Part shown: one piece after another, positions 1 to 40,889 of the stretch
How positions within the stretch are numbered: position 1 is the stretch's first letter
How the letters are laid out: every line of letters begins with the position of its first letter
Source of the DNA: Acidobacteriota bacterium
GTDB taxonomy: Bacteria > Acidobacteriota > UBA6911
Direction: 5' to 3'
Assembly: GCA_016933615.1 (NCBI GenBank)
Contig: JAFGAO010000281.1
Coordinates: 1 to 40,889 of the forward strand
Length of the DNA: 40,889 nt
Made by a program: the position numbers and the translations under genes
The notes under the pieces: generated by a model
Databases searched by the model: none
Seen by the model: only the letters and a program-made list of their open reading frames with translations
Told to the model about the DNA's origin: nothing

Positions 1-33
1 AAACTTAAAAAGATGAACGGACAGGATCAGTAA
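1..33 (+). CDS. possible C-terminal end of an upstream gene
   Basis: Frame 1 is open from the window edge to a TAA at 31-33 and would encode the tail KLKKMNGQDQ. It ends 11 bases before the fliM start, the spacing expected inside a flagellar operon. fliL often precedes fliM, but ten residues cannot identify the gene. The frame could also be open by chance. Confidence 0.35.
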   Translation, partial: KLKKMNGQDQ

Positions 34-44
34 CCTTTACAGTT

Positions 45-1016
45 ATGGATAAAGTACTCTCCCAAGAAGAAATCAATGCACTTTTTTCAGCAATGTCTTC
101 AGAGGATGTGGACCTGGAATCCTCCACTGAGAAGAGAGCGCCCGGCAGAAAAATCATCAATTACGATTTTCACCGTGCGGACCGCATTTCGCAGGACCAA
201 ATGCGTTCCATCCATCTGATGCACGAGTACTTCGGCCGGAATTTCGCTTCCTCGCTGTCGGCATACCTCAGGAATTTCGTGGATGTCAAGCTGGTCAACC
301 TGGAGCAGGAAACCTACGCCACATTCCTGAAAGGTATTCCGGATCCAACCATGTTCGCCAGCGTCGGGATGCGCCCCCTGGACGATAATCTTGCTCTGGA
401 AATGAATCCATCCGTGGTGTTTCCCATGATCGACCTGATTCTGGGCGGGCCCGGGATCGCCCCCGCAGAGAACAGGAATTTGACCGAAATCGAGATGAAC
501 ATCATAGACGGAGTGCTCCGGCTTGCCATGCGGGACCTGAGGACCGCCTGGAACCCCGTCATAGACCTCGATCTGTATATCGAGGACAAGGGCACCAAGG
601 CACAGATGTTTCAGATCGTATCTCCCGGAGAGGCGGTGATCGCGATCCAATTGGAGCTGAAAATCGGCGAAAGCTCCGGAATGATCAACCTGTGCATCCC
701 GTCCCGCGTCTTGAAGCAGCTGCGGAGCAGGTTCGATCAGCAGTGGAGCGTGCGCAGGCAGAAAACCTACGGGAACGAGGAAAGACGGATTCTGGACCTG
801 GTGAGGCAGATACCCATTCCTATGAGCAGCGAGATCAGGAACACCGTTCTGAACGTCGACGATCTTCTAAAAATGTCGGTCGGGGATGTCATAGAACTTA
901 AGGAAAGGGTCGAAGACCCGGTCTACCTTTGCGCCGGAGGGATTCCGAAATACAGCGGAAGGATCGTACTGCGCCGGGGCAAGAAGGCTTTCGAGGTTCT
1001 GAAAAAATTCAACTGA
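45..1016 (+). CDS. fliM: flagellar motor switch protein FliM
   Basis: FliM is the C-ring (switch complex) protein that binds phosphorylated CheY and, with FliN and FliG, sets the direction of motor rotation on the cytoplasmic face of the basal body. The 323-residue length is normal. The N-terminus has the CheY-binding peptide (LSQEEINALFSAM, residues 5-17). The middle CheC-like domain follows from about residue 40 (INYDFHRADRISQDQ, then NPSVVFPMIDLILGG near 122-136). The C-terminal SpoA/FliN-like domain occupies roughly 240-320. The Shine-Dalgarno is weak; the start was chosen because it gives the complete CheY-binding motif. fliN follows after 61 bases, so the two switch genes are probably co-transcribed. 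Confidence 0.97.
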   Translation: MDKVLSQEEINALFSAMSSEDVDLESSTEKRAPGRKIINYDFHRADRISQDQMRSIHLMHEYFGRNFASSLSAYLRNFVDVKLVNLEQETYATFLKGIPDPTMFASVGMRPLDDNLALEMNPSVVFPMIDLILGGPGIAPAENRNLTEIEMNIIDGVLRLAMRDLRTAWNPVIDLDLYIEDKGTKAQMFQIVSPGEAVIAIQLELKIGESSGMINLCIPSRVLKQLRSRFDQQWSVRRQKTYGNEERRILDLVRQIPIPMSSEIRNTVLNVDDLLKMSVGDVIELKERVEDPVYLCAGGIPKYSGRIVLRRGKKAFEVLKKFN

Positions 1017-1077
1017 CGGCAAGCAACCGAATTGCCTGGCCTGCCGCATAACAGCTTTATTCCAGCGAGGATTTACC

Positions 1078-1527
1078 GTGACGGAAAATGAAAAAACCAA
1101 TTTGAAATCGGGGACGACGGGTATGGAAGCCGCGCCGGCTGCAGATGCCGGCGGCGACGTCGAAAGCCAGTCAACCGGAGGCAAGGAAACGGGGAGAGCA
1201 TCCTACAAAGCAACCGGAGAACCGAAAGCGGAAACCCGTGACGGCGATGAACGGCGGGTTTCAGGGAGCTGGAACATCGACCTGCTTCTGGATTTGGAAC
1301 TGCCGGTGCGCGTTTCCTTCGGGCAGACGGAAATGCTGCTTCGCGACGTAATAAAACTGGGGACGGGATCCATCATCGAACTGAATAAATCCGTCAACGA
1401 TCCGGTTACCGTTATCGTGAACAACAAGCCGATTGCAAAAGGGGAAGTGGTCATGGTCGACGGGAATTACGGTGTCCGGATCCTGGATGTGCAAAGCACC
1501 GCGGATCGAATCCGGTCCCTTGGATGA
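1078..1527 (+). CDS. fliN: flagellar motor switch protein FliN
   Basis: FliN is the small C-ring component that partners FliM and helps dock export cargo at the base of the flagellum. The reading frame begins with GTG, preceded by GCGAGG at a suitable distance. The first ~60 residues are low-complexity, charged and Gly/Ala/Thr-rich. The SpoA (surface presentation of antigens) domain occupies about 65-149, with the typical run LLLDLELPVRVSFGQTEM followed by LGTGSIIELNKSVNDPV and a GEVVMVDGNYGVRI segment. At 149 residues it is a normal FliN with an extended N-terminal linker. Its position directly after fliM supports the call. Confidence 0.96.
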   Translation: MTENEKTNLKSGTTGMEAAPAADAGGDVESQSTGGKETGRASYKATGEPKAETRDGDERRVSGSWNIDLLLDLELPVRVSFGQTEMLLRDVIKLGTGSIIELNKSVNDPVTVIVNNKPIAKGEVVMVDGNYGVRILDVQSTADRIRSLG

Positions 1528-1615
1528 AAACGAGCCGTGAAGAAAGAAATCCGAAGTTTGACGAAGCCGGAACGCAGGTCGCAAAACGCAGAAACAATAT
1601 ATAGGACATAGTATA

Positions 1616-2497
1616 ATGCTTAAGGACGCAGCACGGCTGGATGGCGTAATCTCAGGCGGAACGGGTCCCGATATTCATGAACTGCTCTCCGGGGTGAAGG
1701 ATATCCCTCCCTTGCCGAATATCGTCGCTCGAGCCATGGAAATTGCCCACGACCCGAACGGCTCCGTGCGGGAGCTGCAGATACTCATTGCCAAGGACCA
1801 GGCATTGTCCGCCAAGATACTTCGCATCGTGAACTCGGCGATGTACGCGTTGCGATGCGAGATTTCCACGGTCTCCCACGCGATCTCGGTTCTAGGAATC
1901 GATACCGTGTTTTCAGTCATTATGGCTTCATCGGTGGAAAATGTCTTTCAGTCCGCGAAAAGCCTTGGAACCAAACTGCTATCGGAGCATTCCTGGGGAA
2001 CGGCCATCGCGGCACGATCGATATCCAAGCGGATTCATTACGAAATGCCCGAGGAGGCCCTGGTCTGCGGGTTGATGCACGACATAGGCAAGCCTGTCCT
2101 GATGCAAAACTTCCGGGCCCTGTATGCCGAGATCGCGGGGGACGCATACAAGGGCGTATCCAATTTCCATGAAGCGGAGCTTACCGCTTTCGGATTTTCC
2201 CATGCGCACGTGGGCGCGCTCCTGGCGCGAAAGTGGAATTTCCCGCCCCAACTGGAGGAGGCCGTCGGACACCACCATGATCCCGTGTCCGCTCCAAAAT
2301 TTCGGAAACTGGCCTGTATCGTGAATCTGGCAAACGCGTTCATGATATCCATGGAAATTGGATTTGAGAAAAATAAAGAATTGAAACTGGAATCTCTGCC
2401 TGCGGCCGAAGAGCTGGGACTGGGTGAAGCCGCACTGCAAAGCATTAAAGCCGAAACAAAGTCGACGATCGAGGCAACCTCCAGGATGGGGAATTAG
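1616..2497 (+). CDS. HDOD domain protein
   Basis: This 293-residue protein carries an HDOD domain, a degenerate HD-hydrolase relative found in signalling proteins and generally lacking metal-dependent phosphohydrolase activity. Family features include ELLSGVKDIPPLPNIVARAMEIA (residues ~22-44), KDQALSAKILRIVNSAMY (~65-82), the helix IGIDTVF-like VLGIDTVFSVIMASSV, and LVCGLMHDIGKPVLM (~149-163), where an HD pair remains. EEAVGHHHDP (~219-228) gives a second histidine cluster. No receiver, GGDEF or EAL domain is attached. It lies between the switch genes and two other probable regulators (DUF2802-like, MshEN), so a role in motility control is inferred. The upstream AGGA and the ATG at 1616 support the start. 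Confidence 0.9.
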   Translation: MLKDAARLDGVISGGTGPDIHELLSGVKDIPPLPNIVARAMEIAHDPNGSVRELQILIAKDQALSAKILRIVNSAMYALRCEISTVSHAISVLGIDTVFSVIMASSVENVFQSAKSLGTKLLSEHSWGTAIAARSISKRIHYEMPEEALVCGLMHDIGKPVLMQNFRALYAEIAGDAYKGVSNFHEAELTAFGFSHAHVGALLARKWNFPPQLEEAVGHHHDPVSAPKFRKLACIVNLANAFMISMEIGFEKNKELKLESLPAAEELGLGEAALQSIKAETKSTIEATSRMGN

Positions 2498-2528
2498 GGC
2501 CCGGTGTCGTCGGCGCAAGGAGTTAGGC

Positions 2529-2951
2529 ATGTCCGATGTGTTCTCGTTTTTTATACTGGTTCTTTGCGGATTCATTCCGGCGGTTCTGGTTCAGAAGATC
2601 GCGTCCCAGAAGTTCCGCATTTTGGAAAAGGAATTGGAGGATGTTTGCGCCGCGCTGTCCCAAATGGCCGAATTGCAGGTTCGCTCCTATCGAAAGCATG
2701 CGTCCTTGGTGGATAACCTTGAAGAAAGGATTATGGAATTGAATTTTCCGTCCGATGATTCCCGACTTCCGCTTGAAAGACGGCACCAAGTGCTTACACT
2801 GGCTCGTAGAGGGGTGAATCTGGACGATATCGTCCGGCGCCTGAAGGCACCGGTCGGAGAAGCCGAGCTTATTTTAAATCTCGGGGAATACGCCAAAAAT
2901 GCAAATACATGCAAAGTCGGGAACGGAGAGCGGGGGAAACACTATGCCTAA
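2529..2951 (+). CDS. DUF2802-like membrane-anchored protein
   Basis: The start at 2529 is set by a perfect AAGGAG at 2517-2522; an in-frame ATG at 2424 lies inside the HDOD gene and has no such site. The 140-residue product opens with a hydrophobic segment (FSFFILVLCGFIPAVLV, ~5-21), probably a single membrane anchor. A charged helical or coiled-coil stretch (~25-70) follows. Then comes a helix-turn-helix-like segment, HQVLTLARRGVNLDDIVRRL, ending in VGEAELILNL (~89-123), which resembles the DUF2802 signature seen in proteins encoded within flagellar and chemotaxis operons. The function of the family is not established. The gene overlaps the next one by 8 bases, suggesting translational coupling. 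Confidence 0.8.
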   Translation: MSDVFSFFILVLCGFIPAVLVQKIASQKFRILEKELEDVCAALSQMAELQVRSYRKHASLVDNLEERIMELNFPSDDSRLPLERRHQVLTLARRGVNLDDIVRRLKAPVGEAELILNLGEYAKNANTCKVGNGERGKHYA

Positions 2952-3828
2952 AAGTCAATGCCACTGGAAAGAGTGCACCCGGCTGCATTCGGAGTTCAGC
3001 CTGTTCCTCAGCCGCCGGCGCCCGCCGAGATTTGAGAATCATATCTTCTGCAGCGATGGCTGCCTCTATTCCTATTTTAAAAATGCGTTGAGCGACAGAT
3101 GGCGCCGCCTGCGCGAGGAACGGGAGAGCACAATCCCGCGTCCCAAGATCGGAACCATTTTGATGCAGACGGCATTTATCACCAGGGAGCAGCTGGATGC
3201 GGCTATCCGAATGCAGAAAAAAACGCAGGAAGGGCGCCTGGGGGAGTGGCTTCGCAGGCTTGGATTCGTGGATGAGCATCAGGTGACCGCGGCGCTTGCC
3301 AAGCAGTACGGCCTGCCCGTGATCAACCTGAAGAATCCGGATACCAACGAGGATGCCGTTCGCATGATACCGGGGAAAGTCGCCAAGCGTTCCGGCCTGA
3401 TCCCGGTCGGGTTTGACGACGATCAGTCCCATCTTCAAGTCGCCGTCAGCGCTCCGGTCGACTTCAGGTTCCAGGAAGCCATCCGCCGCATGGTGCGCAA
3501 GGGTATCGCTCCGTATATCGGCGACCAGTCCGCGATTCAGCAGCTTTTGGAACGTTACTACGAGCCTGAAGAACTAGACCTGTCCAATATCCCGACCTAC
3601 GGTTCCCTGGATGACCTGATCGAAGCCGGATGCGGCATCGTGCGCACCGCGATCAAGAACCGGGCCCTGGATATTCGAGCCGAACTGATCCAGGATTTTT
3701 TCTGGATGCGCCTGGACTACCCGGAAGAGGCGCATCACCACTTTTTCCAATACGACTTGGCGGCCGTTCCCGAAAGTTTGACCGTGAAGCCCGAAGAGAA
3801 GGAATACGGTTATGCCGCCTTACCCTGA
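2944..3828 (+). CDS. Cys-motif plus MshEN (GspE N-terminal) domain protein, probable c-di-GMP binder
   Basis: The 294-residue product has three visible parts. Residues 1-40 hold C6, C11, C36 and C40 (C-x4-C, C-x3-C), which could form a small zinc site. Residues ~66-150 form a standalone MshEN/T2SSE_N domain with two successive motifs: K68-I-G...Q84-L...Q91 and RLGEWLRRLGFVDEHQVTAA from R98 ending at Q121. These match the family's RLGxxLxxxG...LxxALxxQ pattern, used by MshE-type proteins to bind c-di-GMP. Residues ~150-294 are unrecognised. There is no ATPase domain, so this is not a secretion ATPase. The start ATG overlaps the upstream gene and follows GGGGGA. An effector role linking c-di-GMP to the flagellum is inferred from location. 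Confidence 0.82.
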   Translation: MPKSQCHWKECTRLHSEFSLFLSRRRPPRFENHIFCSDGCLYSYFKNALSDRWRRLREERESTIPRPKIGTILMQTAFITREQLDAAIRMQKKTQEGRLGEWLRRLGFVDEHQVTAALAKQYGLPVINLKNPDTNEDAVRMIPGKVAKRSGLIPVGFDDDQSHLQVAVSAPVDFRFQEAIRRMVRKGIAPYIGDQSAIQQLLERYYEPEELDLSNIPTYGSLDDLIEAGCGIVRTAIKNRALDIRAELIQDFFWMRLDYPEEAHHHFFQYDLAAVPESLTVKPEEKEYGYAALP

Positions 3829-3938
3829 AACCTCATTTCTTGCCCAGTCGAGTGGGAAAGAATTGCCCGCGTCCCGTCGCATAGGGGGCATTGGGGGAGA
3901 TTTCGCCGGAATTAGGGCACAAAAGGAACGGAATTTAT

Positions 3939-3954
3939 TGGCACGATTATTGCA
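3939..3954 (+). promoter_or_regulatory. sigma-54 promoter for the flgF-flgJ operon
   Basis: TGGCACGATTATTGCA matches the sigma-54 consensus TGGCAC-N5-TTGCW. The GG (3940-3941) and GC (3952-3953) dinucleotides are separated by the required 10 bases. It lies ~58 bases before flgF in the only sizeable gap (3829-4011) of the region. An enhancer-binding regulator would be needed and is not encoded in this window. Confidence 0.88.
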
Positions 3955-4011
3955 GTAATAACAGTAAGAGTACAAGAGGTCTCCCTTTGTGCGGGACCTG
4001 AGGAATGAGCA

Positions 4012-4749
4012 ATGAACAGCGGAATTTACACGGCATACTCGGGAATGCAGGCCCAGGCGGATGCGCTCGACATACTCGCCAACAATCTGGCCAATATCAA
4101 CACTACGGGATTTAAAGCCGAAAAGGCTTTTTTCACGGTTCTGCAGCAGTCCGCAGCGGACATCGACGGCGGGAATCCGCTCCAGGAAGCCATAAACAGG
4201 CCGGTGACGGTGCGGGGAACCTTCAGCGGGGAGGAAGGATCCTTGATCAGCACCCGCCGCAACCTGGACGTCGCCATCGAGGGCAACGGGTTTCTCGTCG
4301 TGGAAACGCCCGCCGGGATCCGGTACACGCGCAGCGGCAGTCTACGCATCAACACGCAGGGGATTCTTACCACATCCGACGCGCACCCCGTTCTGGGCGG
4401 CGAGAACAAGCCGATCGTCCTGGGGCCGGGTGAAGTAGTCATCGGCTGCAACGGAGACATTCAACTGAACGGCACGACCGTGGACCGGCTGAAACTTGTG
4501 CGATTCGAGAATCTGTCGCTGCTGGAAAAAGAAGGCGCGTCCCTGTTTTTGTCGCGCGCCGGCCGGGATGCCGAGCTCGAGGCCGACGCAAGGATCCAAG
4601 CGGGATACCTGGAACAGTCCAACGTGAATCCTATCCAGGCGGTCGTCCAAATGATTGCGATACTGCGCAATTTTGAAGCTGTACAGAAAAGCATGAACCT
4701 CATAACCAATGACATCAACAAGCAGGCTATTGAAGAGTTGAGCCGTTAG
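4012..4749 (+). CDS. flgF: flagellar proximal rod protein FlgF
   Basis: A rod protein of the FlgBCFG/FlgE family, exported by the flagellar type III apparatus and placed between the proximal rod and FlgG. It has 245 residues. The N-terminal rod signature is MNSGIYTAYSGMQAQADALD followed by NNLANINTTGFKAEKAFF. The central FlgE/F/G domain includes RRNLDVAIEGNGFLVVETP and GIRYTRSGSLRIN. The C-terminal helix motif is GYLEQSNVNPIQAVVQMIAI...NFEAVQKSMN. It is called FlgF, not FlgG, because the full FlgG is the next gene, 8 bases downstream, and this copy is shorter with more divergent termini. It is first in the operon behind the sigma-54 promoter. Confidence 0.93.
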   Translation: MNSGIYTAYSGMQAQADALDILANNLANINTTGFKAEKAFFTVLQQSAADIDGGNPLQEAINRPVTVRGTFSGEEGSLISTRRNLDVAIEGNGFLVVETPAGIRYTRSGSLRINTQGILTTSDAHPVLGGENKPIVLGPGEVVIGCNGDIQLNGTTVDRLKLVRFENLSLLEKEGASLFLSRAGRDAELEADARIQAGYLEQSNVNPIQAVVQMIAILRNFEAVQKSMNLITNDINKQAIEELSR

Positions 4750-4757
4750 GAGCCTCT

Positions 4758-5546
4758 ATGTTACGAGCCATGTACACGGCCGCGAGCGGGATGGAAGCAC
4801 AGCAATTGAACATCGACAACATCGCGCACAATCTGGCCAATATCAATACGAGCGGTTACAAGGTTCGCCGGGCGCAGTTCCAGGATCTTCTGTATCAGAA
4901 CATCCGGCAGGCCGGCGCATCGAACACCGCAACCACGGAGATCCCGGTAGGCACGCAGATCGGCCTGGGCACCAAACTGGCGGCCACCGAAATAATATTC
5001 AGCCAGGGAGATTTCGCCTCGACCAAAAATCCGCTGGATATCGTGATCGAGGGGCAGGGATTCTTTCAGGTTCTGATGCCCGACGGCCAGATCGCCTATA
5101 CGCGAAACGGCAACTTCCACCTCAACCGGGACGGAAATATCGTGACATCGGAAGGAGATCTTCTGGATCCGCAAATCACCATTCCTGAGGACCAGACCGG
5201 CATTACCGTCGGCAAGGACGGGACCGTCAGCGTCATGACCGCGGGCCAGTCCGAGCCGCAGACGGTCGGAAGGATAGAACTGGCTCTTTTCCGGAATCCA
5301 TCCGGCATGGAGGCTGTCGGGAAAAGCCTTTTGCGGCCCACCCAGGCTTCCGGTGAAGCCATTGCGGGGACGCCGGGTGAAAACGGCCTGGGCACCCTGA
5401 TGTCGGGATACGTGGAACAATCCAACGTAAGTGTTGTGGAAGAGATGGTGAACATGATCATCAGCCAGCGCGCTTACGAAGCCAACTCCAAGGTCATACG
5501 GACCTCGGAAGAAATGTTCAATCAAGCCAATAACGTAATACGGTAA
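4758..5546 (+). CDS. flgG: flagellar distal rod protein FlgG
   Basis: FlgG forms the distal rod that crosses the periplasm. The 262-residue length matches the family. It opens MLRAMYTAASGMEAQQLNID with HNLANINTSGYKVRRAQFQD. The mid-domain has the typical TKNPLDIVIEGQGFFQV and GQIAYTRNGNFHLN, and it ends with SGYVEQSNVSVVEEMVNMII plus QRAYEANSKVIRTSEEMF. The SD is AGGAG in TTAGGAGCCTCTATG. The gene ends 8 bases before the inverted-repeat element at 5555. Confidence 0.97.
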   Translation: MLRAMYTAASGMEAQQLNIDNIAHNLANINTSGYKVRRAQFQDLLYQNIRQAGASNTATTEIPVGTQIGLGTKLAATEIIFSQGDFASTKNPLDIVIEGQGFFQVLMPDGQIAYTRNGNFHLNRDGNIVTSEGDLLDPQITIPEDQTGITVGKDGTVSVMTAGQSEPQTVGRIELALFRNPSGMEAVGKSLLRPTQASGEAIAGTPGENGLGTLMSGYVEQSNVSVVEEMVNMIISQRAYEANSKVIRTSEEMFNQANNVIR

Positions 5547-5554
5547 GGGCTTTC

Positions 5555-5793
5555 AATGAAGCAAGTTCCGAATTCTCTCCTCACCCGTTACCCAGTTCGC
5601 AGTGAAGCGACTCGGCTCGCGGCAGGATTTCCGCGAGATACATCCTGCGCCGCCGGTCGCCCCCTCACCCCTTTCCACATCCACCGGGAGGAAAAGCAAC
5701 CGCTTTGTACCGAACTTCCGGGCAGGTCTTGTCCGCCACGCAGTTTTATCCACACCAGGTTGGGTGAGGGGAGAATTCGCAACTTGCTTCATT
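5555..5793 (+). repeat. 239-bp MITE-like element with 32-bp terminal inverted repeats
   Basis: Positions 5555-5586 and 5762-5793 are inverted copies of each other, 30 of 32 bases matching; both begin AATGAAGCAAGTT from their outer ends and end CCTCACCC inside. The interior is non-coding. It contains a second C-rich CCCCTCACCC run near 5660 and a small dyad (GCAGGAT...ATCCTGC near 5621-5649). There is no transposase gene. Size, long terminal repeats and intergenic position suit a miniature inverted-repeat element. No clear target-site duplication was found, so the insertion mechanism is open. The element lies across the 5' end of flgA, and the flgA frame reads straight through it. Confidence 0.75.
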
Positions 5794-6752
5794 CCGTCCG
5801 CTATCCGGTGACAGCGGCTGTCCTTTTCATGGTGATGATCCAGGGACTTTACGGCGTCGAAAGCGTCCGGATCCGGTTGATGGAAAGGGCTCATGTCAAC
5901 GCCGGGAAGGTCCTATTAAAGGATATCGCCTCCCTGGACGGCAAACATCCGGATTCAATCGGAACAATCGAAAACCTTCCCGTCGGCGATGCTCCCGAAT
6001 TCGGAACCGTCGCTACGTTCAGCCGCCATCAGATCGAAAAGATTATAAAGCGGGCGGCTCGAGCGCCTGAAATCAAGTGGACGGGAGCTCCGATCGTTCA
6101 AATCCGGCTTCGGAGCAGGGAGGCAAAGGCGGAAGAAATCGCGCCCTTGCTCAAGGATATTCTGGCGGCTGCCACGCCATGGCGGGATCCCGAAATCGAG
6201 ATACTCTCAATCAAAAATCCGGAAGAGATCGAGCTTCCGTATGGGGTATTCGACTTGAGGATCTCCCGGCGATCCCCGGTTCTCGGCAGGGGGCGGATAC
6301 TGGCTCCCTTCGATATCGTGCGGGAAGGCAGGATCCTGGCCTCCTTCTGGGTGACCGCCGACGTTCGCGTCAGGGCTGAAATACTGGCTGCGGTGAAAAA
6401 TATTCCCTACAGAAAAAAAATTGATGCGGACGACATCGATTCTGTCCTGACGGAGATCGAAGATCTGGATGCCGCATTCCTGAGAGACCCCGGCGAAGTC
6501 ATAGGCAAAATTTCGAAACGGAGTTTTTCTCCGGGCGATCCCCTCACCCGGGACTCTTTCGAGAAGCCTTTCCTTGTAAAAAGCGGGGACACCGTGAACC
6601 TACGCCTGGAGAGAAGTGGGCTGGTCGTGAACTCCCAGGCCAGGGCCGAACAGGACGGGCGGCTCGATCAGGTTATCCGGGTGCGAAATCTAGAATTTTC
6701 AAGCGTCCTGAAAGCAAAAGTGACGGGGCGCGGACAGGTGGAAATACCGTGA
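5784..6752 (+). CDS. flgA: flagellar basal body P-ring formation protein FlgA
   Basis: FlgA is the periplasmic chaperone for P-ring (FlgI) assembly. The open frame runs from an ATG at 5556, but its first ~75 codons are the inverted-repeat element. A signal-peptide-like segment follows at once (VRYPVTAAVLFMVMIQGLYG). The TTG at 5784, about ten bases after GAGGGGAG supplied by the right repeat arm, would give a 322-residue protein beginning with that signal peptide. GTG 5808 or ATG 5829 are alternatives. The mature part has RIRLMERAHVNAGKVLLKDI, an SAF-type domain beginning ILAAVKNIPYRKKIDADDI, and the C-terminal FlgA signature LVKSGDTVNLRLERSGLVV with GQVEIP at the end. It overlaps flgH by 4 bases. 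The start is uncertain; the identity is good. Confidence 0.88.
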   Translation: MLHSVRYPVTAAVLFMVMIQGLYGVESVRIRLMERAHVNAGKVLLKDIASLDGKHPDSIGTIENLPVGDAPEFGTVATFSRHQIEKIIKRAARAPEIKWTGAPIVQIRLRSREAKAEEIAPLLKDILAAATPWRDPEIEILSIKNPEEIELPYGVFDLRISRRSPVLGRGRILAPFDIVREGRILASFWVTADVRVRAEILAAVKNIPYRKKIDADDIDSVLTEIEDLDAAFLRDPGEVIGKISKRSFSPGDPLTRDSFEKPFLVKSGDTVNLRLERSGLVVNSQARAEQDGRLDQVIRVRNLEFSSVLKAKVTGRGQVEIP

Positions 6753-7468
6753 GAAGGGAACTCTTGCATTACCGGCGATCGCTGCTCTGGGGACTTGGCA
6801 TCCTTTCCCTGGCGGCCGTCGCCGCCGCTGGATGCTCTCAGGCGAGGGTCCAGGTTCAGGATCCCACGAATCTGAAGGACTTCATCGAAAACGCCAAGCG
6901 CAGATCCCTGGAGGATGAAAGGGCTGAAGGATCCCTGTGGTCCAACACCGGACGCTATTCGAATCTGTTCCGCGATTTGAAAGCCCACAATGTAAACGAT
7001 GTCGTCACGATACTGGTTTCGGAATCCACCCAGGCACTCGCCAGCGCCGATGCGTCCAACTCCAGGTCCACCAGCGCCACGGCGGGATTCGACAATCTTT
7101 TCGGCCTGGAGGGCCGTATTTCTGAGCTGCCCACGATGGTCTCCGGAGAAAGCGGATCCAGTTTTGAAGGCAAAGGCTCCACCAGCAGGCAGACGACGCT
7201 GGCTACCAACCTCACGGCCCGTGTCGTGAATGTTCTTCCCAACGGCTACCTGGTTGTCGAGGGCATGCGCGAGATTCACGTCAACAATGAAAACCAGAGC
7301 GTATACCTTACCGGCGTCATCCGGCCGGAGGACATAAGCCCCGACAATATCGTGCCGTCGGCCGCGGTCGCCCAGATGACTGTAAGGCTTGAAGGCCGCG
7401 GAATCGCCAGCCGGCCCATCAAGCCCGGCTGGCTCTATAAAATCCTCAACGGCGTATTGCCCTTTTAA
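6749..7468 (+). CDS. flgH: flagellar L-ring protein FlgH
   Basis: FlgH is the outer-membrane lipoprotein that forms the L-ring bushing. The start is GTG, overlapping the flgA stop (GTGA). The 239-residue product begins with a basic n-region and a lipoprotein signal ending LAAVAAAGC, putting the lipidated cysteine at about residue 29. Conserved FlgH segments follow: GSLWSNTGRYSNLFRDLKAH, NDVVTILVSESTQA, NLTARVVNVLPNGYLVVEG, then REIHVNNENQ and LTGVIRPEDISPDN. A lipoprotein L-ring implies a Gram-negative envelope. Confidence 0.96.
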   Translation: MRRELLHYRRSLLWGLGILSLAAVAAAGCSQARVQVQDPTNLKDFIENAKRRSLEDERAEGSLWSNTGRYSNLFRDLKAHNVNDVVTILVSESTQALASADASNSRSTSATAGFDNLFGLEGRISELPTMVSGESGSSFEGKGSTSRQTTLATNLTARVVNVLPNGYLVVEGMREIHVNNENQSVYLTGVIRPEDISPDNIVPSAAVAQMTVRLEGRGIASRPIKPGWLYKILNGVLPF

Positions 7469-7478
7469 TGGATTTAGT

Positions 7479-8588
7479 ATGAACAAGAAATGGAGAGTAC
7501 TAATATTTGCATTCTTCCTGGCGGCGGCTCATTCGGGGCCTGCGGCCGCTGCCAGCCGCATCAAAGATATTGCCTCTATTGAGGGGATTCGGGACAACCA
7601 ATTGACCGGATACGGTCTTCTGGTCGGACTGAACGGAAGTGGAGACCGCAGCCAGACTTTTTTCCCGACCCAAACCCTTGCGAATATGCTGGAGCGCAGC
7701 GGAATCACGATTGATCCGGAAAAGGTGCGCGTAAAAAATATAGCTGCGGTCATGGTAACGGCGACCCTACCCCCCAACGCCCGTCAGGGGAGCCGCATCG
7801 ATGTGAATGTCGCGTCCATCGGCGATGCCCAGAGCATCCAGGGCGGCCTGTTGATACGAACGCCTCTTCAGGGTGCCGACGGTCAGGTTTATGTCGTCGC
7901 CGACGGTCAGGTGTTGCTGGGCGGCTTCAACGCCGGAGGAGGAAATGCCCGGGTTCAATTGAACCATCCGACCTCGGGCAGGATCCCCAACGGCGGACTG
8001 GTGGAGAGGGACGTCGTCGTTGATTTGTCGGGCAGGAAAAATCTGAATCTTATCCTTCACGAAAGTGACTTCACCACGGCAAGCCGCGCGGCCAAAGCCA
8101 TAAACGAGGCCGTGGATTCCGCAGTGGCAGGGGCCATCGACAGCCGGACAATCGCGGTCAGAGTCCCGGAAAGCTACGGAGGGCGCATCGTGGAGTACAT
8201 CGCAAAAATCGAAAACGCGACCATGGATGTCGATATCCGGGCCAGGGTCATCGTGAATGAAAAGACCGGGACCATTGTCATGGGGAACGAGGTCAGGATT
8301 TCCAAGGTGTCCATCATCCACGGAAGCCTGTCCCTTCAGGTCGGCACCGTTTACGATATCTCGCAACCCAATCCTTTTTCTAGAAGGGGGGATACGGTCG
8401 TCGTCCCGGAAGAGACCGTGATCGCACAGGAGGAAAAAGGACGCACGGTCACGCTTCAGGAAGGGGCAAGTGTGGAGGAAATCGTCCGGGTGCTGAACGA
8501 ACTCGGTGCCGGGCCGCGCGACGTCATCGCAATTTTGAAGGCCATCAAGGCCCATGGCGCCCTGCAGGCGGAACTGGTGATCATCTGA
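7479..8588 (+). CDS. flgI: flagellar P-ring protein FlgI
   Basis: FlgI builds the periplasmic P-ring around the rod. The ATG at 7479 gives MNKKWRVLIFAFFLAAAHSG and a signal peptide cleaved near PAAAA; the frame stays open upstream, but that part overlaps flgH and would bury the signal. At 369 residues it has normal length. Signatures include RIKDIASIEGIRDNQLTGYG, LVGLNGSGDRSQ, ARQGSRIDVNVASIGDAQSI, GGLVERDVVVD, and the C-terminal ETVIAQEEKGRTVTLQEGAS and NELGAGPRDVIAILKAIKAH. The SD is weak, so coupling to flgH is likely. Confidence 0.97.
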   Translation: MNKKWRVLIFAFFLAAAHSGPAAAASRIKDIASIEGIRDNQLTGYGLLVGLNGSGDRSQTFFPTQTLANMLERSGITIDPEKVRVKNIAAVMVTATLPPNARQGSRIDVNVASIGDAQSIQGGLLIRTPLQGADGQVYVVADGQVLLGGFNAGGGNARVQLNHPTSGRIPNGGLVERDVVVDLSGRKNLNLILHESDFTTASRAAKAINEAVDSAVAGAIDSRTIAVRVPESYGGRIVEYIAKIENATMDVDIRARVIVNEKTGTIVMGNEVRISKVSIIHGSLSLQVGTVYDISQPNPFSRRGDTVVVPEETVIAQEEKGRTVTLQEGASVEEIVRVLNELGAGPRDVIAILKAIKAHGALQAELVII

Positions 8589-8645
8589 TGACGGGGATCC
8601 TCCCCGCGAGATTTGTTCACCGCCAACAATTGGGGGATGCAGCCG

Positions 8646-9023
8646 ATGGAAAATACGATTCTTCCGGGCGCAGCAAATCAGATTCCGGTGGAATTATTGG
8701 CGGGGTCCGGGACCCGGCTTCAACAAAAAATAACCGCCGCGGGGAATAAGCCGGTCGATCAGCGAAAAAGCGACCTGCGGGAGGCTGCGCAGGAATTCGA
8801 GGCGATTTTTATCGCCTATATGCTTAAAGTGATGCGTGAGACCATAGAGGAATCGGGCCTGACGGATGGAGGGCCCGGAAAGGCGATTTACACGGAGTTG
8901 TTCGACCAGCAAATTTCCCGCTCCCTGGCGAGCAGGGGCGCGCTGGGCTTATCGGACCTCCTGTACGACAACCTCGTCGAGAGCGCCGCGCACAGCAGGG
9001 AATCGATGGAATCTCCGGGTTGA
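8646..9023 (+). CDS. flgJ: rod-binding protein, FlgJ N-terminal type
   Basis: This 125-residue protein corresponds to the rod-cap domain of FlgJ (DLREAAQEFEAIFIAYMLKV, then MRETIEESGL and YTELFDQQISRSLASRGALG). It has no muramidase domain, which is usual outside the gamma/beta-proteobacteria. The ATG at 8646 follows GGGGGA (8632-8637) at eight bases and is preferred to an upstream in-frame TTG (8613). ATG 8637 is a possible alternative but overlaps that GGGGGA. The gene is the last of the operon behind the sigma-54 promoter. Confidence 0.92.
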   Translation: MENTILPGAANQIPVELLAGSGTRLQQKITAAGNKPVDQRKSDLREAAQEFEAIFIAYMLKVMRETIEESGLTDGGPGKAIYTELFDQQISRSLASRGALGLSDLLYDNLVESAAHSRESMESPG

Positions 9024-9025
9024 TT

Positions 9026-9049
9026 CGGATGGGGACGCAGGTCCATCCG
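9026..9049 (+). terminator. hairpin after flgJ, possible terminator
   Basis: Immediately after the flgJ stop, CGGATGG (9026-9032) pairs with CCATCCG (9043-9049), with AC/GT able to extend the stem around a GCAG loop. No U-tract follows, so intrinsic termination is doubtful. Its place between two operons with different promoters fits a boundary element or an mRNA 3' stabiliser. Confidence 0.4.
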
Positions 9050-9135
9050 CTTCGGCAATCCGCGACAGGCGGGCGGCCGGGAAGCAAAATGCCCGTAATA
9101 AGGCGGAAGGCGGAACCGCATGGGCCATTATTCAT

Positions 9136-9163
9136 TAAAGTGCTACTATCGAGGGGACGATAC
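9136..9163 (+). promoter_or_regulatory. sigma-28-type promoter of the flgM-csrA operon
   Basis: TAAAGTGC (9136-9143) and GACGATAC (9156-9163) resemble the FliA consensus TAAAGTTT-N11-GCCGATAA at 6 of 8 bases each, with a 12-base spacer (or 11 if the -35 is shifted by one). The -10 is nearly identical to those before the two flagellin genes of this window, and flgM is a classical FliA target. Confidence 0.62.
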
Positions 9164-9195
9164 ACACTACAGAGAGTGATCTCTTGAGGATATTT

Positions 9196-9504
9196 ATGGA
9201 GATTAATGGCAACAATCCCTTGATTGGCTTGAAAAACAACGTTCGGCAGCTCGACGGGTCTCAGCAGCATGCCCAAGCCCAAAAGAGCGAATGCGATCGC
9301 GGCTTCGGATCGGACCGGCTGGAGCTGTCGGTGCGGAGCCGGAAAGTGCAGCATCTGGATGATTGGATTCGTTCGGCTCCCGACATCCGGGAAGCGAAAG
9401 TCGAAGAGATCAGCAGAGACCTGCACAGAGGCACCTACAACGTGAAGGCGGAGAAGATCGCTGAAAAGATCATTGGGGGTACTTTGTTGGACGAGGTTTT
9501 TTAG
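9196..9504 (+). CDS. flgM: anti-sigma-28 factor FlgM
   Basis: FlgM holds sigma-28 (FliA) inactive until the hook is complete and it is exported. The ATG at 9196 follows TGAGGA (9185-9190) and gives 102 residues; an upstream TTG (9184) overlaps that SD. The N-terminal half is polar and probably disordered. The C-terminal half has the FlgM pattern LELSVRSRKVQHLDDWIRS, then IREAKVEEISRDLHRGTYNV and KAEKIAEKIIGGTLLDEVF, the sigma-binding helices. It lies upstream of flgN-flgK-flgL and behind a FliA-type promoter, a common autoregulatory arrangement. Confidence 0.93.
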   Translation: MEINGNNPLIGLKNNVRQLDGSQQHAQAQKSECDRGFGSDRLELSVRSRKVQHLDDWIRSAPDIREAKVEEISRDLHRGTYNVKAEKIAEKIIGGTLLDEVF

Positions 9505-9526
9505 GCCCGGCTAGGCGGAGACGGCC

Positions 9527-9736
9527 ATGTCGGACGACTTTGGTCTCTTGAATCTTGTCGAAACGCCGTTTTTGGAAAGAATATCCCGGGAAGAACGGAT
9601 GAGCGAAGATCTTCCGAAAAAACCCAGGAATCCGAAGACGGACCAAGCCAAAAAAAAAGCCGCGAACAACGAACCCGATGAATCCCCGGATGGCGGCGAT
9701 TCCTCGACCTTCCGTCTTATCGATCTCAGAATCTGA
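9527..9736 (+). CDS. small unknown protein between flgM and flgN
   Basis: A 69-residue, strongly charged ORF that fills the gap between flgM (22 bases upstream) and flgN (3 bases downstream). A GGCGGAG stretch precedes the ATG. The centre is rich in Lys, Pro, Asn, Asp and Glu (PKKPRNPKTDQAKKKAANNE), suggesting disorder. No domain was recognised. Position, direction and tight junctions argue it is real. A role as an export-chaperone partner or flagellar secreted peptide would be a guess. Confidence 0.62.
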   Translation: MSDDFGLLNLVETPFLERISREERMSEDLPKKPRNPKTDQAKKKAANNEPDESPDGGDSSTFRLIDLRI

Positions 9737-9739
9737 AAC

Positions 9740-10231
9740 ATGGACGAACGGCTATCGGATCTCCTCGGCGTCATCAAAGAGGAAATCAACCTTTACCGGG
9801 ACATAATCGAACACGCGAGGGAAAACACGTCTTTGCTGGCCCGCGGCCGGGTGGAAGCGATTCAGGAAAGCAATAAGGTTGCAGAGACGTTCCATATCAA
9901 ACTGCGTTTTCTGGAAAACGAACTGAAACGTCTGCTCTCCGAAATATGCCGGATCTCAGGGATAGCGTGCGAGGATATCACCCTCGCCGGACTCGCCGGG
10001 CAACTGCAAGAGCCCGCCGCAACCGAACTCAAATCCCAGACCGAGCGATTCAGGAATGTCGTGACGCAGCTGAAATCGGTTTCCAGGCTGAACCTGCAGC
10101 TGATCGAGCAGTCATTGAAATATTCCCGGGGACTGCTGGGACTGGTTTCCAATGCCACGAGTTCGTATCAGCCGACGGGATTATTCCGGCCCATTCCATC
10201 CGTTCAGCCGACGTTTTCCCATAAAGCCTGA
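9740..10231 (+). CDS. flgN: flagellar export chaperone FlgN
   Basis: FlgN is the cytoplasmic helical chaperone for the hook-filament junction proteins FlgK and FlgL, both encoded immediately downstream. The 163-residue product is almost entirely amphipathic helix (DERLSDLLGVIKEEINLYRD, LLARGRVEAIQESNKVAETF, HIKLRFLENELKRLL) with a Ser/Pro-rich tail after ~145. The SD is weak, and only 3 bases separate it from the preceding small ORF, which implies coupling. Confidence 0.88.
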   Translation: MDERLSDLLGVIKEEINLYRDIIEHARENTSLLARGRVEAIQESNKVAETFHIKLRFLENELKRLLSEICRISGIACEDITLAGLAGQLQEPAATELKSQTERFRNVVTQLKSVSRLNLQLIEQSLKYSRGLLGLVSNATSSYQPTGLFRPIPSVQPTFSHKA

Positions 10232-10312
10232 TGCCTTGACCGGATAAAACAGACAAAGGCAGATCCCGGCACCGACTTTCATGCGACAGCATTCAAACGG
10301 CGGAGACGACCT

Positions 10313-11701
10313 ATGCCTTCAATTTTAGACGGACTGGACAATGTCGAGCAGGCGCTGGCGGCGCAACAGTTCGCCCTTTCCATCACCCAGAGAAATATAG
10401 CCAATGCCGGCAATCCATCGTATACCCGTCAGGAAGTTATCTTCACCAACGATGAGGAGGCGGGCATTTCATCGGGCATTCCCGGCGTATACCTGCAGTC
10501 CAGGCGGAACCAGTACCTGGACGGCGGCATCAGCCGGCAACTGCAGTACGCCAAGGGCTACGAATTCGCATCCGAAGCCCTCAGGCAGATTGAATCCGCC
10601 GTGAAACCGGAAAGCGGGACGGGCCTTGCAGAGGCGATTTCCGAGTTTTTTGGGAGCTTCAACAGGCTTTCGAGCACTCCGGAAGACCCGGTGTCGCGCC
10701 AGCAGGTTCTTACCAGCGCCAAAGCGCTCACTCTGGAATTCCATCGCGTGTATGCAGGACTGCAGCGGCTGCAGGCTTCCGAGGACACGATGGTTCCGCA
10801 AATCGTCCGGGAAATCAACGCGCTGACGGCCGAGATCGCTTCCCTGAACGAAAAAATACCCGCCGCCAAAGCTTCACAGCCCGGCTCGGAGCTGACGCTC
10901 AGGGACGAGAGGCAGAAATTACTCGAGGAGCTGTCGAGTATCGTCGGTATTGATTATTTCGAAACCGAATCCGGGTCCGTCACGGTGACGACCGGACAGG
11001 GAGGCGCGCTGGTGCTCGACAACACGAGCTACGAACTGGAGACAGCGCCTATGGTTCCCGATCCCTTCAACGGCATTCAGTTGAACGGTTCGGATATCAC
11101 CGCGTTCCTGAATTCGGGGAAATTGGGCGGACTGATACAGGTTCGTGACGGGACCATTCCGGACTGCCTTAAGACCCTGGACGATATTGCCGCAACAATC
11201 ATTGAGAGGGTAAACCAGCAGCACGCGCTGGGAAACGACCTCGACGGATTGGCCGGAGGCGATTTTTTCGTTCCGTTCGCGCAACCGGCTCCCGGCTCGA
11301 ACCAGGGCGCCGCCAGAAACATCCAGGTCGCACTCGCGGATCCCCGGGGAATTGCCGCGGCGAGTGCCGGAAGCGGCCCGGGCAACAATGAAAACGCCAA
11401 AATCATGGCCGCCATCGAGGATGAGAAGCTTTTTTACGGGGCGTCGGAAAGCGTCCTTCAATTTTTCTCCGGGTTTCTTTTCACAATCGGATCGGAAGCC
11501 AGGTCGGCCGAAGACAATGCTTTGACGCATAACGGTGTTCTCGGGCAGCTGATGAACCAGCGGGACGCCGAAATCGCCGTCAATCTGGATGAAGAGGCCG
11601 TCAACATAATCAAATTCCAGAAAGCATACGAAGCGAGCGCACGGTACGCAAATACCCTTATTACACTGAGCGATGAACTAATCAACCTGCTGGGTGGCTA
11701 A
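10313..11701 (+). CDS. flgK: flagellar hook-associated protein 1, FlgK
   Basis: FlgK forms the first hook-filament junction ring. The 462 residues include the N-terminal rod-like motif (SILDGLDNVEQALAAQQFAL, then TQRNIANAGNPSYTRQEV). The FlgK pattern AISEFFGSFNRLSSTPEDPV (~104-123) comes next. A long helical section (~120-215) precedes the variable domain. The C-terminus has QLMNQRDAEIAVNLDEEAVN and IIKFQKAYEASARYANTLIT. The length is at the short end for the family. It is followed by flgL after 2 bases. Confidence 0.96.
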   Translation: MPSILDGLDNVEQALAAQQFALSITQRNIANAGNPSYTRQEVIFTNDEEAGISSGIPGVYLQSRRNQYLDGGISRQLQYAKGYEFASEALRQIESAVKPESGTGLAEAISEFFGSFNRLSSTPEDPVSRQQVLTSAKALTLEFHRVYAGLQRLQASEDTMVPQIVREINALTAEIASLNEKIPAAKASQPGSELTLRDERQKLLEELSSIVGIDYFETESGSVTVTTGQGGALVLDNTSYELETAPMVPDPFNGIQLNGSDITAFLNSGKLGGLIQVRDGTIPDCLKTLDDIAATIIERVNQQHALGNDLDGLAGGDFFVPFAQPAPGSNQGAARNIQVALADPRGIAAASAGSGPGNNENAKIMAAIEDEKLFYGASESVLQFFSGFLFTIGSEARSAEDNALTHNGVLGQLMNQRDAEIAVNLDEEAVNIIKFQKAYEASARYANTLITLSDELINLLGG

Positions 11702-11703
11702 CC

Positions 11704-12582
11704 ATGAGAGTGACGCAATCGATCGCCTATCGCAATTTTCTATCCGACCTTTCGTCCCTCAACGAAGGTTCCAACAAGGCTCTGCGTGAAATATCGAGCG
11801 GGAAGAAAATATCTTCCCTGCGGGATTCTCCTTCCGGCTGCGCCAGGCTGTCCTCCATAAACGCCCTGGAATCCAGGATAGACCAGTATACGTCCAATGC
11901 GGGAGACAGCTCCTATTTCCTGCAGACGGCGGATTCGGCCCTGAACGAGGTCAACAACCTGATTACCGGTATCCATACAAGGGGAAGCCAGGCGGCGACG
12001 GGAACGATAGGCGCAAGCGAGCGCGCGGTGCTGGCCGGGGAGGTGCGCTCTCTCAGGGATCAGATCCTGAGCCTGGCAAACAGCCAGGCTCGGGGAAGGT
12101 ACATTTTCGCGGGATCCCTTGTATCGGTTGCTCCCTTCGCCATTGCAGGCGATACGGTCACCTGCGCGGGAAACGACGATGTGAACGGCGTCTCCGTGCA
12201 ACAGGGAGTGGAGGTCGTGCAGGGAGTTTCCGGTTCGGAGGCATTCGACGCCGTGTTCGATGCGATCGAGGATCTCCTGGCGGGGATGGACGCGAATGAT
12301 CCCGGCGCTATTGAGAACGCTCTCGGCAGGTTCCCGCAGGTATTCTCCGGTCTGGGGCAGGTCCGTATGAAAATAGGGGCCAATATCGGTCTCCTTCAAA
12401 ATATTCAGTCCAGCCTGGAAACAAGCAGGATCAGTCTTGCCGAACAGAAAAGCGCCATCGAGGATGCGGATCTGGCTGAATCTGTCGTGGAATTGAAGAG
12501 AATTCAGACCGCCCTGGAAGCCGCCATATCCGCCGGCGGTTCTCTGCTGGGGAAACGGAACCTGTTCGACATTATCGGGTAA
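11704..12582 (+). CDS. flgL: flagellar hook-associated protein 3, FlgL
   Basis: FlgL is the second junction protein, structurally a flagellin relative. It has 292 residues. The N-terminal D0/D1 region reads MRVTQSIAYRNFLSDLSSLN, with LREISSGKKISSLRDSPSGC at the usual flagellin-like site. An internal YIFAGSLVSVAPFA matches the 'F.G' motif before the variable domain. The C-terminal helix is DADLAESVVELKRIQTALEA followed by LLGKRNLFDIIG. It directly follows flgK. Confidence 0.95.
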   Translation: MRVTQSIAYRNFLSDLSSLNEGSNKALREISSGKKISSLRDSPSGCARLSSINALESRIDQYTSNAGDSSYFLQTADSALNEVNNLITGIHTRGSQAATGTIGASERAVLAGEVRSLRDQILSLANSQARGRYIFAGSLVSVAPFAIAGDTVTCAGNDDVNGVSVQQGVEVVQGVSGSEAFDAVFDAIEDLLAGMDANDPGAIENALGRFPQVFSGLGQVRMKIGANIGLLQNIQSSLETSRISLAEQKSAIEDADLAESVVELKRIQTALEAAISAGGSLLGKRNLFDIIG

Positions 12583-12708
12583 TCGCGCTAATATACAGGG
12601 GAATTGCTGCGTCGTGTTCAGGCCGCAGAAAAGATGCGATCGCTATTCGGATTCCGGTTAAATCGATCCAAGGTTTCCCTGAAAGTCCGATGAAAAGGTT
12701 GAGAACCT

Positions 12709-13167
12709 ATGCTGATTCACACGGTCAATTTTGGAGATTTAGATGTTCCAGAGGATAAAATCCTGACATTCAGGGAGGGGATCCCCGGATTCCCCCAAAT
12801 ACACAGGTTTGTCGTTCTTGAAGTGGAAGAAATCAAGCCTTTCCAGTACCTGCAGGCTTTGGACGATCCCCCCATAACCCTGTTTGTCATCAATCCGTTT
12901 CTGGTTGAGCCGACCTACGAATTCAGGTTGTCCGAAACCGACATGGCGGATGTCAACAGCAGGAACTCTTCCGAACTTGCAGTCTATGCCGTAGCCACGA
13001 TTCCGGAAAATCCCGGCGATGCCACGCTCAACCTTATGGCCCCGATCGTCATAAACGAACCGGAAAGGTGCGGCAAACAGATCATACTGCATGAAAGCAC
13101 TTACTCGGTCAAACATCCCTTATTGAGGCTCGGAGGCCAGGGTAAAGCGGCGGTTCAGGGAGCCTGA
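12709..13167 (+). CDS. fliW: flagellar assembly factor FliW
   Basis: FliW binds both flagellin and CsrA: free FliW inhibits CsrA, while flagellin retained in the cytoplasm sequesters FliW and so releases CsrA to repress flagellin translation. The 152-residue product shows the family core: DLDVPEDKILTFREGIPGFP, RFVVLEVEEIKPFQYLQALD, then ITLFVINPFLVEPTYEF and NLMAPIVINEPERCGKQIIL. A short AAAGG lies upstream. csrA follows 55 bases later, the classical fliW-csrA pair. Confidence 0.96.
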   Translation: MLIHTVNFGDLDVPEDKILTFREGIPGFPQIHRFVVLEVEEIKPFQYLQALDDPPITLFVINPFLVEPTYEFRLSETDMADVNSRNSSELAVYAVATIPENPGDATLNLMAPIVINEPERCGKQIILHESTYSVKHPLLRLGGQGKAAVQGA

Positions 13168-13185
13168 AATCTGTTTCCCTTTAAG

Positions 13186-13208
13186 GCGGGGGGATTGGAA
13201 CCCCCTGC
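13186..13208 (+). promoter_or_regulatory. csrA leader hairpin with GGA in the loop, candidate CsrA site
   Basis: GCGGGGG (13186-13193, one G redundant) pairs with CCCCCTGC (13201-13208), one pair being G-U, closing a loop ATTGGAA. CsrA/RsmA proteins bind GGA presented in such loops. A second GGA falls in ACACGGATGC, overlapping the csrA start codon and resembling the RUACARGGAUGU consensus. Two sites at this spacing suggest translational autoregulation. This is inferred from sequence only. Confidence 0.55.
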
Positions 13209-13222
13209 AGGTAACGACACGG

Positions 13223-13447
13223 ATGCTAGTATTTACGAGAAAAAAAGACGAAAGCCTGATAATAGGGAACGAGATAGAAGTCACGATACTCAGTATCGGC
13301 ACCGGAAACGTCAAGGTGGGGATTTCCGCTCCCCGCCATATATCGGTTCACAGGCATGAGGTCTATGAATCGATCAAGCGCGAGAATCTGGCCGCCGCGC
13401 AATCCCAGATTCCCAAAATGGATGCGCTCAAAAAACTGATCGGCTGA
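13223..13447 (+). CDS. csrA: carbon storage regulator CsrA
   Basis: CsrA is the RNA-binding translational regulator that dimerises and binds GGA hairpins. The 74 residues match the family: MLVFTRKKDESLIIGNEIEV, then TILSIGTGNVKVGISAPRHI and SVHRHEVYESIKRENLAA. The conserved Arg44-equivalent lies in the PRHI(S)VHR segment. The C-terminus is extended by ~10 residues. With fliW immediately upstream, its main target here is probably flagellin mRNA. The leader has its own CsrA-type hairpin. Confidence 0.97.
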   Translation: MLVFTRKKDESLIIGNEIEVTILSIGTGNVKVGISAPRHISVHRHEVYESIKRENLAAAQSQIPKMDALKKLIG

Positions 13448-13476
13448 CCTGCATTTCTCACGAGACTCCCACCGCG

Positions 13477-13508
13477 GCAGCGGTAACGAAAGCGTCGGCT
13501 GCGTTTTT
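13477..13508 (+). terminator. weak candidate terminator after csrA
   Basis: GCAGC (13477-13481) pairs with GCTGC (13498-13502) around a 16-base loop, followed by GTTTTTC. The stem is short, so this is tentative. It sits in the 173-base gap (13448-13620) between convergent transcription units, where a terminator is expected. No gene was seen in that gap. Confidence 0.35.
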
Positions 13509-13620
13509 CTCCCAAGGACTCCCGGACGCATCTGAAGCATGCCTCCGGGGATGCCGGTCGCAAACCCTGCATCCATGTCCGTTTTACAATCTGCGAGCTT
13601 TTAAATGAAATTCGGCCTGA

Positions 13621-14055
13621 TCAGCCGGTGGAATCGATGAATTTGGGATAGTTGTTTTTTACGGGATCCACGCTTTTCAGGTACCGCTTTCCTCTGCCGA
13701 TGCCTTCGAGCTCCTTTTGAGTCCCGGCTTTCGATTTTTCGATTTTCCCCGAAGCCTGAAGACAAATCTCGCGGATGCGAATCGCGCAGGACTTTGCTTC
13801 AGCCGTTAAAGCATCCGACTCGGCTGCGGCTTCCGCGTTCATTTTCCCCCTGGATTCCTTTAAATCATCGGCCAGCTGGAGAATATGCGCGTTCATTCTC
13901 TCTATCTGGGAAATGCGGATCCTGTTCCGAAGTATCGATTCCTCAATAGCCTGATCTTTGCCGGCGTCGGCTGCTTTCAGGATGTCGGAAAGATCCTTCT
14001 CCAGGCCGAAGTAGAATTGGGTCAGACTTTTCAAATCGGGTATCAGGGATTTCAT
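13621..14055 (-). CDS. FliT/FlgN-like flagellar export chaperone (putative)
   Basis: A 144-residue, nearly all-helical protein whose gene starts 4 bases after the end of fliS, where fliT usually lies. It has heptad-like helices (LTQFYFGLEKDLSDILKAAD; RISQIERMNAHILQLADDLK; CAIRIREICLQASGKIEKSK) and a C-terminal tail, GRGKRYLKSVDPVKNNYPKF, of a kind seen in FlgN/FliT-family proteins. FliT family members chaperone the cap protein FliD. Similarity is by pattern and position only, so no gene symbol is given. Confidence 0.65.
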   Translation of the reverse strand: MKSLIPDLKSLTQFYFGLEKDLSDILKAADAGKDQAIEESILRNRIRISQIERMNAHILQLADDLKESRGKMNAEAAAESDALTAEAKSCAIRIREICLQASGKIEKSKAGTQKELEGIGRGKRYLKSVDPVKNNYPKFIDSTG

Positions 14056-14059
14056 GGGC

Positions 14060-14542
14060 CTATATCGAGATATTCAGGGTTTGAATCTGCGTTTCCGCCT
14101 GCCTTGCGGAACCGGGCGGCGTGTCCGCGGGAATCCGGGGGGCGCCCCCCGCTTCAGGCGTGTTCGGCGACCTCTGGACCAGTTCTCTCCAGGCGGAGCA
14201 GATATTATCGAGCAGCCCCTCTATTTCCTCCAACGGCTGCGCGCTCTGGTCGACGTTCGCTTTGATTATCCCGCGTTTCATGTAGTCGTAGAGCCGATCC
14301 AGCGATTGTGCGATATCGCCGCCTTCTCTCAGGTTCAGGCAGGTCTGAAGCTCGGATATTATGGAGATGCATCGATTGAGGGCTTTGGATCTGCCTTCGA
14401 TATCCTTGCGCTTCATGCAATTCCGGGCCTTCTGCAGGGATGCTATCGCGGCGTCGTAAAGCATGACGACCAACTGGAGAGGATTCGCCGTGTTCACGGC
14501 AACTTCTTTATACCGATACGCTGGGGACGCATTCCCGGACAT
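14060..14542 (-). CDS. fliS: flagellar export chaperone FliS
   Basis: FliS binds the C-terminus of flagellin and prevents premature polymerisation in the cytoplasm. Residues 1-125 are a typical FliS: AYRYKEVAVNTANPLQLVVM, LYDAAIASLQKARNCM, ALNRCISIISELQTCLNLRE, GGDIAQSLDRLYDYM and a C-terminal helix ending near CSAWREL. After ~125 there is a Pro/Ala/Gly-rich tail (NTPEAGGAPRIPADTPPGSA) not seen in the canonical ~130-residue protein. It lies between fliD and a fliT-like gene. Confidence 0.94.
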   Translation of the reverse strand: MSGNASPAYRYKEVAVNTANPLQLVVMLYDAAIASLQKARNCMKRKDIEGRSKALNRCISIISELQTCLNLREGGDIAQSLDRLYDYMKRGIIKANVDQSAQPLEEIEGLLDNICSAWRELVQRSPNTPEAGGAPRIPADTPPGSARQAETQIQTLNISI

Positions 14543-14571
14543 CTAAACTCCTTTGTCGCAGACGGTGTGTG

Positions 14572-16548
14572 TCAAAACGATAGGGATCCTATCTGGCTGT
14601 TCAGGGAAGACATGGTCACGTTCATCAAACGGAGGGCTTCATCGGCTTTCTGATACTGGGCGTACAACAGAGCTTCCCGTGTATCCAAAAGAGTCTGATA
14701 TGCTTCGATCCGGTCCGTAATCCCGCGTATGTTCCGGCTGAGCCCGTCGGTCGCACTGTGGATCGGCCCCGTGAGCGGATCGGTGATCCCCTCGAGGACG
14801 CCGTGAAGGTTGAGCAGAACGCTGGATCCTTCCACCCCTTCGGATTGAGGAGCCAGCGTAACGCTTCCGTAACCGCCTGTGGTCGTCTGGGACAGGGTGA
14901 GACTCAGCCCCTCTTCGGGACGTCCGGCTGCGCCGGTAAGAGTCAGGCCGTTTCCGACTGCGCCGTTGCCGCCGATGGTTCCTTCAATATCCGTTCCGAT
15001 GCCCGTAACGGGCGTTGTTCCGAATCCGGTCGTTCCGGCGGAAGCGTCCCTGTCGGAAACCACGCGGATATCGCAGGCGCTGCCGTAATCATCCGTGGTA
15101 ATCCGGATCCTTGCGCTTCCGTCATCTGCGGCGGTCACGTTCATTCCCTGCTCCGTCAAGGCCGCGTTGATTCTGGAAAGGACCGTTTCGAGATCGTCCC
15201 CCGCAATAAGGCTGACAACGGCACTGGATGTTCCGGATTCAATGGTGAGAGTTTCGTCGTTGGCAAGGGTCGTGACCGCCTGGGTCCCGGTCGCGGCAGC
15301 CTGCTGGGCCAGGGCGGTTATTTCCACCGCATAAGTCCCCGCCTGGGTCGCTGCCGTTCGACCGATATAGGTTACCCTGTTGTCGGTGACGGTGACGCCG
15401 CCTTTGGGTGTCCCGTCTCCCAGAAGAAGCGCCGCAACGTCCGTGAAGTTGTCGGCCAGAGCTTCTCGAAACTTTGTTTCGTCCAGGGCCAATCCCCCGT
15501 CGCGGTTGAAATTGAGGCCGATCTGGCTCGTGACGCTGAATGCCGTATACTGGTTCCGAACGGACTGAAGCACCTGCTTCTGCAGGCTGCTCTGTATGCT
15601 CCTGAGGGTGGCGTCCCCCGAGAGCACTCCCGCGCTTTCCGTGGTCGTATTGTAATGAAATTGCGCATTGATAAAGGAGCTGACATCATTGTACGCGGCG
15701 ATGAGCTCCTCGAGGGAATCCACAATGGAATCGATATCCGTTTCCAGGCCGATGCGCACATCGCCCGCGGTCTCCCGTTTCAAGGTAAGGGTCACTCCGT
15801 CGATGACATCGCTGATCGTGTTCGTGCTCTTGGTGATCGCAACCCCGTTGACCGTGATTTGGGCATCTTCCGCCGACTGCATTTCCACGATTCCAAGCGT
15901 CTGACCGCCGGACAGGTTGTCCGTTACGGTGTAGGCGTTTTCCGTTCCGGCGTCGTCGGCCGTAATCAGCAGCCGGTAGGGGCTGGCGGAACCGTCGTTG
16001 ATGAGCGTTGCGGTGACGCCGGCGCCGGCCGCGTTGATGGCGTTGCGCACTCCGCTGAGAGTGTTGTTCGTGGCGTCGATTGTTATGGTGACCGGACCAT
16101 TGCTCCCGGTCGTGACGGTCAGGGTTCCGGTGCCCGTTTCGACGGATGTGGCATCGAGGAAATTCGCGGATGCCGACGATTGGGCGCGCGCCAGGTTGTT
16201 TACGCTGATGTCGTAGCTTCCGCGGGCAGATACGCCCGTCGTGACCGCCGAAATTGCGTCCTCGTCGGCGGAGGATACCTGACAGGCGGAGAAAATGCTC
16301 GCCGCAAACCTTTCGGAAAAGGAGTAGGGCGCCTGAAGCGGCACCGTGCCGCCGCCGTAAAGAATTCCGTTAACCTTGCTCTCCAGCGTGGAAAGCTTGG
16401 AATTGAGACTTTGAAAAGCGCTAATTTTGCCCTGCAGCGTTTTGGTTTCGCTCTCCATCCGGCGTATCGGGGCTGATTCGATGTACATCAGGTTTTGTAC
16501 GATGCTTTCAACGTCGATGGCGCTGTTCAGTACGTTAACGGAGCCCAT
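14572..16548 (-). CDS. fliD: flagellar filament cap protein FliD
   Basis: FliD is the pentameric cap (hook-associated protein 2) that folds exported flagellin at the filament tip. The 658 residues are long but acceptable. The N-terminus shows IDVESIVQNLMYIESAPIRR, then SFSERFAASI in the early domain. Flagellin-hook IN-type segments follow (GSYDISVNNLARAQSSASAN; GVAITKSTNTISDVIDGVTL; NPG-less SYGDGT-like motifs). The FliD C-domain includes VDSLEELIAAYNDVSSFINA. The C-terminal helix YAQYQKADEALRLMNVTMSS ends GSLSF. It precedes fliS by 29 bases on the minus strand. Confidence 0.95.
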   Translation of the reverse strand: MGSVNVLNSAIDVESIVQNLMYIESAPIRRMESETKTLQGKISAFQSLNSKLSTLESKVNGILYGGGTVPLQAPYSFSERFAASIFSACQVSSADEDAISAVTTGVSARGSYDISVNNLARAQSSASANFLDATSVETGTGTLTVTTGSNGPVTITIDATNNTLSGVRNAINAAGAGVTATLINDGSASPYRLLITADDAGTENAYTVTDNLSGGQTLGIVEMQSAEDAQITVNGVAITKSTNTISDVIDGVTLTLKRETAGDVRIGLETDIDSIVDSLEELIAAYNDVSSFINAQFHYNTTTESAGVLSGDATLRSIQSSLQKQVLQSVRNQYTAFSVTSQIGLNFNRDGGLALDETKFREALADNFTDVAALLLGDGTPKGGVTVTDNRVTYIGRTAATQAGTYAVEITALAQQAAATGTQAVTTLANDETLTIESGTSSAVVSLIAGDDLETVLSRINAALTEQGMNVTAADDGSARIRITTDDYGSACDIRVVSDRDASAGTTGFGTTPVTGIGTDIEGTIGGNGAVGNGLTLTGAAGRPEEGLSLTLSQTTTGGYGSVTLAPQSEGVEGSSVLLNLHGVLEGITDPLTGPIHSATDGLSRNIRGITDRIEAYQTLLDTREALLYAQYQKADEALRLMNVTMSSLNSQIGSLSF

Positions 16549-16637
16549 ATCCTGTCCGGTTTCTTCCCGTTTTTTTCAAGTTGAGCCGCAATCGGAAGTT
16601 TGATCTCATTCTCGATTGCATGCAGATCCGATGCTTC

Positions 16638-16658
16638 CTATATTGTCCGGACATATAG
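16638..16658. repeat. near-perfect 21-bp dyad upstream of fliD
   Basis: CTATATTGTCC (16638-16648) is followed directly by GGACATATAG (16649-16658), its reverse complement apart from one extra T. The central TGTCCGGACA is an exact 10-bp palindrome. With no loop it is unlikely to be a terminator and looks more like an operator. It lies in the 206-base gap between maf and fliD, ~90 bases before the fliD start. Confidence 0.45.
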
Positions 16659-16754
16659 CCGGTCCGGAAACATTATGCTTATCGGCAGGGGCCGCCCGGC
16701 GGAATAGCGGTTTATACAATATTTATGGGCCTGAACCGGAAGGCGGCCGCCGCA

Positions 16755-18605
16755 TCAGCAGGAGAGATTTTTTTGAATTTGTTTCAGCGATTTTTCGACT
16801 TCGTCGAGGGCTTGACCGACAGTGGTCAGGTACTCCGAGTAAAGATTCTTCAATTCGAGAATCGCCCCCCCCTTGTCGGGACGGTCGTCCCATCGCTCGC
16901 GCCGGCGTAGAAAGGTCACATTCCCCATCTGGTTCAGGCAGTCCAGAAGCGGCGCTATATTTTTGTTCTCGTATATGTTTTGTTTTGTGTTTTCCAGTTT
17001 TCTGCGGAGATCTCCTCCCGGAAAATTTACTTTCGGGCTGCAGAGCCGGAATCCTTGAGCCAGTGTCTTTCTTACGGAATGCGCTTCCGCTAACAGGGGG
17101 GAAATATCGGTGCGGACGCCGCTCGGGCTGTCTTCCCTCACCGCCTCAAAAATTTCATGAATTCGGGCATCCAGAGGCAGACGTCTGGAGCAGTATCGGT
17201 ATATCGCTTCCTTCAAAGTGATAATTTCCACGTCGCTCTTAAGAATGCCCCCTTCGGTTGCGTTGATGAAACGCACTCCCGGATTGCCCTTTATTTCCTT
17301 AAGGAACCAGTTGCAGTAGGCCGTCAGCTTGTCGGTAGTTTCTATCGGGCGCCCGAAAATATCCTCGGATTGGACCGTCTTGCGTGAAGCTCTCAAGTCT
17401 TCGAGCTTTTGATGCCAAAGTTCGGGATCGGAAATGCCGCCGAACCATTCCCGGTCGAAATGAAGTCCGGAGCAGTAGATTCTCCCTCCCGTATGGGCGA
17501 GATCCTGTCCCGTGAAAATTACCGGATTGCATCCGAGCAGGAGGGCGAAATCCAGCGCCATGGTCGCAACCGAGCCCCAGGCGCGCAGAACGCCCTTTTC
17601 CCCGATGATTCCGGGAAGGGAACCCAGGGAAGAATGATCGTACGTGCAGGCGACGACGCGGCCCTCGAATTGATTGAAAACTTCCGGATAGGCTGTCGCC
17701 TCCGCCACTACGAGGGCGCGGCCGATGGAAGCCCCCTCCAAATGGCGGAAATTGAGCAGATAAGGGTCCCCGGTCAGGATGAAATGGGGGCGGATTCCCG
17801 CCGCTGTAAGCGGCTTCAGTGCCGTATCTGTGGACAAAAGAAGCGCCCGGTCCCCGCATCCCCGTAATTCATGAATATTCTTGTCCAGGGAAGGGCCTGC
17901 GGAAACAATGACGGCCGGCGCATCTTTGAATTTCCCCGAGAACCGCATCACACCGGGGGCCAGAGACGCTTTGCGGGCGTTGCGCACGAAGTTGTCCAGG
18001 AAAGTCCTGGATTTTTCCACCAGCGTGTTGATGTCCGTGAAAATCTGAAATGTTTGGTTCCGGATAATTTCCGCTGCGTTTTTAAACAATCCGGGATTCA
18101 GGGAGACCGAGGGAAGATGGGTCAGATACGTATTCCGTCGGGCCCCGACGGGATCGAAAAACCGCGTCCACTGTTCCGCAAGCTCCGGACCGTCCGCGGG
18201 CCATGCAAAGTGCAGGTGCGGCAGCGCGAGAATCCCGCCCAGATCGCGCGCTTCAAAAGACGCTTTCAGTATTTCGAGGTCCGATTCGACGATGAAATAG
18301 TGGTTGCGAAGATCCGGGTGTTTTTCAATCAGGGCATCCAGAAGGTACCCGAGCCCGAAACCCAGCAATACAAAGTAATCGGATCCCGAGCAGTCCGTTT
18401 TATCCAGGGCCCGGCGTGCTTCCGTGAGGGGTTCGTACCGGCTGTGCAGCGAGGTTTCGGCTCCCCCCCTTTGATACGTTGCCGTGGGAATGCCGCGCCG
18501 GGATTCGAATATGCGCACGCTTCTGTTGACCGTGCCCTGGAGAAGCCGCGCCAGTTCCGGCTGCCGTTCGGTTAGAAGAGCTATATTGGATGCGAAATAA
18601 TTCAA
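16755..18605 (-). CDS. Maf-type flagellin glycosyltransferase (MptE-like / DUF115 family)
   Basis: This 616-residue protein belongs to the motility-associated factor (Maf) family, which transfers nonulosonic acids from CMP-sugars to Ser/Thr of flagellin before export. Visible features: an N-terminal region with DYFVLLGFGLGYLLDALIEK (~76-95); the DUF115/MptE-like core with KDAPAVIVSAGPSLDKNIHE, LLSTDTALKPLTAAGIRPHF and ILTGDPYLLN; then ALLLGCNPVIFTGQDLAHTG; and a helical C-terminus (~480-616). It lies directly downstream of two flagellin genes and shares the locus with a nonulosonate cassette. Acceptor sites cannot be predicted from sequence alone. Confidence 0.88.
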   Translation of the reverse strand: MNYFASNIALLTERQPELARLLQGTVNRSVRIFESRRGIPTATYQRGGAETSLHSRYEPLTEARRALDKTDCSGSDYFVLLGFGLGYLLDALIEKHPDLRNHYFIVESDLEILKASFEARDLGGILALPHLHFAWPADGPELAEQWTRFFDPVGARRNTYLTHLPSVSLNPGLFKNAAEIIRNQTFQIFTDINTLVEKSRTFLDNFVRNARKASLAPGVMRFSGKFKDAPAVIVSAGPSLDKNIHELRGCGDRALLLSTDTALKPLTAAGIRPHFILTGDPYLLNFRHLEGASIGRALVVAEATAYPEVFNQFEGRVVACTYDHSSLGSLPGIIGEKGVLRAWGSVATMALDFALLLGCNPVIFTGQDLAHTGGRIYCSGLHFDREWFGGISDPELWHQKLEDLRASRKTVQSEDIFGRPIETTDKLTAYCNWFLKEIKGNPGVRFINATEGGILKSDVEIITLKEAIYRYCSRRLPLDARIHEIFEAVREDSPSGVRTDISPLLAEAHSVRKTLAQGFRLCSPKVNFPGGDLRRKLENTKQNIYENKNIAPLLDCLNQMGNVTFLRRRERWDDRPDKGGAILELKNLYSEYLTTVGQALDEVEKSLKQIQKNLSC

Positions 18606-18742
18606 AACACCCTCAACGGTGGAATCAACGGTCAGCCCGTTTTCTAAGCCGGGAATGCTCGAAATGACCGAAAAAATGAAATCGGTCGAAGGAACAAATC
18701 AGAATATATCCATACATCCACTATTCGGATCAACATCATTCT

Positions 18743-18784
18743 GAAAAAGAAAAAGGCGCGCTTTTTCCGAAAAAGCGCGCCTTT
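18743..18784 (-). terminator. intrinsic terminator of flagellin 1
   Basis: AAAGGCGCGCTTTTTC (18752-18767) and its exact reverse complement (18769-18784) flank one base, giving a very stable 16-bp inverted repeat. On the minus strand the stem is followed by a T-rich run (TTTTTCTTTTTCAG). It lies 20 bases after the flagellin stop and separates flagellin from maf, as expected for a highly expressed gene. Confidence 0.9.
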
Positions 18785-18804
18785 GAACATACGCTGGTGC
18801 TGCG

Positions 18805-19665
18805 CTATAACCGAAGCAGGTTCAGAACATTCTGACTGTTGGAATTCGCCTGGGCCAGCGCGGCGATTCCCGACTGTGCCAGGATCTGGTATTTCGTGAG
18901 GTTCGAAATTTCGGCGGCGATGTTGGCGTCGCGCATGTTGGATTCGGCGGCTTGCGTATTTTCCGCCTGGTTCTGCAGAACGGCGACCGATGCCTGCAGA
19001 CGGTTGATGCCGGCGCCGATATCCGCCCGCATTCCCGATACGGCGTTCAGGGCGTCTTTCAGGACCGTCATCGATGCAGGGACGTTGGCCACGTCAGCGA
19101 GGTCCACGGTCGTGAGGTTCTGGCCTCCGATGTCGGTAACCGTATCACCGGAGGTGGTGATGGATGCGATGGTGACGGCGATGGAACTGTTGTTCGACAT
19201 GTCGCCGACGAAAACGCTCAAAGCGCCGTTTATACCCGAACCGGATACGAAAAGCGACTGGCCGTTGAAGTTAGTCTGGGAAGCGATCCGGGCGATTTCC
19301 GCCTCTATGGCCGAAAACTCCGTATCGAGCGAGGCGCGGCCGGTCGCATCGACCGTTTCGGTTGCGGCTTCCTCGGCCAGCGTGACCGCGCGCGTCAACA
19401 GGTTGCTGATTTCCTGCAGTGCGCCGTCGGCGATCTGGGCCACGCCGATTCCGTCGTTCGCGTTCCGGACAGCCTGGTTGATGGCAAAGACGTTCGCCCT
19501 GAGGCTGTCGGCAATCTGCAGGCCCGCGGCGTCATCGGCCCCGGTGTTGATCCTTCTGCCGGACGACAAGCGCAGCAAGGTTCGGGAAAGATTGACATTG
19601 TTTATGTTCAACTGGTTTTGCGCATTGATGCCAGCGACGTTGTTCAGAATACTGAATGAACCCAT
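18805..19665 (-). CDS. fliC: flagellin 1
   Basis: A filament subunit of 286 residues. The conserved N-terminal D0/D1 region (MGSFSILNNVAGINAQNQLN; LLRLSSGRRINTGADDAAGL; VRNANDGIGVAQIADGALQE) and C-terminal region (AAESNMRDANIAAEISNLTK; QILAQSGIAALAQANSNSQN; VLNLLRL) are intact. The surface-exposed central domain is very short (~140-200). AAGGAGG lies just before the ATG. It has its own sigma-28-type promoter and a strong terminator, indicating independent high expression. Its leader contains GGA motifs (CGGATTC, AAGGAGGAA) that could bind CsrA. It is a tandem paralogue of flagellin 2. Family certain; the symbol is generic. Confidence 0.95.
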   Translation of the reverse strand: MGSFSILNNVAGINAQNQLNINNVNLSRTLLRLSSGRRINTGADDAAGLQIADSLRANVFAINQAVRNANDGIGVAQIADGALQEISNLLTRAVTLAEEAATETVDATGRASLDTEFSAIEAEIARIASQTNFNGQSLFVSGSGINGALSVFVGDMSNNSSIAVTIASITTSGDTVTDIGGQNLTTVDLADVANVPASMTVLKDALNAVSGMRADIGAGINRLQASVAVLQNQAENTQAAESNMRDANIAAEISNLTKYQILAQSGIAALAQANSNSQNVLNLLRL

Positions 19666-19800
19666 TTGGAGTTCCTCCTTGAATCCGAGAAAAAAATTCT
19701 ACTCTGCCAGATCATGGCTCTGGCCGCCTCGGCGAGGGGAATCGCTCAGCGTGTTCTTAAAGCCCGGAGGCCGTTTCTTCTTTTTAGGAATACATAAGCC

Positions 19801-19827
19801 GTATCGACCGGCACTCGAAAAACTTTG
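19801..19827 (-). promoter_or_regulatory. sigma-28 promoter of flagellin 1
   Basis: On the minus strand CAAAGTTT (19827-19820), an 11-base spacer, then GTCGATAC (19808-19801). This matches the FliA consensus TAAAGTTT-N11-GCCGATAA at 7/8 and 6/8. The transcript would have a leader of ~130 bases before the ATG, long enough for CsrA control. Confidence 0.8.
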
Positions 19828-20254
19828 CACCTAATTTAAAAATAAATGAGATTTTTTATTTTTTCGTATACCAGGTAAGGGGCGAAAGAAGATTGCCCGA
19901 AGTCGCGCATGATCGATTTTTGCCACGACGGAGGGCGCGAAGGCGTTGGGTTTTTTCCCGTCTGAAAATGCGGGAAAGAGGCGCTGCGGGCACTGGTCCG
20001 GGATAAAGCTTGCCGCGGCTGTTTGCCGGGACCTTGTAGCAGGAAGGGATTTCGTTTGTCGGCCGATTCTCATTGCCGGCACTGCGGATGCGGGCGCGGT
20101 TCACCCCGGGAACGGGGAAAATCGTTGTTCCGGAATCCGGTCTCTAGGCCGGGGAATAATCCGGCGCTGTTGCGGGAGTGGAAGACGGAGCCCCCCCTTT
20201 CCGAAAGCTCCGCCTTCATTCCGCCACTGGAGAATTCCAGGTTTGGGTGAGGTA
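19828..20254. other. non-coding spacer between the flagellin genes
   Basis: These 427 bases between flagellin 2 and the flagellin 1 promoter hold no convincing gene; short open frames on both strands lack SD sites and family features. Near flagellin 2, CGGAGC (about 20188-20193) and GCTCCG (about 20207-20212), within an outer AGTGG...CCACT pair, form an imperfect hairpin that could be the flagellin 2 terminator, though no clear T-run follows. Confidence 0.6.
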
Positions 20255-21115
20255 TTAGATTCCCTGTATCAGACCGAGGATTATTCCTTTCGATGCATTC
20301 GCCTGAGACAGGGCCGCGATCCCGGTCTGCGAAAGAATCTGATACTTGGTGAGGTTCGAGATTTCCGACGCCATATCCGCGTCCCGTATCGTCGACTCGG
20401 CAGCCTGCGAATTCAGCGACTGGTTCTCCATGACGGAAACGGCCGAGAGCAGCCTGTTCATTCCGGCGCCCAGCGTCCCGCGGGCGGAAGCGACGGCAAT
20501 CAGGGCATCCCGGATAACGGGCATGGATGCGGCCGCGCCGGCGTGCGTCGTGAGATCGATCGAAGAGAGGTCCTGGCCGCCCAGATCCGTGACCGTATCC
20601 CCTGATGTCGTGACGGTGTTGAGCGTGATTGCTATGGAACCGGAGCCGAAAATGTCACCGACATAGGCGCTCAGGCTGCCGTTCAGGCCCGCAGTGGTGA
20701 ACAGCTGAACGCCGTTGAAATTGGTCTGCGTTACGATTCTGGCGATCTCGGCCTGGATCTCAACCCATTCCGTGTGCAGGGCCTGGCGCCCGTTGGCGTC
20801 CACTACTTCCGTTGCGGCTTCTTCGGCGAGCGTAATCGTCCGCGTCAGAATGTTGGAGATTTCCGCCAGTGCGCTGTCGGCGATCTGGCCGACACTGATG
20901 CAGTCGTTGCAATTGCGAACGGACTGGTCGAGGGCGCGTACGTTGGCTCTCAGGGTGTCGGCAAGCATCAGGCCGGCGGCATCGTCCGCACCATTGTTGA
21001 TGCGGTATCCTGACGAAAGCCTGGTAATGGTTTTGGTGAGAAATTGGTTGGATATGCCCAGTTTGTTCTGGGCGTAAAGTGCTGCAATGTTGTTTAGGAT
21101 GCTGAAGCTCCCCAT
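20255..21115 (-). CDS. fliC: flagellin 2, with a CxxC motif
   Basis: A second 286-residue flagellin in the same orientation. The start at 21115 (MGSFSILNNIAALYAQNKLG) aligns with flagellin 1; an ATG five codons upstream overlaps the GGAGG ribosome site. D0/D1 regions are conserved (ITRLSSGYRINNGADDAAGL; ISNLTKYQILSQTGIAALSQ), but it ends LGLIQGI in place of the usual leucine-rich LLR-type end. Where flagellin 1 reads RNANDGIGV, this copy reads RNCNDCISV, with Cys69 and Cys72; flagellins normally have no cysteine. It may be a minor or specialised subunit. Its own sigma-28 promoter and a hairpin over the SD lie upstream. Confidence 0.94.
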   Translation of the reverse strand: MGSFSILNNIAALYAQNKLGISNQFLTKTITRLSSGYRINNGADDAAGLMLADTLRANVRALDQSVRNCNDCISVGQIADSALAEISNILTRTITLAEEAATEVVDANGRQALHTEWVEIQAEIARIVTQTNFNGVQLFTTAGLNGSLSAYVGDIFGSGSIAITLNTVTTSGDTVTDLGGQDLSSIDLTTHAGAAASMPVIRDALIAVASARGTLGAGMNRLLSAVSVMENQSLNSQAAESTIRDADMASEISNLTKYQILSQTGIAALSQANASKGIILGLIQGI

Positions 21116-21118
21116 GAT

Positions 21119-21136
21119 GAATTCCTCCATGAATTC
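21119..21136 (-). promoter_or_regulatory. hexaloop hairpin over the flagellin 2 ribosome site, candidate CsrA site
   Basis: On the minus strand GAATTCATGGAGGAATTC folds into a 6-bp stem (GAATTC with GAATTC) closing the hexaloop ATGGAG. The loop displays GGA and overlaps the SD of the flagellin 2 start at 21115. A second GGA (GTAGGAACA) lies about 35 bases further upstream in the leader. The arrangement resembles the two-site CsrA control of the Bacillus subtilis hag leader. Confidence 0.6.
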
Positions 21137-21260
21137 TTCGGGAGTTAATGGGTTGTTCCTACGGGTAATCTTTCAGGCATCCGTGCCCAAAACCTGCAGG
21201 AATTCAGTGGCGTAAAGCAGGCCGGCTTTCATTTTCCTGCCGTCCCAGCTTCCGCCTCTC

Positions 21261-21287
21261 ATATCGTCCGGCCTTCAGACAAGTTTA
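21261..21287 (-). promoter_or_regulatory. sigma-28 promoter of flagellin 2
   Basis: On the minus strand TAAACTTG (21287-21280), an 11-base spacer, then GACGATAT (21268-21261). Each hexamer-plus matches the FliA consensus at 6 of 8. The geometry and the distance to the start (~140 bases) copy the flagellin 1 promoter. Confidence 0.72.
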
Positions 21288-21318
21288 GTTCCAAAATAAA
21301 TTTATTTTTTGGAGTGTC

Positions 21319-21334
21319 TGGCACTCAAGTTGCT
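21319..21334 (+). promoter_or_regulatory. sigma-54 promoter for the glycosylation region
   Basis: TGGCACTCAAGTTGCT is an exact match to TGGCAC-N5-TTGCW, with GG (21320-21321) and GC (21332-21333) 10 bases apart. It lies 50 bases before the 209-aa gene at 21384 and is divergent to flagellin 2, whose sigma-28 promoter is 32 bases away. It excludes the in-frame ATG at 21309 as a start for that transcript. Confidence 0.88.
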
Positions 21335-21383
21335 TGGGAGTACGTTGGACGAAATACAATCGTTCGTTATCGACGAGGTATCT

Positions 21384-22013
21384 ATGGCTAGGTTCTACGT
21401 GAATGAAAGGGAAATCGTCCCGCCGCCGGGCGCCACATCCTTTGAGGAAATCCTGAGGCATGTGGACAAAGCCCAGCTTCCGCCGAATTCCGTCGTCCGG
21501 AACGTAAACGTCGACGGAAATCCTATCCTCGAGGACAACATGGATAAAGATCCGGCCGCGACAATCCGGCAGATGGAAAAAGGCGACAAGGTGGAAATCG
21601 TCACCGGCACGGTTGAAGAGATCGTGAGCGACTCCCTGCGGGAAGCTTTCGCCTACCTGGAACGCGCCGGGGAAGGCATCCCCGCGCTGGCGCGGCGCTT
21701 CCAGGCGGATCCCGGACCCGAATCGTTCCGGGCGCTGGTTCAGCTATACGAAGGTTTTTACTGGTTAAACCTTCTGCTCTCGAGGCTCGCGGAGAATTAT
21801 GAAATCGTTCTGGACGACCTGCCGGTGCAGGGAGCGCCTGCGGCGGAGCATAACAGGAGGTTTCTTTCGGTTTTGAAACAGCTTCTGGACTCGCAGGAAA
21901 AAGGGGATTGGGTACTGATTTCCGATCTTCTCGAATATGAGATCGCGCCCATGGTCCCGGTGTGGAAAGAAATGTTTCAAATGATTGCCGATAAGGCCCC
22001 GGCTGCGCGGTAA
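21384..22013 (+). CDS. unknown 209-aa protein behind a sigma-54 promoter
   Basis: The ATG at 21384 follows CGACGAGG and lies downstream of the predicted transcription start. The product begins MARFYVNEREIVPPPGATSF. Residues 1-75 look like a small beta-rich or ubiquitin-like module (short strands, IRQMEKGDKVEIVTG). The rest (~80-209) is predicted helical (IVSDSLREAFAYLERAGEGI; FYWLNLLLSRLAENYEIVL; EKGDWVLISDLLEYEIAPMV). No signal peptide, membrane segment or known domain was recognised. It is the first gene of the unit leading into the sugar cassette (23-base gap) and is divergent to flagellin. A role in filament assembly or modification is inferred from context only. Confidence 0.82.
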   Translation: MARFYVNEREIVPPPGATSFEEILRHVDKAQLPPNSVVRNVNVDGNPILEDNMDKDPAATIRQMEKGDKVEIVTGTVEEIVSDSLREAFAYLERAGEGIPALARRFQADPGPESFRALVQLYEGFYWLNLLLSRLAENYEIVLDDLPVQGAPAAEHNRRFLSVLKQLLDSQEKGDWVLISDLLEYEIAPMVPVWKEMFQMIADKAPAAR

Positions 22014-22036
22014 TTTCCGCCGGGAGTCGTAAAAAT

Positions 22037-23122
22037 ATGTCGAAAAGTGCCAAAACCCTGACAGTTCCATCCGGTATTTTGTCTGCGATGGACAGAATCT
22101 GCCTTTGGATACGGACCGGCTCCGGACCTCAAATAGGATTCGGGCACCTGCGGCGAACCATGGTTCTGGCCAGATTCCTGAACGATTGCTGTCTCCCGCT
22201 GTTTCTTGTCGATCCCGCCGACAGCTGGAGCCGGAAACAGCTCGCGGATCAGGGCGCGGCTTTCGTATGCGAACGGCTGGCTTCCGTCTGGTCGCACCTC
22301 CCCGAACCGAAAGCAATCCTCCTAGACACGCGTGAAACCGAAGGGCTCTTTGATTTCGTCGGGGAAGCGAAAAAACGGCATCTGACCGTGTTCAGCATCC
22401 ACGATCTGGGACTCAATCCGCTTCCGTCCGATATTGCAATCGACGGAAGCATCGCGCCGGATATCTCCGGATTTCCCAACCCACGAACGGTCTTTTACAC
22501 CGGCCCCGACTACATGGTTCTGGACCCTGTATACCGGCTCCTGCACCCGAAAGGCAAATGTATCGGCGATCGCATGCGCACCGTTTTCGTCAATTTGGGC
22601 GGAGGTAATTCCGGCTCTTTCTACAGGAAAATCCTGGATGGATTGGCGCTTTGGAACCGGGGAATCGAAGTCCTGGCCGTCGCTGGTTTCTCCGGCTGGG
22701 AAAATGAGAGTTTTTCCCGCAAAAATCGCCCCTCCCTGAATGTTCAATGGATTTCGGAGCATATCGGCGCTCACTGTTTCCGGGCGGATTTGGCGATTAC
22801 GGCCGGGGGGATCGCGGCCTACGAGGCCCTCTGTACGGGGACCCCCCTCATGGCCCTGTCTTATGACCGGTATCAGGATGCCACGATTCGCGCGCTCGCC
22901 GATGCCGGAGCCTGTGCGCACTTGGGCCCAGGTGAAAATCTCAGCGCTTCCGACCTGCCAGGGATCCTGGAGCGCTTCGAATCCGATCATGTCGGAAGAC
23001 GCACTTTTTCTTTGAACGGAAGAAAAATCGTCGACGGCCGGGGTGTGGAGCGTGTTGCCGGCATCTTCAGAAAATCGATGGGCGCGCGGGCCAATGGATC
23101 TCTGATGGAGGACGCCGGATGA
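22037..23122 (+). CDS. PseG/SpsG-like nucleotide-sugar hydrolase or glycosyltransferase-fold protein
   Basis: This 361-residue protein has a GT-B-like fold of the PseG/SpsG family. PseG removes UDP from the 2,4-diacetamido-trideoxyhexose intermediate before condensation by a NeuB-type synthase. The N-terminus shows GSGPQIGFGHLRRTMVLARF (~28-47), the family's G-x-GH-x-x-R element. The C-terminal half has VFVNLGGGNSGSFYRKIL, then ADLAITAGGIAAYEALCTGT (~254-273), the nucleotide-sugar binding signature. The ATG at 22037 follows CGGGAG; an in-frame ATG at 22088 has no SD. It overlaps the HAD gene by 4 bases (ATGA). The exact substrate is not determined. Confidence 0.8.
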   Translation: MSKSAKTLTVPSGILSAMDRICLWIRTGSGPQIGFGHLRRTMVLARFLNDCCLPLFLVDPADSWSRKQLADQGAAFVCERLASVWSHLPEPKAILLDTRETEGLFDFVGEAKKRHLTVFSIHDLGLNPLPSDIAIDGSIAPDISGFPNPRTVFYTGPDYMVLDPVYRLLHPKGKCIGDRMRTVFVNLGGGNSGSFYRKILDGLALWNRGIEVLAVAGFSGWENESFSRKNRPSLNVQWISEHIGAHCFRADLAITAGGIAAYEALCTGTPLMALSYDRYQDATIRALADAGACAHLGPGENLSASDLPGILERFESDHVGRRTFSLNGRKIVDGRGVERVAGIFRKSMGARANGSLMEDAG

Positions 23123-23796
23123 TCAGGGCCCTGATATTCGACCTGGACGACACTCTATACAGGGAAATGGACTTCGTCGAGAGCGGGTATCGCGCAGTCG
23201 CCCGGTATGTTTCCGAAAGGACCGGGCGCGATTTCCACACGCTCTACCGCATGATGGTGGATACGCTGCACACGGGGGGCCGATACCGGGTCCTCTGCGC
23301 CGTGAAAGAAAAATGCCCTGCGGATTCCATCGCCATCAAAGACATGGTTTCGGTATACCGCCGACACAGTCCCGAAATACGCCTCTATCCGGGTTACGCC
23401 GGACTTTTGAAGGCACTGTCCGAACGGTACCGTATGGGAATCATTACGGACGGCATCCCCGAAGTTCAGGAAAGAAAAGTACGGGCTCTTCGACTGGAAG
23501 GATTGATGGACCGTATCCTCTATACGTGGAAATACGGGGAGGAGAAACAGAAGCCGCACCCGCATTCCTTCAGGCTTATGCTGCGGTGGCTTGAAATCCC
23601 TGCCGAAAACGCCCTGTATGTCGGCGATAATCCGATGAAGGATTGCGCCGGCGCTAGCGGAGCGGGCATGAAGTTCGCTCAAATCAGCCCTCCGGCTCGA
23701 GACGCGGAAAAAGAGAAAAACGCGCCGGGAAGGAAACCGGAGTACGTCATCAAATCGCTTTTTCAACTGCCTCCCTTACTGCAGGAATTGATTTGA
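23119..23796 (+). CDS. HAD-superfamily phosphatase
   Basis: A 225-residue HAD hydrolase with all four motifs: I, FDLDDTLYRE (~7-16, nucleophile D8 and acid D10); II, MGIITDGIP (~111-119); III, K-containing QKPHPHSF (~143-150); IV, ALYVGDNPMKDCAGASGAGM (~170-189). A helical cap lies between I and II. In this cassette it could dephosphorylate a nonulosonate-9-phosphate or a sugar phosphate precursor, as in the pathways for sialic acid and KDN. That is inference. It is coupled by ATGA overlap to the PseG-like gene and followed one base later by the NeuB-type gene. Confidence 0.87.
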   Translation: MIRALIFDLDDTLYREMDFVESGYRAVARYVSERTGRDFHTLYRMMVDTLHTGGRYRVLCAVKEKCPADSIAIKDMVSVYRRHSPEIRLYPGYAGLLKALSERYRMGIITDGIPEVQERKVRALRLEGLMDRILYTWKYGEEKQKPHPHSFRLMLRWLEIPAENALYVGDNPMKDCAGASGAGMKFAQISPPARDAEKEKNAPGRKPEYVIKSLFQLPPLLQELI

Positions 23797-23797
23797 A

Positions 23798-24937
23798 ATG
23801 AAAGAAATGGACATTCTCATAGATCAAAACGTTATCGGACCGGGATCCCGCGTCTTCGTTATCGCCGAAATCGGAATCAATCACGATGGCGACGTCGGCC
23901 GGGCCATGAAAATGATCGAGGCGGCGGCCGAAGCCGGCGCGGATGCGGTGAAATTCCAGAGCTTTCGCGTGGACAGGCTGCTGATCCCGACCCAGAACCG
24001 CTATGCGCAGCAGGCGGATTCCGTGGAATCCGCCTACCAGATGCTGCGGCGCTGCGAGTTGAGCTGGGAGGATCAAGTCAAGTTAAAGAAGCACGCGGAT
24101 GAGAAGAATATCTTGTTTCTTTCCACTCCATTCGATGAAGAAACCGTGGATTTCCTGGATTCGCTCGGGGTCCCTCTTTTCAAGATCGCGTCCTCCGATA
24201 TCACGCATGTCCCCCTGTTGCGCCATGTCGCGTCCAAGGGGAAGCCCATTTTCATGTCCACCGGCATGTCTTTTCTGAGCGAAGTGGGAGATGCCCTGCA
24301 GGTTCTCCGGTCTTCGGGAGCGAAGGAAATTCTGCTCATGCACTGTGTCTCGGCCTACCCGACCCCCCCGCGGAACATGAATCTGCGTTCTCTCAAGACG
24401 CTGCAATCCCATTTCGAACTGCCCGTCGGGCTTTCCGATCACAGTGAGGGAATCCTGTTCCCGCTGATTGCCGTGGCCCTGGGCGCGGTCGCCCTGGAGA
24501 AGCATTTTACGCTCGACAAGAACGCGCCCGGAGCGGATCACAAGTGCAGCATGGACCCTAGAGATTTGGGGGAACTTATCCGCTGCCTCAGGGACGTGGA
24601 AGCCGGCCTTGGAGACGGCAGGAAGAGGCCGTCCGATATAGAGGAGGAGGGAAGGCTGCTGGGGCGGCGCAGCATAGTCGCCGCCGTGGATATCCGAGCC
24701 CGTGAAACAATTGCGCCGTGGATGCTTTCCTTCAAACGCCCCGGCAGCGGACTGGAACCGCGGTATAAGGATAAAATTACGGGCATGATAGCCCGGAGAA
24801 ACATAGGCAAAAACACCATTCTGCAGTGGGAGGACCTTGCACCGGCCGAATCCCCGGAAACCGTGTATGAAAATACCTTCATGGAGCAGGGTGCTGCCTC
24901 AGCAAGCCGGCACGCTCTGAAGAAACAGCATGCGTGA
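23798..24937 (+). CDS. NeuB-family nonulosonate synthase
   Basis: This 379-residue protein belongs to the N-acetylneuraminate/legionaminate/pseudaminate synthase family, which condenses phosphoenolpyruvate with a six-carbon amino sugar. Signatures are VFVIAEIGINHDGDVGRAMK (~23-42), DAVKFQSF, FLSTPFDEETVDFLDSLGVP, FKIASSDITHVPLLRHVASK, ILLMHCVSAYPTPPRNMNLR, GLSDHSEGILFPLIAVALGA and EKHFTLDKNAPGADHKCSMD. A C-terminal SAF/antifreeze-like domain (~300-365) completes it. Sequence alone does not separate NeuB, LegI, PseI and SpsE types. AGGAA precedes the ATG. The last 8 bases overlap the ATP-grasp gene. Confidence 0.92.
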   Translation: MKEMDILIDQNVIGPGSRVFVIAEIGINHDGDVGRAMKMIEAAAEAGADAVKFQSFRVDRLLIPTQNRYAQQADSVESAYQMLRRCELSWEDQVKLKKHADEKNILFLSTPFDEETVDFLDSLGVPLFKIASSDITHVPLLRHVASKGKPIFMSTGMSFLSEVGDALQVLRSSGAKEILLMHCVSAYPTPPRNMNLRSLKTLQSHFELPVGLSDHSEGILFPLIAVALGAVALEKHFTLDKNAPGADHKCSMDPRDLGELIRCLRDVEAGLGDGRKRPSDIEEEGRLLGRRSIVAAVDIRARETIAPWMLSFKRPGSGLEPRYKDKITGMIARRNIGKNTILQWEDLAPAESPETVYENTFMEQGAASASRHALKKQHA

Positions 24938-25934
24938 AATGAATATATTGATTACGGCTGCCAGCAGGCGGGTGCGGTTGATCCAGGCGTTTGTGAATGC
25001 CCTGGCGCGTCTTGGATTGCAAGGCAGCGTTATTACAACGGACATGAACCGGTACAGTCCGGGCCTCTATTTCGGAACCAGGCACTACATGGTACCCCTC
25101 ACGACCGACGGGCAGTACATTCCGATCATCAAGTCCATATGCTTCAAGGAACGGATCCAGCTGCTGATTCCCACGATCGACGACGAGCTGCCGCTCTTCG
25201 GACGTTATCGAAACGACTTCAATATCATGGGGATACGGGTCGCGGTTTCGGCCGAGAGCACGGGACTGGTCTGCAACGACAAATACGCCTCCGCATGCCT
25301 GTTGCGCGGGAAAGGGATTCCTTTTGCCGAATCCTGGCTTCCGGAAGATCTCGACTTTTCCAGACTGCGCTATCCCCTGTTTATAAAACCGCGGCAGGGT
25401 CGCGGAAGTGTGGGCGCCTATGCCATAAGAGACGAAAACGAATTAAAATTTTTCCTATCCTACATAGAGAACCCCGTCGTGCAGGAATATCTCCAGGGAA
25501 GGGAATACACAATCGATCTCCTTGCTGATTTCGATGGCAGGATTATCAGCGTCGTGCCGCGGGAAAGAATGGTGGTCCGTTCCGGCGTTACCGACCGCGG
25601 GCGGACCCTGTTTCACCAGGGGATGATCGATGTGGCCCTGCGAACGGCCGAAGCGCTGGATATACGCGGGCCCGCCAATATCCAGGTCAAAATGAAAGAC
25701 GACAGGGTCACGGTGTTCGAGGTCAACCCGCGCTTTTCCGGAGGCATCCCCCTGACCATAGCCTCGGGCGCGGATTTCCCTGCATGGCTCATCGAGATGA
25801 GTTGCGGGAAGGACGTGCCTCCACAAATCGGGAAATTTACCCGCAACCTGGTTATGACCTGCTACGAAAGCGCGCTGTTCCTTCGAGATGAAGCCTGCGG
25901 GGAAAAGGCGGTTGAAGCGGTGCAGGGATCCTGA
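24930..25934 (+). CDS. ATP-grasp ligase, CPSase/PylC-like, in the nonulosonate cassette
   Basis: A 334-residue ATP-grasp enzyme. The N-terminal domain starts MNILITAASRRVRLIQAFVN with a Rossmann-like fold (ITTDMNRYSPGLYFG). The ATP-grasp core has NDKYASACLLRGKGIPFAES (~112-131), the phosphate loop LFIKPRQGRGSVGAYAIRDE (~149-168), VQEYLQGREYTIDLLADFDG, and the metal-binding FEVNPRFSGGIPLTIASGAD (~265-284). Such enzymes join a carboxylate to an amine or thiol through an acyl-phosphate. In this setting it may modify the nonulosonate or an amino substituent, which is inferred. ATG 24939 is an alternative start. It is not a carbamoyl phosphate synthase; the true carB is at 35163. Confidence 0.83.
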   Translation: MREMNILITAASRRVRLIQAFVNALARLGLQGSVITTDMNRYSPGLYFGTRHYMVPLTTDGQYIPIIKSICFKERIQLLIPTIDDELPLFGRYRNDFNIMGIRVAVSAESTGLVCNDKYASACLLRGKGIPFAESWLPEDLDFSRLRYPLFIKPRQGRGSVGAYAIRDENELKFFLSYIENPVVQEYLQGREYTIDLLADFDGRIISVVPRERMVVRSGVTDRGRTLFHQGMIDVALRTAEALDIRGPANIQVKMKDDRVTVFEVNPRFSGGIPLTIASGADFPAWLIEMSCGKDVPPQIGKFTRNLVMTCYESALFLRDEACGEKAVEAVQGS

Positions 25935-25995
25935 AATTGCTGCGAACGCGGGCATCGGCATTGCGGGACTCCGGAAAGCATTCGGGTGGAAAGCC

Positions 25996-26709
25996 ATGAG
26001 AACAGTTATCCTTGCAGGAGGAAAGGGAACGCGACTCGCCCCCTACACGACCGTTTTTCCCAAACCCCTGGTCCCCATCGGGGAACGTCCCATACTCGAA
26101 ATAATTGTGCGCCAGCTGGTGCGGCAGGGTTTTGGAGACATTCTCCTGTCCGTCGGGCACCTGGGGGAATTGATCGAGGCTTATTTCCAGAACGGGCACA
26201 GAAACATCCCGGGTTTGCGGCTCCAGTACTACAGGGAGTCCCACCCGCTGGGAACCGCGGGCTCGCTGGCGGTGATTCCGGGGCTCGAAGAAACATTCCT
26301 GGCCATGAACGGAGATATACTCACGACTCTCGACTTCAACGCACTGGTCCGGCATCACCGCCAACAGAGATCCTGTTTGACCATCGCCATGCACAGGAAA
26401 GAAGTCCCCATCGATTTGGGGGTTCTGGAAACAGACGGCGGCGGAGCGCTGCTCTCTTACAGCGAGAAACCGAAATACAGTTTCGACGTCAGTATGGGGA
26501 TCTACGTGTATGAGCCCAGGGTTCTCAAGTACATACCTGCGGGCCGTTACATGGATTTTCCCGATCTGGTCCGGCTCCTCCTGGAGATGGGGGAGAAAAT
26601 ATCGGGTTACCGTTCGGACGATTACTGGCTCGATATAGGCCGCAGGGAGGACTATGAGCTTGCACAGGCGGATTTCGCATCCAGGGCTTCAGAATTCCGG
26701 ATCGCCTGA
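25996..26709 (+). CDS. sugar-1-phosphate nucleotidyltransferase
   Basis: This 237-residue enzyme has the NTP-transferase fold: MRTVILAGGKGTRLAPYTTV (signature G-G-x-G-T-R-L), then FPKPLVPIGERPILEIIVRQ, FLAMNGDILTTLDFNALVRH and DYWLDIGRREDYELAQADF at the C-terminus. It resembles glucose-1-phosphate thymidylyl-, mannose-1-phosphate guanylyl- and PtmE-type transferases without the CBS pair of PtmE. The ATG at 25996 follows GGTGGA and gives the canonical N-terminus; an in-frame ATG at 25888 lies inside the previous gene. It probably activates the hexosamine precursor, with GDP or UDP unresolved. It overlaps the aminotransferase gene by 56 bases. Confidence 0.87.
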   Translation: MRTVILAGGKGTRLAPYTTVFPKPLVPIGERPILEIIVRQLVRQGFGDILLSVGHLGELIEAYFQNGHRNIPGLRLQYYRESHPLGTAGSLAVIPGLEETFLAMNGDILTTLDFNALVRHHRQQRSCLTIAMHRKEVPIDLGVLETDGGGALLSYSEKPKYSFDVSMGIYVYEPRVLKYIPAGRYMDFPDLVRLLLEMGEKISGYRSDDYWLDIGRREDYELAQADFASRASEFRIA

Positions 26710-27874
26710 GTGGCGCGTGCCGCTCTCGGAAACCTGTTTCACCGAGGAGGAGGTCGAGGAAGTTGCGCGCGTCCTGCGCTCGGGATGGTGGACGAACGGG
26801 CCGGAGACCCAGGCGCTGGAAAGGGATTGGAAAGATTACTTGAATGTGCGCCATGCGATAGCCGTCTCAAGCGGCACCGCGGCGCTGCACCTGGCATTCC
26901 TGGCGCTCGGACTTGGCCGCGGGGACGAGGTCGTCATCCCGTCTCTGAACTTCGTGGCCGCGGCCAACACCGCCCGGCACTTCGGCGCCATTCCCCGCTT
27001 TGCGGACGTGGAATCCCCGTCCGCGCCGCTTGTTTCCCCGGAAACAGTAAAGCGCGCCATCAATGAGAAAACCCGCGGCATCGTCGTCATGCACTACGCC
27101 GGCTATCCCTGCGCGATGGATGCCATGGTCCGGCTTGCGAGGGAACGCGGCCTGTGGCTGGTCGAAGACGCGGCGCATGCGCCGGGAGCGTCCTTCAGGG
27201 GGATCCCTTGCGGCAAGTGGGGCGATGTCGCCTGCTTCAGTTTTTTCGGAAACAAGAACATATCCTGCGCAGAGGGGGGGCTCGTCGTCACGGAACGCGA
27301 CGACATCGCGGAGAAACTCCTGCCGCTGCGGTCCCACGGAATGAGTTCCTTAACCTGGGACCGTTTCCGGGGCCACAATTTTTCCTACGACGTATCCGCG
27401 CCCGGATTCAATTTCCGGCTGGATGACATACGATCCGCCCTGCTGCGGGTTCAGCTGCGGTCCCTGGACCGGTTCAACGATCTGCGTCGCCAACGCGTCT
27501 CCTGGTACCGAAGTCTTCTTGGAAACGACCCGCGATGGATCCTCCCTTTCGAAGAAACCGGCGGGGATACATCCTGTCACCTGTTCACGGTTGTGCTGGC
27601 GGGTTCCGCGCCCAGAGAGGCCGTTATGTCCCGCATGAAATCCGAAGGGATCCAAACCAGCATCCATTATCCACCCACTCACCAGATGGCATACTACCGG
27701 GAATTGAACACATCGCAGGACCGTCTTCCGGTCACGGAAGAGCTCGGACGGCGCATTGTGACGCTGCCGCTTTTCCCCGGATTGACGCACGAACAGGTCC
27801 GGTTGGTCAGTTCTTCCCTGCGCGATGCCGTCGACGGAGCATGCAGGCATGCCGGAATGCGTAAAATGGCATAG
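26654..27874 (+). CDS. DegT/DnrJ/EryC1-family sugar aminotransferase
   Basis: A 406-residue PLP-dependent nucleotide-sugar aminotransferase. Family features: VLRSGWWTNGPETQALERDW, IAVSSGTAALHLAFLALGLG, DEVVIPSLNFVAAANTARHF, LWLVEDAAHAPGASFRGIPC (PLP-binding Asp in EDAAHA), FSFFGNKNISCAEGGLVVTE (Schiff-base lysine in GNKN), and GFNFRLDDIRSALLRVQLRS. The ATG at 26654 follows AGGGAGG closely and overlaps the upstream gene by 56 bases; a GTG at 26717 would remove the overlap but has no SD. It probably installs the amino group on the 4-keto precursor (PseC/LegC/SpsC role). Confidence 0.9.
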   Translation: MSLHRRISHPGLQNSGSPEWRVPLSETCFTEEEVEEVARVLRSGWWTNGPETQALERDWKDYLNVRHAIAVSSGTAALHLAFLALGLGRGDEVVIPSLNFVAAANTARHFGAIPRFADVESPSAPLVSPETVKRAINEKTRGIVVMHYAGYPCAMDAMVRLARERGLWLVEDAAHAPGASFRGIPCGKWGDVACFSFFGNKNISCAEGGLVVTERDDIAEKLLPLRSHGMSSLTWDRFRGHNFSYDVSAPGFNFRLDDIRSALLRVQLRSLDRFNDLRRQRVSWYRSLLGNDPRWILPFEETGGDTSCHLFTVVLAGSAPREAVMSRMKSEGIQTSIHYPPTHQMAYYRELNTSQDRLPVTEELGRRIVTLPLFPGLTHEQVRLVSSSLRDAVDGACRHAGMRKMA

Positions 27875-27899
27875 CCCGGATCCGGGCACCGGGGCGGAG

Positions 27900-28694
27900 A
27901 TGCCGGGGCCGGTTCTTGCGTTTCTGCAGGCGCGCATGGGAAGCACGAGGCTGCCTGGAAAAACGCTCATGACGCTGCAGGGCCAAACCCTGCTCGAGAG
28001 GGCTGTACGGCGGCTGCGTGCGGCTCCCATTGTCGATGAAGTGGTAGTGCTGACCACCGTCACGGCGGTGGACGATGTCATAGAACGGGAATCCCTGAAA
28101 CTGGGCGCCCCCGTGTATCGGGGGCCTGAGCAGGACGTCCTGAGAAGGTTTCATGAAGCCGCGGAAAAATACAATCCATACATCGTAGTGCGAGCCACGG
28201 CCGACAATCCGTTGATCGATATCGGCTCCATCGGGAGGATAGTCCGGGTATTGAATTCGGACCTGCTGGATTTCTGTATGGAACTGGACCTGCCCTATGG
28301 CGCCGCAACTGAAGCTTTGCGCGCCGGTGCGCTCCGCAGGGTGCACGCCCAAGCGCGCTTGCCCCGGCATCGGGAACATGTCACCCTGTACATGAAACAA
28401 TATCCGCATTTATTCAGGGTGTCCTACCCGAAGCCGCCCGAAATTCTGCGCCGTCCCGAGGTCCGTTTGACCGTAGATACGATTGAAGATTTTCGCCAAA
28501 TGGAACGCCTAATCGGTCAATTGCCAGAAAGGGTCCCGCCCGCGCCGCTTGAGGCGTATCTCGCTCTGACGCCAAGCGGAGACGGTCCCGAAGGAATCCG
28601 CCGGGACGACCCTGCGGGAGGTTTTTCCGGGATAGGCGCGCTCATACGGGATATACCCCGCGGCTTGCGGCAGCCCGACGCATCCAAAACGTAG
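27900..28694 (+). CDS. SpsF-like cytidylyltransferase (CMP-nonulosonate synthesis)
   Basis: A 264-residue protein with the NeuA/KdsB/SpsF cytidylyltransferase signature right at its N-terminus: VLAFLQARMGSTRLPGKTLM (CTP loop), then LLERAVRRLRAAPIVDEVVV, VYRGPEQDVLRRFHEAAEKY, and VVRATADNPLIDIGSIGRIV (metal site). EVRLTVDTIEDFRQM follows near residue 200. The ATG at 27900 lies 25 bases after the aminotransferase and puts the CTP loop at the usual distance; ATGs at 27825 and 27849 would add an unrelated leader. It should make the CMP-sugar used by the Maf transferase. It is the last gene of the cassette. Confidence 0.85.
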   Translation: MPGPVLAFLQARMGSTRLPGKTLMTLQGQTLLERAVRRLRAAPIVDEVVVLTTVTAVDDVIERESLKLGAPVYRGPEQDVLRRFHEAAEKYNPYIVVRATADNPLIDIGSIGRIVRVLNSDLLDFCMELDLPYGAATEALRAGALRRVHAQARLPRHREHVTLYMKQYPHLFRVSYPKPPEILRRPEVRLTVDTIEDFRQMERLIGQLPERVPPAPLEAYLALTPSGDGPEGIRRDDPAGGFSGIGALIRDIPRGLRQPDASKT

Positions 28695-28721
28695 ACAAAT
28701 GTGTATTAACGGAATCCGCGT

Positions 28722-28741
28722 CTCCGGCCGATATACCGGAG
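28722..28741 (+). promoter_or_regulatory. hairpin and possible sigma-28 -10 upstream of flbD
   Basis: CTCCGG (28722-28727) pairs with CCGGAG (28736-28741) around CCGATATA. The sequence GCCGATAT (28727-28734) matches a FliA -10 at 7 of 8, but no convincing -35 is found 11 bases upstream. It could be a weak motility promoter, an RNA structure, or both. It lies in the 69-base gap before flbD-motA-motB. Confidence 0.35.
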
Positions 28742-28763
28742 GAATAGCGGAAAATATAAAGGT

Positions 28764-28985
28764 ATGATATTACTCACGAAAATAAATAATGCTCCCATTA
28801 CGGTCAACTCCGACCACATACAGTATATCGAGGAAACTCCCGATACGATCATCACGATGACAAACAGTGAAAAAGTCGTCGTAAAGGAGCCGATGAAGGA
28901 AATAATCGCACTGGTGGTGCATTATCGCCGGTCCATTAACAACCTCTACCTGAAAGAATATGAGCGACAAACCAGCAGCGGATAA
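28764..28985 (+). CDS. flbD: FlbD family flagellar protein
   Basis: A 73-residue member of the small FlbD/SwrD family found next to motAB in many bacteria. Bacillus SwrD increases motor power. It matches the pattern MILLTKINNAPITVNSDHIQ, YIEETPDTIITMTNSEKVVV and KEPMKEIIALVVHYRR. AAAGG lies just upstream of the ATG. It overlaps motA by 26 bases. It is not the Caulobacter sigma-54 regulator that shares the name. Confidence 0.93.
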   Translation: MILLTKINNAPITVNSDHIQYIEETPDTIITMTNSEKVVVKEPMKEIIALVVHYRRSINNLYLKEYERQTSSG

Positions 28986-29793
28986 AAAATCCATCATCGA
29001 TCTGGCGTCCATAATCGGTCTTTTCGTGGGAATGGCGGCAATATTGGGGGGACAGGCCCTGGAAGGCGGCCATATAGGCTCCATTCTGCAGCCTACGGCG
29101 GCCCTCATCGTCTTCGGCGGCACCTTCGGAGCCTGCATGCTGCAGTACAAAATGAGCGCCGTGTTCGCCAGTTTCAAGGCCGTCGCCCGGGTGTTCATGG
29201 ATCCAAAAACCAACAACAGGGAGGTGATCCGCGAGATCATCCGTCTTGCGAACAAGGCCCGCAAAGAAGGAGTGATCGCGCTTGAAAAGGATGTGGAGCA
29301 GATCGAAGACCGCTTTCTGAAAAGGGCCCTGACAATGGCAATGGACGGCATCGAGCCCAAGGTTCTGCGCGACACGATGGAGCTGGAAATCTCCAATATC
29401 GAAGACGAGGCGGACGAGCCGATAAAATTCTGGGCGGCCGCAGGAGGGTACTCCCCCACAATCGGGATTCTCGGTGCGGTCCTGGGCCTGATCCACGTCA
29501 TGGAAAACCTCAGCGATCCCAGCAAGCTGGGAAGCGGCATCGCCGTGGCCTTTGTCGCCACCGTCTACGGTGTTGGGCTGGCGAACCTGGTATATTTGCC
29601 GATCTCGGGCAAATTAAAGACAAAGGTGAGATCCCAGCTGATTACCAAGGAAATAATGCTGGTCGGCGTCATCGGAATCCTGGAAGGGGAAAACCCGCGG
29701 CTCATCGACGACAAACTCAACAGTTATCTCACCCGCAGCGAACAGGAAGAGGCGGACAAGAGCGGTCCGACGGCCCAGAAAAAAGCCGCCTGA
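28960..29793 (+). CDS. motA: flagellar motor stator protein MotA
   Basis: MotA is the inner-membrane stator subunit that, with MotB, couples ion flow to rotation. The 277 residues hold four hydrophobic segments: IIDLASIIGLFVGMAAILGG, TAALIVFGGTFGACML, PTIGILGAVLGLIHVM (~184-199, with the conserved proline) and GIAVAFVATVYGVGLANLVY followed by LPISGKLK (second proline). The cytoplasmic loop between TM2 and TM3 has the charged REVIREIIRLANKARKEG region. Ion type (H+ or Na+) was not assigned. The tail is charged and Lys/Gln-rich. Confidence 0.96.
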   Translation: MSDKPAADKKSIIDLASIIGLFVGMAAILGGQALEGGHIGSILQPTAALIVFGGTFGACMLQYKMSAVFASFKAVARVFMDPKTNNREVIREIIRLANKARKEGVIALEKDVEQIEDRFLKRALTMAMDGIEPKVLRDTMELEISNIEDEADEPIKFWAAAGGYSPTIGILGAVLGLIHVMENLSDPSKLGSGIAVAFVATVYGVGLANLVYLPISGKLKTKVRSQLITKEIMLVGVIGILEGENPRLIDDKLNSYLTRSEQEEADKSGPTAQKKAA

Positions 29794-29811
29794 TTCCGAA
29801 ATGGTCGATCC

Positions 29812-30663
29812 ATGGGAAGAAGAAGGAAAGAAGAAGAACACGAAAACCATGAACGCTGGCTGGTGTCCTATGCCGATTTTATTACCCTTCTTTTCGCTTT
29901 CTTCACCACGCTGTACGCCATATCCACGGTGGATGCCCAAAAAATGGGGCAGATGGTCTATTCCATGAAGCAATCGTTCGATCCGGGCATGTTCGAATCG
30001 GGCGGCAGCTCTATTATGCCCGGAGGGGGAGGCGAGGGGAGCACGCCGTCCGCAGAGGTAATCAGCAAAATAAATATGCAGGCGGGATTGGAGTTGCGCG
30101 AAGCGATCCTGACGCGATCGGGAGTGTCCGGAAGCGTTCTCAGCGGCAAGAAGGACCTGAACAAACTGAAAAGAAGCATCGAGTCCCTCCTTGGTTCCGA
30201 TAAGGACAAGTCGGCCGTGCACGTGACGGTGGATCCCCGCGGGCTCACTCTCAGTCTTGGAGAGGGCGGTTTTTTCGATTCCGGATCCGAAATACTCAAG
30301 CCGGAAGGCCGGATTTTGCTCGACACGCTCGCGACAACCCTGATCAGCGTAGACAACATGATCAGGATTGAAGGGCATACCGACACCGATCCCATCAACA
30401 ACGAAAAATTCGCCTCCAACATGGAATTGTCCGCAGCGAGGGCAACGAAGATTCATTCGTATTTGGTTGAAAAATTCGGCTTCAGGCCGGAGTTGCTGTC
30501 GACCGCCGGCTACGGGGAATACAGGCCGGTGGCGCCCAACGATACCGCGGAGGGGAAGGCGCGCAACAGGCGGGTTGATATCGTCGTACTGGATCCGAAG
30601 GTGACGGGATCCGAACCGCGGAGCATCCTGGATGCCGCAGGCAATTCCGCCAAAGCTGAGTAG
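29812..30663 (+). CDS. motB: flagellar motor stator protein MotB
   Basis: MotB anchors the stator to peptidoglycan and carries the ion-binding aspartate. The 283-residue protein begins with a very basic/acidic patch, then a single membrane helix VSYADFITLLFAFFTTLYAI containing the essential Asp (D22). The linker (~55-115) is Gly/Ser-rich. The OmpA/MotB peptidoglycan-binding domain lies at ~140-265 (MIRIEGHTDTDPINNEKFAS; LSAARATKIHSYLVEKFGFR; GKARNRRVDIVVL). It follows motA by 18 bases. Confidence 0.96.
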   Translation: MGRRRKEEEHENHERWLVSYADFITLLFAFFTTLYAISTVDAQKMGQMVYSMKQSFDPGMFESGGSSIMPGGGGEGSTPSAEVISKINMQAGLELREAILTRSGVSGSVLSGKKDLNKLKRSIESLLGSDKDKSAVHVTVDPRGLTLSLGEGGFFDSGSEILKPEGRILLDTLATTLISVDNMIRIEGHTDTDPINNEKFASNMELSAARATKIHSYLVEKFGFRPELLSTAGYGEYRPVAPNDTAEGKARNRRVDIVVLDPKVTGSEPRSILDAAGNSAKAE

Positions 30664-30713
30664 GGGTGCCCCGTTCTCCCCGCGAAAGCTTCTCCTCGGA
30701 TTCCACTGGCGCC

Positions 30714-31652
30714 TTACCGCTCCCAGACGAACGCGCCGAAATCTTTGCTTTCCATGAATCCTAAACGGACATACCAATCGTAGGCTTTGCGGTTTTCCGG
30801 CGTTACGGTAAGGCTGATTCTCCGGAATCCAAGTTCCCCGAAACCTTCCAGGGCCTTTTCCATGAGTGCATGCCCCAGGCTTTTGCCCTGATAAGCCGGG
30901 TGAACCGCAATCTGAGGGATCATTCCCACGCCGTTCGAAAGTCGGCAGCCTATAACGAACCCGCAGGGCTGGTTGTTGTCCTCGAGCCCCATGAAAGAAA
31001 CCTCCGGCACGAAAACTCCGCAACCCGGGTTTTCGAGAATGCTGCGAAGATAGCTCTCGCAGCCCGAAAGGGTGCGGTAATCCGAACAGATAACGGCGTC
31101 CGTCTGGTTGAGGTAGCTTTGCAGAAGAATTTCCGAAGCCCGAGAAAGATTGGAAACGTCCAGGCGGACGATTTTTATCGGAGAGCGGGAGGAAGGGCTC
31201 TTCCGGCCGGGTCCCAAGTTCAGGGAAAGATAGCGGCGGGGGAAATAACGGAAGCCCTTTCGGGAAAAGATTGCCTGAATGTCAATGCCGTTGAAGGGCA
31301 TGAGCTGGGCTTCAACCCTTCGTATTCTTGGGGTGTCTTTCAGGCCGGAAATAGTCAGCGACAGCAGTTTATCCGCGATCTCCTGGCGGTCCTCCGTGTT
31401 TCTAACGTAAACGGCGCCGATGATGCCCTTGGACCGGTTCATCAAAAAATAGGTGTACCCGATCGCTTCATTCCCCGATACGGCTACGTAACCGGGCAAA
31501 AGGTTCTGCCTGACGAAGGATGCCAGAATCCGGCGTATGGGGGAGTAGTCCCAATCCAGGTCCTGCATCCAGGCCTTTTCTTCCTCTTCCATGAGGGAAA
31601 AAACCGTCGAAGGATCCGAGTAACTTATAGGGAGGTACTTGAAATCGTGCAT
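30714..31652 (-). CDS. GNAT acetyltransferase with two GNAT-like halves
   Basis: This 312-residue protein appears to contain two GNAT modules. The N-terminal half (~1-150) is degenerate (PGYVAVSGNEAIGYTYFLMN; IDIQAIFSRKGFRYFPRR). The C-terminal half (~160-312) has the acetyl-CoA motif A, MIPQIAVHPAYQGKSLGHAL (Q-G-x-S-L-G), followed by ISLTVTPENRKAYDWYVRLG and FMESKDFGAFVWE. Its start overlaps the HD-GYP gene by 28 bases, so the two are probably translated together. The substrate is unknown. It is not clearly the N-acetyltransferase missing from the nonulosonate cassette, because it is a different transcription unit and has a double architecture. Confidence 0.83.
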   Translation of the reverse strand: MHDFKYLPISYSDPSTVFSLMEEEEKAWMQDLDWDYSPIRRILASFVRQNLLPGYVAVSGNEAIGYTYFLMNRSKGIIGAVYVRNTEDRQEIADKLLSLTISGLKDTPRIRRVEAQLMPFNGIDIQAIFSRKGFRYFPRRYLSLNLGPGRKSPSSRSPIKIVRLDVSNLSRASEILLQSYLNQTDAVICSDYRTLSGCESYLRSILENPGCGVFVPEVSFMGLEDNNQPCGFVIGCRLSNGVGMIPQIAVHPAYQGKSLGHALMEKALEGFGELGFRRISLTVTPENRKAYDWYVRLGFMESKDFGAFVWER

Positions 31653-32740
31653 ATTAAATCAAAACAATTCTGATTCCGGTACTTTCTGTTTACCGAAGCA
31701 TGGATAGATAACCAGGCATTTTGGGGAATTGCAAGAAAAGCTTCCACAACATGAGGATCGAATTGCGTGCCGGATCCCGCGCGAATTTCATCCAGTGCGA
31801 CGTCAAAGGAAAGGGCTTTCCGATAAGGACGATCGCTGGTCATGGCGTCCAGGGTATCCACAACGGCGAATATCCGCGCTCCGATGGGGATGCTGGTGCC
31901 TTTCAGGCCGTTCGGATAGCCGCGTCCGTCCCATCGCTCCTGGTGACACAGCACCATCTCGGCTGCCGGAGACAGAAATTCGATATTCTGCAGTATTTCA
32001 TAGCCTATCTGCGGGTGTTTCTTCATTTCCACCCATTCAGCCTCGGTCAGTTTCCCCGGTTTGAGCAGGATGGAATCCCTCACTCCGATCTTGCCGACGT
32101 CATGCAGCAGGGCACCGCGCCCCAAATGGACGAAATCGTCGTGGCTCAATCCGAACTGCCTTGCCAGCGTCAGCGTGTATTCCCGGACTCTCTGAGAATG
32201 GGCGCTGGTTTCATGTTCCCGGGCATCCAGGGCCATTACGAGGGCCTCGAGCGTGATCTTGTAGCTTTCCTCGATATCGTATAAAGCTTCGTTCAGCTCC
32301 AGTGTTCTTTCCTGAACCTTGCGCTCCAGTTCTTCCTGATGGCGCCGGTTCTGGATCAGCAAGCGCCTGCGCTCCAGCGCTCGACCCACCGCTCGCCGAA
32401 CGGAGGGCAATTCAAATGGTTTCGTAATGAAATCGGAAGCCCCGATTCTCAGGGAATCCACCGCGGTGTTGATATCGGCCAATCCCGTGATCATTATAAA
32501 TGCTGTTTCGGGATCCCTTTTTCTAACCAGGCGCAGCAGTTCCATCCCAGACATGCCGGGCATCATGACGTCGCTGATAACCAGAGAAAACCGCTGATTT
32601 TTGATCTTGGCCAAGGCGTCGAAGGCGTCGGGAGATGCGCAGCAGTCGGATCCTTCATTTTTAAAATGGCTCAGCAGAACCGAACGGACGTTGGGCTCAT
32701 CGTCGACAATCAGAATTTTTTCCCTGTTTCTCTGTCTCAT
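31625..32740 (-). CDS. response regulator with HD-GYP phosphodiesterase domain
   Basis: A 371-residue RpfG-type protein. The receiver domain (~8-125) has the acidic pair D13-D14, phospho-acceptor D57 (VISDVMMPGMSG), T85 and K107. A coiled linker (~128-160, ERTLELNEALYDIEESYKIT) leads to the HD-GYP domain (~165-345) with H213-D214 (LLHDVGKIG), and HQERWDGRGYP (~266-276) carrying the GYP triad. HD-GYP proteins hydrolyse c-di-GMP. The set of metal-binding residues looks intact. The last ~25 residues (after QNAWL) are unlike the family. No partner histidine kinase is encoded here. It probably lowers c-di-GMP and so favours motility, consistent with the MshEN protein at 2944. Confidence 0.92.
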   Translation of the reverse strand: MRQRNREKILIVDDEPNVRSVLLSHFKNEGSDCCASPDAFDALAKIKNQRFSLVISDVMMPGMSGMELLRLVRKRDPETAFIMITGLADINTAVDSLRIGASDFITKPFELPSVRRAVGRALERRRLLIQNRRHQEELERKVQERTLELNEALYDIEESYKITLEALVMALDAREHETSAHSQRVREYTLTLARQFGLSHDDFVHLGRGALLHDVGKIGVRDSILLKPGKLTEAEWVEMKKHPQIGYEILQNIEFLSPAAEMVLCHQERWDGRGYPNGLKGTSIPIGARIFAVVDTLDAMTSDRPYRKALSFDVALDEIRAGSGTQFDPHVVEAFLAIPQNAWLSIHASVNRKYRNQNCFDLICTISSTSL

Positions 32741-32756
32741 GATGCAAATGTGCGCA

Positions 32757-33047
32757 TCAAAACCGTTTCCGGTACTTTGCCTGCTGCGCGCTGATTCTGC
32801 CCACTACCTTCATATGCTGTCTGACCATAAGGTTCCTGATTTTCGCCAAATCAGGGGACCTTCCGATTTCGGCCGTGTATTCGTGTTTCGCGGTATGAAT
32901 CACGCGTCCGTGAAAAAATACCTGGGTCAGGATGCAGGGGGACGAAGATTGTATGTTTTCCGTCTGAACATGCAGCTCTTTGCCGAGAAAATTCAGATTG
33001 TCATTCAGTCCCATAGCTCGATTGGCCCTATAGGTTCGCATTTCCAT
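32757..33047 (-). CDS. conserved small protein upstream of the HD-GYP regulator
   Basis: A 96-residue ORF on the same strand, ending 16 bases before the HD-GYP start. It reads NRAMGLNDNLNFLGKELHVQ, then TENIQSSSPCILTQVFFHGR and VIHTAKHEYTAEIGRSPDLA, ending in a basic helix (IRNLMVRQHMKVVGRISAQQ). This resembles a small conserved deltaproteobacterial family of unknown function that I recall only by pattern. ATG 33047 or 33041 could be the start. Its place at the head of the regulator-GNAT unit suggests a shared signalling role. Confidence 0.7.
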   Translation of the reverse strand: MEMRTYRANRAMGLNDNLNFLGKELHVQTENIQSSSPCILTQVFFHGRVIHTAKHEYTAEIGRSPDLAKIRNLMVRQHMKVVGRISAQQAKYRKRF

Positions 33048-33403
33048 ATCCGGCTGGTTCCTATCGGCAAAAACGGCTTGCCTCCCCTAAGCCAAGGGCT
33101 CCATTTCTGCAGGTTCTGGCGGCAAGACATCTTCTTTATCGACGCAATGGCGAAAGATCTTTATGGAACCCGCACGGATAAAAAAGAACGGGATTCCGAT
33201 GCATAGTACCCGTATATTATTTTATATCAACAGATAACCACTGATGAGCGGAATTGTTGCATTGGAAATATCCCGTGAATGCCGACCGACGGCCTTGCCA
33301 TGAAGGCAGGGGCAAGAAACCATTTGAGTTTTGCTGTTGCGTCTGGTAGCTTACAAATTCCAGTACTTTGGGCGGCGATCATGGAGGAATACCCTAGGCG
33401 GCG
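33048..33403. other. non-coding region between the regulator operon and lepB
   Basis: No supported gene lies in these 356 bases; the open frame crossing 32601-33206 on the plus strand is antisense to the regulator operon and shows no family features. The region contains an AT-rich patch (33211-33235) with a minus-strand promoter-like pair, and presumably the lepB promoter, which I could not identify. Confidence 0.6.
33203..33230 (-). promoter_or_regulatory. candidate sigma-70-like promoter of the regulator operon
   Basis: On the minus strand TTGATA (33230-33225) and TACTAT (33208-33203) are separated by 16 bases within an AT-rich patch. Matches are 5/6 and 4/6 to TTGACA/TATAAT. The leader would be ~150 bases before the 96-aa gene. 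Tentative. Confidence 0.35.
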
Positions 33404-33973
33404 ATGAGAGATGAGAATGCTTCCAATGATAGACCGAAAAGTCAGGGTAAAAATCTTCTTTCAGCGTTCGAACTGAAATCGTGGTCCCGCGACATCCTTT
33501 TATCCATTGCAATCGCAATTTTTATCGTTATTTTCGTAGTCCAGCCGGTAAAGGTCGAGGGAACCAGCATGCAACCGCAACTGGCGGATCAGGACAGGAT
33601 CTTCGTGAATCGTTTCATTTATCGATTCAGCCGAATCGACCGGGGCGATGTCGTCGTGTTCTGGTTTCCCAAGGACCGGAGCAAGTCTTTTATCAAGAGA
33701 GTCATAGGCGTGCCGGGAGACGCGGTCGAGATACGGAAGGGGTTTGTCTTCATAAACGGGAAATGGACGCGCGAGCCCTATCTCAAACCCGAGTACAGAG
33801 ATACCTTGTCCTATAAAAGGGTACTGGTGCCCGACGGTAAATATTTCGTTTTGGGAGATCATCGCAATTCCAGCAACGACAGCCGCAGCTGGGGATTTGT
33901 CGACAAATCCCTGATTTACGGCAAGGCAATCTTCAGTTACTGGCCCGTATCCCATGTCGGCCTCGTGGAATAA
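33404..33973 (+). CDS. lepB: signal peptidase I
   Basis: A 189-residue inner-membrane serine protease that cleaves Sec and Tat signal peptides. One N-terminal membrane helix (RDILLSIAIAIFIVIFVV, ~29-46) precedes the catalytic domain. Nucleophile S55 lies in VEGTSMQPQL, and general base K98 in SFIKRVIGVPGD. The conserved FVLGDHRNSSNDSRSWGFVD box (~147-166) follows. The protein is short, with a single helix, like many non-enteric type I peptidases. It lies upstream of carAB but is not obviously functionally linked. Confidence 0.96.
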   Translation: MRDENASNDRPKSQGKNLLSAFELKSWSRDILLSIAIAIFIVIFVVQPVKVEGTSMQPQLADQDRIFVNRFIYRFSRIDRGDVVVFWFPKDRSKSFIKRVIGVPGDAVEIRKGFVFINGKWTREPYLKPEYRDTLSYKRVLVPDGKYFVLGDHRNSSNDSRSWGFVDKSLIYGKAIFSYWPVSHVGLVE

Positions 33974-34065
33974 GTACACCGTGTCGTTCATGAAAGTAAG
34001 TATTAAAAACGGCAGGACCGTTCGAGGCCGGCGCCATTCTTGCATGTAGCATCACCCTGGGAAAT

Positions 34066-35160
34066 ATGAAAGCAATACTGGCACTCGAAGACGGAAGTAT
34101 ATTCACCGGACGGGCGTTTGGAGCTACGGGTGAAAAAACGGGCGAAGTTGTGTTCAACACATCCATGTCCGGTTATCAGGAGATTCTCACCGATCCGTCC
34201 TACGCCGGGCAGATCGTTGTCATGACCTACCCTCACGTAGGCAATTACGGGACCAGCGACAAGGACAACGAGTCCAGGAAGCCGTTTGTCGAAGGGTTTG
34301 TCGCCAGGGAATTCAGTGAAATATCCTCGAACTGGCAATCGAGCGAGCCCCTGGAATCTTACCTGAAAAGGCACGGAGTCATCGGGATATCCGAAGTGGA
34401 TACGCGGGCGCTTGTACTGAAAATCCGCAATCGCGGGGCCATGAGCGGGATTCTCAGCACCGAAAATGCGGATCCCGAAATTCTGGTAGCGCGGGCCGTA
34501 TGCGCACCGAAGATGCTCGGCCTGGATCTGGCTTCGTCCGTTTCATGCCGGGAGCCCTATTCGGTGACGCACGCCGGCGCCGGATCCGGGTCCTTGAAAG
34601 TCGTCGCGTACGATTTTGGAATCAAGCGCAATATCCTGAACAAGCTTTCCCGCATAGGGTGCGACCTGACGGTTGTTCCGGCGAACACGTCCGCCGGTGA
34701 AGTGCTTTCACTGCATCCCGACGGAATTTTTCTATCCAACGGCCCGGGCGATCCCGAACCGCTCCTGTACGCGGTCCGGAATATTCAGGAGCTGCTCGGG
34801 CGCAAGCCTGTTTTCGGCATCTGCCTCGGGCACCAGCTTATGGGACTGGCTTTCGGCGGAAAAACCTACAAGCTTAAATTCGGGCATCGGGGCGGGAACC
34901 AGCCCGTCAAGAATCTGAAAAGCGGCAAGGTGGAAATCACGGCTCAAAATCATGGATTCGCGGTAGATCCCGATTCCTTGCAGGAAAGCCAGGTGGAGCT
35001 GACGCATATCAACCTGAACGATCATACGCTTGAAGGGATGCGGCACCGGAACGTACCGGCGTTTTCCGTGCAATATCACCCCGAAGCGTCCCCGGGGCCG
35101 CACGATTCCCACTATCTCTTCGAGGAATTTAAAAAGCTCATGCTGGAGAGCCGGATTTAA
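34066..35160 (+). CDS. carA: carbamoyl phosphate synthase small subunit
   Basis: CarA is the glutaminase subunit that supplies ammonia to CarB for arginine and pyrimidine synthesis. The 364 residues comprise the N-terminal CPSase domain ([40 protein letters not shown]) and a class I glutamine amidotransferase domain from ~180. The catalytic cysteine is C253 in [16 protein letters not shown], with the His/Glu partners H338 and E340 in [14 protein letters not shown]. carB follows after 2 bases. The SD is CTGGGAAAT. Confidence 0.98.
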
Positions 35161-35162
35161 CC

Positions 35163-38100
35163 ATGCCAAGACGCGGGGATATCAAAAAAATCCTTATTAT
35201 AGGCTCTGGACCGATCGTGATCGGCCAAGCCTGTGAATTCGATTACTCGGGAACCCAGGCCTGTAAAGCCCTCCAGAGTGAAGGTTTTGAAGTGGTCCTT
35301 GTCAATTCCAACCCCGCCACCATCATGACGGATCCGGACCTGGCGGACCGAACCTATATCGAACCCCTAACCAGGGACTCCGTGGCCGCCATTATCGCCC
35401 GGGAAAGGCCGGACGCGCTGCTTCCGACCGTCGGGGGGCAGACCGGGCTGAACATATCCGTGGAATTGTCGAAATCCGGCATTCTGGACCGGTATAACGT
35501 GGAAATGATCGGGGCCAAGCTGAGAGCGGTGGAAATCGCCGAAGACAGGCAGTTGTTCAAGAACGCCATGACCGAGATCGGTCTCCAGTCGGCGCGGTCG
35601 AAGGTAGTGAAAAGCCTTGCGGAAGCCAGGGAGTACGTAAAAGAAATCGGGCTTCCGGCAATCATACGGCCCAGTTTCACTCTGGGCGGCTCGGGGGGCG
35701 GAATCGCATTCAATGCGGAAGAATTCGAGACGATTATAAGCCGGGGCCTGGACATATCTCCCGTACACGAAGTGCTGGTCGAGCAATCGCTGCTGGGGTG
35801 GAAAGAGTTCGAGCTGGAGGTCATGCGCGATCTCGCGGACAACGTCGTGATCATCTGCTCCATCGAAAACTTCGATCCAATGGGAGTCCACACCGGAGAC
35901 TCCATCACGGTTGCACCGGCGCAGACGCTTTCCGACAAGGAATACCAGAGGATGCGTAACGCTGCCATCGCTATAATCCGAAAGGTCGGTGTCGAGACCG
36001 GGGGTTCGAATATCCAATTTGCGATAAATCCCGGCAACGGGGACATGGTCGTCATTGAGATGAATCCCAGGGTCTCGAGAAGTTCCGCTCTGGCTTCAAA
36101 AGCTACGGGATTTCCCATTGCGAAGATAGCCGCAAAACTTGCGGTGGGATACACCCTGGATGAAATCCCGAACGACATAACGAAAAAAACCCCGGCAAGT
36201 TTCGAACCGACAATCGATTATGTCGTGGCCAAAATTCCGAAATGGAACTTTGAGAAATTCAACGAGGCGGATTCGACGCTCGGCACCCAAATGAAGTCCG
36301 TCGGAGAGGCAATGGCGATCGGCCGCACCTTTAAAGAGGCGTTAATGAAAGGGATCCGCTCTCTCGAGAGAGGGAAGAGCCTGGTTACGGAAAAGATCGA
36401 TCCCGAAAACCTGGTGCATTACCTCAGGACGCCGGTTCCGGAAAGGCTGGCATATATCCGTCACGCGATCCTGGCGGGAATGACGCCGGACGACATTCAC
36501 GAACACACGAAAATCGACCCCTGGTTCCTGAATCAATTGAAGGAGATCGTTGATCTCGAACGCAAACTCCTGGAATATTCCATAGGGAATGTTCCGCCGG
36601 ATCTGCTGGTTCAGTGCAAACGGGCCGGATTTTCGGACCAGAATATCGCGGAATTACTGAATCCCCTCGACGGGAAAAACTGTTCGGAAGACCAGATCAT
36701 GAAATACCGGTGGGATGCGGGCATCCATCCCGTCTTCAAGCGGGTAGATACTTGCGCCGCCGAGTTCGAATCCCACACTCCCTACCTCTATTCCACCTAC
36801 GAAAGCGAATGCGAGGCGAATGCAACGGACCGCAATAAAATCGTGGTTTTGGGGAGCGGTCCCAATCGGATAGGGCAGGGAATCGAATTCGATTATTGCT
36901 GCTGCCATGCATCCTTCGCTCTAAAGGATGCGGGTTACGAAACCGTCATGGTCAACTGCAACCCTGAAACGGTCTCCACGGATTACGACACATCCGACCG
37001 TTTGTACTTTGAGCCGCTGACGTTTGAAAATGTCCTGGAAATTATAAAAGTCGAAAAACCGGTTGGCGTCATCGTTCAATTCGGCGGTCAAACCCCCCTA
37101 AATCTGGCCCTGAAGCTGAAAAAAGCCGGCGTTCCCATTATAGGGACTTCCCCCGAGAACATCGACCTGGCGGAGGACCGCAAGCGTTTCGGGAATCTAC
37201 TCCGCGAACTCGGAATACCGCAACCCGAAAACGGAACCGCGATGTGCCAGGAGGATGCCCGTGAGGTGGCTTCAAAAATAGGGTATCCCGTACTCGTGCG
37301 TCCTTCCTATGTTCTTGGCGGCCGTGCCATGTCGATCGTGTACGACCGGGAATCGCTGGACCGGTACATGGAGACGGCGGTCGAAGCGTCTCCGGAACAC
37401 CCGGTGCTGATCGACAAGTTTCTGGAACGCGCGAGTGAATATGATGTGGACGCCCTGGGCGACGGGGAGCGGGTGGTTGTCGCCGGAGTTATGGAGCATA
37501 TCGAAGAGGCGGGGATTCACAGCGGAGACAGTACCTGCACGCTGCCGCCGATCGCGATCGACAGGAATCTGCTGGCGAGAATGAAAGACTATACCCGAAG
37601 GCTCGGCAAAGCGCTCCAAGTGGTCGGATTGATGAATATTCAGTTCGCGATCCAAAGGGATACCGTGTATGTCCTGGAGGTGAACCCAAGGGCCTCCCGC
37701 ACCGTTCCATACGTCAGCAAGGCTACCGGAATCCCGCTGGCCAAGATCGCCGCCCGGATCATGGCCGGGGAGAAGCTGCGCGATTTCGACCTCTCGGATG
37801 ATCTCGAGGTACGCTACTGCTTTGTGAAATCTCCCGTTTTCCCCTTCAACAAGTTTCCGGGAGTCGATCCCGTATTGGGTCCGGAAATGAAATCCACGGG
37901 CGAGGTCATGGGAGTCGCCGACAGCTTCGGCGGGGCTTATGCAAAGGCGCAGCTTTCGGCCGGGGTGCCGCTGCCCGGAAAAGGAACGGTGTTCATAAGC
38001 GTCAACGAGAAAGACAAAGAGGGGCTGATTCCGATTGCGCGGGATCTCCGGCGGCTCGGATTTCAGATTTACACGACCACCGGAACCAATCAGTATCTGG

Positions 38101-38441
38101 AAAGCAACTCGATTGAAACGGAACATGTTTTCAAAGTAGGGGAAGCCCGGCCGAATATCGTCGATCTTATCAAAAGCAGAAAAATTGACCTTATCATCAA
38201 TACTCCGTTGGGGAGTCAGTCTCGATACGATGAGAGATCGATACGGCGCGCCGCGACGCAGCATGGCGTCGCGTGCATCACGACACTCTCCGGAGCGGCT
38301 GCGGCCGCCAAAGCCATTCAAACCATTTGCAGCGAAAAACTGACGGTCCGAAGCCTTCAGGAATACCACGGGTCCGATCCGGAGGCCGGATCCAAGAAAA
38401 ACTCTGTTGGAAACCCCGATCATTTCTTCACGGTATCCTGA
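35163..38441 (+). CDS. carB: carbamoyl phosphate synthase large subunit
   Basis: CarB makes carbamoyl phosphate from bicarbonate, ammonia and two ATP. At 1092 residues it is full length. The carboxyphosphate half (~1-400) begins [20 protein letters not shown] and has [20 protein letters not shown]. An oligomerisation region follows (~400-550). The carbamoyl-phosphate half (~550-935) repeats the fold ([40 protein letters not shown]). The C-terminal MGS-like allosteric domain (~935-1075) includes [20 protein letters not shown] and [20 protein letters not shown]. The last ~20 residues are a poorly conserved tail. Adjacent to carA as an operon. Confidence 0.98.
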
Positions 38442-38498
38442 TAACGGCCTTGCAGTTCCAGCCGTTTCAAATACAAGAACTTACATGAATAAAAAGGA

Positions 38499-38906
38499 TC
38501 AAGGTTTATTCTTCTTGCGGGGCATTCCCTTTTTGGGAAAGAGATCAAATACACGGTTGTCGTCGATCAGGTGCATGCCCTCGGAATGAAGGCGGACGAA
38601 GTGTGTGCAGTATTTTCGGTTATCGTCCCCAATGCAGGAGTCGACGCAGAAGAGGTCGGTATCGGTACAGTTGACGCACTCCCCCATGGACACGCATATC
38701 TTCGGTACCGTGAGCCTGCAAGTATTGCAGATTGTGAACAGGTTTTCACTTTCGGTGTAGTACTCGCAGCTTTTCAGGCGGTACACACCCTCCAAGTCCC
38801 CGAAAATGCGGCAACCCATGAAAATATGGGGGTGTTCCCGGGAATTCTCCTCGATCTGCCCGAGATTCTCGTCAATCCAGTGAATGCATTTTTTGCAGTA
38901 GATCAT
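38499..38906 (-). CDS. unknown Cys-rich protein, probable metal binder
   Basis: A 135-residue protein with about a dozen cysteines, arranged as C-x2-C near the start (YCKKCIHW), CNTC (~60-63), KICVSMGECVNCTD (~71-80) and FCVDSC-x8-C (~87-100). No signal peptide or membrane segment is seen. Spacing suggests zinc-ribbon or rubredoxin-like knuckles, but no ferredoxin motif (C-x2-C-x2-C-x3-C) is present. The C-terminus is basic (FPKKGMPRKKNKP). I do not recognise the family. It is convergent with carB (57-base gap) and lies upstream of nothing obvious. Confidence 0.75.
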   Translation of the reverse strand: MIYCKKCIHWIDENLGQIEENSREHPHIFMGCRIFGDLEGVYRLKSCEYYTESENLFTICNTCRLTVPKICVSMGECVNCTDTDLFCVDSCIGDDNRKYCTHFVRLHSEGMHLIDDNRVFDLFPKKGMPRKKNKP

Positions 38907-39023
38907 GAAAGATTCCGGTTCCGGCCGTGAAAAGTGCTATCGGCTTTCAGAGGCCGGCAGATCCGATTCCTGGGAGCCGGGCAATAATGATAGAAATGAG
39001 GATTCGGGGGAATCGGCCGGGTT

Positions 39024-39920
39024 CTACCGGGATTCGGTGCCGGGACCGGGCGCGATTCCAAGAAGTTTGGCGAACTCTGCGTCCGATCCCAGAGAGGAAA
39101 AGTCCTCATCGTTCCTGGCGAATATACGGCTGTCTTCATTCAGTTCGATGGCTTTTCTGAGATGCTCTATGGCCGCCGGGCGGTCCCCATTCCTGGCCAG
39201 CGAAGCCGCCACGGAATAGTAAATGTAATCGGCATCCGGTTGTTTCTGCAGCGACTGCCGAAAATAGGATATCGCCTCATTGTAATTGGCTTTGTTATGC
39301 TCCAGAACGCCGAGAGAATAGAGCTGATCTTCCGTGACCTCCGGTTTTTTTTGCGCCCGTTCCTCCCGGTCGCATATCTGAAGATAGCTTCGAGCCCGTG
39401 CCAGGATTTCCGGTTCATCGGGAAAAGACTGCAGCAGGCCCGTCAGTTCATTGCGGGCTTTCTTGAAGTCCTTTTTATATATAAGTTCAATCCCTTTCGC
39501 CAGGCGCGCAAGCGCAGCCGACGTGGTTTTGGTCTGGCGCAGCGCCCCTTGGGAAGTTTTTGTTCCGTGAGCCTCCTTGCGGGATGGCGGCGCTTTTTTC
39601 ACTTCCGCTTCCATGTTCTTGCTTTTCCTGATAATGCGCTTACTGGATTTGGATGCCCTTTTTGGGGCGGTCCGAACGGCGGTATTTTTAGTCTGAGCAG
39701 CAGCAATCTTTTTTGCGGTAATGGATTTTCCGGAAATTTTTCCGGAAGCGGATTTTTTCCCTGTTTTGACAGCGGCCCGGGGCGATGTTGTCAGGATATC
39801 AGCGGGGCGTTTTGCGGACCCGGCTTTTCTTTTCAAGGCTTTAGCCTTGGTTTTCACGCGCCCGGCATTGCCGCTTGACTTTCCTTTATTCCCAATTTGT
39901 CGAGCCAATGTTCCTCGCAA
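39024..39920 (-). CDS. TPR protein with histone-H1-like basic N-terminal tail
   Basis: The C-terminal ~160 residues form tetratricopeptide repeats (IELIYKKDFKKARNELTGLL; YSLGVLEHNKANYNEAISYF with RQSLQKQPDADYIYYSVAAS; GDRPAAIEHLRKAIELNEDS). The N-terminal ~130 residues are Lys/Ala/Ser/Thr-rich (KTKAKALKRKAGSAKRP; GKISGKSITAKKIAAA), like the lysine-rich tails of H1-type or AlgP-type DNA-binding proteins. There is no ATG at the beginning of the frame; TTG at 39920 follows GGGGA and is preferred, while TTG 39983 would add 21 residues. The function is unknown. The tail may bind nucleic acid, which is an inference. Confidence 0.78.
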   Translation of the reverse strand: MRGTLARQIGNKGKSSGNAGRVKTKAKALKRKAGSAKRPADILTTSPRAAVKTGKKSASGKISGKSITAKKIAAAQTKNTAVRTAPKRASKSSKRIIRKSKNMEAEVKKAPPSRKEAHGTKTSQGALRQTKTTSAALARLAKGIELIYKKDFKKARNELTGLLQSFPDEPEILARARSYLQICDREERAQKKPEVTEDQLYSLGVLEHNKANYNEAISYFRQSLQKQPDADYIYYSVAASLARNGDRPAAIEHLRKAIELNEDSRIFARNDEDFSSLGSDAEFAKLLGIAPGPGTESR

Positions 39921-40214
39921 TCGGCATTCCCCGTAAATCTCATAAGGTGAATAATTTGTCTTACAAGATTTCAGCAATCCCAAAATTGACGTTATTATGG
40001 GGAAAAATCAGACGATAAGTCAAGTGCAAGAAGAAATTAGGCAGACGAACAAATCCAATGTAAGGTTATGGGGTGATCCGGGTATCGATCAAGCCGTTTC
40101 ATGTTTTTTAACTCAGGAAAATGACGGCATGATGGGGGAAACCGCCGGATTTCTCAGAACCTGTATGCCGGAAATAATTCAATCGATTCATTTTCCGGCA
40201 TTTGTCATGATTGG
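39921..40214. other. intergenic region upstream of mglB
   Basis: These 294 bases lie between divergent genes. A plus-strand 75-codon frame (39997-40224) has no recognisable motif and runs into mglB, so it is not called. GACGATAA near 40010 resembles a FliA -10, but no matching -35 is present. No clear promoter was found. Confidence 0.5.
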
Positions 40215-40703
40215 ATGGTTGTGAATTTAAACACGCTCAATTTACATGAACCGGAATTCAAGCGCATCAAGTCCATTCTTGAGAATGTGCAAAAGGAATT
40301 GCGGGCCGAGATCGTACTTTTGATCAGCCAGAGCGGACAGCCGATCGTCATAATGGAATCGGAAGAGAAGTTCGACACCATGTCTCTAGCCTCTTTGGCG
40401 GCCGCAAATTTAGCGGCTACGGACAGTCTGGCGAACCTTGTCGGCGAAGGCGAGTTCTCGGTCATTGTGCATCAAGGGAAGAATCGCAGCCTTTACATTT
40501 CGGATGTACTCCGTAAATTTTCGCTGGTACTGGTCTTCAGTGCAGGCACAACCCTGGGATTGGTCCGGTATAAAGCTAAAAAGGCCGTTATTTTGCTGGA
40601 AGAGGTGATCCAGGATGTTCTGCAGAGAAGCGACGCAAATACTCCGGATGCGGGGAATCCTGATTTCAGTGAAGAAGAACTCGAGAAGCTATTGGAACTA
40701 TGA
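40215..40703 (+). CDS. mglB: MglB-like roadblock/LC7 GTPase regulator
   Basis: MglB is the GTPase-activating protein that sets the polarity of the small Ras-like GTPase MglA. The 162-residue product is a single roadblock/LC7 domain. It shares with Myxococcus MglB the segments FDTMSLASLAAANLAATDSL (~56-75), ANLVGEGEF, RSLYISDVLRKFSLVLVFSA and GTTLGLVRYKAKKAVILLEE, and an acidic tail FSEEELEKLLEL. The gene start is ATG with a weak upstream SD. The first codons of mglA follow at 40858, confirming the pair. A link to motility polarity, or to the flagellar pole, is inferred. Confidence 0.92.
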   Translation: MVVNLNTLNLHEPEFKRIKSILENVQKELRAEIVLLISQSGQPIVIMESEEKFDTMSLASLAAANLAATDSLANLVGEGEFSVIVHQGKNRSLYISDVLRKFSLVLVFSAGTTLGLVRYKAKKAVILLEEVIQDVLQRSDANTPDAGNPDFSEEELEKLLEL

Positions 40704-40857
40704 AACCTGACACCGCACTTTCACACGGCTTTTGCATCGGGACTGCCGCAGTCCGGGCGGAAGCGCCCAAATGCCGATGCCCCCGTCTGTCGCTTCAGGA
40801 CGGGACGCCCTTGTGTCGTGTACGGCGTCTATCTCCCATCGATTAAAGGACTCTGTT

Positions 40858-40889
40858 TTGACGTTCATAAATTACGTTGCGCGTGAAAT
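40858..40889 (+). CDS. mglA: start of mglA (truncated by the window edge)
   Basis: TTG at 40858 follows AAAGGA (40845-40850) at seven bases and encodes (M)TFINYVARE before the sequence ends. MglA proteins typically begin MSFINYxxREI, so the match over ten residues, together with mglB just upstream, supports the call. The GTPase motifs lie beyond the window. No other gene was seen in 40704-40857. Confidence 0.72.
   Translation, partial: MTFINYVARE

Follow-up and report, generated by a model that had tools for sequence, protein, structure and literature searches.

Comparative evidence for a conserved structured RNA with a long closing helix in the translated 5' region of flgA in a single family of Acidobacteriota

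Comparison of eleven related loci shows that positions 5556 to about 5793 of the window, the whole 40,889-nt stretch of Acidobacteriota DNA analyzed in this work, evolve as a conserved structured RNA with a long closing helix, P1, embedded in the translated 5' region of flgA in a single family of Acidobacteriota. The inverted repeat at the flgG/flgA junction is the closing helix of this conserved folded RNA and not a jumping element, and we are highly confident that the RNA structure itself, as represented by P1, is real. A preliminary description of this DNA had reported terminal inverted repeats of 32 bp, and an inverted-repeat search recovers exactly these, as two arms of 32 nt which are 94% complementary (30/32) and lie 175 nt apart (Table 1). 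Several further points of that description were borne out: the flgA frame begins at an ATG within the left arm and is uninterrupted from 5556 to 6752, downstream of the right arm there is a hydrophobic signal segment, modeled as a helix over residues 71-94, and GAGGGGAG ends ten bases 5' of the TTG at 5784. The view of a discrete, arm-bounded stretch which forms the 5' end of flgA and places about 75 residues ahead of the signal segment is likewise supported.

Table 1. Features of the flgG/flgA junction, in coordinates of the window.
Feature	Position	Strand	Basis or remark
flgG	4758..5546	+	stop 9 nt 5' of the flgA AUG
flgA start codon AUG	5556..5558	+	in 11/11 homologues; one codon later in L014 and L016
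P1 5' arm	5555..5586	+	inverted-repeat search and covariation
P1 3' arm, the internal complementary sequence (flgA codons 69-80)	5762..5793	+	inverted-repeat search and covariation
P2 hairpin, predicted	5607..5660	+	alignment and folding; partial support
CCGCGAGA in P2	5631-5638	+	counterpart is CCUCGAGA in L010, L012, L013, L015 and L018
Pyrimidine-rich joining segment CUCACCCCUUUC	5664..5675	+	alignment
Possible P3 hairpin, CCGGGAG / CUUCCGG	5684..5721	+	by eye in the alignment
3' segment CGCCACGCAGUUUUAUCC	5734..5751	+	well conserved in L009-L013, less so in the remaining homologues
GAGGGGAG, purine-rich, Shine-Dalgarno-like, paired within P1	5766..5773	+	alignment
UUG, candidate start of the preliminary description	5784..5786	+	kept in 9/11
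Signal/anchor helix, residues 71-94 of the long FlgA	5766..5837	+	structure model
FlgA periplasmic part and stop codon	5838..6752	+	Pfam ChapFlgA PF13144 at residues 275-397; model

Folded as RNA, positions 5541-5805 reach -112.3 kcal/mol (z = -6.6), a stability equaled by none of 200 shuffled sequences, and across all 11 loci the fold of the whole element has a z score between -2.8 and -7.7. For P1, scored as 26 pairs in 11 sequences, 95.5% of the 286 cells are paired. Changes on both sides of a pair were detected in eight of the 26 pairs (shuffle mean 4.3, with 6 of 500 shuffles reaching eight) and in 14 cells, against a shuffle mean of 5.0 and with none of 500 shuffles reaching 14; controls with slid partners gave at most three such pairs and five such cells. 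Counting further pair types proved a weaker measure, as 26 of 500 shuffles reach the observed value. Among the cells that are not Watson-Crick there are 32 G-U, five A-C and eight other combinations; this excess of G-U over A-C points to RNA of the sense strand, since it is not expected of a DNA palindrome or of RNA from the opposite strand. Covariation of a helix that tolerates G-U on one strand is the mark of structured cis-acting mRNA elements; it is found here for P1 only, with partial evidence from the interior. The sequence conservation of the arms exceeds the need of a simple lock, and the arms stay almost fixed while FlgA identity among the homologues goes down to 32-57%.

The structure of the interior is much less certain than that of P1. 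Folded alone, the interior has a z score below -2.5 in only four loci (L015, L017, L018, and L019), the other seven falling between -1.2 and +0.5. For P2, compensatory changes were counted within two pairs of homologues, using structures derived from the same two sequences that were compared and hence biased towards pairing: between L017 and L019, 14 of 23 pairs are the same, five differ on one side, four on both sides and none is broken; between L015 and L018 the corresponding numbers for 13 pairs are eight, four, one, and none. The possible hairpin P3 is absent from the structure of lowest predicted energy for the window sequence. The loop of P2 contains the self-complementary hexamer CUCGAG in five of the 11 homologues, where the window has CGCGAG, and to judge from its sequence this hexamer could make kissing or dimer contacts. 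The pyrimidine-rich joining segment is identical in L009, L010, L012, and L013, shows one change in L011 and is not so kept in the other six. By inspection its CUCACC could pair with the right arm too; a switch of the right arm between the left arm and CUCACC was considered and set aside; the complementarity, again by inspection, is good in about six of the 11 loci.

The distribution of the element was addressed first within its own genome, an assembly of 3.6 Mb in 298 contigs that is 82% complete. Beyond the element and its two arms a DNA search of this genome returned only three short matches (E 0.4-0.75), an arm-pattern scan found the two arms only, and another such scan added one 16-mer with two mismatches on contig C271. 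A search for FlgA in 60 genomes, the source genome included, gave a match in 18. Of the 15 family genomes examined, again including the source genome, 11 have FlgA by Pfam, and every one of these 11 carries the same element in the stretch that separates the flgG stop from the FlgA signal segment; these loci (L009-L019) are the comparative set used throughout, and of the ten family relatives nine are MAGs classed as Acidobacteria or Acidobacteriota. Such a fixed association with one gene, here at the flgG/flgA junction, is again what marks a structured cis-acting mRNA element. The other four family genomes (G004, G006, G007, and G011) show no FlgA in the Pfam search and no strong match to the element, and flagella may have been lost in them.

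Scans at larger scale gave the same picture. The arm pattern matches in nine of the 15 family genomes, extra matches in G008 and G013 being left arms of the same elements, and it fails to detect the elements in G012 and G014, which are evident from the locus comparison. A covariance model built from the 11 family elements (R1) finds one sense-strand place in each of the 11 flgA-bearing genomes with E values of at most 2.3e-49, these being the model's own training sequences, and owing to the arms it also scores the reverse strand of the same places. Among the candidates scored (at most 139 per genome), all other R1 matches in the 15 family genomes have E values of 0.03 or worse, and there is no strong match among those scored in the four flgA-less family genomes or in 23 other genomes of the class. 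Two partial matches in G020, with E of about 0.003 among the candidates scored in 38 class genomes (at most 55 per genome), are taken as chance. No match to the element was found in viral contigs or phages, and a single 28-base match in plasmids (E 0.2) is not credible. Scanning the contigs of one genome per species (84,980 species) with the arm pattern identified 14 stretches, of which nine are in Acidobacteria or Acidobacteriota MAGs, three in Rhizobium, one in Bathyarchaeota, and one in Bacteroidetes. Arm duplexes were compared for eight of the 14: those of the five non-Acidobacteriota stretches have -31 to -46 kcal/mol and broken pairing, those of three family members -60 to -66 kcal/mol, and the five are taken as chance or unrelated.

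The preliminary description had seen in the inverted repeat a possible miniature mobile element. The terminal inverted repeats of such elements are present (30/32), but the multiple copies at different sites are not, as the element has one place per genome, and neither is the variable occupancy among close relatives, as only more distant outgroups are without it. The search for further copies in the source genome and in the 15 family genomes came back empty and argues against mobility, and the occurrence of the same element at the flgG/flgA junction of all 11 flgA-bearing family genomes is the result which the preliminary description itself had named as speaking for an ordinary 5' region. None of the seven outgroup loci (L020-L026; four class and three phylum members) has the element at flgA; a motif check gave one match each in L023 and L026, neither of them at the junction, and no match in the remaining five. 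In L021 and L022 the flgG end was not located by the script, and these two were judged on the flgA side alone.

A different reading concerns the origin of the stretch and is in our estimate less likely than not: an ancient palindromic insertion, in frame between the flgA AUG and the signal peptide, may have occurred in the family ancestor, been kept, and now be immobile. The seven outgroup loci without such a stretch at flgA are in agreement with this, as is the shape of the stretch, which is bounded by arms, in frame and about 230 nt long. Precedent for in-frame palindromes is provided by the Rickettsia palindromic elements, as described in PMC10969869, which are likewise palindromic stretches translated in frame within a protein gene. 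Continuity of the frame with the host gene is shared by all 11 flgA loci; repetition in many unrelated genes is not, since the Rickettsia elements form repeat families in many genes whereas the flgA element is a single copy in one gene with compensatory evolution. An insertion would also have to be reconciled with the lack of a second copy in the 15 family genomes, with the lack of a convincing source family by arm pattern in one genome for each of the 84,980 species, and with compensatory changes which indicate function and not decay. An origin by ancient insertion and a gating role of the folded RNA can hold together.

The start codon bears on a second alternative. The TTG behind GAGGGGAG had been proposed to replace the native translation start; this is not upheld, as the AUG is kept in all 11 homologues and the UUG is lost in L015, where the local pairing is largely kept, and in L018, where it is kept, so that conservation identifies the AUG and not the UUG as the conserved flgA start. 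One could still suppose that P1 hides GAGGGGAG and the UUG as an internal start, and that opening of P1 would give a short FlgA starting at the signal peptide. The motif GAGG(G/A)GAG is indeed found at the GAGGGGAG site in 11/11 homologues and paired in P1, and the predicted cost of opening the UUG site is 26.1-47.6 kcal/mol with the left arm and 5.8-23.1 kcal/mol without it. We nevertheless consider such a start unlikely, because the UUG is gone from two loci in spite of a largely kept P1, because in seven of the 11 loci (five of the nine with UUG) the short form would enter its hydrophobic run without a preceding K or R, as judged by a simple hydropathy window, because a spacing of at least 10 nt is long, and because the open frame and the conserved AUG would be left unexplained. 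A second in-frame UUG or GUG is present where the right arm meets the interior (5760-5762) in all 11 loci, nine with UUG and two with GUG, and no clear Shine-Dalgarno sequence is visible by eye 5' of it.

From the AUG into FlgA there is no stop codon in any of the 11 loci, and every length is divisible by three. Being in frame, the stretch does not merit the earlier term "non-coding", although selection at the amino acid level is not visible. By a Markov estimate the chance of an open interior is 0.15-0.50 for each locus, giving a product of 6e-6 under an independence which does not hold. The other two sense frames have four and nine interior stops in total, with the interior open in seven and three of the 11 loci, respectively; as these frames are also poor in stops, the argument from the open frame is only a moderate one. 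Differences at codon positions 1, 2, and 3 amount to 0.532, 0.576, and 0.533 in the interior and to 0.485, 0.389, and 0.673 in the body of FlgA. An AlphaFold model from an alignment of ten sequences (the window and nine relatives) has pLDDT below 50 for residues 1-73, followed by the helix and a confident body. A functional protein extension of FlgA with incidental RNA pairing is therefore very improbable: the open frame in multiples of three and the presence in most homologues of certain end peptides, SLLT and GEGRIR among them, can be quoted for it, and the missing codon-position signature, the low pLDDT, the compensatory changes, and the G-U bias all oppose it. The pattern of substitution indicates a stretch which is translated yet selected as RNA pairing plus open frame, and not visibly as peptide. 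The possibility that ribosomes read through the flgG stop and on into the extension was also considered and discarded, since the gap is in frame in eight of 11 loci and not in L014, L016, and L017.

Two readings at the level of DNA have very little probability. An invertible segment flipping between the arms as a phase-variation switch is barely conceivable: inverted repeats do flank 175 bp in a flagellar operon and the codon-aligned antisense frame is open in the source genome and L012, but the orientation is identical in 11/11 loci, the antisense frame has stops in 9/11, the arms carry a fixed difference (U opposite G in 9/11), and a repeat acting as DNA would not favor G-U over A-C. Equally implausible is a miniature inverted-repeat element that is mobile at present, to which the terminal repeats lend some color and which single copy, fixed position, and covariation contradict.

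Some variation in the protein and its surroundings should be recorded. FlgA is shortened in L015, L017, and L019 (331, 315, and 306 aa), where much of the first periplasmic part is missing in the alignment and the 5' element is kept. In L018 (genome G010) FlgA is divergent and ends early at the C-terminus (368 aa), and its ChapFlgA match breaks off at position 86 of 122; the early end is possibly a frameshift or an assembly error. Elsewhere in the window, positions 14575-28691 (nine ORFs scanned) hold genes for FliD, an MptE-like protein, flagellin, a NeuB-family protein, and a cytidylyltransferase in one stretch, a gene set which suggests sialic-acid-like glycosylation of flagellin.

As to what the folded RNA does, the reading we prefer is that an internal complementary arm gates the initiation of flgA, such that FlgA synthesis would begin on mRNA still being transcribed or depend on ribosomes arriving from flgG; this proposal seems to us evenly balanced between right and wrong, and we infer the functional role of the gating from folding energies. 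P1 would pair the flgA start region with the internal complementary sequence about 70 codons downstream, and once the 3' arm is transcribed the AUG would be locked. The predicted cost of opening the AUG footprint is 6.2-16.4 kcal/mol without the 3' arm and 17.0-38.6 kcal/mol with it, a rise of 7.3-28.0 kcal/mol that is present in 11/11 loci, and with such a rise new ribosomes should find little access to the folded mRNA. For 23 control starts of the window, which were taken from mechanical ORFs and may include wrong starts, the mean cost is 11.0 and the maximum 21.1 kcal/mol, and a longer transcript adds at most 4.2 kcal/mol. With the full transcript the cost at the AUG is above the highest control in 10 of 11 loci, barely so in L011 (21.6), and within the control range in L014 (17.0); some control starts likewise cost 15-21 kcal/mol.

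Two routes to FlgA would be left. Initiation could take place on nascent mRNA while the polymerase transcribes the 175-nt interior, or ribosomes finishing flgG could melt the foot of the helix and then restart at the AUG. The flgG stop lies 6-12 nt 5' of the AUG in 10 of 11 loci, which would place a ribosome terminating on flgG at the foot of P1; in L017 it is 122 nt away, which makes coupling by reinitiation unlikely there. The interior may tune the folding of P1 or bind an effector. The outcome would be a periplasmic chaperone, FlgA, whose production is tied to fresh transcription and to FlgG synthesis, with a low yield per mRNA.

Parallels exist for several of these features. In Escherichia coli the internal complementary sequence of gnd lies about 70 codons into the gene. 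The ribosome-binding site of gnd is in long-range pairing with this sequence of the same gene, as cited in PMC6728339. The likeness to flgA is that the start region is paired with a complementary sequence in its own coding region, which in gnd inhibits initiation; in flgA this pairing is seen through covariation and predicted folding only. The flgA arms differ from gnd in pairing over 26 bp around a larger and maybe folded interior, and in lying behind an operon neighbor in a stretch without visible constraint at the protein level. Translational coupling by long-range structure or by termination-reinitiation is described for atpHA, rplJL, and motAB in the same source, and there too the upstream stop is a few nt before the start, which stays masked by structure until it is reached by ribosomes (PMC6728339). 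The partner sequence in those systems is often in the upstream gene; in the flgA element it is in the downstream gene.

Before flagellar genes, the RNA motifs Termite-flg and flg-Rhizobiales are found. In PMC2864571 they are candidate structured RNAs with flagellar gene names (RF01729 and RF01736), and the flgA element has no cmscan match to either. At gathering thresholds a cmscan of the window against Rfam 15 matches the element to no family, and a cmscan of the 11 loci that allowed E values up to 10 yielded 10 weak matches, none overlapping the element. In the maturation genes of RNA phages the start is open only on nascent RNA, before long-distance pairing closes. Kinetic control of a start site is also known from type I toxin mRNAs (PMC6733600, for one such mRNA). 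A start that is open on nascent RNA only would be common to these and, by inference, to flgA, which differs in being a gene of a cellular flagellar operon. The literature searched, as far as its texts were accessible, yielded no description of such an element or of a flgG/flgA hairpin.

Start-site locking by internal pairing, in-frame palindromes (PMC10969869), and RNA motifs named after flagellar genes (PMC2864571) are thus already known; the unusual point about the flgA element is that so large an RNA, with a closing helix that covaries, sits entirely inside a translated stretch whose peptide shows no selection. It is conceivable, though we would put it well short of probable, that this represents a new class of cis-regulatory RNA of about 230 nt, located wholly in the translated 5' end of a gene, through which ribosomes read with the peptide as a by-product, and whose folding, possibly steered by a ligand or protein on the interior, would set a one-time window for the start of FlgA on nascent mRNA. 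An element of this kind sits inside an open frame and would be missed by scans restricted to non-coding regions. For this family it offers a test case of a flagellar assembly chaperone which may be controlled by the folding of its mRNA, and of a stretch which appears to be translated yet selected as RNA.
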